Of a DNA stretch of 64,000 nucleotides, positions 1-64,000 are shown one piece after another (position 1 is the first letter of the stretch; every line of letters begins with the position of its first letter). The notes beneath the pieces were generated by a model. The model saw nothing but the letters and a program-made list of their open reading frames with translations. It was not told the DNA's origin and searched no databases. The stretch lies in contig OZ038462.1 of the NCBI GenBank assembly GCA_964036295.1, positions 31,458,855 to 31,522,854 on the forward strand, in the 5' to 3' direction. The translations under genes and the position numbers were made by a program. The stretch is from Plumapathes pennacea (taxonomy: Eukaryota; Cnidaria; Anthozoa; Antipatharia; Myriopathidae).

Positions 1-2148
1 GCCGATCTAAAATATATGTGTTCTCTGAAACTTCATTGGATTGGTGATGCCAATCTTTTCTGTCGTCGAAAAATGGCGCATACATTTCCTCTGGCCATCA
101 AACTGATTCAATTTGCGACTATCACTCCTTTTATTTTCCCAAAACGTACCTGTGCAGATTCGTGAATCGGTAAATACGTCACGATTGATCAGATCCCATT
201 GATAAGATCTTGACAATAATTTATCCAATCTTGGCAAGAATATTTTTATTAAGACCTTTCAAATTACATTATTTGGTCTGAACATATTTGATATTCATTA
301 GGATATTGCAGCCCACACGGTCTGATGACGTCACAGCCGATCGGTTTATAAGGATTTGTATGTGACGTTTTACGTGTGAATATGATAAATCTTAATCTTT
401 ACCAAAATTCACACGTTGTGTTAAACCAAAACCTCAAGACGAATTTCCGTATTTCTTGTGTTAGAAAGGAGCTTAAGCAGTTTGCCAGCTTAGACACAGT
501 ATGATAGAATTCTTCTTTAAATTGGTCGGATTTCAGCCAAGATATAGCCAAACCCGTCCGCCCTGGTTGCAGGTGTGGGTGGGAGTCTATTGTCAGGGCA
601 TTAGAGATATTTCGAAATGTTCGAAACTGGAGTAGTTTCCGCAGTTCATTGGTGAAGTTGAAGAATATATAAATGAATATATAAATAGAAGCACGAAACT
701 AGTTGCCCCCAAACAACTGACACGCAGTAAGGTTTACAGTGCTAGTACATATTTGTTTAGGTGCTCTAGTTTATTGCCTCTGTAATTTCCTTTTTAACAA
801 CAAATGAATGTTGAATGCTTTTCAGAGTATCTTGGTGTAAACAAGACGTTCCATATACCTCTTCTAAACACTTCTAAACACTCAAATGTGATCACAAGAC
901 GCACCCAGCACACCCCCACCCTTCGCAAACTCAACTACCTTTCAACTAACTTTCTCAAGATTCACGCAAAAATTTAATTGTGCAAAGAAAATACTAGAAG
1001 CCCCCTCAAGTAATTCTAAATTATTGTTTACATTCGTATTTTGAATTAACTGAAGCTACCAAAACAAGAAAGATAATAACGCGGTTAAGAGGGTTCCGTT
1101 CCGTTGCCTACTCCTCGTAGCAAGTTAGATGTCATTGGTCCATTCTTCAGATGTTTGCTATTGTTTTATTAAATCAGGACAACACACAACTGAGCCTCTT
1201 CAACCAGTAACGCGAAACAACCATGCAATCGCCTTATTAAGTCAGCGGTCATTGCAAAAAAGAAAAAACAAAAACAAAACTGTGGAATCGACAGCAAATT
1301 CAAGTTATCGTAGTTCGGGCAACGCTTGTAAAACTTCAAGACTTAGCCAAGAAACTCGACTCGGTAATCAACTGTATCTTATTCCAATGCAATTTCTATG
1401 ACATAAATAAGCCACTTTCACAATCATGCGCAATAGCCGGAATTAGTATATACCACACAAGTGAATAGTGCTTTTCGCGCGCTCTGATTGGCTCCTCAAT
1501 CTCGCGGCGGCTTCCGGTAAAACAAAACGGCGTGCGAGCCCAAATTTTGCCCACTTTTGTCAGAAATAAAATAGCTATTTGGGAGTTGGCTATTAAACTT
1601 GTGTGGTATATACTAAAACAATTATTCGCCTCAGTGTCGATGAATAGCGGTGGACATTTACCTCGCCGAAACGGCTCGGTAAATATCCACCGCTATTCAC
1701 CTCCACTTCGTCGAATAATTGTTAAATAGCACTTAAACGAGTGTATGTCAAGAAAATCTCTCTGCTGAGCTTGATTTTGGGTCTATATAATTGCATTAGA
1801 ACCACAGAATAAGTTGTACACTCTGCCCGCCACGTTTTATCGTCTGGTTGCCGCCAGAAAATCTGCGCTTCGCGAACTGCGCATGATTGTGAAAGTGACT
1901 TATTGCGCACAAGGCAAACGTGGCTTGCAAACAATGCGAAAATTAACATCAAGTTAGTAATGGCGGTGAACGCTGACCAACGAAAGTAGTTCCGCGGTGC
2001 TTCTTGAACCGCCCTACACTCGCTTTATCTCGCTGTGCATTTTCTTTGCGAGAATTAGAAAACGGCCAGCGGCCAATCTGAAAGTCCAGCTTAGTCGGTT
2101 ACTTCAGGGAAAGTACTTTACCTTTCAAACATAAGGTGAGGTAATTTT
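1..2148. other. Intergenic region downstream of PRPS gene
   Basis: No gene is supported here. The short ORFs lack domains and splice context. The only structured part is the composite inverted-repeat element at 1443-1724, listed separately. The segment next to 2148 would hold the 3' UTR of the PRPS gene; I did not find a convincing polyadenylation signal. Confidence 0.5.
1443..1724. mobile_element. Composite of two MITE-like elements
   Basis: Element A (1443-1616) is bounded by TTAGTATATACCACACAAGT and its reverse complement. Element B (1617-1724) directly abuts it; it starts AACAATTATTCG, ends in the reverse complement, and is largely a foldback around GAATAGCGGTGGA. No transposase ORF is present, so both are non-autonomous. 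The same pair occurs in opposite orientation at 29243-29567. I do not know the superfamily. Confidence 0.75.
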
Positions 2149-8463
<6,315 letters not shown>

Positions 8464-10333
8464 TTTCTGTAGAAGAATTATCGACTTGTTGTCTGTTCTT
8501 GCTTCAATCATCAATTCGATTCAGCTTGTTTGGCGGCAACAAATTTATAATCAGGTCCAGGTCCCACGCGGCTTGTGCCTGAGATCGAGGCAAGCAAGAG
8601 TCCGTGAGCTGAACCGGCCATAAAAACGCATCGATTCGAAAACGAAGCCAAAACTGGATCGTTTTGAAAACGCTCCGGTTTCTGTCTCGGGAAAGTGAAA
8701 ACACATTTTATTCGGGAGTAGCCGTGAATAGTGAGACACATGCTAATGAGACATGAAAAATGGCGCAAAGTAGGATATATTTTGCCACTGTTGTTTTATA
8801 AACGTAAAATAAAATAAGCAATGATCTTTGTTCTCGAGCTCGAAACTTTTCAAACACGCATGCAGCATACATAATATCATCATCATGGTTTGCTCGACAT
8901 TCTTCGCCGAAGACTTGGTACTGCGGTACATGAATACCACTATTGTTGAGTCCCTAATGAGACAGAAAGCGGCTTTTTAATGCAAAAATCTATCTTCTAA
9001 ATTTGGGTGGGAGTCTGTGCCACTCGGAGTGAAAATCCTTACCTTATTTATAAACGGTAAGTAATTCAGTAGAACTGGTGGGGCCGTGTTTTAAACTGAA
9101 CGTAATTTTGTTAAGAATACCAACTGGTCGGAGGCTAACCAGTAGCCAGGCTATTAATATGGCAGAGCGTGGCAGAGCATTTGAACCCGGGGCTACCGTG
9201 TTGCAAATTCAGTTAGTGGTCAGAGCGGACTTGAACATGGGACTTCCGGATTTCAAGTCCGGCTCCCTGACCACCCGGCCACGCTGCCTCCATTCTGCCT
9301 TCATTAGGTTTTGCTAATTTGGAATTTGGTCATAAATAGAGTGCGCATTTTTGGGATATAAGTCCGGGAAAATTTTAGGACTCAACCTGAAATAGGACTG
9401 AAAAAGTATATCACAGCTTGCCGGAAACTAGGAAACATTACTTTACTTTAATATCATGCAGACCAAAGAGACAAAATTTATACTCTATTCTATCCTGAAT
9501 TTTACCCTCTTTTTAAATCTTTTTACCCCCCCCCCCTCCCCCCCACACACACACATGCACCAAAAATTCAATTCAAACCATCAGAATTGCATGTTTTATT
9601 GCACAGCTTGTATTTCTTTCTTTGCGAGCACATCATGCAACAGAAATACGATTGATTCTGCTCAAAGAGAGTTCATCAGATCTTATGGTCGTTACCCGAT
9701 ATAGTAAAAGAAAGAAAGAAAAAAACAACAACAACAAAAAAAAAACACTTTCGATCTACAAGTTATTAACTAGTTAGTATATTCAAAGTAGGCCGGTTAA
9801 CATTTTTACTGAAATTCATCTATCATCACCCGAGTATACCATGTGATTGCTATTTTTAACATTTATATTATGTATCCTGTAGTTTAGTTGTGTAAATATG
9901 CTCGACCTCTTGAGCGTGTGTTATTACACCATTACGATTCGAATTTTGGGGCTCAAAAATTTACGCTCTGGCAGGACACCACGGAAAGTTGTTCTTAACG
10001 CCGCTTCCGTTGGTTAGCGTTCATCACAATAGTATTACTACTTCAGTATGCAAGGCAGTCTAATTCCTCCTCTAACATTTTTACCGGCCTTGCGTGCAAA
10101 CCCCGTTAATCTTGTGCGCAACGTACTTATGTTATAACTAAAGGACTGAACTAACTTATAGTTCATCTATCAAGTCCTAGTATTTTAATACTATAGTATT
10201 TTAAACTTAAAAGTTTTTTGGCTAAATCTTGAGGTTCTACGAGCAACGCTGAACCACAAATACATTTGAATCCACAGTTTTGTGCATTAACCGCTGACCG
10301 CACGGCCGGAAAACGTATTTTCGCGGTGTCAGC
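8464..10333. other. Intergenic region upstream of PRPS; SINE and simple repeats
   Basis: The PRPS promoter should lie just above 8463, but I see no clear TATA element. The region also holds a tRNA-derived SINE (about 9120-9293), a degenerate GGTCTGAAATAGGGT fragment (about 9320-9420), a C-rich/CA tract at 9526-9555 and an A-rich (AAAC/CAA) tract at 9705-9748. No protein gene is supported. Confidence 0.5.
9120..9293 (-). mobile_element. tRNA-Ser-derived SINE fragment
   Basis: The minus strand has a tRNA-like head. It has an A-box-like TGGCCGGGTGG, a five-pair anticodon stem CCGGA/TCCGG enclosing loop CTTGAAA (anticodon TGA, Ser-like) and a B-box-like GTTCAAGTCC. The acceptor and T stems do not pair well, so this is not a functional tRNA. 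A body of about 90 bases follows with a second B-box-like GGGTTCAAAT. I did not identify a tail or target-site duplication. Confidence 0.6.
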
Positions 10334-11233
10334 TCAACGACCAATGAACCGCAAAGCTGCACTGCGCATGCTCTCGTGACGCCAAAAATATATTACGGGA
10401 TTGAGGCTTGAGCTGAGGCACATTGCCAACTTAACCCAAGGCGACGCAAAAACTTGAACGCGGAGTTGATTAGTAGCCATGACAAAGAATGAAAAACTAA
10501 ACATTAGCTATGGAAAAACACTGAGTATTAACGAACCCAGGACAAAGCGCAAAGTGATAGCCAATTTCTTCTCTCTCTCAAACGTGTCTATGTTTGCGGC
10601 CGCGGCTATTTGATTGTTTTGACGACGCACCGCTTTTAAGGTTGCTGCTTGCGAGACTACACAAATTATAATAAAAGACGCAAGCGCTGAAGTTGCTAAA
10701 AGTGTCCTCACAGGACCGCGAGGGATAATGTTTATTAGAATAATGAACGTGACCCATGCAAGCCATACAATGACGACTACTTTCATCATCTTCTTGTTTG
10801 TGACGGTGGTGCGGTAGTTCAGAGGACTGGACAGGGCTTTGTAGCGATCCCAGCACATCACACAGACTTGAACAAACGAACTGCAAACGATCAGCGGTAC
10901 TGCGCGTGAATAAACCATGAATACCTTGCCGTATGCGGAGCAAGTCACATTTGCATTGTGCATAAGATGAAGAATTATGAGGATAGGCTCAGCGACTGCG
11001 CCCACCAGTAAATCACTAAACGCCAAACTGCTGATCAGAATGTTCGGCGGCCTGTGCAGACTGGTATTTCTTATGACTGTGATTATAACGACAGCGTTGC
11101 TGACCAGTGCAAAGATGGCGAATGGAACATGAAATGCCGCGGCTGCAGCGTTGTTGGCGTAGATCAGGGAAGTGATGCTTAAGTCGAAAGGGCATTCCTG
11201 TTTCAAACGCGCTGTTGTACTGTTGCTGGTCAT
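10334..11233 (-). pseudogene. Class A GPCR gene interrupted by one in-frame TAG
   Basis: This intronless rhodopsin-like seven-transmembrane receptor resembles the three receptors at 16494-26004. The frame opens at ATG 11233, fixed by an in-frame TGA twelve bases upstream, and runs 241 codons to TAG at 10508-10510. It then continues without another stop through TM7 to TGA at 10334-10336, giving 299 codons plus stop. The stop replaces a Gln that the paralogues keep after TM6 (SAMPQV/SAVPQV), a CAG to TAG change. Visible features are an N-terminal NST sequon, a TM1 Asn, a CWDRYKA motif after TM3 and NPVIYFWRH at TM7 beyond the stop. If translation ends at TAG, TM7 is lost. It could be a recent pseudogene, a null allele, or a readthrough gene, since TAG is followed by CTA. 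Confidence 0.8.
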
Positions 11234-12084
11234 GGCGTTAACTCAACGTCCCGATCGGATCTCAGTTTTTTCGCTCCTTCAAGCGTCCATTGACTCTACA
11301 TATTTCAGTGCAGACTGAGCTCAGTTGCTGATATATATATTATATATGTATGGTAAGCACAATGGCTACGTATAAGTGCACTGAAGCTTTGTTCATCTAC
11401 TTGTAAGTAATGCACGGAAGGCGTTTAGACTAATTATTGTTTTGGAGATTTAGATGGACCGATAAGTCATAGTAAAGAAAGAGGTGCTCCGCTAAAGATC
11501 AAGTTTTGCACGAAACCGTACTCTGTACCGAAGAAAGACGAGTCTTTTCAGGCGAACTCTGAAATATTTCTGTAAACGTAACTGCGCAGAATAATCAGGA
11601 CGCAGTAAGTAAAAGCACCGAAAGGGGATATACCAAGAGAGAAAACATTTTGGCTTCTTATAAAAATACCTGAAGTAGCAATGGAGTATTAACAAAAGGT
11701 GTGCTTGTCTTTTGTGTTTAATTTATGTTTTTGTTTCAATTGGCGAAAACAAATGTGCCTCTTCTCCATCTGTTACATTCACATCGGCTTTTAAATCCAA
11801 TTTACTTGCGGGACTGAAAACCAATAAGGCACCCTAAACCTGGTCACATGACGGTCACTTGAAACTCTAACAAACGTGTGTCATAACAACAAAGCACGTC
11901 TAGGTACAGGGGTTAGGTGTTTACGCATACCCTGAGTGTGGGCTCCGTTTCAACATGCCTAAATTTTCAGATACCAATATCATAACACGGGTTCAATATA
12001 TTTGTGCTCTAATAACGTGTGAAATTGGGAGGAGTGAGAGGAAGGAGGGAGGGGGTTGGGGGATAATCCCTTATCACGGAGTGC

Positions 12085-12325
12085 GTTGCCCAGTTCTTGA
12101 AACCTGGCCCTATTTCAAACCAAAATATACGATTTTGATCTGTATTCTAATTCTTTTTTTTTCCTTTTCAGACCAGAACACCAGGATGTTCGCCCTATTT
12201 CAGGCCTGTATCTCAAAACCTATATTCAGACCAAATACCAAACTAAGCAAAATCTACTACTTTTACTATTCCAGACTGAACTAAAAAAAAAAAAAAAATC
12301 GATACCCTATTTCAGGATGGTTGAA
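12085..12325 (-). repeat. Degenerate GGTCTGAAATAGGGT element, inverted
   Basis: CCCTATTTCA and related motifs recur at about 12110, 12200 and 12305, together with CAGACCAAATA and CAGACCAGA units. These are the reverse complement of the 32-base repeat in the PRPS introns. An A run of 15 bases sits near 12284. Confidence 0.6.
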
Positions 12326-13510
12326 AATGAAAAGCCCACCAATCAGCAGAATTGAATATTGTGTCAATGTTTACCTAACATTTGCCCAACATTTACATTA
12401 CAATAAGGTAGGCTAATTCCCAACACTAAATATTGTATACTTTTTCAGATAAATTGTCCGGCATAACCCCCATTGTTTTATTTGGTTCAGTAGCACCCGA
12501 CCATCCGGCACTTTAATGCTTCTTTTTTGCTTGTTGAAACAATAAAACTTGAAACATTGAATTGACCGAACTTTACGCTGCTTTACGGAATTGTAAAATC
12601 TCTCGGCATTTTCCCCCGGGTTTCTATAGCACCAATTTGCCAATGTTTTCACAAACCAGGTACAACGCCGGCGATTTTCCTTGAATCGGTTTACTGATCC
12701 GTATAGTTATATACAACAGAGTGAAAAGACACGGAAATAAGTTGTCTTCCCGTAATGTGCTTTCAAAAGAAATGCCAAATGCTGAAATAAAAACACTTTT
12801 CACCTATGCCGAAGTAAAAGTGTGAATCGGCCATCTATAATTCAGCGCTTTTTACGAAGTTTTAAAAATACAAACCGGCGAGTGAAATATGGCCGCTCGC
12901 GTTTAAATAAAGAATACAAAGACATTGACGTGTTATAATACACACCCAGGTATCTGCATGAAGACTCTCGTCTCCCACAAAAAAGGCGTGCGTAAACACA
13001 TTTGTCAGAATTTCCATGCAGCAATTTCCCACGGAAAAGTGACCGCTATGTGGTCAGGTTTTGGGGTGCCGTGTTGGTTTTTCTCCCGCGAGTAAATTGG
13101 ATTTAAGAGCTGATGTGAATTGTAACAGATGGAGAAAAGATCGATACGTGTGCTTTTATTACACAAAAACATAATTTAACCACACTCCATGCAAGATAAG
13201 TCGACAGCTTCAAAACTCACTTACCGGCCCTTTAAGGTCTTTTGAGCCTTAACGAGTTCATCGGATACATGAAGCCAGGCAGATAAGCCAAACAAAATAA
13301 TGTAAAATTCTTATGTAGCAGTTGTGTTTACTGTAAATATCAGCAGTACAATGAGTTGGGGATTTACTGATAGCCATAATGTCAGTTCCCAAAAGAACAA
13401 ACGTTACCGCGCTATCAGTCCGAAAACAAAATAGCTGACGTGAAAGAATCGGCAAAATATAATAGAAGAGCACGATTACCGGCTAGTATTCTGTTCATTT
13501 CAAATAAACC

Positions 13511-13641
13511 GCTATTCCGTCAATTCCGTTAATTCTGCTATCGGGAGCAGAATGGACGGAATACTCTTCTGTTTATTCCGGAATCAGAATAGGTCCCAAA
13601 ATAACACGATTGCAGTCTATTCCGGAATAGGAATAGACGGA
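13511..13641. mobile_element. ATTCCGGAAT-type MITE
   Basis: The block is rich in the palindrome ATTCCGGAAT and in TCCGTCCATT/AATGGACGGA motifs, and contains GGTCCCAAAATAACACGATT. The same family is present once in each unit of the receptor triplication (about 18537, 22775 and 27019). It has no coding capacity. Confidence 0.6.
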
Positions 13642-14274
13642 AGGGTATCTCATTCCATGGATACAAATCCAGCCATGTTTTCTCGGTGTTAAGCTGGTAT
13701 GTGCGTCAGCTCGAGCCTCCTATCCTGTTATTTACTTTTGGTGCCACGAGGTCATGTGCAGTGCGGTTTTGCTGAGATCCTCAGTTTTCGCTGAGTTAAC
13801 AATTTCCAGTACGTACTTGTATGATACTTTGAAATCAGTTTCTATTTTCATGTCACATTGAGATAAGTTCAACTTTTATTGTATTTTCCTGAAAATTCAA
13901 ATTGCAGTCATAGGCCACGATATACTTGCATGATACTTCGCAAGCCCGTAATGAAAATATTTAATTTAGCCAACTTTAAATTGTTACGAATTTGTAGATC
14001 CAAACTGTCTTTTTTTTTTTGCGATAACTAAGTATCGACCGGTAATATATATCACTTTGAGCACAATTGTTGTATTGATTGCCTTATGTGTGCTATGCAA
14101 AGAAAGGCGACCACTGAGTTTAAACGTGATTCGAATTTCTTGGTGTCAGAATTCAAACGCGTTTCGAATAGAGAAATGTATCTTCACACCATTTTCAGCA
14201 ACGTTTTTGATAAATGAAGATTATTTGCATGAATAAAAGGAATTCATGTTTTATGCACCAATTATTATATATTT

Positions 14275-14975
14275 AGGGCCTGTTTACATGATGGGAGGGT
14301 CATCCTCTAGCACTAGGATCACTCTCTTGCTAGGATCAACCTGCGGCTATTGTATTCCGCATTCTGTTTACATGTCTAGGGTTAGATTTGTCTCGTGTGA
14401 TAGGATGACCCTAGCACAAGGGTCAACCTCCCTGAGAGCTAGGATGATCCTGGTAATAGGGTTGTGTTTTGCACGCATTTTGTCATGTAAACGGTCGAAC
14501 TGGGGACAACTCGGTTGCCAGGGTTTTCAAAAGCAAGATGGCGGCGGGGCGCGGGAAATCAAGAGGCCAACAATTTCCATTCTCATTGCCGAACGAAAGC
14601 GACTTAGATGTTGATGATTATGTACGATGTTCCACTGCCACACCACTTATATTTGGCTCTAATGAAACCAGTAGCAGGGCAGAGCTTGCGAATCAAGAGA
14701 ACGATACGAGCGATCGTGATGCTACTGGAGTCTTAGCATCAAATTAAAAAGGAGCACAAGTTGCTGTTGAAAGTAAACAATCCGTACTAATACAGCCAGC
14801 AAGAGCACCCAAACTGCGTAATGACGCTCGTTCGCCATTTTGATTGTCTACCTGGTAACTGCTCGCTTTATCAAACCTCCCCGGTGGTGATGCATGTAAA
14901 CCAAATGTAAAACCGGCTCGCCTGGTAGGGTGATCGTAGTGCTAGGATGACCCTCCCATCATGTAAACAGGCCCT
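14275..14975 (+). mobile_element. Non-autonomous DNA element with about 45-base TIRs
   Basis: The left end AGGGCCTGTTTACATGATGG is mirrored at the right end (CCATCATGTAAACAGGCCCT). The similarity continues inward through GGGTCATCCTCTAGCACTAGG-like sequence. Length is about 700 bp. No transposase is visible, but the interior contains a 69-codon ORF with a strong start context. Further internal copies of CTAGGATGACCCT-like motifs make the ends repetitive. I cannot assign a superfamily. Confidence 0.8.
14538..14747 (+). CDS. Small ORF inside the TIR element; possible captured exon
   Basis: The 69-codon ORF starts AAGATGGCGGCG, a near-ideal animal initiation context, and encodes MAAGRGKSRGQQFPF followed by an acidic, Ser/Thr/Asn-rich stretch. 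The frame extends upstream, but the internal ATG has the best context. GC content is higher than in the surroundings. It resembles the first coding exon of a gene, or the N-terminal tail of a lost transposase, enclosed by the element's inverted repeats. I recognise no family. Expression is unproven. Confidence 0.3.
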   Translation: MAAGRGKSRGQQFPFSLPNESDLDVDDYVRCSTATPLIFGSNETSSRAELANQENDTSDRDATGVLASN

Positions 14976-16493
14976 TACATGGGTGTTGAATCTGTTCAAA
15001 GAACACCGGTTACCTATTTTTGCTTGACGGAGTGCTGCGCGAAAAACTGAATCAAAGCAGAAGGCAGTAATTCATTGATTGTATGTGTCGTTGTTTAACT
15101 GTGTGAGACACACGAATGAGTTGACTCCCAAGAACGGCGAATGAAGAACACGAGACGAAATACAATGCGTTGGTTGTGCGATCATGCTTATGCAAATTAA
15201 CGATGAATAGTATAACTCAGCTTTGCACTGCGCTAAGGGTCTTGACAAAGCTTTCATCGACTATCCTTCGACTTTTAGCAGTGATTATACAAGTCATGGC
15301 GTACACAGTGTGAAATTTCGAATCTTTTAACCCTTTCGCTCCTGGGAAAGATTGACTTTGATTTTCTCTTTTCAGTTTCTCACCATAAATATAACCGTAT
15401 GAATGGCATAAAGCAGGGAGAATTGGGCATTTAATATAGCTTTCAAAGAAATTGAACTATCAATTCACACTGCATCACTAATACGTTTTCGTTATGATTA
15501 GTGAGGAGGATTTTTATTCTGAGCTTGGAGTTAAACCACAGGCAACTGTCGTCCTATAGTATATTTCGTATAATTTGTGCGAAAATAGTACTTGTGAGCT
15601 TTTGTCGAGGATCTTGTGTAATATGAGTGAATTTGATCATTGATTTGAAAGAATATTTGAATGTCATTGGTGACATATTTGTAAAATATTTAACATAAAC
15701 AAGCTGTCATTTGAGTTTTAATACTATCAAAAGACAACGTTTCATGGAAAAATGCGCTTTATTTGCGGAGCTATACATTCAGTACTGTTTCGGAAGCTTC
15801 CGATTTGTGTCGGCAAGAAATCGGAAAGCACTCGCGGTGTGACGTCATAGTAGTCCTAAGCGGATCCTGCCCCAAAGCTAAGAGAAACAAAGTGAAGATG
15901 TATACTGAAACTATAAAGAGTAAATTTGATCGATGAACTCGTAAATGTTGCAGTTTCGATTCCTGGTGAGTTCCAGAGCTATTTTCTACCTGTAACACGT
16001 TTCCAGCAAATGCCGGTAGTCTTAACAAACGTAAGGTTCACGTTTAAAAGCTGTTTATGAAAATAATCATTAGAACGATTATTTCCCTTCCTAAAGCACA
16101 AATGTTTGTTTTATTAACTTCACCTCATATCCAATATTTCTAAGGCCAACTTCAAATCAATACATTATATCTATTACAAAGCTAAATGATTACAAGCACG
16201 TTCACATTGATTCCAATAAAAAAGTTCCTTCTAACAAAAAAATCCAACATATTTTCGTGTAATATTAATAAGCTTGATATATGGCATTTGAAATTGTAAG
16301 GTGCGAAGCGAGACGTGGCAATGCAATATTTTCTCTCGATTTTTTCTTTGTACACTTTACGTTTCCGGAACAAGTTGTCCTTATAATTTCCTTTGGACCT
16401 CGCTAAAGCTTTGCCTAAAACAGTCCTTTTCTAGTGTTTCTCAGTGTAGGTCCTCATAATCAGATTGACCGCTGAGCAGAATTAGCCAGTGCT

Positions 16494-17516
16494 TTAGCGA
16501 CCAATGAGCCGCAAAGCTGCACTGCGCATCCCCTCGTGACGCCAAAAGTTGATTATGGGATTGAGGCTCGAGCTTATGCATGTGGCTAAATTAGCCCAAG
16601 GAAAAAGCAAAGCAAGACCGAGAGGTTTCCCTGCAGTGAAAGTAAATGCAATACCAAAAATTACCTGAGGCATTGCGCTGAGTGAAAGAGAACCCAGGAT
16701 CCAGCGCAGAGTGATAGCCATTTTCTTTTCTCTGGCAAACACGGCCATGTTTGTGACCGGCGCTATTTGATTGTTTTGTCGACGCATCGCTTTTAAGGTT
16801 GCTATTTGAGAGACTGCACAAACTGTAATAAAGGACGCAAGAACCACACCAACTATGAGTATTCTCAAACTCTCAGGAATAATTTTCAATAAAATGATAT
16901 AAAGGGTCCATGAGACCCACGAAACAACGGCTAATGTTATCATCTTCTCGTTGGTGACGGTGGTGCGGTAGTTCATAGGACTTGACACGGCTTTGTAGCG
17001 ATCCCAGCACATCACACAGACTTGACCAAACGAACCAAAGACGATCACTGGCACTAAAAGTTTGATCAACGTATCTGGAACATTGTTTACACAACAGTTC
17101 ACACTTGCATTGTGCATCAGCAGAAGAATTACCATGACAGGCTGAACAACTGCGCCCACCAGCAAATCTCCAAACGCCAAACTGCAAAGCAAAATGTTGG
17201 GCGGCCTCTGCAGACTGTTAGTTTTGATAACTGTGAATATAACGACAGCGTTGCTTACCACTGCAAAGATCGAGAGCGGGAGGTGAAGAGCGACGACCGT
17301 TGCGTTATTGGTGTAGGTGTAGGTGTTGATGCCGAATTCGCAGAAACATAGCGCATTTTTGTTGCTGGTCATGTCTTCATCGAATAAGCGCCTCGTTCGG
17401 AGATCAGTTTGTTCGCCGTTTTTTTCACTCGCTGTGAGTCTCAGTGTGGACTGAACTCTCAGTAGTTGATATGCACAGTAAACACAACGGCTGCGTATAT
17501 TAGGTGCACTATACAT
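16494..17516 (-). CDS. Class A GPCR, tandem copy A (intact, intronless)
   Basis: Seven-transmembrane plasma-membrane receptor of the rhodopsin family; ligand unknown. The open frame is 340 codons. By comparison with the 10334-11233 gene, whose frame is closed upstream, translation probably starts at MTSNK (ATG at 17372), giving 292 aa; the 48 residues before it have no signal-peptide character. TM1 carries SNAVVI (Asn1.50), TM2 LAFGDLLVG (Asp2.50), TM3 ends in CWDRYKA (DRY), and TM6 lacks CWxP. TM7 has NPIINF in place of NPxxY, so the activation Tyr is Asn. The tail ends nine residues after the TM7/helix 8 WRHEG. Relatives are the cnidarian melanocortin/adenosine-receptor-like expansions (family knowledge). 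Copies B and C lie downstream at 4.2 kb spacing. Confidence 0.9.
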   Translation of the reverse strand: MYSAPNIRSRCVYCAYQLLRVQSTLRLTASEKNGEQTDLRTRRLFDEDMTSNKNALCFCEFGINTYTYTNNATVVALHLPLSIFAVVSNAVVIFTVIKTNSLQRPPNILLCSLAFGDLLVGAVVQPVMVILLLMHNASVNCCVNNVPDTLIKLLVPVIVFGSFGQVCVMCWDRYKAVSSPMNYRTTVTNEKMITLAVVSWVSWTLYIILLKIIPESLRILIVGVVLASFITVCAVSQIATLKAMRRQNNQIAPVTNMAVFAREKKMAITLRWILGSLSLSAMPQVIFGIAFTFTAGKPLGLALLFPWANLATCISSSLNPIINFWRHEGMRSAALRLIGR

Positions 17517-18536
17517 TTGAGTTTGAATAGGTTCTCTATGACTATAGGATCATTCATGTTTTGTACGAAAACCCGCTAGAATGCGCTATTGTTTGACAAT
17601 AATAACAAAAAGGAGACGGCGTCGGACATACATCCACCTGCATGATCAATCACGAGTCTTTCTAAATATCGAGGGTTGAGGATTCTTTGTCAATGAGAAT
17701 TCAGATTAAAACACTTTGTTTTGGAATGATCACAGGGAATTCCTTTGTTGTGTTTGGCTGATTTCTATTCCTGGCACACTTAATTACTTCTTCTTTATGT
17801 GTTGAAATTCCCAGCAGCTCTTAGACTTATTTACTTGCGGTAATAAGCGACAACGGCCAGTGATTTCAAAAGCGCCCAATTCACGACAGACCACTGATCC
17901 ATACTGCAGTCAGTTTAGGGTACCTGATCAGTATATTGAGAATTATACGGCAATGTTGGCGTCCACAAAACTGTGAGTGTAAACGCCTAACATGCCTAAA
18001 ATTTTTAAAAGACTAGTGAAAAATAGTCCTTAAGAAAATATTTAAATGCTAATGAGACCATTAGAATAGGGTAACCAAATGTTACGTTCACAGGAATCTA
18101 TTTTTGCATTTCGCCGTAGGATTTTATCTTTCTGCAGCTTGCACAAGACAATGATACACTCATTAATTATAAGTGAAAACGCCGAGTCGACGCAGAATTG
18201 TACAATAAACAATTAAGGAAAACATGATGACAGTACCGAAATGATTTATTCCCAGGAGCAAATCTTAGCCATTAGAAAACATATAACAAAACTCGGTAGA
18301 AACTTAAAGGCGGCTACGACAAGTATAGGTTATGTAAAAGAACATGTAAGGTTTCCGACGGTCAGGAATCCATGAAAAGTAAAAAGAATTGCTAGTTATA
18401 ATTGACAGTATTATTAGTCACTCTGCAATACAATAACTTGAGCGGCTGCAAGGATCTTTATTGTCAACTGATTGTGAAACTGTTCTTTTCTGCTGCAGTT
18501 GTTGCTTTCCCATCATTCTCAATGAGTCTTTTCTAT

Positions 18537-18826
18537 GGGCGCGTTCTTTTGGGACTGTTCTTATTCCGGAATAGACAGTAATCGTGTTTTCTTGGGACCT
18601 ATCTGATTCTGGAATGAACGGAATAGTATTCCGTCCATTAATTCTGCTCCCTGCAGAATTGACGGTTTAGCGATGTTTTTTTTTTTTTTTTTTTTTACGT
18701 ATTTCAGGTCCGCTATTCTGTTTTCAAAATAGCGCAAAGTCTGTTCTATTGTTAACTAGTATTCTGTTATTCCTAGTCCGGAATAGGAAAAGACGACGGA
18801 TAGTTCCAAAAGAATGAACCCTATGT
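18537..18826. mobile_element. ATTCCGGAAT MITE in unit 1
   Basis: Ends GCGTTCTTTTGGGAC and GTTCCAAAAGAATGAACCC form imperfect inverted repeats around an interior with ATTCCGGAAT motifs and a long T run (about 18678-18696). Copies occupy the same place in units 2 and 3, so insertion predates the triplication. Confidence 0.65.
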
Positions 18827-20750
18827 TTTACGAGTCTTCAACTGCAAATGTTGAAGCCTGTTCAAAGAGCAAAAGTTTATTAATTCTTTCATCAGAGTGA
18901 CGATTAGTGCGCGAAAAAGTAAACCAAAGCAAAAAGCAGAATTTTATACGTCTAGCTAAGTCACTGTATTTTTAGTCTTGCATACTGTGTAAGGCGACTC
19001 CGACAGGAAAAACGTGAGGGAAAATATAGGGTGTTGCGTGCGGTGTCTTATATGAATAAAGAGAGTATAATGGTACAAAACTTACAAAAATCTTAGTAAA
19101 GGTTTCGCCGACTATCCGGTAGACATAGCAGTGGTTTCACAAGCCATTGTTTAGTATAATATTGCTAATTTTCGAGTCATAAAGGTCAAAATTATCAAGT
19201 AATGAATATACTAATAGTTTGGGCCGTGTTTTAACAAGCGAGTTTTAGCTGGAAGATCTCTTCGTTGTTCGAATGGAACTTCTTCGATGCATGGCACGCA
19301 CGGGCAAATATAGAATACATGCAATCCCAGCAGTCGTGAGCTTCTATGAACTAGACTTCAACATTTTCACGAGTCATTTTCCTGCTCTTGTTTAAAGTTT
19401 GTAAGTACAGAAAGTAAACAACACAGGCTAAATTTACTTTCTATCGCAAAATTACCTGAACAATTTATTCCGTTTACAGTCCCTCGTATTACCCTATACT
19501 ACAGTTGACACGTTACAAAAATAACTTGAATTATGTTGCCTTAGACCGACATATTTTGAAAATTTTACAAAATATAATATTTACACAAGCAGATTTACTC
19601 AATTTTAGCCTTTATATATAGTACAAAAGTTCACATAAACTTCTGTAGATTGTAATTTTTAATTCTCAGCAGAGTGACTATGAACAACCAGTCTGTACTG
19701 TTGAAGCCGTTTTGATTTATCAAGCCAATAAAATATGTATGTATGTATGTTTAATTCTAGTATTTGCCCCAGTAAGGATGGTTCAAAACCGGTTTTTCGT
19801 CGTTTAAACCAATTCGACTTGTAGTAAACCGGTACGATTGAAGAAAATTTAAGGGTTTGAAGCAACTAGTATCAGTTGTTCCTCTTGTCTGACATCATAG
19901 ACCAATTGAAAGTAACAATAGAACGGTTTTCGAAAACATAAACAAGGTGTCATTTGAGTTAATACTATCAAAAGACAACGTTTCATGGAAAAATACGCTT
20001 TATTTGCGGAGCTATACATTCAGTACTATTTCGGAAGCTTCCGATTTGTGTCGGCAAGAGATCGGAAAGCATTCGGTGTGACGTCATAGTTGTCCTAAGC
20101 GGATCCTGCCCCAAAGAGAAACAAAGTGAAGATGTATACTGAAAGCATAAAGAGTAAATTTGATCGATGAACTCGTAAATGTTGCAGTTTCGATTCCTGG
20201 TGAGTTCGAGAGCTATTTTCTACCTGCAGTAACACGTTTCCAGCAAATGCCGGTAGTCTTAACAAACGTAAGGTTCACGTTTAAAAGCTGTTTGTGAAAT
20301 AATCACTAGAACGCTCACTTCCCTCCCTAAAGCACAAATGTTTGTTTTACTAACTTCACCTCATATCCAAATATTTTTAATGCCAACTTCAAATCAATAC
20401 ATATATCTATTGCAAAGCTAAATAATTACAAGCACGTTCATTGATTCCAATAAGAAGTTCGTTCCAACGAAAAGATCCAACATCTTTTCGTGTAACAAGC
20501 TTATTGATATATGGCATTTGAAACTGTAAGGTGCGAAGCAATAGTGGCAATGCAATATTTTCTCTCGATTCTTTTATACATGTTTAAAATTTTTTCCTTG
20601 TACGTTTCTCGGAGCTTAAAAGACAAGTTGTCATTGCAATATAATTTCCTTCGGACCTCGATAAAGCTTTGCCTAAATCAGACCTTTTATAGCGTGTCTC
20701 AGTGTAGGTCTTCATAATTAAATTGTTCGCTGCGCAGAATTAGCCAGTGC

Positions 20751-21773
20751 TTAGCGACCAATGAGCAGCAAAGCTGCACTGCGCATCCCCTCGTGACGCC
20801 AAAAATTGATTATGGGATTGAGGCTCGAGCTTACGCACATGGCTAAATTAACCCAAGGGAAAAACAAAGCAAGACCAAGAGTTTTCCCGGTAATGAAATA
20901 AAATGCAGTACCAAAAACTACCTGAGGCACTGCGCTGAGTAAGAGAGAACCTAGGATCCAGCGTAAAGTGATAGCCATTTTCTTTTCTCTGGTAAACACG
21001 GCCATGTTTGTGGCCGGCGCTATTTGATTGTTTTGTCGACGCATCGCTTTTAAGGTTGCTATTTGAGAGACTGCACAAACAATAATAAAGGACCCAAGAG
21101 CCACACTAGCCGTTAGTATTCTCAAAATCTTAGGAATAATTTTCAATAAAAAGACATAAAAAGCCCATGAGACCCACAAAACCACGGCTAATGTTATCAT
21201 CTTCTCGTTGGTGACAGTGGTGCGGTAGTTCATAGGACTTGACACGGCTTTGTAGCGATCCCAGCACATCACACAGACTTGACCAAACGAACCAAAGACG
21301 ATCACTGGCACTAAACGTTTGAACAACGTATCTGGAACATTGTTTGCACAGCAGTTCACACCTGCATTGTGCATCAGCAGAAGAATTACCATGACAGGCT
21401 GAACAACTGCGCCCACCAGCAAATCCCCAAACGCCAAACTGCAGAGCAAAATGTTGGGCGGCCTGTGCAGACTGTTGGTTTTGATAACTGTGAATATAAC
21501 GACAGCGTTGCTTACCACTGCAAAGATGGAGAGCGGGAGGTGAAGAGCGACGACCGTTGCGTTATTGGCGTAGGTGTAGGTGTTGATGCCGAATTCGCAG
21601 AAACATAGCGCAGTTTTGTTGCTGGTCATGTCTTCATCGAGTAAGCGCCTCATTCGGAGATCAGTTTGTTCGCCGGTTTTTTCACTCGCTGTGAGTCTCA
21701 GTGTGGACTGAACTCTCAGTAGTTGATATGCACAGTAAACACAACGGCTGCGTATATTAGGTGCACTATACAT
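20751..21773 (-). CDS. Class A GPCR, tandem copy B (intact, intronless)
   Basis: Same architecture as copy A: 340 open codons, probable functional start at MTSNK (ATG at 21629), DRY motif in CWDRYKA and NPIINF at TM7. Against copy A the changes cluster in TM4 to extracellular loop 2 to TM5 (LWVSWAFYVFLLKIIPKILR here, SWVSWTLYIILLKIIPESLR in A) and in TM6 to loop 3 (AFYFITGKTLG here, AFTFTAGKPLG in A). The DRY to intracellular loop 2 segment, with the YRTTVTNEKM sequence, is identical. This suggests changed ligand recognition with conserved G-protein coupling. The penultimate tail Arg is Leu here (ALLLIGR). Ligand unknown. Confidence 0.9.
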   Translation of the reverse strand: MYSAPNIRSRCVYCAYQLLRVQSTLRLTASEKTGEQTDLRMRRLLDEDMTSNKTALCFCEFGINTYTYANNATVVALHLPLSIFAVVSNAVVIFTVIKTNSLHRPPNILLCSLAFGDLLVGAVVQPVMVILLLMHNAGVNCCANNVPDTLFKRLVPVIVFGSFGQVCVMCWDRYKAVSSPMNYRTTVTNEKMITLAVVLWVSWAFYVFLLKIIPKILRILTASVALGSFIIVCAVSQIATLKAMRRQNNQIAPATNMAVFTREKKMAITLRWILGSLLLSAVPQVVFGTAFYFITGKTLGLALFFPWVNLAMCVSSSLNPIINFWRHEGMRSAALLLIGR

Positions 21774-22774
21774 TTGAGTTTAAATAGGTTCTCTATGACT
21801 ATAGGATCATTCATGTTTTGCACGAAAACCCGCTAGAATGTGCTATTGTTTGACAATAATAACAAAAAGGAGACGGCGTGGGACATACATCCACCTGCAT
21901 GATCAATCACGAGTCTTTCTAAATATCGAGGGTTGAGGATTCTTTGTCGATGAGAATTCAGATTAAAACACTTTGTTTTGGAATGATCACAGGGAATTCC
22001 TTTGTTGTGTTTGGCTGATTTCTATTCCTGGCACACTTAATTACTTCATCTTCTTTATGTGTTGAAATTCCCAGCAGCTCTTAGACTTATTTACTTGCGG
22101 TAATAAGCGACAACGGCCAGTGATTTCAAAAGCGCCCAATTCACGACAGACAACTGATCCATACTGCAGTCAGTTTAGGGTACCTGACCAGTATATTGAG
22201 AATTATACGGCAATGTTGGCGTCCACAAAACTGTGAGTGTAAACGCCTAACATGCCTAAAATTTTTAAAAGACTAGTGAAAAGTAGTCCTTAAGAAAATA
22301 TTTAAATGCTAATGAGACCATTAGAATAGGGTAACCAAATGTTACGTTCACAGGAATCTATTTTTGCATTTCGCCGTAGGTTTTTATCTTGCCGCAGCTT
22401 GCACAAGACAATGATACACTCATTAATTATAAGTGAAAACGCCGAGTCGACGCAGAATTGTACAATAAACACTTACGGAAAAAATGATGACAGTACCGAA
22501 TGACTTATTCCCAGGAGCAAATCTTAGGCATTAGAAAACATATAACAAAACTCGGTAGAAACTTAAAGGCGGCTACGAGAAGTATAGGTTATGTAAAAGA
22601 ACATGTAAGGTTTCCGACGGTCAGGAATCCATGAAAAGTAAAAAGCATTGCTAGTTGTATTCGACAGTATTATTAGTCACTCTGCAATACAATAACTTGA
22701 GCGGCTGCAAGGATCTTTATTGTCAACTGATTGTGAAACTGTTCTTTTCTGCTGCAGTTGTTGCTTTCCCATCA

Positions 22775-23053
22775 ATCTGTTCTTATTCCGGAATAGACGG
22801 TAATCGTGTTTTCTTGGGACCTATCTGATTCTGGAATGAACGGCATAGTATTCCGTCCATTAATTCTGCTCCCTGCAGAATTGACGGTATAGCGATGTTT
22901 TCTTTTTTTTTTTTTTTTTTTTTTTGTTTTACGTATTTCAGGTCCGCTATTCTGTTTTCAAAATAGCGCAAAGTCTGTTCTATTGTTAACTGGTATTCTG
23001 TTATTCCTAGTCCGGAATAGGAAAAGACGACGGATAGTTCCAAAAGAATGAAC
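22775..23053. mobile_element. ATTCCGGAAT MITE in unit 2 (5'-truncated)
   Basis: Same element as at 18537-18826. The left terminal sequence TCTTTTCTATGGGCGCGTTC is missing here, so this copy starts directly at TCTGTTCTTATTCCGGAATAG. The interior T run is interrupted by a C and a G. Confidence 0.6.
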
Positions 23054-24981
23054 CCTATGTTTTACGAGTCTTCAACTGCAAATGTTGAAGCCTGTTCAAA
23101 GAGCAAAAGTTTATTTATTCTTTCATCAGAGTGAAGATTAGTGCGCGAAAAAGTAAACCAAAGCAAAAAGCAGAATTTTATACGTCTAGCTAAGTTACTG
23201 TATTTTTAGTCTTGCATACTGTGTAAGGCGACTCCGACAGGAAAAACGCGAGGGAAAATAGGGTGTTGCGTGCGGTGTCTTATATGAATAAAGAGAGTAT
23301 AATGGTACAAAACTTACAAAAATCTTAGTAAAGGTTTCGCCGACTATCCGGTAGACATAGCAGTGGTTTCACAAGCCATGGTTTAGTATAATATTGCTAA
23401 GTTTCGAGTCATAAAAGTCAAAATTATCAAGTAATGAATATACTAATAGTTTGGGCCGTGTTTTAACAAGCGAGTTTTAGCTGGAAGATCTCTTCGTTGT
23501 TCGAATAGAACTTTTTCGATGCATGGCGCATGGGCTAATATAGAATACATGCAATCCCAGCAGTCGTGAGCTTCTATGAACTAGACTTCAACATTTTCAC
23601 GAGTCATTTTCCTGCTCTTGCTTAAAGTTTGTAAGTACAGAAAGTAAACAACACAGGCTAAATTTACTTACTATCGCAAAATTAACTGAATAATTTATTC
23701 CGTTTACAGTCCCTCGTATTACCCTATACTACAGTTGACACGTTACAAAAATAACTTGAATTATGTTGCCTTAGACCGACATATTTTGAAAATTTTACAA
23801 AATATAATATTTACACAAGCAGATTTACTCAATTTTAGCCTTTATATATAGTACAAAAGTTCACATAAACTTCTGTAGATTGTAATTTTTAATTCTCAGC
23901 AGAGTGACTATGAACAACCAGTCTGTACTGTTGAAGCCGTTTTGATTTATCAAGCCAATAAAATATGTATGTATGTATGTTTAATTCTAGTATTTGCCCC
24001 AGTAAGGATGGTTCAAAACCGGTTTTTCGTCGTTTAAACCAATTCGACTTGTAGTAAACCGGTACGATTGAAGAAAATTTAAGGGTTTGAAGCAACTAGT
24101 ATCAGTTGTTCCTCTTGTCTGACATCATAGACCAATTGAAAGTAACAATAGAGCGGTTTTCGAAAACATAAACAAGGTGTCATTTGAGTTAATACTATCA
24201 AAAGACAACTTTTCATGGAAAAATACGCTTTATTTGCGGAGCTATACATTCAGTACTATTTCGGAAGCTTCCGATTTGTGTCGGCAAGAGATCGGAAAGC
24301 ATTCGGTGTGACGTCATAGTTGTCCTAAGCGGATCCTGCCCCAAAGAGAAACAAAGTGAAGATGTATACTGAAAGCATAAAGAGTAAATTTGATCGATGA
24401 ACTCGTAAATGTTGCAGTTTCGATTCCTGGTGAGTTCGAGAGCTATTTTCTACCTGCAGTAACACGTTTCCAGCAAATGCCGGTAGTCTTAACAAACGTA
24501 AGGTTCACGTTTAAAAGCTGTTTGTGAAAATAATCACTAGAACGCTCACTTCCCTCCCTAAAGCACAAATGTTTGTTTTACTAACTTCACCTCATATCCA
24601 AATATTTTTAATGCCAACTTCAAATCAATACATATATCTATTGCAAAGCTGAATAATTACAAGCACGTTCATTGATTCCAATAAGAAGTTCGTTCTAACA
24701 AAAAGATCCAACATCTTTTCGTGTAACAAGCTTATTGATATATGGCATTTGAAATTGTAAGGTGCGAAGCAATAGTGGCAATGCAATATTTTCTCTCGAT
24801 TCTTTTATACATGTTTGAAATTTTTTCCTTGTACGTTTCTCGGAGCTTAAAAGACGGGCTGTCCTTGCAATATAATTTCCTTCGGGCCTCGATAAAGCTT
24901 TGCCTAAAACAGACCTTTTATAGCGTGTCTCAATGTAGGTCTTCATAATTAAATTGTTCGCTGCGCAGAATTAGCCAGTGC

Positions 24982-26004
24982 TTAGCGACCAATGAGCCGC
25001 AAAGCTGCACTGCGCATCCCCTCGTGACGCCAAAAATTGATTATAGGATTGAGGCTCGAGCTTATGCATATGGCTAAATTAACCCAAGGGAAAAACAAAG
25101 CAAGACCGAGACTTTTCCTGGTAGTGAAATAAAATGCAGTACCAAAACCCACCTGAGGCACTGCGCTGAGTAAGAGAGAACCCAGGATCCAGCGTACAGT
25201 GATAGCCATTTTCTTTTCTCTGGTAAACACGGCCATGTTTGTGACCGGCGCTATTTGATTGTTTTGTCGACGCATCGCTTTTAAGGTTGCTATTTGAGAG
25301 ACTGCACAAACTGTAATAAATGACCCAAGAACCACACTAGCCGTTAGTATTCTCAAAATCTTAGGAATAATTTTCAATAAAAAGATATAAAAAGCCCATG
25401 AGACCCACGAAACCACGGCTAATGTTATCATCTTCTCGTTGGTGACGGTGGTGCGGTAGTTCATAGGACTTGACACGGCTTTGTAGCGATCCCAGCACAT
25501 CACACAGACTTGAACAAACGAACCAAAGACGATCACTGGCACTAAAAGTTTGAACAACTTTACTGGAACATTGTTTGCACAGCAGTTCACACCTGCATTG
25601 TGCATCAGCAGAAGAATTACCAGGACAGGCTGAACAACTGCGCCCACCAGCAAATCCCCAAACGCCAAACTGCAGAGCAAAATGTTGGGCGGCCTGTGCA
25701 GACTGTTGGTTTTGATAACTGTGCATATAACGACAGCGTTGCTTACCACTGCAAAGATCGAGAGCGGGAGGTGAAGAGCGACGACCGTTGCGTTATTGGC
25801 GTAGGTGTAGGTGTTGATGCCGAATTCGCAGAAACATGGCTCACTTTTGTTGCTGGTCATGTCTTCATCGAGTAAGCGCCTCGTTCGGAGATCAGTTTGT
25901 TCGCCGTTTTTTTCACTCGCTGCGAGTCTCAGTGTGGACTGAACTCTCAGTAGTTGATATGCACAGTAAACACAACGGCTGCGTATATTAGGTGCACTAT
26001 ACAT
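24982..26004 (-). CDS. Class A GPCR, tandem copy C (intact, intronless)
   Basis: 340 open codons, probable functional start at MTSNK (ATG at 25860). It is closest to copy B: TM4-TM5 reads SWVSWAFYIFLLKIIPKILR. It has private changes at the TM2/TM3 boundary (NNVPVKLFK where B has NNVPDTLFK), in TM3 (GSFVQVC) and in TM6-loop 3 (QVGFGTAFYFTTRKSLG). CWDRYKA and NPIINFWRHEG are retained. Loss of Asp-Thr for Val-Lys before TM3 and gain of Arg in loop 3 would alter the extracellular face. Like its paralogues it has a very short C-terminal tail. Ligand unknown. Confidence 0.9.
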   Translation of the reverse strand: MYSAPNIRSRCVYCAYQLLRVQSTLRLAASEKNGEQTDLRTRRLLDEDMTSNKSEPCFCEFGINTYTYANNATVVALHLPLSIFAVVSNAVVICTVIKTNSLHRPPNILLCSLAFGDLLVGAVVQPVLVILLLMHNAGVNCCANNVPVKLFKLLVPVIVFGSFVQVCVMCWDRYKAVSSPMNYRTTVTNEKMITLAVVSWVSWAFYIFLLKIIPKILRILTASVVLGSFITVCAVSQIATLKAMRRQNNQIAPVTNMAVFTREKKMAITVRWILGSLLLSAVPQVGFGTAFYFTTRKSLGLALFFPWVNLAICISSSLNPIINFWRHEGMRSAALRLIGR

Positions 26005-27018
26005 TTGAGTTTAAATAGGTTCTCTATGACTATAGGATCATTCATGTTTTGCACGAAAACCCGCTAGAATGCGCTATTGTTTGACAATAATAACAAAAAG
26101 GAGACGGCGTCGGACATACATCCACCTGCATGATCAATCACGAGTCTTTCTAAATATCGAGGGTTGAGGATTCTTTGTCGATGAGAATTCAGATTAAAAC
26201 ACTTTGTTTTGGAATGGTCACAAGGAATTCCTTTGCTGTGTTTGGCTGATTTCTATTCCTGGCACACTTAATTACTTCATCTTCTTTATGTGTTGAAATT
26301 CCCAGCAGCTCTTAGACTTATTTACTTGCGGTAATAAGCGACAACGGCCAGTGATTTCAAAAGCGCCCAATTCACGACAGACCACTGATCAATACTGCAG
26401 TCAGTTTAGGGTACCTGACCAGTATATTGAGAATTATACGGCAATGTTGGCGTCCACAAAACTGTGAGTGTAAACGCCTAACATGCCTAAAATTTTTAAA
26501 AGACTAGATTGTCCTTAAGAAAATATTTAAATGCTAATGAGACCATTAGAATAGGGTAACCAAATGTTACGTTCACAGGAATCTATTTTTGCATTTCGCC
26601 GTAGGTTTTTATCTTTCTGCAGCTTGCACAAGACAATGATACACTCATTAATTATAAGCGAAAACGTAGAGTCGACGCAGAATTGTACAATAAATAATTA
26701 AGGAAAAAATGATGACAGTACGGAAATGACTTATTCCCAGGAGCAAATCTTAGGCATTAGAAAACATATAACAAAACTCGGTAGAAACTTAAAGGCGGCT
26801 ACGAGAAGTATAGGTTATGTAAAAGAACATGTAAGGTTTCCGACGGTCAGGAATCCATGAAAAGTAAAAAGCATTGATAGTTATATTCGACAGTATTATT
26901 AGTCACTCTACAATACAATAACTTGAGCGGCTGCAAGGATCTTTATTGTCAACTGATTGTGAAACTGTTCTTTTCTGCTGCAGTTGTTGCTTTCCCATCA
27001 ATCTCAATGAGTCTTTTC

Positions 27019-27312
27019 TATGGGCGCGTTCTTTTGGGACTGTTCTTATTCCGGAATAGACAGTAATCGTGTTTTCTTGGGACCTATCTGATTCTGGAAT
27101 GAACGGAATAGTATTCCGTCCATTAATTCTGCTCCTGCAGAATTGACGGTATAGCGATGTTTTTTTTTTTTTTTTTTTTTTTTACGTATTTCAGGTCCGC
27201 TATTCTGTTTTCAAAATAGCGCAAAGTCTGTTCTATTGTTAACTGGTATTCTGTTATTCCTAGTCCGGAATAGGAAAAGACGACGGAATATAGTTCCAAA
27301 AGAATGAACCCT
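27019..27312. mobile_element. ATTCCGGAAT MITE in unit 3
   Basis: Third positional copy of the MITE, with both ends present (GGCGCGTTCTTTTGGGAC near 27024 and GTTCCAAAAGAATGAACCC near 27294). It contains an uninterrupted T run of about 23 bases near 27160. Confidence 0.6.
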
Positions 27313-28786
27313 ATGTTTTACGAGTCTTCAACTGCAAATGTTGAAGCCTGTTCAAAGAGCAAAAGTTTATTTATTCTTTCTTCAGAGTGAAGATTAGTGC
27401 ACGAAAAAGTAAACCAAAGCGAAAGGCAGAATTTTATACGTCTAGCTAAGGTATTCGTATTTTTAGTCTTGCATACTGTGTAAGGCGACTCCGACAGGAA
27501 AAAACGCGAGAGAAAATAGTGTTTTGCGTGCGGTGTATTATACAACAGTATAATGGTACAAAACTTACAAAGATATTAGTAAAGGTTTCGCCGACTATCC
27601 GGTAAGCAGTGGTTTCACAAGCCATGGTTTAGTATAATATTGCTCAATTTCGAGTCATAAAAGTCAAAATTATGAAGTAATGAATACTAATAGTTTGGGC
27701 CGTGTTTTAACAAGCGAGTTTTAGCTGGACGATCTCTACGATGTTCGAATAGAACTTTTTCGATGCATGGCGCGCATGGGCTAATATAGAATTTATTTGC
27801 AATCCCAGCAGTCGTGAGCTTCTATGAACTAGACTTCAACATTTTCACGAGTCATTTTCCTGCTCTTGCTTAAAGTTTGTAAGTACAGAAAGTAAACAAC
27901 GCAGAAGCTAAATTTACTTTCTATCGCAAAATTAACTGAATAATTTATTCCGTTTACAGTCCCTCATATTACTCTATACTACTGTTGACACGTTACAAAA
28001 ATAATTTGAATTATGTTGCCTTCTTAATATAGACCGACATATTTTGAAAATTCTGCAAAGTTTTACACAACCAGATTTACTCAATGTTAGCCTTTATATA
28101 GTACAAAAGTTCACATAAACTTCTGTAGAGCGTAATTTTTAATTCTCAGTAGAGTGAATATGAACAACCAGCCTGTACTGTTGAAGCTGTTTAAATTTAT
28201 CAAGCCAATAAAATATGTATGAATGTATGTATGTATAATTTTAGTACTTGCCGGTTTTTCGTTCTTTAAACCGATTCGACTTGTAGTAAACCGGTACGAT
28301 TAAAGAAAACTTGTGGGTTTGAAGCCACGATTATCAGTTGTTCCTCTTATGATATAATAGACGGATTGAAAGTAACAATACTGTAACGACTGACTTACTG
28401 ACCAACTATCAAAACAACTGTACAGCCAGTGACCAATCGACCAACCATTGAAACCTTTGAGCTTTCATAACCATCACAACAACGAACACACATCTAAATA
28501 CCATGATCTGACGACGTTCAGTCACCACCAACATTCTTTCTGAAGACTACTCTCACCCAGATGATCACACTAGATGAACAGAACTTGATCTACACCTTAC
28601 GTGTGAACGCTGTGCGATATGGGTAAAAAAAATCAAATTTGTAAAAAAACGGTCTTTTTATATCTATAGTATTCACTCACAGCTGTGGACATCGGATCAT
28701 CGAAGAATGAAAACATCTGCATGCAGGGGTTCCTTTCTCGTAGGTACGTCGGTCTAGCAGGGTTACAAGAGTACCTCGCCGCGAGT

Positions 28787-30300
28787 CTACTTCTTCCCTG
28801 TTTTTAGACTAGTGCTGCTACTTTTTTTTCGATTCCCTGAGGATGAGGGTGGTCGGAGTGGGTACTGAGCCAGGACGGTCGATTTGCGGCCGGATTTCTT
28901 CTCTCCCTTGCCGGAGTCTTTGCCACTCTCCTTCTCCACAGAAGACGGACGCAGTAGCTCTTGAATGTCTTCACTCTCCTTGCCTGCATTTGCCACTAGC
29001 TCAAAGCACTTGGAGAGGTTCGTTTCTTCAATGTCCTTTTTCGATAGCAACTGCATCATATCCTTCCCGTCACTGAGGGGGTTCAACCACGTGGATTTTC
29101 TCACGTCTTTCAGTTTGATGCCCGTTCCTCTCGGCACGTAGATATGGAACAACACCTCGATAGCCTCCGCTTTTGTAAGCGCCCTGCCTTTAGCTGACGC
29201 TGCAGCAAAACAACACAAGAACTCAGCCAAACTAGCAGTTACTTAACAATTATTCGCCGAAGTGGAGGTGAATAGCGGTGGATATTTACCGAGTCGTTTC
29301 GGCGATTTACCGAGTCGTTTCGGCGTTTCGGCGAGGTAAATATCCACCGCTATTCACCGACACTGACACTTAGTATATACCACACAAGTTTAATAGCCAA
29401 CTCCCAAATAGCTATTTTATTTCCGACAAAAGTGGGCAAAAATTGGGTTCGCGCGCCATTTTGTTTTACCAGAAACCGCCGGGAGGTGAATAGTACTTGA
29501 TATTCCGAGATTGAGGAGCCAATCAGAACGCGCGAAAAGCACTATTCACTTGTGTGGTATATACTAAAATGCGATATTCGCAAATGTTTCCATCGCCCAC
29601 ATGGCTATAGACATCAGTGTCTTACTACACGCATGCACGCACGATGGGCACGATTGAACTACATACAATATTTTCAGCGAAAAACTGTTCCAACCAAACT
29701 CTTTCAAACATTGTATTCCCTTAGTTACCAAACAGAGAAAATCATGTCATGTACAATAGTTACTGATTAGATATTAGAGATAGCAAAATATTAGGCCGAC
29801 TCTTTGAATCGGGTCGGCGGGGTCAGTACTTGGATGGGTGACACAAACGGAAGACCCGGTGTTGCAAGTTCCTTTTCTTCTTATTTTTGTTCACTGCGCA
29901 ACCAAAACTTCAAATTCTTTTTTCTCTTAGAGAATTATCTCTAACACAATAAAACTTCGGTTTTGCGAGAACAATATAACTTACACTTGGTGATTAGTTC
30001 AATCGCTTCATCGATCTCTTTCTGAGAAGGAAAGTGCCCCACTGACTTGAAATATTCTTTCAGGTCCTTGTAAGCCACAACACCATTGACAGCAAACTTT
30101 TCGAAAGCCACTTCATATTCTGTGGAAAAAAAAACAAAAACAAACAAAAACAAAAACAAAACAAAAACAAAACAAAACAAAACAGAAGAAAAGTTACATT
30201 TTTTCAGGGGTGACGGAGAGGTAATTCATTAGACCACTTCAGTCTAAACGCAATGCTTGAAAGTTGAAACTCTATTTATTGGATTAAATCTTCCAAACTT

Positions 30301-30334
<34 letters not shown>

Positions 30335-33300
30335 TTGGTCTTTTTTTATGTTCCAAACCGTTCCTTCCTATTTCTTACGTTCACCTCTTTAGTTAGAACA
30401 GGAGCGTGGCACAAGAGTTGTTTTTGAATGACTGTCGAAACTCAAGACCAAAGCAATTACAACGCAAGTCAGAGCCTGCAAGAAAACATGAAGAAATCCA
30501 AGAAGCCACGGTAATGTGTCACTGTTTTTACTTTGCCGAACGGATCAATCAGAATTACGAGGAAACCCATCGCCACTTGCTTGTTTGCGTGATCTGATCA
30601 CAACTGGGGTTTGATATTGGCAATAACTTGGTATCCTGATGGCCAAGAATGCTGCCAAACTTGCTAAGACCAAAAAATGCAGCAAACGCAAAACCAAAGC
30701 AATCACCCGATTACTTTCGACAATCAATAAAAAATCGCACTCATGAGCAAAATAATGGCATTGAAGTTCTATGTGAATAAACTGTACTAACACAGCGTCT
30801 GCATGTCCTGGTCATGCTTATGATTAATCAAATCGATAACTGAGAAACGCAGTGCAAAGGGTTGCTTGACGCTGACTATTGTAACGCGGGCACGTAAACT
30901 CTGGATAAACAGAATGACTGGGAGAAATTTGACTGAAAAGAAAGCCCGTTGTGAAGATTGGTTCTCGACATTCATTGGCAAAATTGCCAATCTAAAGACG
31001 CAATGTTGCCATGGTAACCATTGTTTTGGATGACGTCACTAGCAAGCGTGTAGGGTGTCTTACTTTAGTTGTTCTATTTTGTGACTTACTGTTGAGTCTC
31101 TCGACGTAGTCCATCAGCTCATTGAACTGAAGATTCGTGACGGGTTCCTTAATCCCGTGTCTTTTCTGCACTCGGTACAACAAGGCCTGGTAGCCTTTGG
31201 TAAACTTGTTAAACGATAGTGTTCGCTTGAGCGCCTATTGCGATAACAAAGAAAATGATGTCACGTGTTCTGCGTCGGATATGAGTTTATATGGACGAGA
31301 AGTCAAGAAGTGAACACGGATGTTAACGGCGACAACGGCACATACCTTTTCCTTCACTTTCTTGTACATTCGTCGCACAAACCATCCACGGAAGTATCTA
31401 CCATAAGAAAACGTTAGCACAAATATATTGGTGATTTCTTCTTAGCAAGACTGGATAAAAATATAACGGCATAGCATTAGGCATGCACTACACAACACAG
31501 TAAAGGGTAAGACCCAACAAACAAAACGAAAACACAAAACAAAACAGCACAACGCAATGCACAACACAATAACAGCCCAGCACAGACCAGTACAGTACAG
31601 CACAGCACAGTGCAACACGGCGTGTTACAGTAGAACAGAACAGAACAGAACAGAGCACAGCGATTGCCTTGCCATGACACCACATCTGCACAGTGAAGCA
31701 GCGCATCAAGAGGCGACAAACCTTTGAATAGTAATGGCAGCAGCTTTCTTCTGCGCTTTTGTAGGACCATCTGGATTAGGATGATAAATCCTGACGAAAA
31801 ATAAGAAGGTTTAACTATCGATGCAGGACGTAATGATATCAAACGGAGACGGGGTCGGGTGCGTGCGTGCGTGAATGGCGTGAGGTACTTACTCGTATAT
31901 ATGCTGATGCGCTATTGCGTTTTTGACACGTTCTTCCTGTAGACCTGCATCTTTGGAAGTCCTGTGAATAACGTATGTGACAATCAAGAAGTTCATTAAT
32001 TGCACAAAACTATCTTTAACTTGAGCTAAAATTTCTTTGTTAGCGGCAAGAGGTTTGATCATCTTTCCACTGAGCTCGACCAAGACAACGCAAAAGGGTG
32101 CCCAAACGATACACAAGTCAAATACAAGTTGAAAACTTGGGCTGACTTTAAGTCGATTTGCGAGTTTGTTTAGCCCGAGTTTACGGCTGTGCTGATGATC
32201 TCAAAGAAGACCACCGAATGTCATGACAGTAACGACACCTTGGCAGAGTCACCGAATATCATGACAGTAACAAACACCTTAGCAGACTTACTTGATCAAC
32301 GAGTGATGCATTTTCTGTTGCCGCGCCAGCTCGCGCTTCTTCAGGTCCTGTTTATATTGTCGTGCCCAGTCCACCGTTCGCGTGCTCGGTGTGTACGTCT
32401 TCAGCTTTTGTTCTATCATGTGCTTGCGCGTCATAAAGCCTCGAAAATTGCTGAGTGTGCATTGAAAAGAGTTATCAGATAAGGACGCAAAGAGAATTCT
32501 CAGTTTGATTGCTAATGGCGCGAGCATTATGAAGCCTCCAGTACAACCACAATGAAAACGGCTAGCAAGCCGAGGAAGCCACCCTCACTATGACATCGCG
32601 GAAATACGATATTGACGTCATTTCCGTTGGTCAGCGTTCGTCGTCAAAAGGTAAAATTTCACCTCGTGTGTAAGCCTTGTTTTTCTTGTACACAACTTAT
32701 GTCAAAGAAAATGCAGTGAATTAACGTATCGTTGAGTATCGAGTGCAAGTTCTTTTAGCTAAGTTTTCCACGGTTCCACGAGCGTTTCTACACTGAACTA
32801 CAAAATCTGCACTTAAATCCATAGTTCTGTGCAATGACCGCTGACTCAAACATAAGGTGACCGCACGGCCGAAACACGTATTTCCGCAATGTCTATCACC
32901 ATCACTCAACATAACATGTGACGTGAGCATGACACCAGCAGTGAAGGCAACTGACCAATAATACTACATGGTAACCAGATTATTTCATTTCAAGACAGAA
33001 TTTTACAAAAACAAGAATTCACATCGACCTGTACTGACCTTTGTAAAGTAACTGCTGCTCTCCGCTGTCGGTCTCTCTCCGCTTCCTTTAGTTGTGCTGC
33101 GTACTGTCTGCCCATGAATCCACGGAAAATCCTATAATCCAGAGGTCAAGATTTAGTGATAAGCAGAACCAACATTAACACATCTCTGCAGCTGCCATGT
33201 TTGTTACCTTTGAATGTTTACTGCTGCCCATACTTCTCTCTGCCTTCGATAATCTTCCGTCAGCAACATCTGTTACAAGATTGAGAATGAAAAAAAAAAA

Positions 33301-36300
33301 AAAAAAAGAAGCAGTTGGTGGAATTATGACATTAGCAATATAGCAGAGTACAGTAGAGAGAAAAGCAGAGCGAAACAGAGCAACATAGCATTGAATTGCT
33401 TTGGATAACATAGCAGAACAGTTGAGAACAGAGAAGGCACACTCACGTCGTCAGGCCAGCAGAAATGATTGAACTGTTTGACGGTGAAGTTGTACGATTT
33501 GGCCGAGTGATCACTGCGGGCAGAACAAGGACGGGACGAGGGCCTTCTAACTGAAGGAATCGAGATTGTTTTGTTGAAATGCGAAGGGGACGGACTGCGA
33601 CGGGCCGCTCGGGGACTCTTCATAATTTCTGCAAAGAAGATGCAAACTTCTGGCGCTTAAAACAACGTGGAAGCCATTTTACCCTGCGAAACAGAGGTTC
33701 TGAGGACAATGGGAACCCATGAACGCAAACGTGTGATTGTTTGACGAACTTCTGTTCACAGACATCGACCAATAAGTCAAAAAGAAACCTATTTCTACAA
33801 GCTTTAAAGTTTTTACCCATGTCACATAACCTTCATAGCGCTGGCTGTTTGTGAGTCAGTTGATCATATCCGCTGGTTTATTGTGCGTCCGCAATGTCAA
33901 ATACACGACTTAATCTTGCGCAAATAGTAACGTACAGTGGTACAGTATAGTAATCTGTGAGAAAATTGCTCTCAAAGCCACCAAAATCGGTGAAAATAAA
34001 CGGAACCAGCACATTGAAAATATTGTATGGTACAAATAACAACAAGACGGATGGAAAGATGGAATTTCTACAAACCTTTCTCACTTTCCATGCTGGTCGA
34101 CGAAGATGACGTCAGCTCTTGTTTTGTCTGCTCTGCAGTCACGTGATTCTCTGGCGAAGGCGGATCGGGTTCCTTCGGCTCGGCCGAGTCCCCTGCTCCG
34201 ATATGCCGACCTTCTATCATCAAGGCTCGGTCTTTGGCGAGTCTTACGTCCGAGCGCCCCCTGCGTAGGTCATCACCCTCTGAAAAACTAGTTAGGTGTT
34301 TTAAGGCATTAGAACTGGCTCAAGGTCAAACTTTAAAATTTGCTCAAATTTAGGTATGTGGAAGTTCATGCTCTAAAAGGATTCGGCAATACTTATTTAT
34401 TGCAATACAAGCATGTTTAGTTACCCTGGTACTCATATTTACAAATGGTATTTTAGTGTCTCGTAGCGTCGAATCTGGACAAACCTCAGTTTGACACCGC
34501 AATATAAAGGTTTCAGAACGAAGCCTATTGTAGGTCCAAACTTACGAAGATGAGTTTTTAAAATGAGCCCCTTTCACAATCATGCGCAGTTTGCCACCTG
34601 ATGATAAAATTTGGCGGGCAGAGTGTACAACTGCTTGTTTTGGATATAATGAAAATTATGTAGAAACAAAATCAAACTCAGAAGAGAAATTTACTTGACA
34701 GACACTCGTTTATACGGCAGTGAAAAGTACAATTTGTTACTGCGCATGATTGTGAAGTGGGTTATTTGCAAGAAAATGATCATGCAAGTGAACCTAATTT
34801 TCATAACAAACGTTTCGCACTACGGGGGCCTTGCTTTGACACAGAAGCAACAGGCACTCGGAGATGGCCTTGTCTATTGCAAAGTCAAACCGGAGTTTGT
34901 CGAGATCGATTCGTAAAGGTTTCTTTCTTTGTGTCAATAGTAAGTCACGTGACCCAAAAATTAACTGCGTTAACAAGAGCCTTGCCCTTCAGCGACTTTT
35001 CCCATACAAATCTTCTTAATATTTCTGACCTTTAAAAGGCTGCCAGATTTGATGCTTTAATGCTACAGACCTGACATTTTGCAAGTCTACGTATCTTTTA
35101 ATAATATTTCCATTTATGGTACTTAAAAAAATTATCTTGGCTTTGCCCTGGATCCGAGTACCTGGTGGGTTCTTTGTACAGACCGTGCTCGCCCTGTAGA
35201 TACCAAGATACTGTAGAAGGCCTCTCACATTCTCCTGAAACAAAGGAATGGGTATAAACGTCACGTAGCACAGCACATTGCGTCACGCAAATTGCAGGAT
35301 GTCACTCGCGACAGGAATGCACACATGTTCGGGCACAAATTTGCGAAAATGAAAAAGAACACAGACAACGAACATTAGTCCACATGACCACAACGACGGA
35401 TATCACACACCTCACCACACTACAATACACCACACCACACCACAACGACGGATATCACACACCTCACCACACTACAGTACACCACACCACACCTAGTTTC
35501 ACGGCGCAAATCACGCGTCGAAAACAGTAATAAAGGGTGCGACATCATCCCATTCGATAACTTAAGGTGGAACTAGAGCTACTTGACATGTTATTTTAAT
35601 TAGTGAATGGTAGGGCGATCACTTTTGAGCATTACTATGGCAACTGTTCTTAGTACGAATGATATCAATACTAAGTTTCGTTCACAACTTCCAAATCAGC
35701 ATCAGTCAGCCAAATGGATGTGACAATGTGTATGAACTGTTTAGAGCCACCTTACAGGACTGCGTGCACATTAGAGGTTAGGAATCTGCTGTGCGCCTGT
35801 TTTGAGGGCATCTTTTCGTACCTAGCCTGGGTCCCACGGGTTGGCAGAAGTTCAAGTACTGCAAATTGTACGAGTATTCCAGATTCTCTTGAGGTTGATC
35901 CGCCTCACCCATGGTATCACCGTTCAAACGGTCGCTGAAACGAAGCAGGTACGAGTTTGGTTTAAATTCAGCAGCACAAAATGACAAGTGAGATGAGTTC
36001 TGGAAATAGAATGAATTACAAAGCGTGTTTATGGTAGATTGAGACAAACAGTAGCTACAGCTGCACAGATCAACTCAAATTGGCTCTGTCTGTCCGTCCG
36101 TCCGTCCGTCTGTCTGTCTATCCATCTCTCATTCTATCTACCTGTTCCTCTCTCTTATCTCTCAACAATTTAGTTTCTGAGTATTCTCATCCATATGAAA
36201 ATCAAAACAAAAACAAAATAGGAAAGCACAGTAAACATGGATTGCATATTCGGGGACAAGAACACTAACGTGGCCTACACTCTGTGTACTATCATCTACT

Positions 36301-39300
36301 TATGTGGCGTGATCTAGTAAAGACTGGTTCCCAGGACCGCACCTGCCCCGTCTGTCGTTCTCTCCCAGCTGACGAACCACCATGAGCGAAGCCAGAGTTC
36401 TCTTATCCAAAGACCGCTGGCCAGTTACCATGGTTACTTCTGCTGGGTTCGGTTTAGAGAGATGTGACTGGTTGGGCTTCTTAACAGGACCGCGGGGAGA
36501 TGTTGCCAGTCTAGTTATTAGAGACAGTCTTATTATAGCACCAGGAGAACAACGTACAAAATGACTTGAGCTGTAATGGGTTACTATTTTCAGGGGAACG
36601 GAAGGAAAAGTTTGTAATGAAAAACCAAGAAAGACTGAAACGTAAAAAAAAAAAAAAAAAGAAAATAAACTTAAAGAACTAAGAAAGAGAAAAGTAAGAG
36701 AAAACTGGGATAGCAGACACAGAAATACTCACTTTAGATTCTTAACGTATGTTCTACCACCAAAACCATCATCAGTCCATCTGGAGGATCGAAAAATAAA
36801 AAAGGCAACCAATCAAAATTTTTTCTGACTCATTTGTATCCAATCACATTGCACACGACCTCACGTTCGTCCTGCTCAATTCGATACTGCAGATGGCTCG
36901 CTTGCAGGTAAAGCCTGCAAACATTTTGCAAACGCACAGTATGAAAACGTGCTACTTTTTATTAAAGCAAAACTAACCTCGAATCGGAAACTTAAAAAGA
37001 ATCTCAATTTGTGGAAAGTTATGGTTGCCACGCTAATAATTTACGTGCTGTCTTGCTCTGACGAACCGTTAACGCTCGAAACATCAGCTTAAACCACTTT
37101 TACGGCGTTGACCTTATCCACATCAACCTTAGGTTAATCAACCTAACACTTACTGATATCTAATGGTGTCGGGCGCTACAGGGCCAGACGTCTTGTAGTG
37201 TTTGTCTCCACTCGGTTTGCTGTTTTGAGGAAAGTGAACCAAATAATCCTGCGCGGTTCTCTCGGGAGAAAGCTCCGGTTCTTTGCATTTGACGTCGGAT
37301 CTGTGAGACGTACCTGAACTTGGCCTGAAGAAAAGAATGAAACAGTTTGAGTTATGATACAAACGACTTATCCCAAAACAAAGCGTGCACCTAAAACGGC
37401 GGAGAGGAGCGACAGAATACTTCGAGCAGAGTTTGTGGTACACGTAAATGGCTTTCAAATCAGAGCATTCAAACTCTGCAGCTCGTCTACAACAACTTTT
37501 AAGATGCTTCTGCTCCCTCTAACCCTAAATAACACTGTTACTTCACACTATACTCCAGCAAAGAAAAGCCTTTCATTGATACAAACCAGCCCGGCATTTT
37601 TCTTAAGGCCTAATTGACGACCTCATGCGTATTCCACCATCTTCCTGAGCAGTAAGATAAACACAGAGAGCCGAGGTAACAGAGGTATGCTAATTATGAT
37701 CGCCTTCGATTGAATGACCTTTACATAAACACTTTAAGTAAACAGACAGTTAATCAAAATAAAGATTAATCGAATATCTTTGTCCAAAGAGGAAACGGGA
37801 CATAAATAAACATGAACTTTGTTATTTGGTATTTATAAAATTTCAGCTCGCGCGAAACCGATCATTTGTGGGAATGTATCCCTCCCAACAAAAAAACACA
37901 TCATACTTTTTAAACAACCACACTGGGCCAGATGCTCATTTTTAAATTACAGAAAAAGTAAATTCTGAAGTCCATACAGGACAGACGATGAACCCCATTT
38001 CGGTGATTAATTCAAACCTTAGAGCCCACCTTCAATTTTCTCCTACAGTTTCTCACGAGAAATATATCATACAGCAAGGAGAATGTAGCTTTTGATAACT
38101 TACTCAGGTGAAAGGTGATTGAACTATCAATTCTCGCTAAATCATTCATGCACTTTCTTCTTAAAAGGATGGGAGAAATACGATTTCTGAACAACATTGC
38201 CTGGTGAAAGGGACGACGTCGCGGTAACTATGACGAAGAAATTACAACGGAATGTTTCAACTATTTTGGCGGGGATTGTAGGTTGTGGAGCACAATAATT
38301 TCCTTTCGGTCTAAAATGGAGTTGTAGTGACAGTAAGTAAAAAGTACAGCAAGCAAGTACAGTACTAGTATGAAGAAACTGATAGTTTCGACTAGATATT
38401 CAGCCATTCGCTAAACCGAAGGGGCACGTCCCAAACTAAGTACCTAACTCAACTCTTCACACTTTACTCTCCTGCCTTCATTCTCGCTGTTACGAACTGT
38501 TCTCAGCAGGCAAGCAGTTACCACATCCTTATGGTTTGGTTGAAGACGAGTTAGAAGAAACACAATGAGACTTTCAAGCGCTTTCTGATTGAGCTTCGTC
38601 AGTACAGAGGCAGTATTAAAGAAAGCTATTTCAACCAACCAGAAGCCAAAGTAATGTTTTATTTTGAAGAGGCCAATCAGCACTCTGAACAAAGGTATTC
38701 GCCACTTTTTTGCGACCCACCGGTTAGACCAAATCTCAACAGGTTTTTTTTTATAGTGCACAACAACTGCTCACCTGGAGAGAGGGGTGGGGGACGGACT
38801 CCTGGCTACGCCACTGGGACGAGACGTCTGAGGGGGAGGGGTAGGGGAAGTAGGAGATGACCGCTGATGGCCGCTGGACAGGACGGTTTGATTTAAGCCC
38901 TGATGACTCATCTATCAGAAAAAGACAAAAAGAATTAAGTTAAATGCAGAGCAGACGAAATTTATTAATTTGGGTCGACCCATTTGCAATTTATTTTGCC
39001 ACTCATGAAAAGTTCCACGTTTGTCCCGAACCTGTGTTTACACGGCTTTGTGATTTTTTAACATAAACACAGGGCACAGAGAAGTTCGGTCGTTTTCCGT
39101 TATGTAAGACCGTACAATGTATTCGCGCGCCCGCGAAGTAATTGTTCTGCGGTATCCTTCATGTAAGTCAATATATAGGGTTTTACATAATAAAGCAACC
39201 GAACTCCTCTGCGCCCTGTGCATAAATTAATCAAATGTAAAGCCAAGATGCACAAACAGTGCGTAACTATTCATGCTCAGTCTTTCCGTTTTTAATGACT

Positions 39301-42300
39301 TATCCAGGTCTGATTCTTTTAATCGTTTACTCACTCTCTCTCTGTCGTACTCCATCTGTTTTCCTATGGGAGTCACCATTCCCAGTACCGTGTTCAATCT
39401 GATGCCATCACCTTTCAGGCTACGAGAAAAAGACGCCATTGATAAGACACAGGGCGCAGGAAAATACCAAGAAAGCGTCCTCGTCCCAGGCTCTTTTCTC
39501 GGGGCGGGGTTGGGTAAAGAGCCTGGGAATGAAGGTGTGAGCGCAGAACGCGGACGGGAATACGGAAGAGGGTCGGGCAGCTCTCCTCTGACAGACAGCA
39601 AACAGGTCAAACAAAAGGACACACTCATTGAGTCCTTCACCGCCAAGTTCTACTGACTAAACTAAACCTAAAGATATAGACTCCGCTCCACAATAACACG
39701 AACACTGTGTGACCACAGCTCTAAACACGAAGGCTGGAAATCGAAGGTAGAATCCAGTAGTCACAGTGTATGAACCTCCTTGACATCCGTATAAACGAAC
39801 ACCGCGAACAAAAACGTCACGATTTACAGAAAATGGCACAGCGTCGCACTTTTCACCGTCGTAATGCAATGAACTTGAGGGAACTTGGACAGACCAAAAT
39901 CTGTTAATGCGCCTCGTTGTGTATCTTCGTCGTACATTAGCCAAAAACTTTAGTGGTGATGCCAGTGCATCGTTGAAGTGAAAGAAAATGTCGCGTATTT
40001 CTTTTTGTGGGAGTAGGTTTGTTGTTGAGGCGACAGATGCAAAATCCTCTTCTGTCATTAATGGGTTTTCCTTGTTCAGGTTTGAGTTATTTAATTTTAT
40101 TAGTATACTGTTTGATGATATAGAATTTTATTATTCAGACTTTACTATTTAAGCACCTGTAGTTTGTCTATGTTGTCATTCGATCGGTCCGCTATATATG
40201 CCTTGGAGGAGGTTTTAAATTATGTCTGTGTATAAATTGTTTCTATTGAAATTTCGACAAGAATCTATAGTTTTGTTGATTCGTTGGAAACTTTGACCAT
40301 GGTGTTTCATCTGAACAAAATCTCTGGAAACTGACCACGCCCGACATCCGTACCATTTGTACTTGAATTCGTGCTTGAAAAAGTGAAAGTTATCTCGTCA
40401 TCAGGCACCTGTGTTTTGCCTGCACTTCCATTGTATGATACAGGACCGTTGATCAAAGCTCTTATTTCATATAGTTCATTTTTCTTAACAGCAGCAGGTT
40501 TTTTGAAGAGCATGTCGAAGCCATAGTAGCCATTCACCTCGTCTTGGTCTGTGTCAAACCTGCCCATTTTTTCAGTCATCTTGATTTCTTTGTGGTAGAT
40601 TCCAATAGTCACAGTGTATGAACCGCCTTGACATCCGTATAAACGAATACCGCGAACAGAAACGTCGCAATTTACAGAAAATGCCACAGCGTCGCACTTT
40701 TTACTGTTGTAATTCCATGCACCTGTGGGAGCGTTGACAGAAACGAACCTCTTAATGCGCCTCATTGTGTAGTTGTATCTTCGTCCTACATTAGAAAACT
40801 TTAGTGGTGATACCAGTTCGTCGTTGAAATGAAAGAAAATGTCGCATATTTCTTTTTGTGGGAGTAGGTTTGTTGTTGAGGCGACGGATGCAAACTCCTT
40901 TTGAGTCATCAGGGGGAAGCGAATAAGATTGATGGCGTCTCCAAGTATCCTCCTCTTTTCCTCCCCGGTGATTTCTCGCTGCATTATCTTGCATTGATGT
41001 TCAACCCATCGATCCACAGCTTTAAAGATTTTGACCTCGCTGGCGTTCAGCGAGTCCCTCTCGAGAACAGCTTTCAGCAAGTAATGACTGATATCAAGAA
41101 ATGGCTCAGAGTTCATGGCTTCCTCCGAAGTTTCGGCGATCGTCTCCCAGCACTCTTCGACCAATGTTGCTTCTTCATAGAGCTGGGCTCCTGGCAGGAC
41201 AGAGAACACATTTGTGGCGTCGAGATTCTCGCGAAGGAATTTCGTGCACTCATCCGACAAGGAAGGAATCATGTACTTCTTGGCGAGGTACAGAACTTGG
41301 ATAACGTTACTTCCGGTTAGCTTCACTTCATCACAGTAGAGAAAGCGAAGAAGTTCCATAAAACTATCGGAGTCGCAGTCAGGAAGTTCAATGGTGTCTG
41401 ATGTGTCAGGCGTTTGTCCGTAAAACATGGCGAAAAAGACTGAGCTGCTGATGGCCAGGATGTACTTGTGAGCGGGAATGACTAGCGACTGTTGTCGATC
41501 GGTGTTGGAATCCTTGACGGAGAATTTGACATCGCTGATCAAAGTGTTGTTAAACATGTGCTTGTTCCTTTCCTTGAGAGAGTTCTTGGAGATTTGCCAG
41601 TTGGTTTGGGAAGACTTTGCAGCTGCCATGTTTAGTTTTGTGAGCGAGATTCACACAGGAAATAACCAGCGTAACTGCACCGAACGGAAGAACGAGTCGA
41701 AAGTGAAACTTGTGTCGTGCAAGGCGCTTACGTCACTAAAAGTCACGTGTCGATGATAAAATGCAAAACAATTGATTGTTCTGTTGCAGCCGTGTGATGA
41801 GAAAATATGTGAATGATTACATCCTCAATGATGGTAAAAGTCAGACAAGACAAGCAAGAATGTGACCGGATCAACAGAACCGGAAAATCAATGCTGCTGC
41901 TACAACTAGAGTGCCTTCAATAAACCCGTGAAATAGATACTCGACTATTAGACTCCAAGTAGATGTCAGAATGGACTATGCCACTGAAAATTTTCTCAAA
42001 AACCCCAGATTCTACTAAAAAAGGGCGCTTTCCAGGGAAGCACAGAGCCACCTGTCAATCAACAGCGACCGAGACAACAGCTCCTAATTAGTAAAGAGCC
42101 AAAAAATTTCCAAATTTTGTTTTTCCTTGTACCTGCAAATACCCGCAAAAGAAAGATAATGTTGCCCTACCAATTTTCTATCACATAAACATTCATTTTG
42201 AGTGCAGTTTGAGTAAAATCCAAGGATAATTTTCAAAGCAAAAATCAAATATGCTTGGCGCTTGCGCCATGCGTCGCATTACACCGCGAAATTCAAAATG

Positions 42301-45300
42301 TATTTTGGCAGCCAAGAGCAAAATTTCGCTTCAAATCTTTCCGTCCAGCTTTGGTATACTTTTAGGGCCCGGTCGCACTAGAAAGTTTAGTCGATAATAA
42401 CTCAGCATCGAGAGCAATACGACGGCTTCTTTAATGTTTGGTAGCAACTTGCTGATATATATTTCTGGTGACAAGCGCTGTTTGCACTTCAAATGATGCA
42501 AATATCGATATTAATGTCGTTAAAGCTACGAGTGGGACCGGAGCCTTAGTCGCCAAGCTGCAGAGAAATTTTATCATGGGCGGCACGACTTCTGAACGCT
42601 GTGGACACACGTGCGATTCAACAAGCATTATGCATATTTGATGTCGAAAGAGGCGGAGCCAACTGGCTTTTATAGCGAGTCTTCGTGTTAAAATTGGGCT
42701 GTCACTAATCTGCGGAACAGCAGACCGCGGAACTACGGAACCTGCGGATGAAGCCCAAAAAGCAACTCAAAGAACACAAGTGAACTGCCTCTTGGCATTA
42801 ACACGAATTTAAACAAGTTGTATTGTTTATCTAGTACGATAATTGTGTTTCATCAAAGGTATTAAAACAGATTCAGTTATGAATTTGGCTTACGTTCGCT
42901 GATATGCTGTCGGTATATCTCTTGAATGGGGGCCCCCTTTAATGGTCTGTTTTAAAATTGGTTCGATAGAACGAGTTTTGTCGCTTGTCCGCCAAAGTCA
43001 AGGATAGCAGGACTTCAAAAATATGACTAAAAAATCAACAGGATATTTTACCGTGAATCCTTTTCACCGCCATGGTCGTTCGAAGAAAACAACAGACAGG
43101 TTTGTTAATTGGCTGGATTGTGTTGTCTGTTATGCAACTATATTTATCAATCTGTTTTTATTATATAATGAAGTCAAAGTCTTGTTCACAATCTATAATG
43201 TCTGTCAGTATTTTGACAAGCTATATTCGCGGATCAACTCAAAATAATTATGAGATAGCTTAGTGTGACACTTGAAAATAGCTTCACGTACGCCTTGCGG
43301 ACCTATGTTTTTCTTCTTTTGTCTCCCTCTTTTCCTTTCCTCTTTCTTTCTTTTGCATTCGGTTTAGCGAAAAAAAGTCATTTTTGGAAGGTTCCGCAGG
43401 TTCCGCTAGTTCCGCGGTGTGCTGTTCCGCAGATTAGTGACACCCCATAAAACGCTAACGTAGGACTTGGTGTTAATAACAATTGAAATTAATTAATCCC
43501 ATTACTGTTAGCGCCTGGTCGCGTGCGTTATCGTTTCATTCAACTTGCGCGGGCCAAGGACTCGGTTGCATAAAACGTCCGGGACTAGACGTTAATAACA
43601 ATGGAAATTACGTTATTTCTATTGCTATTTCAAACACCTAGTCCTGCATTAGCGTTTCATGCAACCAGGCCCAGGAGTTGGATGTTTTCTCAGTAGAGTC
43701 TACCTCGCTTTTGGCCGTGAAATAGTTAACAAAAGGAGACAGAAAACAATATTAGGGGATAATTATTAGAGAGGCAGCCGAGAGTACAGGAGGAGACTTG
43801 GTAGGAAAACGAAAAGGGAAACTCACTTCTTGTCCGGTGGAACTGTGTAATGACGCAGATGCCTAGCTCGACTGTGACCAGATTTCTTGAGCCCATCTGG
43901 TGTTGCACTTTGTGAGTGCTCACTATCTATTTGAAAACAGACAGTCGCTATTATAGTTGATGGTAATAATTGATCCAATAACTTTACACTGAGCAAACAA
44001 GGCAACGACCAGAGGGTATCAGCTAATTGACTGACAAAACTATCTCAGATTAGATGGATGAACGAAAATGAACGATGTGAGACCTAGTACAGGCGTCACG
44101 TGCCCTAAACCAGATATCACGTGCCCTAAGTAAAAAAAAAATGTCACGTGCCCTGCACCCAAAGACTCACCTTGGTTGGCTGTGTACACATGGGAGTAAC
44201 TTGAGATTATTTCAGGCACGGACACATCATACGCGCTCACGAGAGCGGGTGCAGAAGCAGCATCCTTCCTATCGGTGCTGACGGTAACTTGTCCATCAAC
44301 AATCTCAAGCCTGGCTTCTGGCTCGCTCCTAGCCGCTCTCGCGTCTTGAATGTAACGATCATACTGATGCAAGAGCTTGGTCTGCAGCAGATTCTGCTGC
44401 TCTTGGAGAAGCTGTTCTTCCTTGCGCTGCTGTTGTAGAATTTGATCGACATCCGAAGACGATGCGCCCGGGCTGAGAGTGTAATGTGAAGACAATGCAT
44501 CTGTTGATTCCGCTTTAGTAAGTCCTTCTTCCATTTCGTCATGCCCCTCCGATTGTTCAAGTGTGTGGTTTTCTGCAATGTTCTGTTCGACTCGATTGCT
44601 TTCAGCCGGTTGATCTTTTTGCTGAGGCAGTCTTATGTTGACCTTTACACTTGGTTCCTTGATGATTGACGGCGAGAAATTCACCGACAAGGGGGATTTT
44701 GATCTGCAAAAGTGCGAAGCGGCTATCAAAGAAACGCATAGACTCTATCTACGGAATTAAGTTAGCCAAAGTTTCGAGCATTAGCCTGAATCTGTCAGAG
44801 AAAATGAGAGACGATGAAGGATAAACGGGTAGCATTGGAAAACGCACTCCACAGCGGCTCATAGGTAATAATCCTCGAAGATTCCCGGGGCTGAAACTTG
44901 ATGAGAAATGTACTGTTCGTACCCGTAGGCCATCCAACTTACTATTCTGACCATGCTGTCAGTGACGTACCTGCTCGGTGTGGGAGAATCTCGAGGAGAA
45001 GTCACGGGGGAAGCCACTGGAGAAGAAAATGGTACTGCAGTATTGTGGTACGGCTTAAGAACAAAGGATGTCAGACCTTCCGCGCTCAATTTTGTCTACA
45101 AAGAAAAGAAAAAAAATTGAAATGATAATACCTAAGTCAAAATGAAAAAACCATAGTGAACGCACATCATGCATATTAGCGTGTTTCAAGTGTCACAATA
45201 CACTTTAGTCATGCCTTTTCCCCAACCACCTTTTGGTGGCCTGACGGTGAAAAACTTGCGTTGACTATTAAACTGCAACACCACATTACTAGTCATAACT

Positions 45301-48300
45301 AACCATAACACCACATTACTAGCCATTAACTAAACATAACACACATTACTAGTCATTAATTAAACATAACACCACATTACTAGTCATAACTAACCACAAC
45401 ACCACATTACTAGTCATAACTAACCACAACAGTACATTACTAGTCATAACTAACCCGTACAACACCACACATTACTATAGTCGTCATAACTAACCTTGGA
45501 CGTTCTGATGACAGGTGGAGCCGTTCCAGGTCTATATCTGTGTACGTCAAAGTAGGAATGGCCTGATCCTTGTCGTCCGTAGGAACTAATGCGAAGGCTT
45601 TGTGTTAAAGGGCTCTGTCGAAATAAGAAAAAGCACGCTGTAGTCAAACGAATGTACAGTATAGAATGTAGAATGCTGTATAGATTATTGGTTTTGTAGT
45701 ATCAACGTAATGTTGATGTGGTCATACTGAATCCCGCAGAAAATGTGTTCAGGGCAGTGACGTTTTGAGCGTTTAGCCGTTCGTCAGAGATAAGGCGCTT
45801 TATATTAATTAGCTGCAGACACATTTGCTTTGACAAAGTTCTAAATACTAAGAATGTTAGTCAACACATTCTTTACAACGTTCAGGTGCATATCCACAAC
45901 CTTACGCTGAATTCATTCTAGCTCTTGAAATGAATCAAAGTAATGAAAGTTTATTTCTCCTTTGTACTATCGCAGGTACAGATTGCTGATTTACCAGAAC
46001 GGTTGTTCTACATGCCATAGATTTAGTTGAAAGTCTCCGTGAGTAGTCCCCTGTACATTTTTCAGTGAACGGCAATAGATAAACCTGCTCGTTACACTAC
46101 AGTAGATCGCTGTCTGGCATGACGCATCACGTGACACGGGAAACAAGCTCAGCTAAATTTACTGCTTGCAATCATCTTTATTTACAGTTGCAAAATTTAG
46201 TGGATGACACTACAATTCTTTTTTTTTTTTTTTTTTTGAATATGTATCATTCATACAATAAGATGTGAAAGTGTGAGCACTGATTTGAGATATCACTTTA
46301 AAGTCAATACAGGGCTCTACTTTATCCTGGATTTAGGGAAGAGTGAGGTACAGTACAACAATGAAACCAATCAGGCCATCTTGGAGTACAATACCTGTGG
46401 ACGTCTTGTCCCATTCTGTCCACCTGACAAGGGCCTTTTAGGGACCTTCTTTCCCTGGGCCTCATTCCAGGTCACATATCTTGCTCCTCTCCTGCTTTCT
46501 ACCGATGGTGCAGTCTTGGGTCTGAAATGCAGCTTGGGTACTTTGCTAAATCCCTTCACATGTTCCACTTCGCCATCTTCAGTTTCATCTTCATCCTCCA
46601 CACAATCTTCCTCATCTGATTTAACATCTTCAGTTTGAGGGCTGGGGATTTGCACTTTCTGGTAATGGCCAAAAGCAACAACAACAATGACAACAACAAC
46701 ATCAACATTAACAATAACAACAACAATAACAACAACAACAACAACAACAGGAAGTGTGTGGATCCTTTAATATGCCAGACAGAGGTTCCAAGCAGAAACC
46801 TGATCTACACACACCAACTGATTCTTTGATAATCTATGCATGATTACCTAGTATACAATTTTTTTAAATAAAATTATGTCACACAAAGTTCATGCCTCTG
46901 GTTGTTTATGAGTCATCTGATCATAATACTGCTGGTTCATTGTGCATCACCAACCACATCAACTGCATGACAATTATTAATCTCTTGCATAATTTCCTCC
47001 AATAGAAACTTGAATGGTTGTGGGCAGAATGATGTTCCATTCTCTTTGAAACCTCATGGTATACCAAAAAGCAGACAACTTCTCATGGAAACAAAATAAT
47101 GATCATGTAGACAAAATTCACTTACTGGTGGTGATGAGATGAGTTTCTTGTTGGCAATGTACCACTTATACACTTTCTGCAAATCCTCAAACTGCTTGTC
47201 AAAGAACTTAGATCTGCAGTACAGTATATGGAAACAGCACCAGAAAAAAAAATTATGTTGGAAAGAAGGGAAATGCCTTGTAGTGTACAATAACAGAAAT
47301 TCATAATATTGCTTCTTAAAATGATGGACATGCATGCCCCTCAATAGAAATATATAATAACATAAAACCTTCTAAGTCGAATACAGTAATGTTGAACAAC
47401 AAAGGGAAAATGTATAATCATGGTGTTATTTGCGACATCTGAATAATATTACATCCCTTAGTCTTATCAATAAATATCAAACTAAAACCCCAAAAACTTA
47501 CGTAGCCACTTCATACAGCATTTTCAGCAAGGTACCATAAAAAGGCTTGTCATATGAATCCCCTTCATCATACAAGAATGGTCTGACAAAAATAAGGACC
47601 AATTGAAAATAAAAATGAAACACACTACACTAAAATGTACCATTATCTCATTGAGTGAGCATCCAAAAAAGGTGCTTATTTTCAAACTTTGGTTTTAAGG
47701 GGGGTGCTTAAACAAGGGGAAGAGCTTTTTAAAATTGAAGGGGTGTGTATGTGGGAGGGTAGGGGGAGGGGGGTCTGGAACTGCTTTGCCCGAGGTCTTG
47801 ATTGTACGACCGAGCCACTAATTGTCAAAGAAAAAAACATGGAACTAAGATTCAGGAAGGACCTGTTATGTAAATATATGTAAAGTGCTATGCATAATAA
47901 TCATGGATTAAAAGAAGAAGTCAGAGAGGAAGCTCAACTGCAAGTTATATTATGGTCACACTTAAATTTTTAAACAAATACAAGTTGAAATTATACAACT
48001 GCAGTACTGCAGTCATAACATTTTTTAGAGGCTATGGAGGCCAGGGAGGCCAGGGTGCTTGTTTCAAATTTCACATTTGACAGGGGTATATTTAGGAGGG
48101 AGGATGCTTATTAGAGAAAATATGGTTACTTGCCCAACCGAAGAATAAATGCAAAGTAATAGACAATGTTTTGAGTGTTACGCCCTCTTGCTTAATGTCA
48201 CAGCAATTGGCTGGATATGGGTCTGTTTGTGGTGAGATTGCCATGTCAATTATTGTTTAAAGAGGGAGTAATAATGCATGTCTATAAGTGGCATAAATTC

Positions 48301-50345
48301 TGAAATAAGCTTAACAGTAAACCTAAATCTATTTAACAAATTGACGTCAGTTTTTTATGTGTCTGTCCTCTTATTGATCATGAAACGCGTCATAACATTG
48401 TCAAAAAGTTGTGGATCCACGAGGCGCTTCGCCGAGTGGATCCGCAACTTTTTGACAATGTTATGACGCGTTTCATGATCAATAAGAGGACAGGCACATA
48501 AAAAACTGACGTCAATTTGTTTTTTACAATAACAAAACTCAAGCGACGACGCGGGGAAAACAAGCAAGAAAACTGGATTTTGTTCGATTTGACCGAAATG
48601 TTGTCAACAACTTTTCCCGCTTTCTAATTGGTCAAGGTTGAAATTCAAGACATTTCATTGGCCAAAAGGTGACAGTTTGACGTGAGCATTTCGCGCGTGC
48701 AAAATAAAATTTTGTCAAAGAAGTTGGAAAGAAATGAAACTAGACGCTTTTCTGCTGCGGTTTTCTCGACAATTTCAAGACAAAGCTCAAGGAAATTCGC
48801 CTCTGAACACTTCTGGTTCTCTACTTCAAATGCCGAATGTCGCTTTTGCAAGAACTGAGGTAAAATTGAAGCTGAATTCACCTTCTTCGTCCAAATCACT
48901 GTCGTCAGCACTCGATTTTATGTGTCTGTCCTCTTATTGATAATGAAAATTAGCCAATCACAAAGCGAGAAACTGACGTGTTATTGTAAAAAGCAATATG
49001 GAAGTTACACATTAATAAAATTGGTCAATGCAATATTCTGCTTGTCTGTCCTCAATCCTCAGAGCTCAAACAGCCCCAGCTTAGTAGTTAATATTAATTG
49101 CTGCATTTTAATTACAATTCAAATAAAGTGATACAGTATAAGAGCATGCAGGTTATAGTATCTCTCACCTCATATCTAAATCTTTCTCACTTTTCTTCCC
49201 CATCATGATGGCAATTTTCATATCTCTGTAAAACTTCTCCAGAGCTGTAGTCATGGTACGGAACTCAGAATAGTTCATCAGCTGCAAATATAAAGCAAGA
49301 ACAATATTTCTAAAATCTTATTTCCAGATGGAACTTAGGACAATTATCTGCCCTGAGATAAATAATTGAACATAAAATAACGTGCTGTTGTACCATTGAT
49401 TTTTGTACTCTTTTATGTTTTCAGCTATTAGATGCTGCAATTTATTTTGCTTTTTTTGGATCGGGGTAACCAGGCTTGTATAACCTGAGCTGTTCCTTCA
49501 ACACACCTCCGTCAGCCCGAGTACAATTAGGCTAAACTGTTGCAATATTGTAGTACCATATAGATAAGTGCTGCAGCTGCTTTTTTGGCACCAATTTTCA
49601 CCAATCTTTGCGTGCACACATGATTAATTCATAGATCATACAATCGATAGTTAAATGCTAAATAATGACCCTATAATTAGGATTGTGTTGTGGCCGATAC
49701 TGAGCAACAATGCATCTTAGCAACGTACTGTTTCGCTCACTATTAAATTTGTTCGCTGATCGCAGACAGAAACGTCAGTAGGACTTACAGTATACCGACG
49801 ATTAGGAAGGGTAAAACAACTTTCCTCAAACCACAACAAATATGTCGTGTTGAAAGCGGCGTATACAATATCACAACTTTAAATATTAAAATTACAACTG
49901 GTTTTCTATTGTGGTTGCTTCGAGGGTTTACAAGCACTTGAACGATGAAGGCCCCATATCAAAGTAAACGCACAAGACAAGACATTGATAACATCGATAG
50001 TAGAGGCTGGCGCATTATGTTGTACAATAAAAGTCAGTCGGACAGCTTTTACAGCTCAAGTGTACTGTAGCTCCATAGACTTAATCAACTCAAGAAAAAG
50101 ACGCCTGCACGAAAGTTTCTACAACACAAAAGAAAACGGAATCAAGCGGTTGACAAACTGTTTTTCCGAATTAACATCAACAGAACGTGTGATAGTACTG
50201 TAGTTTTCTATATCGGACGGGGTTCTGCGAACAGAAGTGTGCCATGCAACAATTGCCAAGCCGTTCAAACAAGCAAATGAACACTTGATACAATATAACC
50301 GTGACTTACTCGAGATCGACGAAGAGTTCTTAAATCCCTCTCCAT
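28787..50345 (-). CDS. Large IQ-motif protein gene, about 26 exons, complete
   Basis: I could not name the orthologue. Minus exons: 50310-50345, 49169-49281, 47502-47582, 47126-47213, 46395-46658, 45495-45614, 44971-45095, 44171-44703, 43827-43926, 39335-39419, 38775-38911, 37154-37324, 36733-36780, 36343-36510, 35822-35934, 34076-34279, 33447-33628, 33208-33269, 33039-33131, 32292-32450, 31893-31961, 31722-31790, 31346-31397, 31090-31234, 29985-30119, 28787-29199. Every junction is in phase and GT-AG: 3765 nt, about 1254 aa. The protein has a helical N-terminus, an acidic patch (about 117-137), a Gln-rich coiled coil in exon 8, Ser/Pro-rich linkers and three IQ motifs (AAVNIQRIFRGFMGR, AAVTLQSNFRGFMTR, AAAITIQRYFRGWFVRR; about residues 870-1020). 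An EF-hand-like region and a basic tail follow. IQ motifs bind calmodulin, so a cytoskeletal or ciliary role is inferred. The first exon (MERDLRTLRRSR) is short and the least certain. Confidence 0.8.
29243..29567. mobile_element. Composite MITE pair in last intron of the IQ gene
   Basis: Element B (from 29243, TTAACAATTATTCG) is followed by element A (29370-29567, bounded by TTAGTATATACCACACAAG and its inverse). This is the same pair as at 1443-1724 but reversed. B here has an internal duplication of TTTACCGAGTCGTTTCGGCG and has lost its right terminus. It lies about 45 bases from the final exon's acceptor. Confidence 0.75.
29808..29870 (+). rRNA. 5S rRNA-like fragment (3' half, pseudogene)
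   Basis: GGGTCAGTACTTGGATGGGTGACA... and ...GACCCGGTGTTGCAAG match the conserved 3' half of eukaryotic 5S rRNA, including the box C region of the internal promoter. They are followed by CCTTTTCTTC, a terminator-like T tract. The 5' half is absent and the stretch between the two matches is divergent. It is probably a retroposed 5S fragment or the head of a 5S-derived SINE. Confidence 0.65.
30125..30185. repeat. (CAAAA)n simple repeat
   Basis: A run of A-rich CAAAA/CAAAAA units lies immediately upstream of the EYEVAFEKF exon (29985-30119). On the coding strand it is the T-rich polypyrimidine tract of that exon's acceptor. A separate T run of 26 bases lies at about 30306-30331. Confidence 0.7.
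31492..31660. repeat. CA/CAG-rich microsatellite in IQ-gene intron
   Basis: Irregular CACAAC, CAGCACAG and AACAG units occur without a strict period. The open minus frame across it (Cys/Val/Leu rich) is compositional and not a gene. Confidence 0.6.
35162..35234 (-). other. Doubtful extra exon of the IQ gene
   Basis: The segment has a good acceptor (CTTTGTTTCAG) and a plausible frame after exon 35822-35934 (GECERPSTVSWYLQGEHG...). A donor-like GTACTC follows. Its length of 73 nt leaves the wrong phase for exon 34076-34279, whereas skipping it is in phase. It may be an alternative cassette exon that needs another small exon, or a false exon. Confidence 0.35.
35390..35494. repeat. Two-copy 52-base tandem repeat, CACACC-rich
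   Basis: A block beginning ACAACGACGGATATCACACA and ending CACCACACCACACC is repeated twice head to tail, with one visible base difference (CTACAATACA versus CTACAGTACA). It is intronic. Confidence 0.75.
36087..36121. repeat. (TCCG/TCTG)n microsatellite
   Basis: A pure tetranucleotide tract of GTCC then GTCT units lies in an intron of the IQ gene. Confidence 0.7.
39747..40058 (-). pseudogene. Partial copy of the BTB-BACK-PHR gene
   Basis: About 104 residues match the adjacent gene at 40307-41629 from the end of the BACK domain (FASVASTTNLLPQKEI) into the PHR domain (VRLYGCQGGSYTVT). Differences lie throughout, for example VRRRYTTRRINRF for GRRYNYTMRRIKRF. The BTB domain and the rest of the PHR domain are absent, and the frame runs on into unrelated sequence to 39657. 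It is a truncated direct duplicate in the same host intron. The reading frame is still open, so it is an old partial copy with few frame-breaking changes. Confidence 0.75.
40307..41629 (-). CDS. BTB-BACK-PHR domain protein (BTBD1/2/3/6-like), intronless, nested
   Basis: 440 aa. The start MAAAKSSQTNW is preceded by a typical GCTAAAC-type leader, and the stop is at 40307. A BTB fold (about 24-130) has ISDVKFSV, IPAHKYILAISS, FFAMFYG and FMELLRFLYCDEV. A BACK domain follows (about 135-250; SEPFLDISHYLLKAVLERDSL cut across two strings in the family signature). A C-terminal PHR domain (about 285-430) carries RGIRLYGCQGGSYTVTIGIY. In the family, BTB binds Cullin 3 and PHR binds substrates, as in BTBD6-PLZF. 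The length is slightly below the human homologues (about 480-520 aa). The gene sits in intron 9 of the IQ gene on the same strand and has no introns, consistent with retroposition or the intronless BTBD expansion seen in corals. Paralogue choice within BTBD1/2/3/6 is not resolved. Confidence 0.92.
   Translation of the reverse strand: MAAAKSSQTNWQISKNSLKERNKHMFNNTLISDVKFSVKDSNTDRQQSLVIPAHKYILAISSSVFFAMFYGQTPDTSDTIELPDCDSDSFMELLRFLYCDEVKLTGSNVIQVLYLAKKYMIPSLSDECTKFLRENLDATNVFSVLPGAQLYEEATLVEECWETIAETSEEAMNSEPFLDISHYLLKAVLERDSLNASEVKIFKAVDRWVEHQCKIMQREITGEEKRRILGDAINLIRFPLMTQKEFASVASTTNLLPQKEICDIFFHFNDELVSPLKFSNVGRRYNYTMRRIKRFVSVNAPTGAWNYNSKKCDAVAFSVNCDVSVRGIRLYGCQGGSYTVTIGIYHKEIKMTEKMGRFDTDQDEVNGYYGFDMLFKKPAAVKKNELYEIRALINGPVSYNGSAGKTQVPDDEITFTFSSTNSSTNGTDVGRGQFPEILFR
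42365..42546. mobile_element. Short TIR element (MITE)
   Basis: GGGCCCGGTCGCACTAG at the left and TACGAGTGGGACCGGAGCC at the right form imperfect inverted termini of a block of about 180 bp without an ORF, inside IQ-gene intron 9. Confidence 0.6.
42696..43445. mobile_element. 0.75 kb non-autonomous DNA element with about 55-base TIRs
   Basis: The left end GGGCTGTCACTAATCTGCGG continues with AACAGCAGACCGCGGAACTA. It is mirrored at the right end by TAGTTCCGCGGTGTGCTGTT and CCGCAGATTAGTGACACCCC. GTTCCGCAGGTTCCGC-type motifs are repeated within the TIR. The interior is AT-rich and carries no transposase. It is inserted in IQ-gene intron 9, upstream of the nested BTB gene. Confidence 0.8.
43550..43672. 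mobile_element. Foldback MITE of the TGCATAAAACG family
   Basis: GGGCCAAGGACTCGGTTGCA followed by TAAAACGTCCGGGACTAG is mirrored by CTAGTCCTGCATTAGCG and TTTCATGCAACCAGGCCC. A related, shorter foldback is at 62062-62130 upstream of an SLX4 exon. It has no ORF. Confidence 0.6.
45277..45494. repeat. About 30-base minisatellite ending at a splice donor
   Basis: About seven direct units of ACCACATTACTAGTCATAAC plus TAACCATAAC, with small indels. On the coding (minus) strand each unit contains GTTAGTTATGACTAGT, the very sequence used as the donor of IQ-gene exon 45495-45614. The last unit abuts that exon. Confidence 0.8.
46677..46750. repeat. (CAA)n microsatellite
   Basis: An AACAACAACA tract lies 19 bases upstream (coding sense) of the exon 46395-46658. 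In coding sense it is a GTT-rich stretch that supplies part of that exon's pyrimidine tract. Runs of L or N in the open frames come only from this repeat. Confidence 0.75.
48337..48519. repeat. Near-perfect 84-base-arm foldback
   Basis: The left arm (48337-48420, CAAATTGACGTCAG ... GTGGATCCAC) and right arm (48436-48519) are inverted copies with only about two mismatches. They are separated by a 15-base loop that contains GGCGCTTCGCC. It lies in IQ-gene intron 2. The motif TATGTGTCTGTCCTCTTATT recurs at about 48919, suggesting a larger or repeated element reaching about 48990. Confidence 0.85.
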
Positions 50346-51760
50346 TCTATTCCTTTGGTAAACTCTTAAAGTCAGTGTTTCGCTGTGTTGAATTTCCTAA
50401 CAGTCATTTCTTGATCATCTGGCGCGCCATGAGGTGACCGCGACATGTTGTTAGCAGGTAACTTAATGACACGCTGTTTGTCGAACAAGGCTCTGCGAGT
50501 TTGTCATATTATTTGTACCCACTGAAGGGGAAACGGCTTCATCTGCATGATTGCTGCTTCGCATTCCTTCAGTGCCGTGTTTACACCGACTCCATGGCAA
50601 GAAGCCAGCGAGCATAGGTCAGCGGAAACCTTTTAAAATGTTTTGTTTTAGAGCTCTAAAAGTACTCGGGTAGACCTGAAATTTTACACGGGACTGAATG
50701 CCTGCGGTACACGGGAACGCTGTTCAGTCTATGTGAAATCCGCTTGTTGTTATACTAGTACCGCACATGAAAATACACCGGAGAGGAACTTGCCCGATCC
50801 GCGAAAATTTGTTCCCAGCGCAGTGAAGTCTACTAGAAATACGATAATCGCAGATACCCCTCGCTCTGCCATTGATTGGGCTTCTACTTTGGTACTGCTC
50901 AACAAGAGCAGCCTTTGTTTTACCAAAATGTTGACTCAATCTTTTCTTCGAAGTCAAGTGCTATACGCAAAGGAAGGAGAAAAAGAACGGTATGTTATAC
51001 TTTTGCGTTGAAAAAAAGAGTACGAAGTACGTATTTCCCACGGTCGACTCGTCAATTAAATCATACAGTCTGCCAAGCAACGTTCTCAAAATTCAATACT
51101 AAAATTTTGAAGTTGGTCGGCCGCCGTAGTACGGGAAAAAAGGAACACTGATTTTCCATTTTTGAATTCATAGGCAGTACAATTAAATAGGCTTCCTGTG
51201 CGATTTGTTTTACTCTGGACTCCATGACCAGACTCAAGCATGCATATTTAATGGCTCGAATTGTTTTGTATGAGAACCCGCTCAAAACAGCATGATTTCT
51301 CCCAAAATCAAAGCAAAACTTGAACGGTCTACTTCAAATTATACACGGGTTTCAGACCTAGTCATACTTCACAGGGCTTGTGAACGATTCTCGCTGCAAT
51401 CACCGCGCGTCAGATTACAGCATTTGGTCTTGAAAGAAAAAAATTAGACATCTGACTAAATCATACTTCCACATATAGGCCATATAAGTATGTGCTGCCT
51501 CAAAGGCTATCATTTTCGCCGTTTTAGTCTGAAACATGCAGGGTATCGATTTTAAAGCCTTTGGTCTAGAATAGGGTAGGAGATTTTGATACTTGGTCTG
51601 GTCAAGAATTGCAGATCCACGTATACCATACTTTTTAAAAATTCTTTCCTATCCTGCTTACTATCCTTTTACTTCTGCTGTGCCTTTTCTTATACCGTAC
51701 TGTAGTATTTGTACTAAAATTATACCAGGAAAGTTAAAGGTTATTACACCTAAATGGTAT
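50346..51760. other. Intergenic region upstream of the IQ gene
   Basis: The IQ-gene promoter and 5' UTR should lie here. The only recognisable repeat is a short GGTCTGAAATAGGGT element copy at about 51466-51605, with the same TATAAGTATGTGCTGCCTC-like left flank as in the PRPS introns. The remaining sequence shows short shadow ORFs only. Confidence 0.5.
51466..51605 (+). repeat. GGTCTGAAATAGGGT element, short copy
   Basis: Left flank GGCCATATAAGTATGTGCTG is followed by three degenerate units (AGTCTGAAACATGCAGGGTA, GGTCTAGAATAGGGTAGG, GGTCTGGTCAAG) and then breaks off. Confidence 0.65.
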
Positions 51761-53495
51761 TAAATCAACCAGGTTTTGATCCAGAGTTCATTGCCAGTTT
51801 CTCTTTAAAGTAAAGTAACTTGTTTCACAATCCAGTTCGCTTGATTTCTGGTGTAAGGACCAGTCAGTCAGTCAGTTGTATAACTTCACTGTTCAAGTGC
51901 ATCTCGTTTATCTCAGCCGGCTGCTCTTCATCTTTTCCTGGCCTTTGCTCTTGTTGATGGTTTTCGTTTCTCGGAGGTTCCGCTGGAACTCCTACCCTTT
52001 GCGCAGCGGCTCTTAAAATGTTGATGTGAATAAAAGGATTCGCGACGTAGTCCAAATTGGATATCGACAACAACAAAGCCTTGATCCCTCGGACTTCAGG
52101 TGAAGTGAAACCTGCAAATGATCTGACAATGGCAAACGACGAGAGAGGAATCCAGGAAATAACAAGGAAAAACAGCACCATGTAAGAAAATCTGGTTACC
52201 CGGAACTCCGACTTCTGATTGCTTTCTGCGAAAGGCGACAAGCTTAGTTTTTTCACAATTCGTACAAAAGTAGTAATTATTATGGTGATGGTTCCGAACA
52301 GATAACTATTTCCAAACGCCAAGGTGTAAGTATTAGCGATTGTCTTGTGTTGCACTCCAGCGTAGCAGTTGCTTTCGGCATTGTCCACAGCCAAAATTAC
52401 CAGAACTACGGTCACCAAAGTAGCAGCTGACCAGATACCTCTGACAATTTTGCGCACATTGACAGCCGTGATGCGTCTTTTAAAGGGACGCACGACGGAA
52501 TCGTGTCTATCAATCGCCATAGCAACAAGGGTAAGTGTTTGCAAACCAAGGAAAAACAGAGAAGCAGAGTATCTTGCGACGCAAAACCCTCCGGGAAGAG
52601 GCTTGTGGAAAAACTATTCCATGACAATATTGGCGAGAGATAACGGGACGTAAATACCACTGACTAGTTCACCGATTAAGGACAGGTTTCCAAGGAAGAC
52701 ACGAGGGACTTTTCGGAGATCTTTTCGTTTGTACAGAATGAAACAAACATGGAAATTTTTAGGAAAACCGATGAGAAGTTCAGCAGCGAGAATGAATGTA
52801 GTAGCAAGGCCGAGACTCTTGCTGAAAGGAGCTGGATACTCACTAGAAACCAATCCGTTGCTGAAATTTGAAACTAAAGCCGAGTTATTCATTTTCTTGA
52901 AATGCTGTGATGCTCTCCTTGCGCTGACAGAGTAGAATCTGCGGCAGCACCTACTCGAACGCTGCGCTTTTATCGAGTACGGAAGAAACAATAATCTAGC
53001 TGAAATGATTTTTTTAACACGGTTGTTTACGTATTTTATATAAATTATGCACGCAGTTTTTTGTAAAAGAAGGACGAAGCATCGAAGATTTAATTACACG
53101 AAAAACAAACTGTATATTCAGCATCCGCAGGAAATTAAAGACACGTACTAGAATGAGTTTAAAACTTTTCAAGTCAGGCCTTTCAACTTATTTTCGTATA
53201 TTTTACCGAAAGTCTCGTCTATGGTTTTCCTTCAATGAAATACATTTCTGCTTTCTGGACCTTGAGAACAATATACAAGATATAGCTTGTATCTGTGTGG
53301 TTTCCACGTCATTATGCTACCATTCTATTTATAGAATAACTATGATACTACGCGAATCCTGATTGGCTAAATAACCGGTTAAGATGAAAACACACTACAC
53401 GCTGACGTTATACGTGATGCATTTTATTGACACTTTGAAAAGGATTGTTAAAATCTGACTGATTGTGATGTTGTTAATATTTTGACAGTGATGCT
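51761..53495. repeat. Second GPCR tandem duplication, unit 1
   Basis: Begins TAAATCAACCAGG and ends after TTTGACAGTG. It is colinear with unit 2 (53496-55200) at about 1.73 kb offset, including the 3' flank, the receptor and the upstream TTTGGACCTTGAGAACAATATAC-like region. It contains the interrupted receptor copy. Confidence 0.88.
51864..52991 (-). pseudogene. GPCR copy interrupted by one in-frame TAG
   Basis: Intronless paralogue of the receptor at 53577-54704. The frame opens at ATG 52991 (family-like start MNNSALVSN at 52892), stops at TAG 52614-52616 after NIVME, then continues in the same frame to the stop at 51864 with no further lesion. The intact copy has CAG (Gln) at this position, a single C to T change. 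The stop falls in the extracellular loop between TM2 and TM3, so the product would keep only two helices. The rest differs from the intact copy by scattered substitutions (LAVDNAESNCYAG for ITVDNGESNCYEG in loop 2). An internal Met after the stop (MQTLTLVAMAIDRH) could not give a full receptor. Confidence 0.85.
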
Positions 53496-55200
53496 ATAAA
53501 TCAACCAGGGTTTGATCCAGAGTTCAAAATAACTGCTCCCACAATCCAGTTCACTTGTTTTCCTGTAAAGCACCAGTCATTCAGTCGGTTGTATAGCTTC
53601 ATTGTTCAAGTGCATCTCGTTTATCTCAGCCGGCTGCTCTTCAGATTTTCCTGGCCTTCGCTCTTGTTGATGGTTTTCGTTTCTCGGAGGTTCCGCTGGA
53701 ACTCCTACCCTTTGCGCGGCGGTTCTTAAAATGTTGATGTGAATAAAAGGATTTACGACATAATCTAAATTAGATATCGACAACAACAAAGCCTTGATTC
53801 CTCGGACTTCAGGTGAAGTGAAACCTGCAAATGATCTGACAATGGCAAACGACGAGAGAGGAATCCAGGAAATAACGAAGAAAAACAGCACCATGTAAGA
53901 AAATCTGGTCACCTGAATCTCCGACTTCTGATTGCTTTCTGCGAAAGGCGACAAACTTAGTTTTTTCACAATTCGTACAAAAGTAGCGATTATTATGGTG
54001 ATGGTTCCGAGCAGATAGATATTTCCAACTGCCAAGGTATAAGTATTAGCAATTGCTTTGTGTTGCACACCTTCGTAGCAGTTGCTTTCGCCATTGTCCA
54101 CAGTAATAATTAAATGAACAACGGTCACTAAAGCATTAGCTGACCAGATCCCTCTGACAATTTTGCGCACATTGACAGCCGTGATGCGTCTTTTAAAGGG
54201 ACGCACGACGGAATCGTGTCTATCAATCGCCATAGCAACAAGGGTCAGTGCTTGCAAACCAAGGAAAAACAGAGAAGCAGAGTATCTTGCGACGCAAAAC
54301 CCTCCAGGAAGAGGCTTGCGGAAAAGCTGTTCCATGACAATATTGCCGAGAGATAACGGGACGTAAATAGCACTGACTAGTCCACCGATTAAGGACAGGT
54401 TTCCAAGGAGAACGTGGGGGACTTTGCGGAGATCTTTTCGTTTGTACAGAATGAAACAAACATGGAAATTTTTAGGAAAACCGATGAGAAGTTCAGCAGC
54501 GAGAATGAATGTAGTAGCAAGGCCGAGACTCTTGCTGAAAGGAGCTGGATACTCACTAGAAACTAATCCGTTGCTGGAATTTGAAACTAAAGCCGAGTTA
54601 TTCATTTTCTTGAAATACTGTGATGCTCTCCTTGCGCTGACAGAGTAGAATCTGCGGCAGCACCTACTCGAACGCTGCGCTTTTATCGAGTACGGAAGAA
54701 ACAATAATCTAGCTGAAATGAGTTTTTTTAGCGCGGTTGTTTATGTATAGTTTTATGTACATTATGCACACAGTCTTTTGTAAAAGAAGAACAAAGCATG
54801 GAAGATTTTCACGAAAAGGAAATTGTGATTTCAGCATCCGCAGGAAATTAAAGACATGTACTAGAATGAGTTTAAAATTTTTCAAGTCAGGCCCTTCAAC
54901 TTATTTTCGTATTTTACCGAAAATCTCGTCTATCGTTTTTTTTTTCAATAAAATACATTTCTGCTTTCTGGACCTCGGGAACAATATACACGATACAGCT
55001 TGTCTGGTGTTGTTCCCATGTCATTATGCTACCACTATTCATGAAATAACTATGATACTACACGCGTCCTGATTGGCTAAATAACCGTTTAAGATGAGAG
55101 TACATTACAAGCTGATGTTATACGTGATGCATTTTATTGACACTTTGAAAAAGACTGTTGAAATCTGACTGATGGCGATGTTGTTAATATTTTGACAGTG
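53496..55200. repeat. Second GPCR tandem duplication, unit 2
   Basis: Direct copy of 51761-53495 containing the intact receptor. Homology ends at TTTGACAGTG, then unique AT-rich sequence follows. Confidence 0.88.
53577..54704 (-). CDS. Rhodopsin-like GPCR, second type (intact, intronless)
   Basis: The open frame is 375 codons. The first 33 residues are Arg/Ser-rich and unlike a receptor N-terminus, so translation probably starts at MNNSALVSNSSNGL (ATG at 54605), giving 342 aa with N-glycosylation sequons NNS and NSS. Seven hydrophobic segments follow. TM2 has GNLSLIGGLVSAIYVPL; TM3 ends in AMAIDRHDSVVRP (DRH in place of DRY); loop 2 has ESNCYEG, whose Cys can pair with GGFCVARY before TM3. 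TM6 has FFFVISWIPLSS, an SWxP form of CWxP, and TM7 has NLDYVVNPFIHINI (NPxxY replaced by NPFIH). A hydrophilic tail of about 50 residues follows. The family is a cnidarian class A expansion; ligand unknown. A tandem copy with a TAG lies downstream. Confidence 0.88.
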   Translation of the reverse strand: MFLPYSIKAQRSSRCCRRFYSVSARRASQYFKKMNNSALVSNSSNGLVSSEYPAPFSKSLGLATTFILAAELLIGFPKNFHVCFILYKRKDLRKVPHVLLGNLSLIGGLVSAIYVPLSLGNIVMEQLFRKPLPGGFCVARYSASLFFLGLQALTLVAMAIDRHDSVVRPFKRRITAVNVRKIVRGIWSANALVTVVHLIITVDNGESNCYEGVQHKAIANTYTLAVGNIYLLGTITIIIATFVRIVKKLSLSPFAESNQKSEIQVTRFSYMVLFFFVISWIPLSSFAIVRSFAGFTSPEVRGIKALLLSISNLDYVVNPFIHINILRTAAQRVGVPAEPPRNENHQQERRPGKSEEQPAEINEMHLNNEAIQPTE

Positions 55201-56380
55201 AGATAATTACTAACAGTCATAGTAACAAAAAAGATGTTCGTATTTATAATTACTTAGTCGTATATTTTATTGTTGAATTTTAAAATATAATAAAAAAAGC
55301 CAAGAAAAAAATGTTCAGTTCTTATAGCTGATTCAGGGTAAAAAGTACTCTAATTTGAATATAAAAACAGTATTTCTAAAGGACCTTGACTGATGAAGTT
55401 ATCCTGAATCGTTCAGATAGCTTTGAGTTTGCCTCGTTAAAATTCGTGGGTAGTCTTTTATCATGTGTTCCGCCTCGGCTACATTCATTGCGTTCCAGTA
55501 AATGCGAAAAATTGTGGAGGACTTTCGGGAACATACCATTTAAATAGCGTTAACGCTTTCATTTGTATAGCAAAATCTTAAAAGGTGAAATGATTTTTTT
55601 CCAATACAAAACACTCTATCTCACAACGTATGTATTAAGATCTCGAGCACTGTTAGAAAATTTTCGTACCATTAGCTCCAAATTTTAAAAGGAGTATTTC
55701 ATACCAAATTATTCATTAAAGCGACGGCAATAAAGTGTAAAATGTACGCATCGGGCTATGATTAAATAAATCAATACAAGCAAAATGATGAAGCAAAGGT
55801 GATTAAAAATCCGAAACTTAAAATGTTTGCATGTGTACGGTAGTAACGATTAAACCGGAAAGAAATAAGAGACTTCGTCGAACTAAATTCGTTTCCTCCA
55901 GTCTTTTATTACTAAATTTTGATGAGGTATATCTTTCGTTAATTTTGAATCATTTGTTTACTCTTTTTGACAGCAAAAATAAAAACTTAGGTAAAAGTGG
56001 CAGGGCTAACTATAAATTAATCTTCGTCGCGAGGAGGTGGGAACACAGAAGCTGAGAGGGCAGGAAGTCTACGGGAAGCGGGAGAAGAGAAGGTGGTATG
56101 CGGGCTTTCTTAGCGTCGAACAGCTGTTTGAGCTCTAAATGTTACCCAACGTGAGGCGGCTGTATTCGCAGACACCAGAGATTCGGGAAGTGAAGAATTT
56201 TAAACGACGCGTGTTGAAAGTTTCCGCTATATAAATGAAAGTCGACAGACAGACAAGATATCGACAAGTAAAGAGATGTTGGGCCAGTCTCGCCCCCCCA
56301 AAAATGAACTCCCAAAGGGTCAATAAATTTTAATGTCGGCAATCAAAATATGTTTCCTTTTTCTTCTGTATTAGGATCAT
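55201..56380. other. Intergenic region, SLX4 3' flank
   Basis: AT-rich sequence without a gene. It should contain the SLX4 3' UTR: a minus-strand AATAAA (plus TTTATT at 55905-55910) lies about 475 bases past the stop and is a candidate polyadenylation signal, unproven. Confidence 0.4.
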
Positions 56381-56724
56381 TCAACTCTTGTTCACGCACT
56401 TGTCCTTCTTTTTCTTCTCAACTTTTTTTCGCTGTCTTGGTCGTTGCCTCAATGTCGCGGTGGTAAACGTTATGCACTGGGTACGACAACAACAACAAAC
56501 GGATGAACATGCAATAAACCAACGTATTCATATGCATGGTCACTAAATAAATCATGTTAGAAAAGAATTAACAGAAAGGCAAGACAAAAATCGCTAAATG
56601 AATAATCCCTGACAACAGTAATAGTGTGGTGTTCATGGTACCAGTGGTCGTCGTTATCGTGCTGACTACAGCAGCATTTCTAGAAGCAATCAGTAGTTTA
56701 TACTTCATCAGTCTTAGAAATAAC

Positions 56725-56759
<35 letters not shown>

Positions 56760-59700
56760 CAATATATTTGCTTACCTGCTGATCGAGGAAATCCACTAAT
56801 TTGTTGAGAGGGCAACTAATCCCGTCAGCCTTGATTTTCTCGTGAAACGAAACCAGCTCCATAGGCTCAAGAAAAAAAAGAAGGAAAACGAAAAATTAGT
56901 TACTTTTGACCAACTGTTTTAAGACCAGATTTGCTTTAAGTTTCATGAAATTATTTTGACGGTTAGAGAAAGTGCATGGGTGCATTAATCTGCAATCAAA
57001 ATCTACGTACCGTGCCAACATATGTTCATATAAATTCAAACACAACATATATTCATATATGTCTGAGCAATGAAAAAGGAGTGCATGCCCTTGTTATGGC
57101 ATCGATACACGTCAGATTTGCCTAAAATGGCGAAATATTCACCTTGTACTGCAGAATCTTTAAGTATAGTTCCTTATCGTTCTGTATGTAACTCAACAGG
57201 TTTTCATTTAAGTTGCTAGAGGGGACCTGCACAAAAGAACAATTTAATGAATATCATCAGTGGCATTTCTATTTTGGCATAAATACCTGGGGGGGGGGGG
57301 GGGGGGGGGGGGGGGGATGCATCATTGTCTCTACATTGCATCCATACTCGAACATTTGTGAACAGAGCAAATAACAATGGTTCTCAATCGTTTGCCGTCA
57401 CCTTTGGACACAAGTGACGTAGTTTTTTTTGGTAGTTAGCAAACGCCTAACCATGCTCCCTCCAGGGAAAACACGACCTGCATCCTTCAAACGTAACTAC
57501 ACAGAGCTGGCTGGTGTTGAAAGAAAAGTTCTTATCTGATCACCTGTTGTGATGGAGTGACGTCATCCTCCTCAATTTCCACTGTGCAGTCTCCAAACTC
57601 CTCATCACTGGAGTCACTGTTGATAGGTCAACCAGTTAGGCGTTAACAAGCATATATGACTTACAGTTAGTTGCAGGAAAGCAAGTTGAGGAAATTTTAA
57701 AAAGTTGCCTCGAAAATAACAGCGCCTTTAGACTTTGTCAACACTACCTGCTTTCACTGTTAGACACTTTTCCGCTTTCGCCATTTCTTGCAGCCTCAAT
57801 TTCTTTGCTGACGGCAGTGGCTGGGGCAGTTTGAGTGGCAGACCAGATGGGGACCTCGCTGTCATTGCTTTCATCGCCACCGGAAGGCCCTTGTAAGCGA
57901 GAATTATAAATTATTTTGATCCTTGCCCGAGATCACTTTTTAAATCGGAGTGTGAATTGTAAATTTCCCGAAAAAAAGTAAAGACACGGGAAGTATTTTA
58001 AGCTTGCAGCTTGTAAGGCCGTGGAAAAGTATTTAGCAAACGTTTAGCGTGTTCGTTGGTTGCACTGCATCGCATCTTAGTCGTATATAGCATATTGATT
58101 TCTTTCTGGTCTGGTGGTAGATTTTGTTTGTTTTGGTATTTGGCCTAAAAAAGGGTAAAAACTACGGGACACATGTTTAAAATGGTGAACATTTTGGGAT
58201 ACAGGTCTGAAATAGGGTATGGAAAATTTTATATTATGGTCTGAGATAGGGCAAGGGTTTTGAGAACCGGGGCGGCACACCCTAACCCAAAATAGTACAC
58301 CCCCCCTCCCCGCACTTTCCTAGATTAAATAGCAGAGTTCATGAACACAACACACATCTTTGTCATGTGAATCATTACACACAGTCGAAAATCTACTCCT
58401 CGACAGGGGTCGAATAGATTGAAAGAAAAAAGGCGAGAAAAATACGCATTCACCCTGAACTCTGGGAGACTTACTGTGTGTATACTGGTAAATTTCTGTC
58501 AATTTGACAACCATCTTACGCTTGGGCAAGGCTCGCACTCCGAATCTTTGAAGCTCTTTCTAAAGGACGTGAAAAACAAGAAGATAAAACAACATACATA
58601 CCATTTTCCTAATGAAAGGATGGTACAAGGGCAAAAGAGAGTTGATATGTCAAAGTGCTCCTTTTCTCAAATGGCACACAGCATCTTGGAGTCTTGTTTC
58701 TACTGTTTAGGCCGGGCGATGTCTAATATTAAACCGTAACAATATATTTTTAAGCAATTTTTGAAAGATTCACATTGGTCAGGGGTTCGGCTATCCAGTT
58801 ATCCTTTCTTGCCTCCTGGTGTATCCCAGCCGTTCTTATAACAACGTTCTCCAAAACAGGTAACTCCACTTACCCTCAGATCTGGCGTAATCATGCCTTC
58901 GTAGTCCGGCATAGGTGTTATCACAGTGGCAGCTCTCTTTCCTCCGCCTTTAGAGGACTTCTGACTTTCTTTTCCCGACTTTGGTACTCTTCTCTCTTTT
59001 TGGCTATGCTCGTCATCGCTATCCGAGCAAATCTGCTGACTTCGCGGTTTTTTCCTCGCCCGCTCCGACTGTCCACGAATGGTCGCCTTCTGGTCGTCAG
59101 CTTCCCACACACGCTTCCGACGAGAAGGAATCACAGTAACTCCATCACAGATCAAGTTCACAGCATCTTTCTTTGTTATATTCTTCGACTCTTCACTCGA
59201 TTGGATGTTTTCCGGGGAAGCAGTCGCAATACCATCATTTTTTTCCGGTACTTCTGCAACGTTATAATCAAAATCGGAGTTGAAACCACCATCATCGTGG
59301 AGGTGAAGCGGCACGTAGTCCGAGGCATTTACGTTCTCCTTTCGTACACTCTCTCGGCTGCTGTTCTTTGACATCGAGTTTTCGAGTTCCGAGACTTCGT
59401 CGGACGAACAATCTTCGACTCTTTGCGGGCAGTTGTCGCCTGCTAAGCCCAACTGTTTCGCTTTGAGTCTCTCCAGAAGGCCAAGATTAACATCAACGGC
59501 GGGTTTTTTCCTATTCGTTTTGTCTGCCTTCTTAACCCAAACATCTTCTGTACGCTGTAAATTCTTTTGGTCTCCTTTTGTGGATCTACCAACGGCAGGC
59601 GAGGAGGCCTCGGCAGAGATTTCGAGTTGTATACAAACGTCCTTATCACGCATGACACTGTGTGATTCAGCGAGACTTTCAAACTGGTTTTCTGGTTCAT

Positions 59701-62700
59701 CCGGTGAGCAGCACAGCTCGTCAGGAGGGTCTGGATAAGAGTGAAGCATATCCCAAGAAGGCGATGTTCGGTTTTGTGTTGTGTTACCTGGCAAGGGGTC
59801 TAGGCACGAGTGCGCATCTAAAAAGGAATATTGAGGAGATGGGACTGGGGGAGACATTATTACTGGAGAAGAAGGCGAGCCAGGGTCATCAACATCAACT
59901 TCATCTTCCAAGTTAACACTTTCGTCCACATTGCAACGAGAAATGTCCTGAAGTAAATCTTTTCTGATAACTATCTCCTCGTCGCCCCGCTCTTGATTCG
60001 TAGATTTGTCAACTAGGGATCGCACAACGGCTGGCGAAGATCGGGGAGATGGGAACATCGTAGGTGAAAACTGAGGCGAGTTTGTTAATGATCGAGAAGG
60101 TGTACTGGGGGTTCTTGGACTCTGAGCAGAGGGTGACTGCAACGCGGACTCGTAGTCTGACGACCGCAAGGCATCTCTGGGAGAAAAAACGCGCGCTGTC
60201 TCTGAGAAATGTGAAGGAGTTTGGTCGACCTCTACGAGTCTGCGAGTCATGGAGGCTTTAGGGCTACGGACTGGAGATTTGAACACCGCAGAGGACCGCT
60301 CAACAGAATCTTGGCCATATTCAGATTGAGGGGACGATACGTTGGTATTGTAATCAGTTGATGCTGCCTGTGTTGCAGAATATTTTTTAACTTGTGGACT
60401 AGTCCTTTTTGCCTTTTTCCTCTTAGAACCTTTCCTTTTCGACGCTTGAGATACCCTTCCTCGCAAGTTTGTCAGAAACTTGGTCGCTTCGCTATTTAAG
60501 TCATGGCGCACACTGTACGAGCTGTCTTCACCAGATGAACTCTCGCCGGCTTTACAGGCATCGGAGCTCTGAGATAAATCGGCCCTAGGGTTCCTTGGTC
60601 TCGAGTAATTCTTTCGTTTCGGTGAAAACGAACTTGTTTTCCTGGGAGAGAAAGGTGTTTCTGGGACGCAACCAATCTTTGCTTGCGGAGAAATCTGAAA
60701 AAGAAAAAAAAAAAAAAAAAAAAAAAATGAAAGAAGCCCTGACCCAAAGCACTGTAAGTTGCTGTGGGGTATTGGACGTTCCAGCGCAACTTTCTTTGCA
60801 ACTTGCACGCAACGTTGCGCAAAAAAAGTACATTGTTCTATTTTCCCAGCAACTGGTCTCACAGTTTTTCGTTGCAAAGAGGGGGTGTTACAATTTTCTT
60901 CTGCAAGTGGACTCGCAATGGTGTTGCGTTGCGTTGCAAGAAAAATTACCTTGTCCTACAGGACAAAACCCTTGTAACAAAACGGCACTCTCACCTGAAC
61001 ATCACACTCGTCAACACTCAGCAACTCGATGGATTCATCAGTTTCTCCGACAGGCGAGGCTACGACAACGGCTCGATGCGCCGGTACATCTTCATAAAAA
61101 TCACCGTCCGGAGAAGACTCAAAATCACTTTCATTGTCCACCAATATGAAAGCAGTTTCCTGTATGCCTGCGTCTTCACTTGAAAGATGGCTTCCGTCGT
61201 CCCAGCATTCAACGGGAGGATCACACGCGTTTGCCGCCTCGAACTCCTCGTATGGCAATCCACTGTCGAAGTTTTCTTCTGCGCCAGGAGGTGGAATTGA
61301 CCTGCCTGGGGATGGTAGTTTTGAACTCTGTTGAACGGGAGATTCACAGCCTTTTCTTATTTCTTCCTGCACTTCTTCATAACAGCCGTGCTGAATCGTA
61401 TTCACCTCATCACTAATAACCTCTAATTCCTCGAATTTGTGTGTTGCCGCATTTGCTCCTTCGCCATCTGAGTTTTGAATGGGCGAAGCACTCGCTTCCA
61501 TGTCGCTTTGATGACCCTCTTCAGATACTGATAACCCATTTTCCGAAAGAACATTCGCAAGTCCATCTTCAGCACCTTCTCCTGCGCGCTTTTTGACATT
61601 CTGAGTTTGAAAAATCCGTACTTCTTCAATGTCTTCGTCGTCAAATCCTTCACAATACTCTGAATCTTTCATCTCCGTATCGCTGCCTTCGCCACGTTCT
61701 GTTTCTTCCATCATACCTTGGGCAAGATCCTGAACATCTAGAAAGCATCCTTCATCGGCCACAGTACCCTCCGTCTCGTAACTCAGCAGTTTCTCCTGGA
61801 GTTTTTCACAAGCCTTGGTCAGATCAGACAACTGCAACCTAGGCACAAAATACTCATTATTTCTCCCCAACTTACAGTTGTGACACTGATACTGTACCTG
61901 CCTGCCAGTCATCCTTCTTAAATGTAATCCAACATTCGTCCATTTCTCTCCCCTTGCATTACGTCCTTCCTCCTAACGTCATTTTATGTATTTTTCTCTC
62001 GGTCATCCGTATCGCTTCTCGCTCTGTTGCTATGGCATCGAGTCCAACGTTTTCGTGTCCGGCCCTGCGCCCGTTTGCATAAAACGCTAACACCCGGGAC
62101 TCGGCGTTGGCGTTTTATGCAACCGGGTCCAGGACTCCTAACCAGTGCAACTCGAAGGTCAGTTTAGGGTGCGTTTGATTGACCGTATTCCGGAATAGGA
62201 ATAGCTAAAATGATCCAAAGTTTTGCTTGTTTTGGGGGAAATTTTCGTTCGGACAAGCCTGTACAAGATCTTTGATTTACATTGTACGCAGGCGCCTAGA
62301 GCTTACTGTACGTATTTATCCCACCGCTCACTTTCGGTCCTCTACGATGTTATACAAAACATATTGGACAATGTTAGACTCGTTTGGCCACCCGTAAAAC
62401 ATTTCCAACTTTGTTTTATCTAACAATGTTGAATGATGTTGGACGATGCTGGATTCGTTTGCTGGATTCGGCCCTAACAAAAAAAAAAAAAAAAAAAAAA
62501 GAAAAGAAAACTTACCTTTGCGATAATTTCTTGACATCATCAATCCAGGAAACAGGCACCTGCACAAGCCCGGTGTAGATGAATTTCAGCACCGTTTCCA
62601 TGACTACCGGCTCAGTGTCTCGAAAACTAAGGGATAACTGCTTTGCCTCTCTGTTTTGCTCGCTATGGTTCTGGTGCAGTCCAGTTGAAGTTTGAGTCTT

Positions 62701-64000
62701 CAACATCTGCAATCAAAGATACGAGTAAACAATCATCTTACATTGTGGAGTTGGTGCTCACTTTTCTGAGCCAAACCTACCCAGAATACAGTGCGATCCA
62801 ACCAAAAGCCGGAACTCCTGATGTGCGTATAAGTGATAATCATATGTACTGTACAGTGCATTTATGATTTTGCTATGCTGTGAATATTTGACCTTCACAT
62901 GCAATATAGTCCAGGGATGCCTATTTAAATATTACCTCTGCCAGAATCTTTGATCTGAAGGACAGCATAAAGCTGTGGGCTGGGATTTGGTAGTTTCCCT
63001 TAGTAACCACAGTGACATCACTCAAGCTTGAATTACTGATCATTGCATTCAAGTCTTGTAACAGATGCTGGACTCCTTCACTGGATATAGTTTGCTGCTA
63101 ATGAAGCAAAATAAGAGGCAAAAAGAAGGGATCACTGAACAGGATGAAATAAACAGAAACAAAATGAGCATTTGCACATTATTTGTTTTACATTAAGATA
63201 TGGATCAAACGTACTGTAGAACTTCTGCCATGTTGAATCTAATTGAATTAGATTCAGTAAAAGATGGCAATGGTTTCAAACATCGAACTAACTACAACCT
63301 TATTGCTAAACTGCAATATGGCCAGCGGCTGTTGATCAAAGTCTGAGAAATTTATGCATTAGATTCAGCATATGGCAAATACGACGTTTGAAGCAAAGTC
63401 GAACTTCGTTTGTTTCATTTGACTGGCTGAGTGGCATAAAATGACGCCGTCAAACTTGATTGATTCAAATGTTAATTCAATATTGCAGAAATTTGACGGC
63501 GCCATAAAGGCTTAAACTGACATTTAAATTGCCTCAAGCTCATATGACAATATTTGTTCCTGAGTACTGAACATTATCACTGACGAAGTATCACAAAAAG
63601 AAAATTAGCCAATCTTATAGAAGGAGCATTACGAGCAACCTACCATATCTTTCCAAGCATCTTCCACAGGCAAACAGAAACCACTTGCAGGAAACTCTCT
63701 GTCATCACATGACCCTACTCTCTGTGGTGCTACAGAAATGTCTTTGGCATCAACACTGTCTGCAAGGTCGGCCAGGATAAGTACATCCACTTCTTGTGAG
63801 GGTGTAATATCTTCTGATACACGACCACCAGAATCACTTGGTTCACGTCGAGTTGTGGTCATGGTGGTTTCAGAAATTACTGCATTAGTCTGCTGTTTTT
63901 TGGTTGTCTGACTAGCGTGAGTTTTACTAACAGGAGACATCTCTTTTGCAGAATCTGTGCTTGATTTTTTGCTGCTGTTTTTAGGCAGAAGCAGAGGCAC
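56381..64000 (-). CDS. SLX4: SLX4 structure-specific endonuclease scaffold, 3' part (11 exons)
   Basis: SLX4 holds SLX1, MUS81-EME1 and XPF-ERCC1 at Holliday junctions, crosslinks and stalled forks in the nucleus. Minus exons: 63644-64000 (continues off the edge), 62936-63097, 62516-62706, 60995-61838, 58874-60694, 58475-58559, 57748-57889, 57544-57616, 57143-57226, 56776-56865, 56381-56476. All joins are in phase, giving about 1314 visible residues. In order there is a Ser/Thr-rich linker, then a BTB domain in exons 62936-63097 and 62516-62706 (LSDVTVVTKGNYQIPAHSF ... VVMETVLKFIYTGLV). A long acidic region follows, then a 607-codon exon dense in SP/TP sites. Next is the SAP domain (TPMPDYEGMITPDLR / KELQRFGVRALPKRKMVVKL), shared with human SLX4. 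The C-terminal SLX1-binding helices follow (LLSYIQNDKELYLKILQYK, PLNKLVDFLDQQCITFTT), with a Lys-rich end. The N-terminal UBZ4 fingers must lie past 64000. Confidence 0.93.
56724..56760. repeat. (AGT)n microsatellite
   Basis: AGTAGTAGTAGT units lie within the last SLX4 intron, 16 bases from a donor site. Open frames of poly-Leu type come from this tract. Confidence 0.7.
57289..57316 (+). repeat. 28-base uninterrupted G run
   Basis: Twenty-eight consecutive G on the plus strand (C on the SLX4 coding strand) lie in the intron between SLX4 exons 57544-57616 and 57143-57226. Such a tract can form a G-quadruplex on the template DNA. The assembled length may be unreliable. Confidence 0.8.
58085..58315 (+). 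repeat. GGTCTGAAATAGGGT element, degenerate copy
   Basis: GGTCTGGTGG, GGCCTAAAAAAGGGT, GGTCTGAAATAGGGT and GGTCTGAGATAGGGC units are followed by GGCGGCACACCCTAACCC, which matches the right flank of the copies in the PRPS introns. It lies in the SLX4 intron after the SAP exon. Confidence 0.65.
60701..60729. repeat. A-rich tract beside an SLX4 acceptor
   Basis: An A run of about 25 bases on the plus strand is the T-rich polypyrimidine tract of the 58874-60694 exon. A similar A run of about 22 bases at 62478-62500 lies just past the donor of exon 62516-62706. Confidence 0.7.
62062..62130. repeat. Short foldback, TGCATAAAACG family
   Basis: GCCCGTTTGCATAAAACGCT and its inverse GGCGTTTTATGCAACCGGGT flank a short centre with CCCGGGACTC. 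It is related to the element at 43550-43672 and lies in an SLX4 intron. Confidence 0.6.
63443..63510. repeat. Short inverted repeat in SLX4 intron
   Basis: TGACGCCGTCAAA and TTTGACGGCGCCA face each other about 40 bases apart. A neighbouring perfect palindrome, GAATCTAATT/AATTAGATTC, lies at about 63236-63255. Small foldback remnants are likely. Confidence 0.45.

Follow-up and report, generated by a model that had tools for sequence, protein, structure and literature searches.

Three single-ORF rhodopsin-type GPCR genes (A, B and C), each carried by one of three tandem units of ~4.2 kb, were found in the window (the whole 64-kb stretch of DNA that was analysed), and with a probability of roughly 0.7 they represent a young tandem array of class A receptors built by a join duplication, a misaligned exchange and short exchanges, in which the outer half of the protein has diverged under weak constraint, probably together with some positive selection, and the inner half has been constrained. 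The receptor copies probably arose through several rounds of unequal DNA exchange, and the array is of an ordinary kind for receptors. With a single founding junction, a single recombinant middle unit and an outer/inner contrast, it allows recombination history to be told apart from selection.

Layout of the array and class of its receptors

The units were delimited by self-BLAST plus MAFFT alignment of all three: U1 (15692..19920, minus strand) holds gene A, U2 (19935..24150, minus strand) gene B and U3 (24165..28380, minus strand) gene C. Comparison of edge sequences revealed a 14-bp filler between U1 and U2 (19921..19934) that is absent from the outer left and right edges of the array, and the same filler, with a single A/G mismatch, lies between U2 and U3 (24151..24164). 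As both junctions have this filler in common, a single original join was copied, either by unequal crossing-over or through a haplotype switch in assembly.

Each gene is an ORF of 340 aa on the minus strand (A, 16494-17516; B, 20751-21773; C, 24982-26004). The likelier start of A is its second ATG (17372; 292 aa), which matches the start of an older paralogue of the same family, O (10337..11233, minus strand), and those of B and C are at 21629 and 25860. The frame of O is open but for one in-frame stop in TM6. All three genes matched Pfam 7tm_1 (73.0, 68.9 and 68.3 bits, respectively, against a gathering cut-off of 30.5; E 3.4e-20, 6.3e-19 and 9.3e-19), and A, B, C and O all carry the DRY motif, as WDRY, where TM3 ends. 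Class A (rhodopsin-like) membership was assigned because of the 7tm_1 profile plus DRY, without reliance on the NPxxY of TM7, where A, B and C read NPIIN and O reads NPVIY. Variants of NPxxY are known within class A. Scores for the vertebrate-type olfactory receptors (Pfam 7tm_4; 29.2, 35.5 and 31.8 bits) exceed the cut-off of 27, but that assignment was rejected as those for 7tm_1 are far higher.

Among solved class A structures, the best sequence matches were melanocortin, aminergic and trace-amine receptors, with MC2R aligning over nearly its whole length (profile positions 30-290, E 5e-12). Genes A-C are distant from these receptors: NPIIN replaces NPxxY, ECL2 is very short and without Cys, and no Cys is found at codon 148 (which we take to be the 3.25-equivalent), a Cys pair lying at 141-142. 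An AlphaFold2 model consisted of seven long helices plus one of four residues at a mean pLDDT of only 38.8, and the position of its helix midpoints near the outer/inner boundaries used below is accordingly a weak check. Rfam yielded no matches at the gathering score, and of the stretches fitting the pattern of relatives, 21 in viral contigs and 16 in genome contigs, none was confirmed.

Divergence at silent sites separates the copies by age (dS of 0.04-0.10 within the trio and of 0.52-0.56 for O), so that neighbouring copies of unequal age, one of them (O) broken by a stop, form a birth-and-death cluster. In coral genomes, birth-and-death by tandem duplication was proposed for rhodopsin-like GPCR families, this domain being the most abundant among amplified groups (34/192) in the portion of that study drawn on here (PMC10236652). 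As in those families, tandem rhodopsin-like GPCR copies sit at one locus; compared with the same portion, low-divergence tracts and a middle unit of recombinant origin are additionally visible here within one array.

Unit 2 as a mosaic and the divergence of the flanks

The preliminary description had taken the flanks of U1 and U2 to be nearly identical, which is true of the 5′ side only. The upstream tract at 17373..18839 is of low, star-like divergence in all three units (1.5-2.7% across all pairs; 16, 14 and 13 private changes in U1, U2 and U3, respectively, in 1422 sites), and U1-U2 divergence is 2.2% at 18840-19533 and 0/355 at 19534-19920. On the other side, it is 3.9% at 15692-16186 and 13.4% (40/299 sites) at 16187..16493, the 3′ flank of gene A and the most diverged noncoding stretch of this pair, which rules out uniformly identical flanks. 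With 9.3% and 3.1% in its two parts, the CDS (56/876) is less diverged than this 3′ flank (p 3e-4), which resembles the silent sites of codons 205-340 (11/99; p 0.61). The steepest U1-U2 silent-or-noncoding divergence (16221-16424) falls beyond the CDS, within the 3′ flank; for U1-U3, silent divergence peaks at 16343-16686, a stretch that spans the 3′ flank and the 3′ end of the gene and overlaps the TM6-ECL3-TM7 coding end; and the U2-U3 peak (19681-19904) is far upstream, at the far right end. In the far right flank U1 and U2 are identical and U3 differs from both (8.7%).

Site patterns showed U2 to be a mosaic, U3-like on the gene side and U1-like on the far upstream side. The site walk reached its maximum at 18882-18891, with 110 U1-odd and 34 U3-odd sites to the left against 12 and 58 to the right, and none of 20,000 permutations matched the observed descent. 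A two-segment fit placed the break at 18901-18911 (lnL gain of 35.7; break points within 2 lnL reach 16926 and 19486 at the outermost). The near identity of U1 and U2 on the 5′ side thus arises because U2 is recombinant, and the flank contrast is mainly a matter of recombination history.

As the junctions suggest, one gene plus its flanks would have been duplicated with the 14-bp filler at the join (A-J-C), and a misaligned exchange between C-type and A-type copies may then have produced A-J-(C-left|A-right)-J-C, so that gene B would be C-type in its coding region and on its 3′ side and A-type far upstream. A single such exchange predicts uniform divergence for U2-U3 on the left and for U1-U2 on the right, yet among noncoding sites of the like arms 2/839 differ near the junction and 25/975 distally (p 1.7e-5), so that further events, or else allelic variation, must be invoked. 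Later short exchanges would account for the star-like 5′ tract in all units and for the almost identical junction-proximal arms. Misaligned exchange (unequal crossing-over/NAHR) is also the mechanism proposed for tandem duplication in Acropora (PMC12314368); relative to the part of that report considered, the crossover here is bracketed inside a unit and a single founding junction can be recognised.

A mosaic plus a common junction is predicted just as well by an assembly artefact, in which each haplotype would hold two copies (A-C and A′-C′) and the assembler, by switching haplotypes, would have written A-(C′|A′)-C, B and C then being allelic. The patchy divergence of 0-4% between like arms fits such allelic variation; however, the sequence does not demand an artefact, since the three genes are intact and there is no N in the 64-kb window, and A versus B or C would still require two real copies, so this origin appears doubtful. 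Highly improbable is the proposal, raised in the preliminary description, that conversion homogenised both flanks and skipped the coding part: the 5′ tract is indeed low in all pairs, but the divergence of the 3′ flank exceeds that of the CDS, and the far right identity, being restricted to U1-U2, marks a mosaic and not general homogenisation. A divergence peak under gene conversion is documented for the human red/green opsin genes, in the section consulted of a review (PMC3924837). These are likewise tandem GPCR genes with low divergence flanking a more diverged functional part; unlike in that account, the U1-U2 silent peak here is noncoding, the U1-U3 peak merely overlaps the 3′ coding end and no known functional residue is involved.

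Amino-acid changes and selection in the outer and inner halves

Diversification of A, B and C is concentrated in the outer half. Amino-acid-variable codons number 35/148 in the outer and 9/144 in the inner half (Fisher 3e-5), consistent with the earlier claim that changes cluster in outer regions and are not evenly spread; the mask was drawn only once the variable sites had been seen, and 7 of its 291 rotations equalled or beat the real contrast. It is the C-terminal part that carries the contrast (24/67 versus 6/87; p 9e-6), codons 49-186 alone yielding a non-significant 11/81 versus 3/57 (p 0.15). Along gene A (minus strand), the outer segments TM4-ECL2-TM5 (codons 201-230; 16827..16916) and TM6-ECL3-TM7 (codons 278-314; 16575..16685) differ from B at 11/30 and 12/37 residues, respectively, and TM2-ECL1-TM3 (codons 118-161; 17034..17165) differs from B at 4/44 and from C at 6/44. 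The ECL2 part was correctly described as differing at about one base in ten (9/71 between 16860-16930 and 21117-21187). Of the two segments described as unchanged, the DRY/ICL2 segment is so (codons 165-198 lack any amino-acid change, S199L in B following just after), but the NPIINF tail carries R336L in B.

Replacement-to-silent counts were 31:8 (outer) versus 6:11 (inner) for A-B (Fisher 0.002) and 34:8 versus 5:8 for A-C (Fisher 0.006), with no significant contrast for B-C (16:4 versus 7:4, rounded; Fisher 0.41). Counted strictly, silent differences within the trio show no excess in the outer over the inner half (5/114 versus 8/126 for A-B, 5/114 versus 7/128 for A-C, 4/129 versus 3/126 for B-C), so the contrast, which survives correction for regional divergence, is not due to denser mutation.

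An ML codon model was written for this analysis (GY94-type, F3x4), with simulations as its sole check. On A, B and C only, dN/dS was 1.62 in the outer and 0.31 in the inner half (2dlnL 25.5), and with O on its own branch rates the trio gave 1.53 and 0.30. Positive selection on ligand binding, as first suggested, is favoured by these estimates (1.5-1.6 versus 0.3), but the excess of the outer value over 1 is not significant (2dlnL 3.17 for the trio only, 0.67 for all four sequences). Gene-wide dN/dS is below 1 (0.60, 0.76 and 0.83), and a branch model giving the whole trio its own dN/dS was unsupported (2dlnL 1.6). Outer replacement divergence between A and B from codon 187 onward (25/151) did not significantly exceed that of the 3′ flank (40/299; p 0.40) or of silent sites (13/111; p 0.29). 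Hence the initial reading is half contradicted, silent divergence equalling that of the 3′ flank and gene-wide dN/dS lying below 1, yet the changes are unevenly spread as it had supposed.

In the M1a-M2a site-class test, the four sequences gave a 2dlnL of 15.2, a value reached by 0 of 60 simulations under each of two nulls, both of which left out the outer/inner silent heterogeneity of O; allowing for it reduced the value to 8.7 (p 0.013, without simulation), and A, B and C alone gave 1.7. Because O has diverged at silent sites to unequal degrees in its outer and inner segments, the four-sequence result was rejected as sole proof of positive selection. The trap is that silent divergence varying along a receptor can inflate positive selection in standard site tests.

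Drift of the outer half after duplication under relaxed constraint only, a reading that overlaps the preferred one on array history, has a little less than an even chance. It is consistent with the outer dN/dS not significantly above 1 and with outer replacement divergence near the neutral flank level; the outer point estimates above 1 in the trio argue against it, as does the M1a-M2a value of four sequences, with the reductions just given. Under weak constraint joined by probably some positive selection, the coding copies would diverge in the outer, ligand-facing half and the inner, G-protein-facing half would be kept under constraint. Judged by sequence, A, B and C are likely three receptors alike in predicted coupling and different in ligand preference. 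Divergence of the outward-facing half is the usual route to new specificities in sensing receptor families.

Silent divergence from the older paralogue, and a second cluster

Silent third-position differences between O and each of the trio are more frequent in outer than in inner segments (24/57 versus 15/97 for A, p 4.5e-4; 26/61 versus 19/100 for B, p 0.002; 24/60 versus 16/99 for C, p 0.001), silent divergence in the outer segments being 2-3 times that in the inner. When freed, the O-branch was 1.9 to 4.1 times longer in the outer segments across five models (p 0.007 to 2e-13; 4.1 in the freest, p 4e-6), and the trio itself lacks this silent contrast (z 2.5 for the log-odds difference of A-O against A-B). 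This higher outer divergence of O weakens the family-wide test of positive selection, and it hints that inner segments were converted.

An unlikely though tenable explanation, of the kind described for the red/green opsins, is that conversion continually wipes out differences and that converted copies are purged by selection only in places where the ligand-facing residues are not the same, the outer segments thereby keeping older silent changes. The three silent contrasts, the longer outer O-branch and the lack of contrast within the trio all point that way, as does the overlap of the U1-U3 silent peak with the TM6-ECL3-TM7 coding end. However, 6, 22 and 7 of 291 mask rotations did as well (A, B and C versus O, respectively), p rose to 0.018-0.048 once silent changes beside a first-position change were removed, the U1-U2 silent peak is wholly noncoding, that of U2-U3 is at the far right, and clustered mutation is an alternative for the silent contrast. 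More speculatively, and doubtful in our judgement, the gene could be an age mosaic, in which four inner blocks (~80-140 bp each) would have been repeatedly overwritten by conversion between O and the trio and four alternating outer blocks would have escaped several times longer, as converted receptors lost a needed ligand specificity. Silent sites would then map the ligand-facing surface, and if they do record conversion-escaping segments, they could serve to predict which residues face the ligand in receptor arrays not yet characterised.

The independent outer/inner test in cluster 2 (51826-55201) gave no significant contrast (19/168 versus 9/132; p 0.23), with six more changes in codons 301-342 (C-terminal tail) excluded. 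In the same cluster, stretch 155-200, chosen after the differences had been seen, accounts for 12 of the 34 changes in total, a figure that includes the stop (p 0.001).

Tandem receptor units and a mosaic middle unit

Self-comparison of the window revealed three head-to-tail units of ~4.2 kb each (U1, 15692-19920; U2, 19935-24150; U3, 24165-28380), each carrying one single-ORF receptor gene: A (16494-17516), B (20751-21773) and C (24982-26004), respectively, all on the minus strand. All three genes are far over the Pfam cut-off for rhodopsin-type receptors, and in sequence they come closest to solved structures of aminergic, trace-amine and melanocortin receptors. Near the array lies an older paralogue of the family, O (10337-11233), whose frame is open apart from one in-frame stop in TM6. 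As O begins at MTSN, the second ATG is the likelier start of A-C, and codons 49-340 (292 codons), from that ATG, were analysed. ECL2 of A, B and C is very short and without cysteine (codons 211-217 region), and the usual TM3 cysteine position (148) holds no Cys, a Cys pair being found at 141-142; the classical ECL2-TM3 disulphide thus seems absent, as it is from melanocortin receptors.

At 214 sites informative for the affinity of U2, U2 agreed with U3 at 110 and with U1 at 34 to the left of the site-walk maximum (18882-18891), and with U3 at 12 and U1 at 58 to its right; the observed descent was attained in 0 of 20,000 permutations. A two-segment fit placed the break at 18901-18911 (lnL gain 35.7), and break points as distant as 16926 and 19486 were still within 2 lnL; the likeliest position is around 18.9 kb, on the upstream side of the gene. 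By the site patterns, fit and permutations, U2 is a C-left/A-right recombinant, the product expected if two copies arranged A-C had undergone misaligned exchange. In gene B, the coding and 3′ sequence is thus C-type and the far upstream sequence A-type, and the 5′ sides of U1 and U2 are alike, while their genes differ, because U2 is recombinant. The same 14-bp filler lies between unit edges at both junctions, with one A/G difference, and was not seen at either outer edge of the array; both junctions probably descended from one founding join.

One exchange does not account for two further features: private changes in the tract 17373-18839 follow a star-like pattern (16, 14 and 13 among 1422 sites), and like arms are nearly identical beside the junctions (2/839) but less so farther off (25/975; p 1.7e-5). 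They may reflect later short conversions, an exchange that itself joined two different homologues or a haplotype switch in the assembly.

The divergence between U1 and U2 was 3.9% at 15692-16186, 13.4% at 16187-16493, 9.3% and 3.1% in two parts of the CDS, 1.5% at 17373-18099, 2.7% at 18100-18839, 2.2% at 18840-19533 and nil (0/355) at 19534-19920. That of the 3′ flank exceeded that of the CDS (40/299 versus 56/876; p 3e-4) and matched that of silent sites in codons 205-340 (11/99; p 0.61). When silent-or-noncoding differences were scanned in 200-site windows, the peaks fell at 16221-16424 for U1-U2 (in the 3′ flank and clear of the CDS), at 16343-16686 for U1-U3 (spanning 3′ flank and 3′ end of the gene) and at 19681-19904 for U2-U3, with 0 of 2000 shuffles attaining any of the three. 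Given the divergence profile and the 3′ flank excess, the near-identity of non-coding flanks proposed in the preliminary description is true for the 5′ side only.

Residue change and tests of selection within the trio

Outer (ligand-facing) blocks were set at codons 49-85, 118-161, 201-230 and 278-314, the remainder being inner (G-protein-facing); the boundaries were taken from conserved anchors (TM1 N, TM2 D, DRY, TM4 W and the P of TM6 and of TM7) in class A numbering, most of them visible in the alignments. In an AlphaFold2 model with a pLDDT of only 38.8, long helices (68-98, 105-136, 146-178, 187-210, 215-250, 258-295 and 305-337; ORF numbering) have midpoints near the outer/inner boundaries. 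With this mask, which was drawn once variable sites had already been listed, residues varied among A-C at 35 of 148 codons in the outer half versus 9 of 144 in the inner half (Fisher 3e-5), and 7 of 291 mask rotations reached 35. From codon 187 on, the counts were 24/67 versus 6/87 (p 9e-6), and in codons 49-186 they were 11/81 versus 3/57 (p 0.15). The concentration of changes in the extracellular half described earlier is thus borne out, as is the base difference of about one in ten between A and B at 16860-16930 (9 of 71 bases).

Positive selection, offered as one cause, fared less simply. Gene-wide dN/dS was below 1 (A-B 0.60, A-C 0.76, B-C 0.83; 0.49-0.56 for A, B and C against O). Maximum likelihood on the trio only gave 1.62 for outer and 0.31 for inner codons (2dlnL 25.5). 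Replacement:silent ratios were higher in outer codons for A-B (31:8 versus 6:11; p 0.002) and A-C (34:8 versus 5:8; p 0.006), and for B-C stood at 16:4 versus 7:4 (rounded; p 0.41); strict silent rates in the trio did not differ between halves (for example, A-B 5/114 versus 8/126). However, the outer value did not significantly exceed 1 in the trio-only analysis (2dlnL 3.17), and M1a-M2a on A, B and C alone gave 2dlnL 1.7.

The older paralogue and competing accounts

Adding O to the trio raised M1a-M2a to 2dlnL 15.2, a value attained in none of the simulations (60 for each of two null models). Silent differences from O were themselves uneven (outer versus inner: A, 24/57 versus 15/97; B, 26/61 versus 19/100; C, 24/60 versus 16/99), this contrast being equalled by 6 (A), 22 (B) and 7 (C) of the 291 mask rotations, and weakening to p 0.018-0.048 after silent changes beside a first-position change were dropped; the A-O and A-B contrasts differ (z 2.5). 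Once this heterogeneity was freed, the outer scale of the O branch was 1.9 to 4.1 across five models and M1a-M2a dropped to 8.7 (p 0.013). The freest model, with a scale of 4.1 (p 4e-6), gave dN/dS of 0.50 outer and 0.71 inner on the O branch versus 1.53 and 0.30 in the trio. The outer excess is therefore of a different kind in each: in the young trio a replacement excess, and against O largely divergence of all kinds.

On the ordinary account, the array is a birth-and-death receptor cluster to which unequal exchange has added copies, and the inner half of its proteins is constrained while the outer half evolves fast. As described in PMC10236652, tandem duplication is pervasive in corals, rhodopsin-like GPCR is the commonest domain among amplified groups, and gene conversion is seemingly uncommon; in PMC12314368, coral copy gains are attributed to unequal crossing-over or break-induced replication. 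A bolder account, modelled on opsins as presented in PMC3924837 and on the islands in PMC3728101, holds that inner blocks are rewritten by conversion while outer blocks escape. The silent contrast with O, outer above inner, hints at such escape, but the trio lends it little support, since its silent peaks lie outside the gene or merely overlap its 3′ end.

Other duplicated features

A second tandem rhodopsin-type receptor pair, of a different subfamily, lies at 51826-55201 (dN/dS 0.39). Its intact member (53577-54605; 342 aa) shares 90% protein identity with a broken neighbour (51864-52892; single in-frame stop at codon 93), and codons 155-200, approximately TM4-ECL2-TM5, account for 12 of the 34 residue differences. 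Because each of the two broken receptor copies in the window (10337-11233 and 51867-52892) has one stop in an otherwise open frame, their sequences suggest that both losses are recent or still polymorphic.

A piece of a BTB-BACK-PHR gene (40307-41629, minus strand) is duplicated just past its 3′ end, the two copies being the repeat pair 39746-40058 and 40594-40909 (319 columns, 86% identical). Two distinct arrays of related 32-bp tandem repeats occupy 4062-4348 and 6893-7148. A dispersed repeat of ~170 bp, possibly a mobile element, occurs in opposite orientation at 1501-1673 and 29324-29485 (87% identical).
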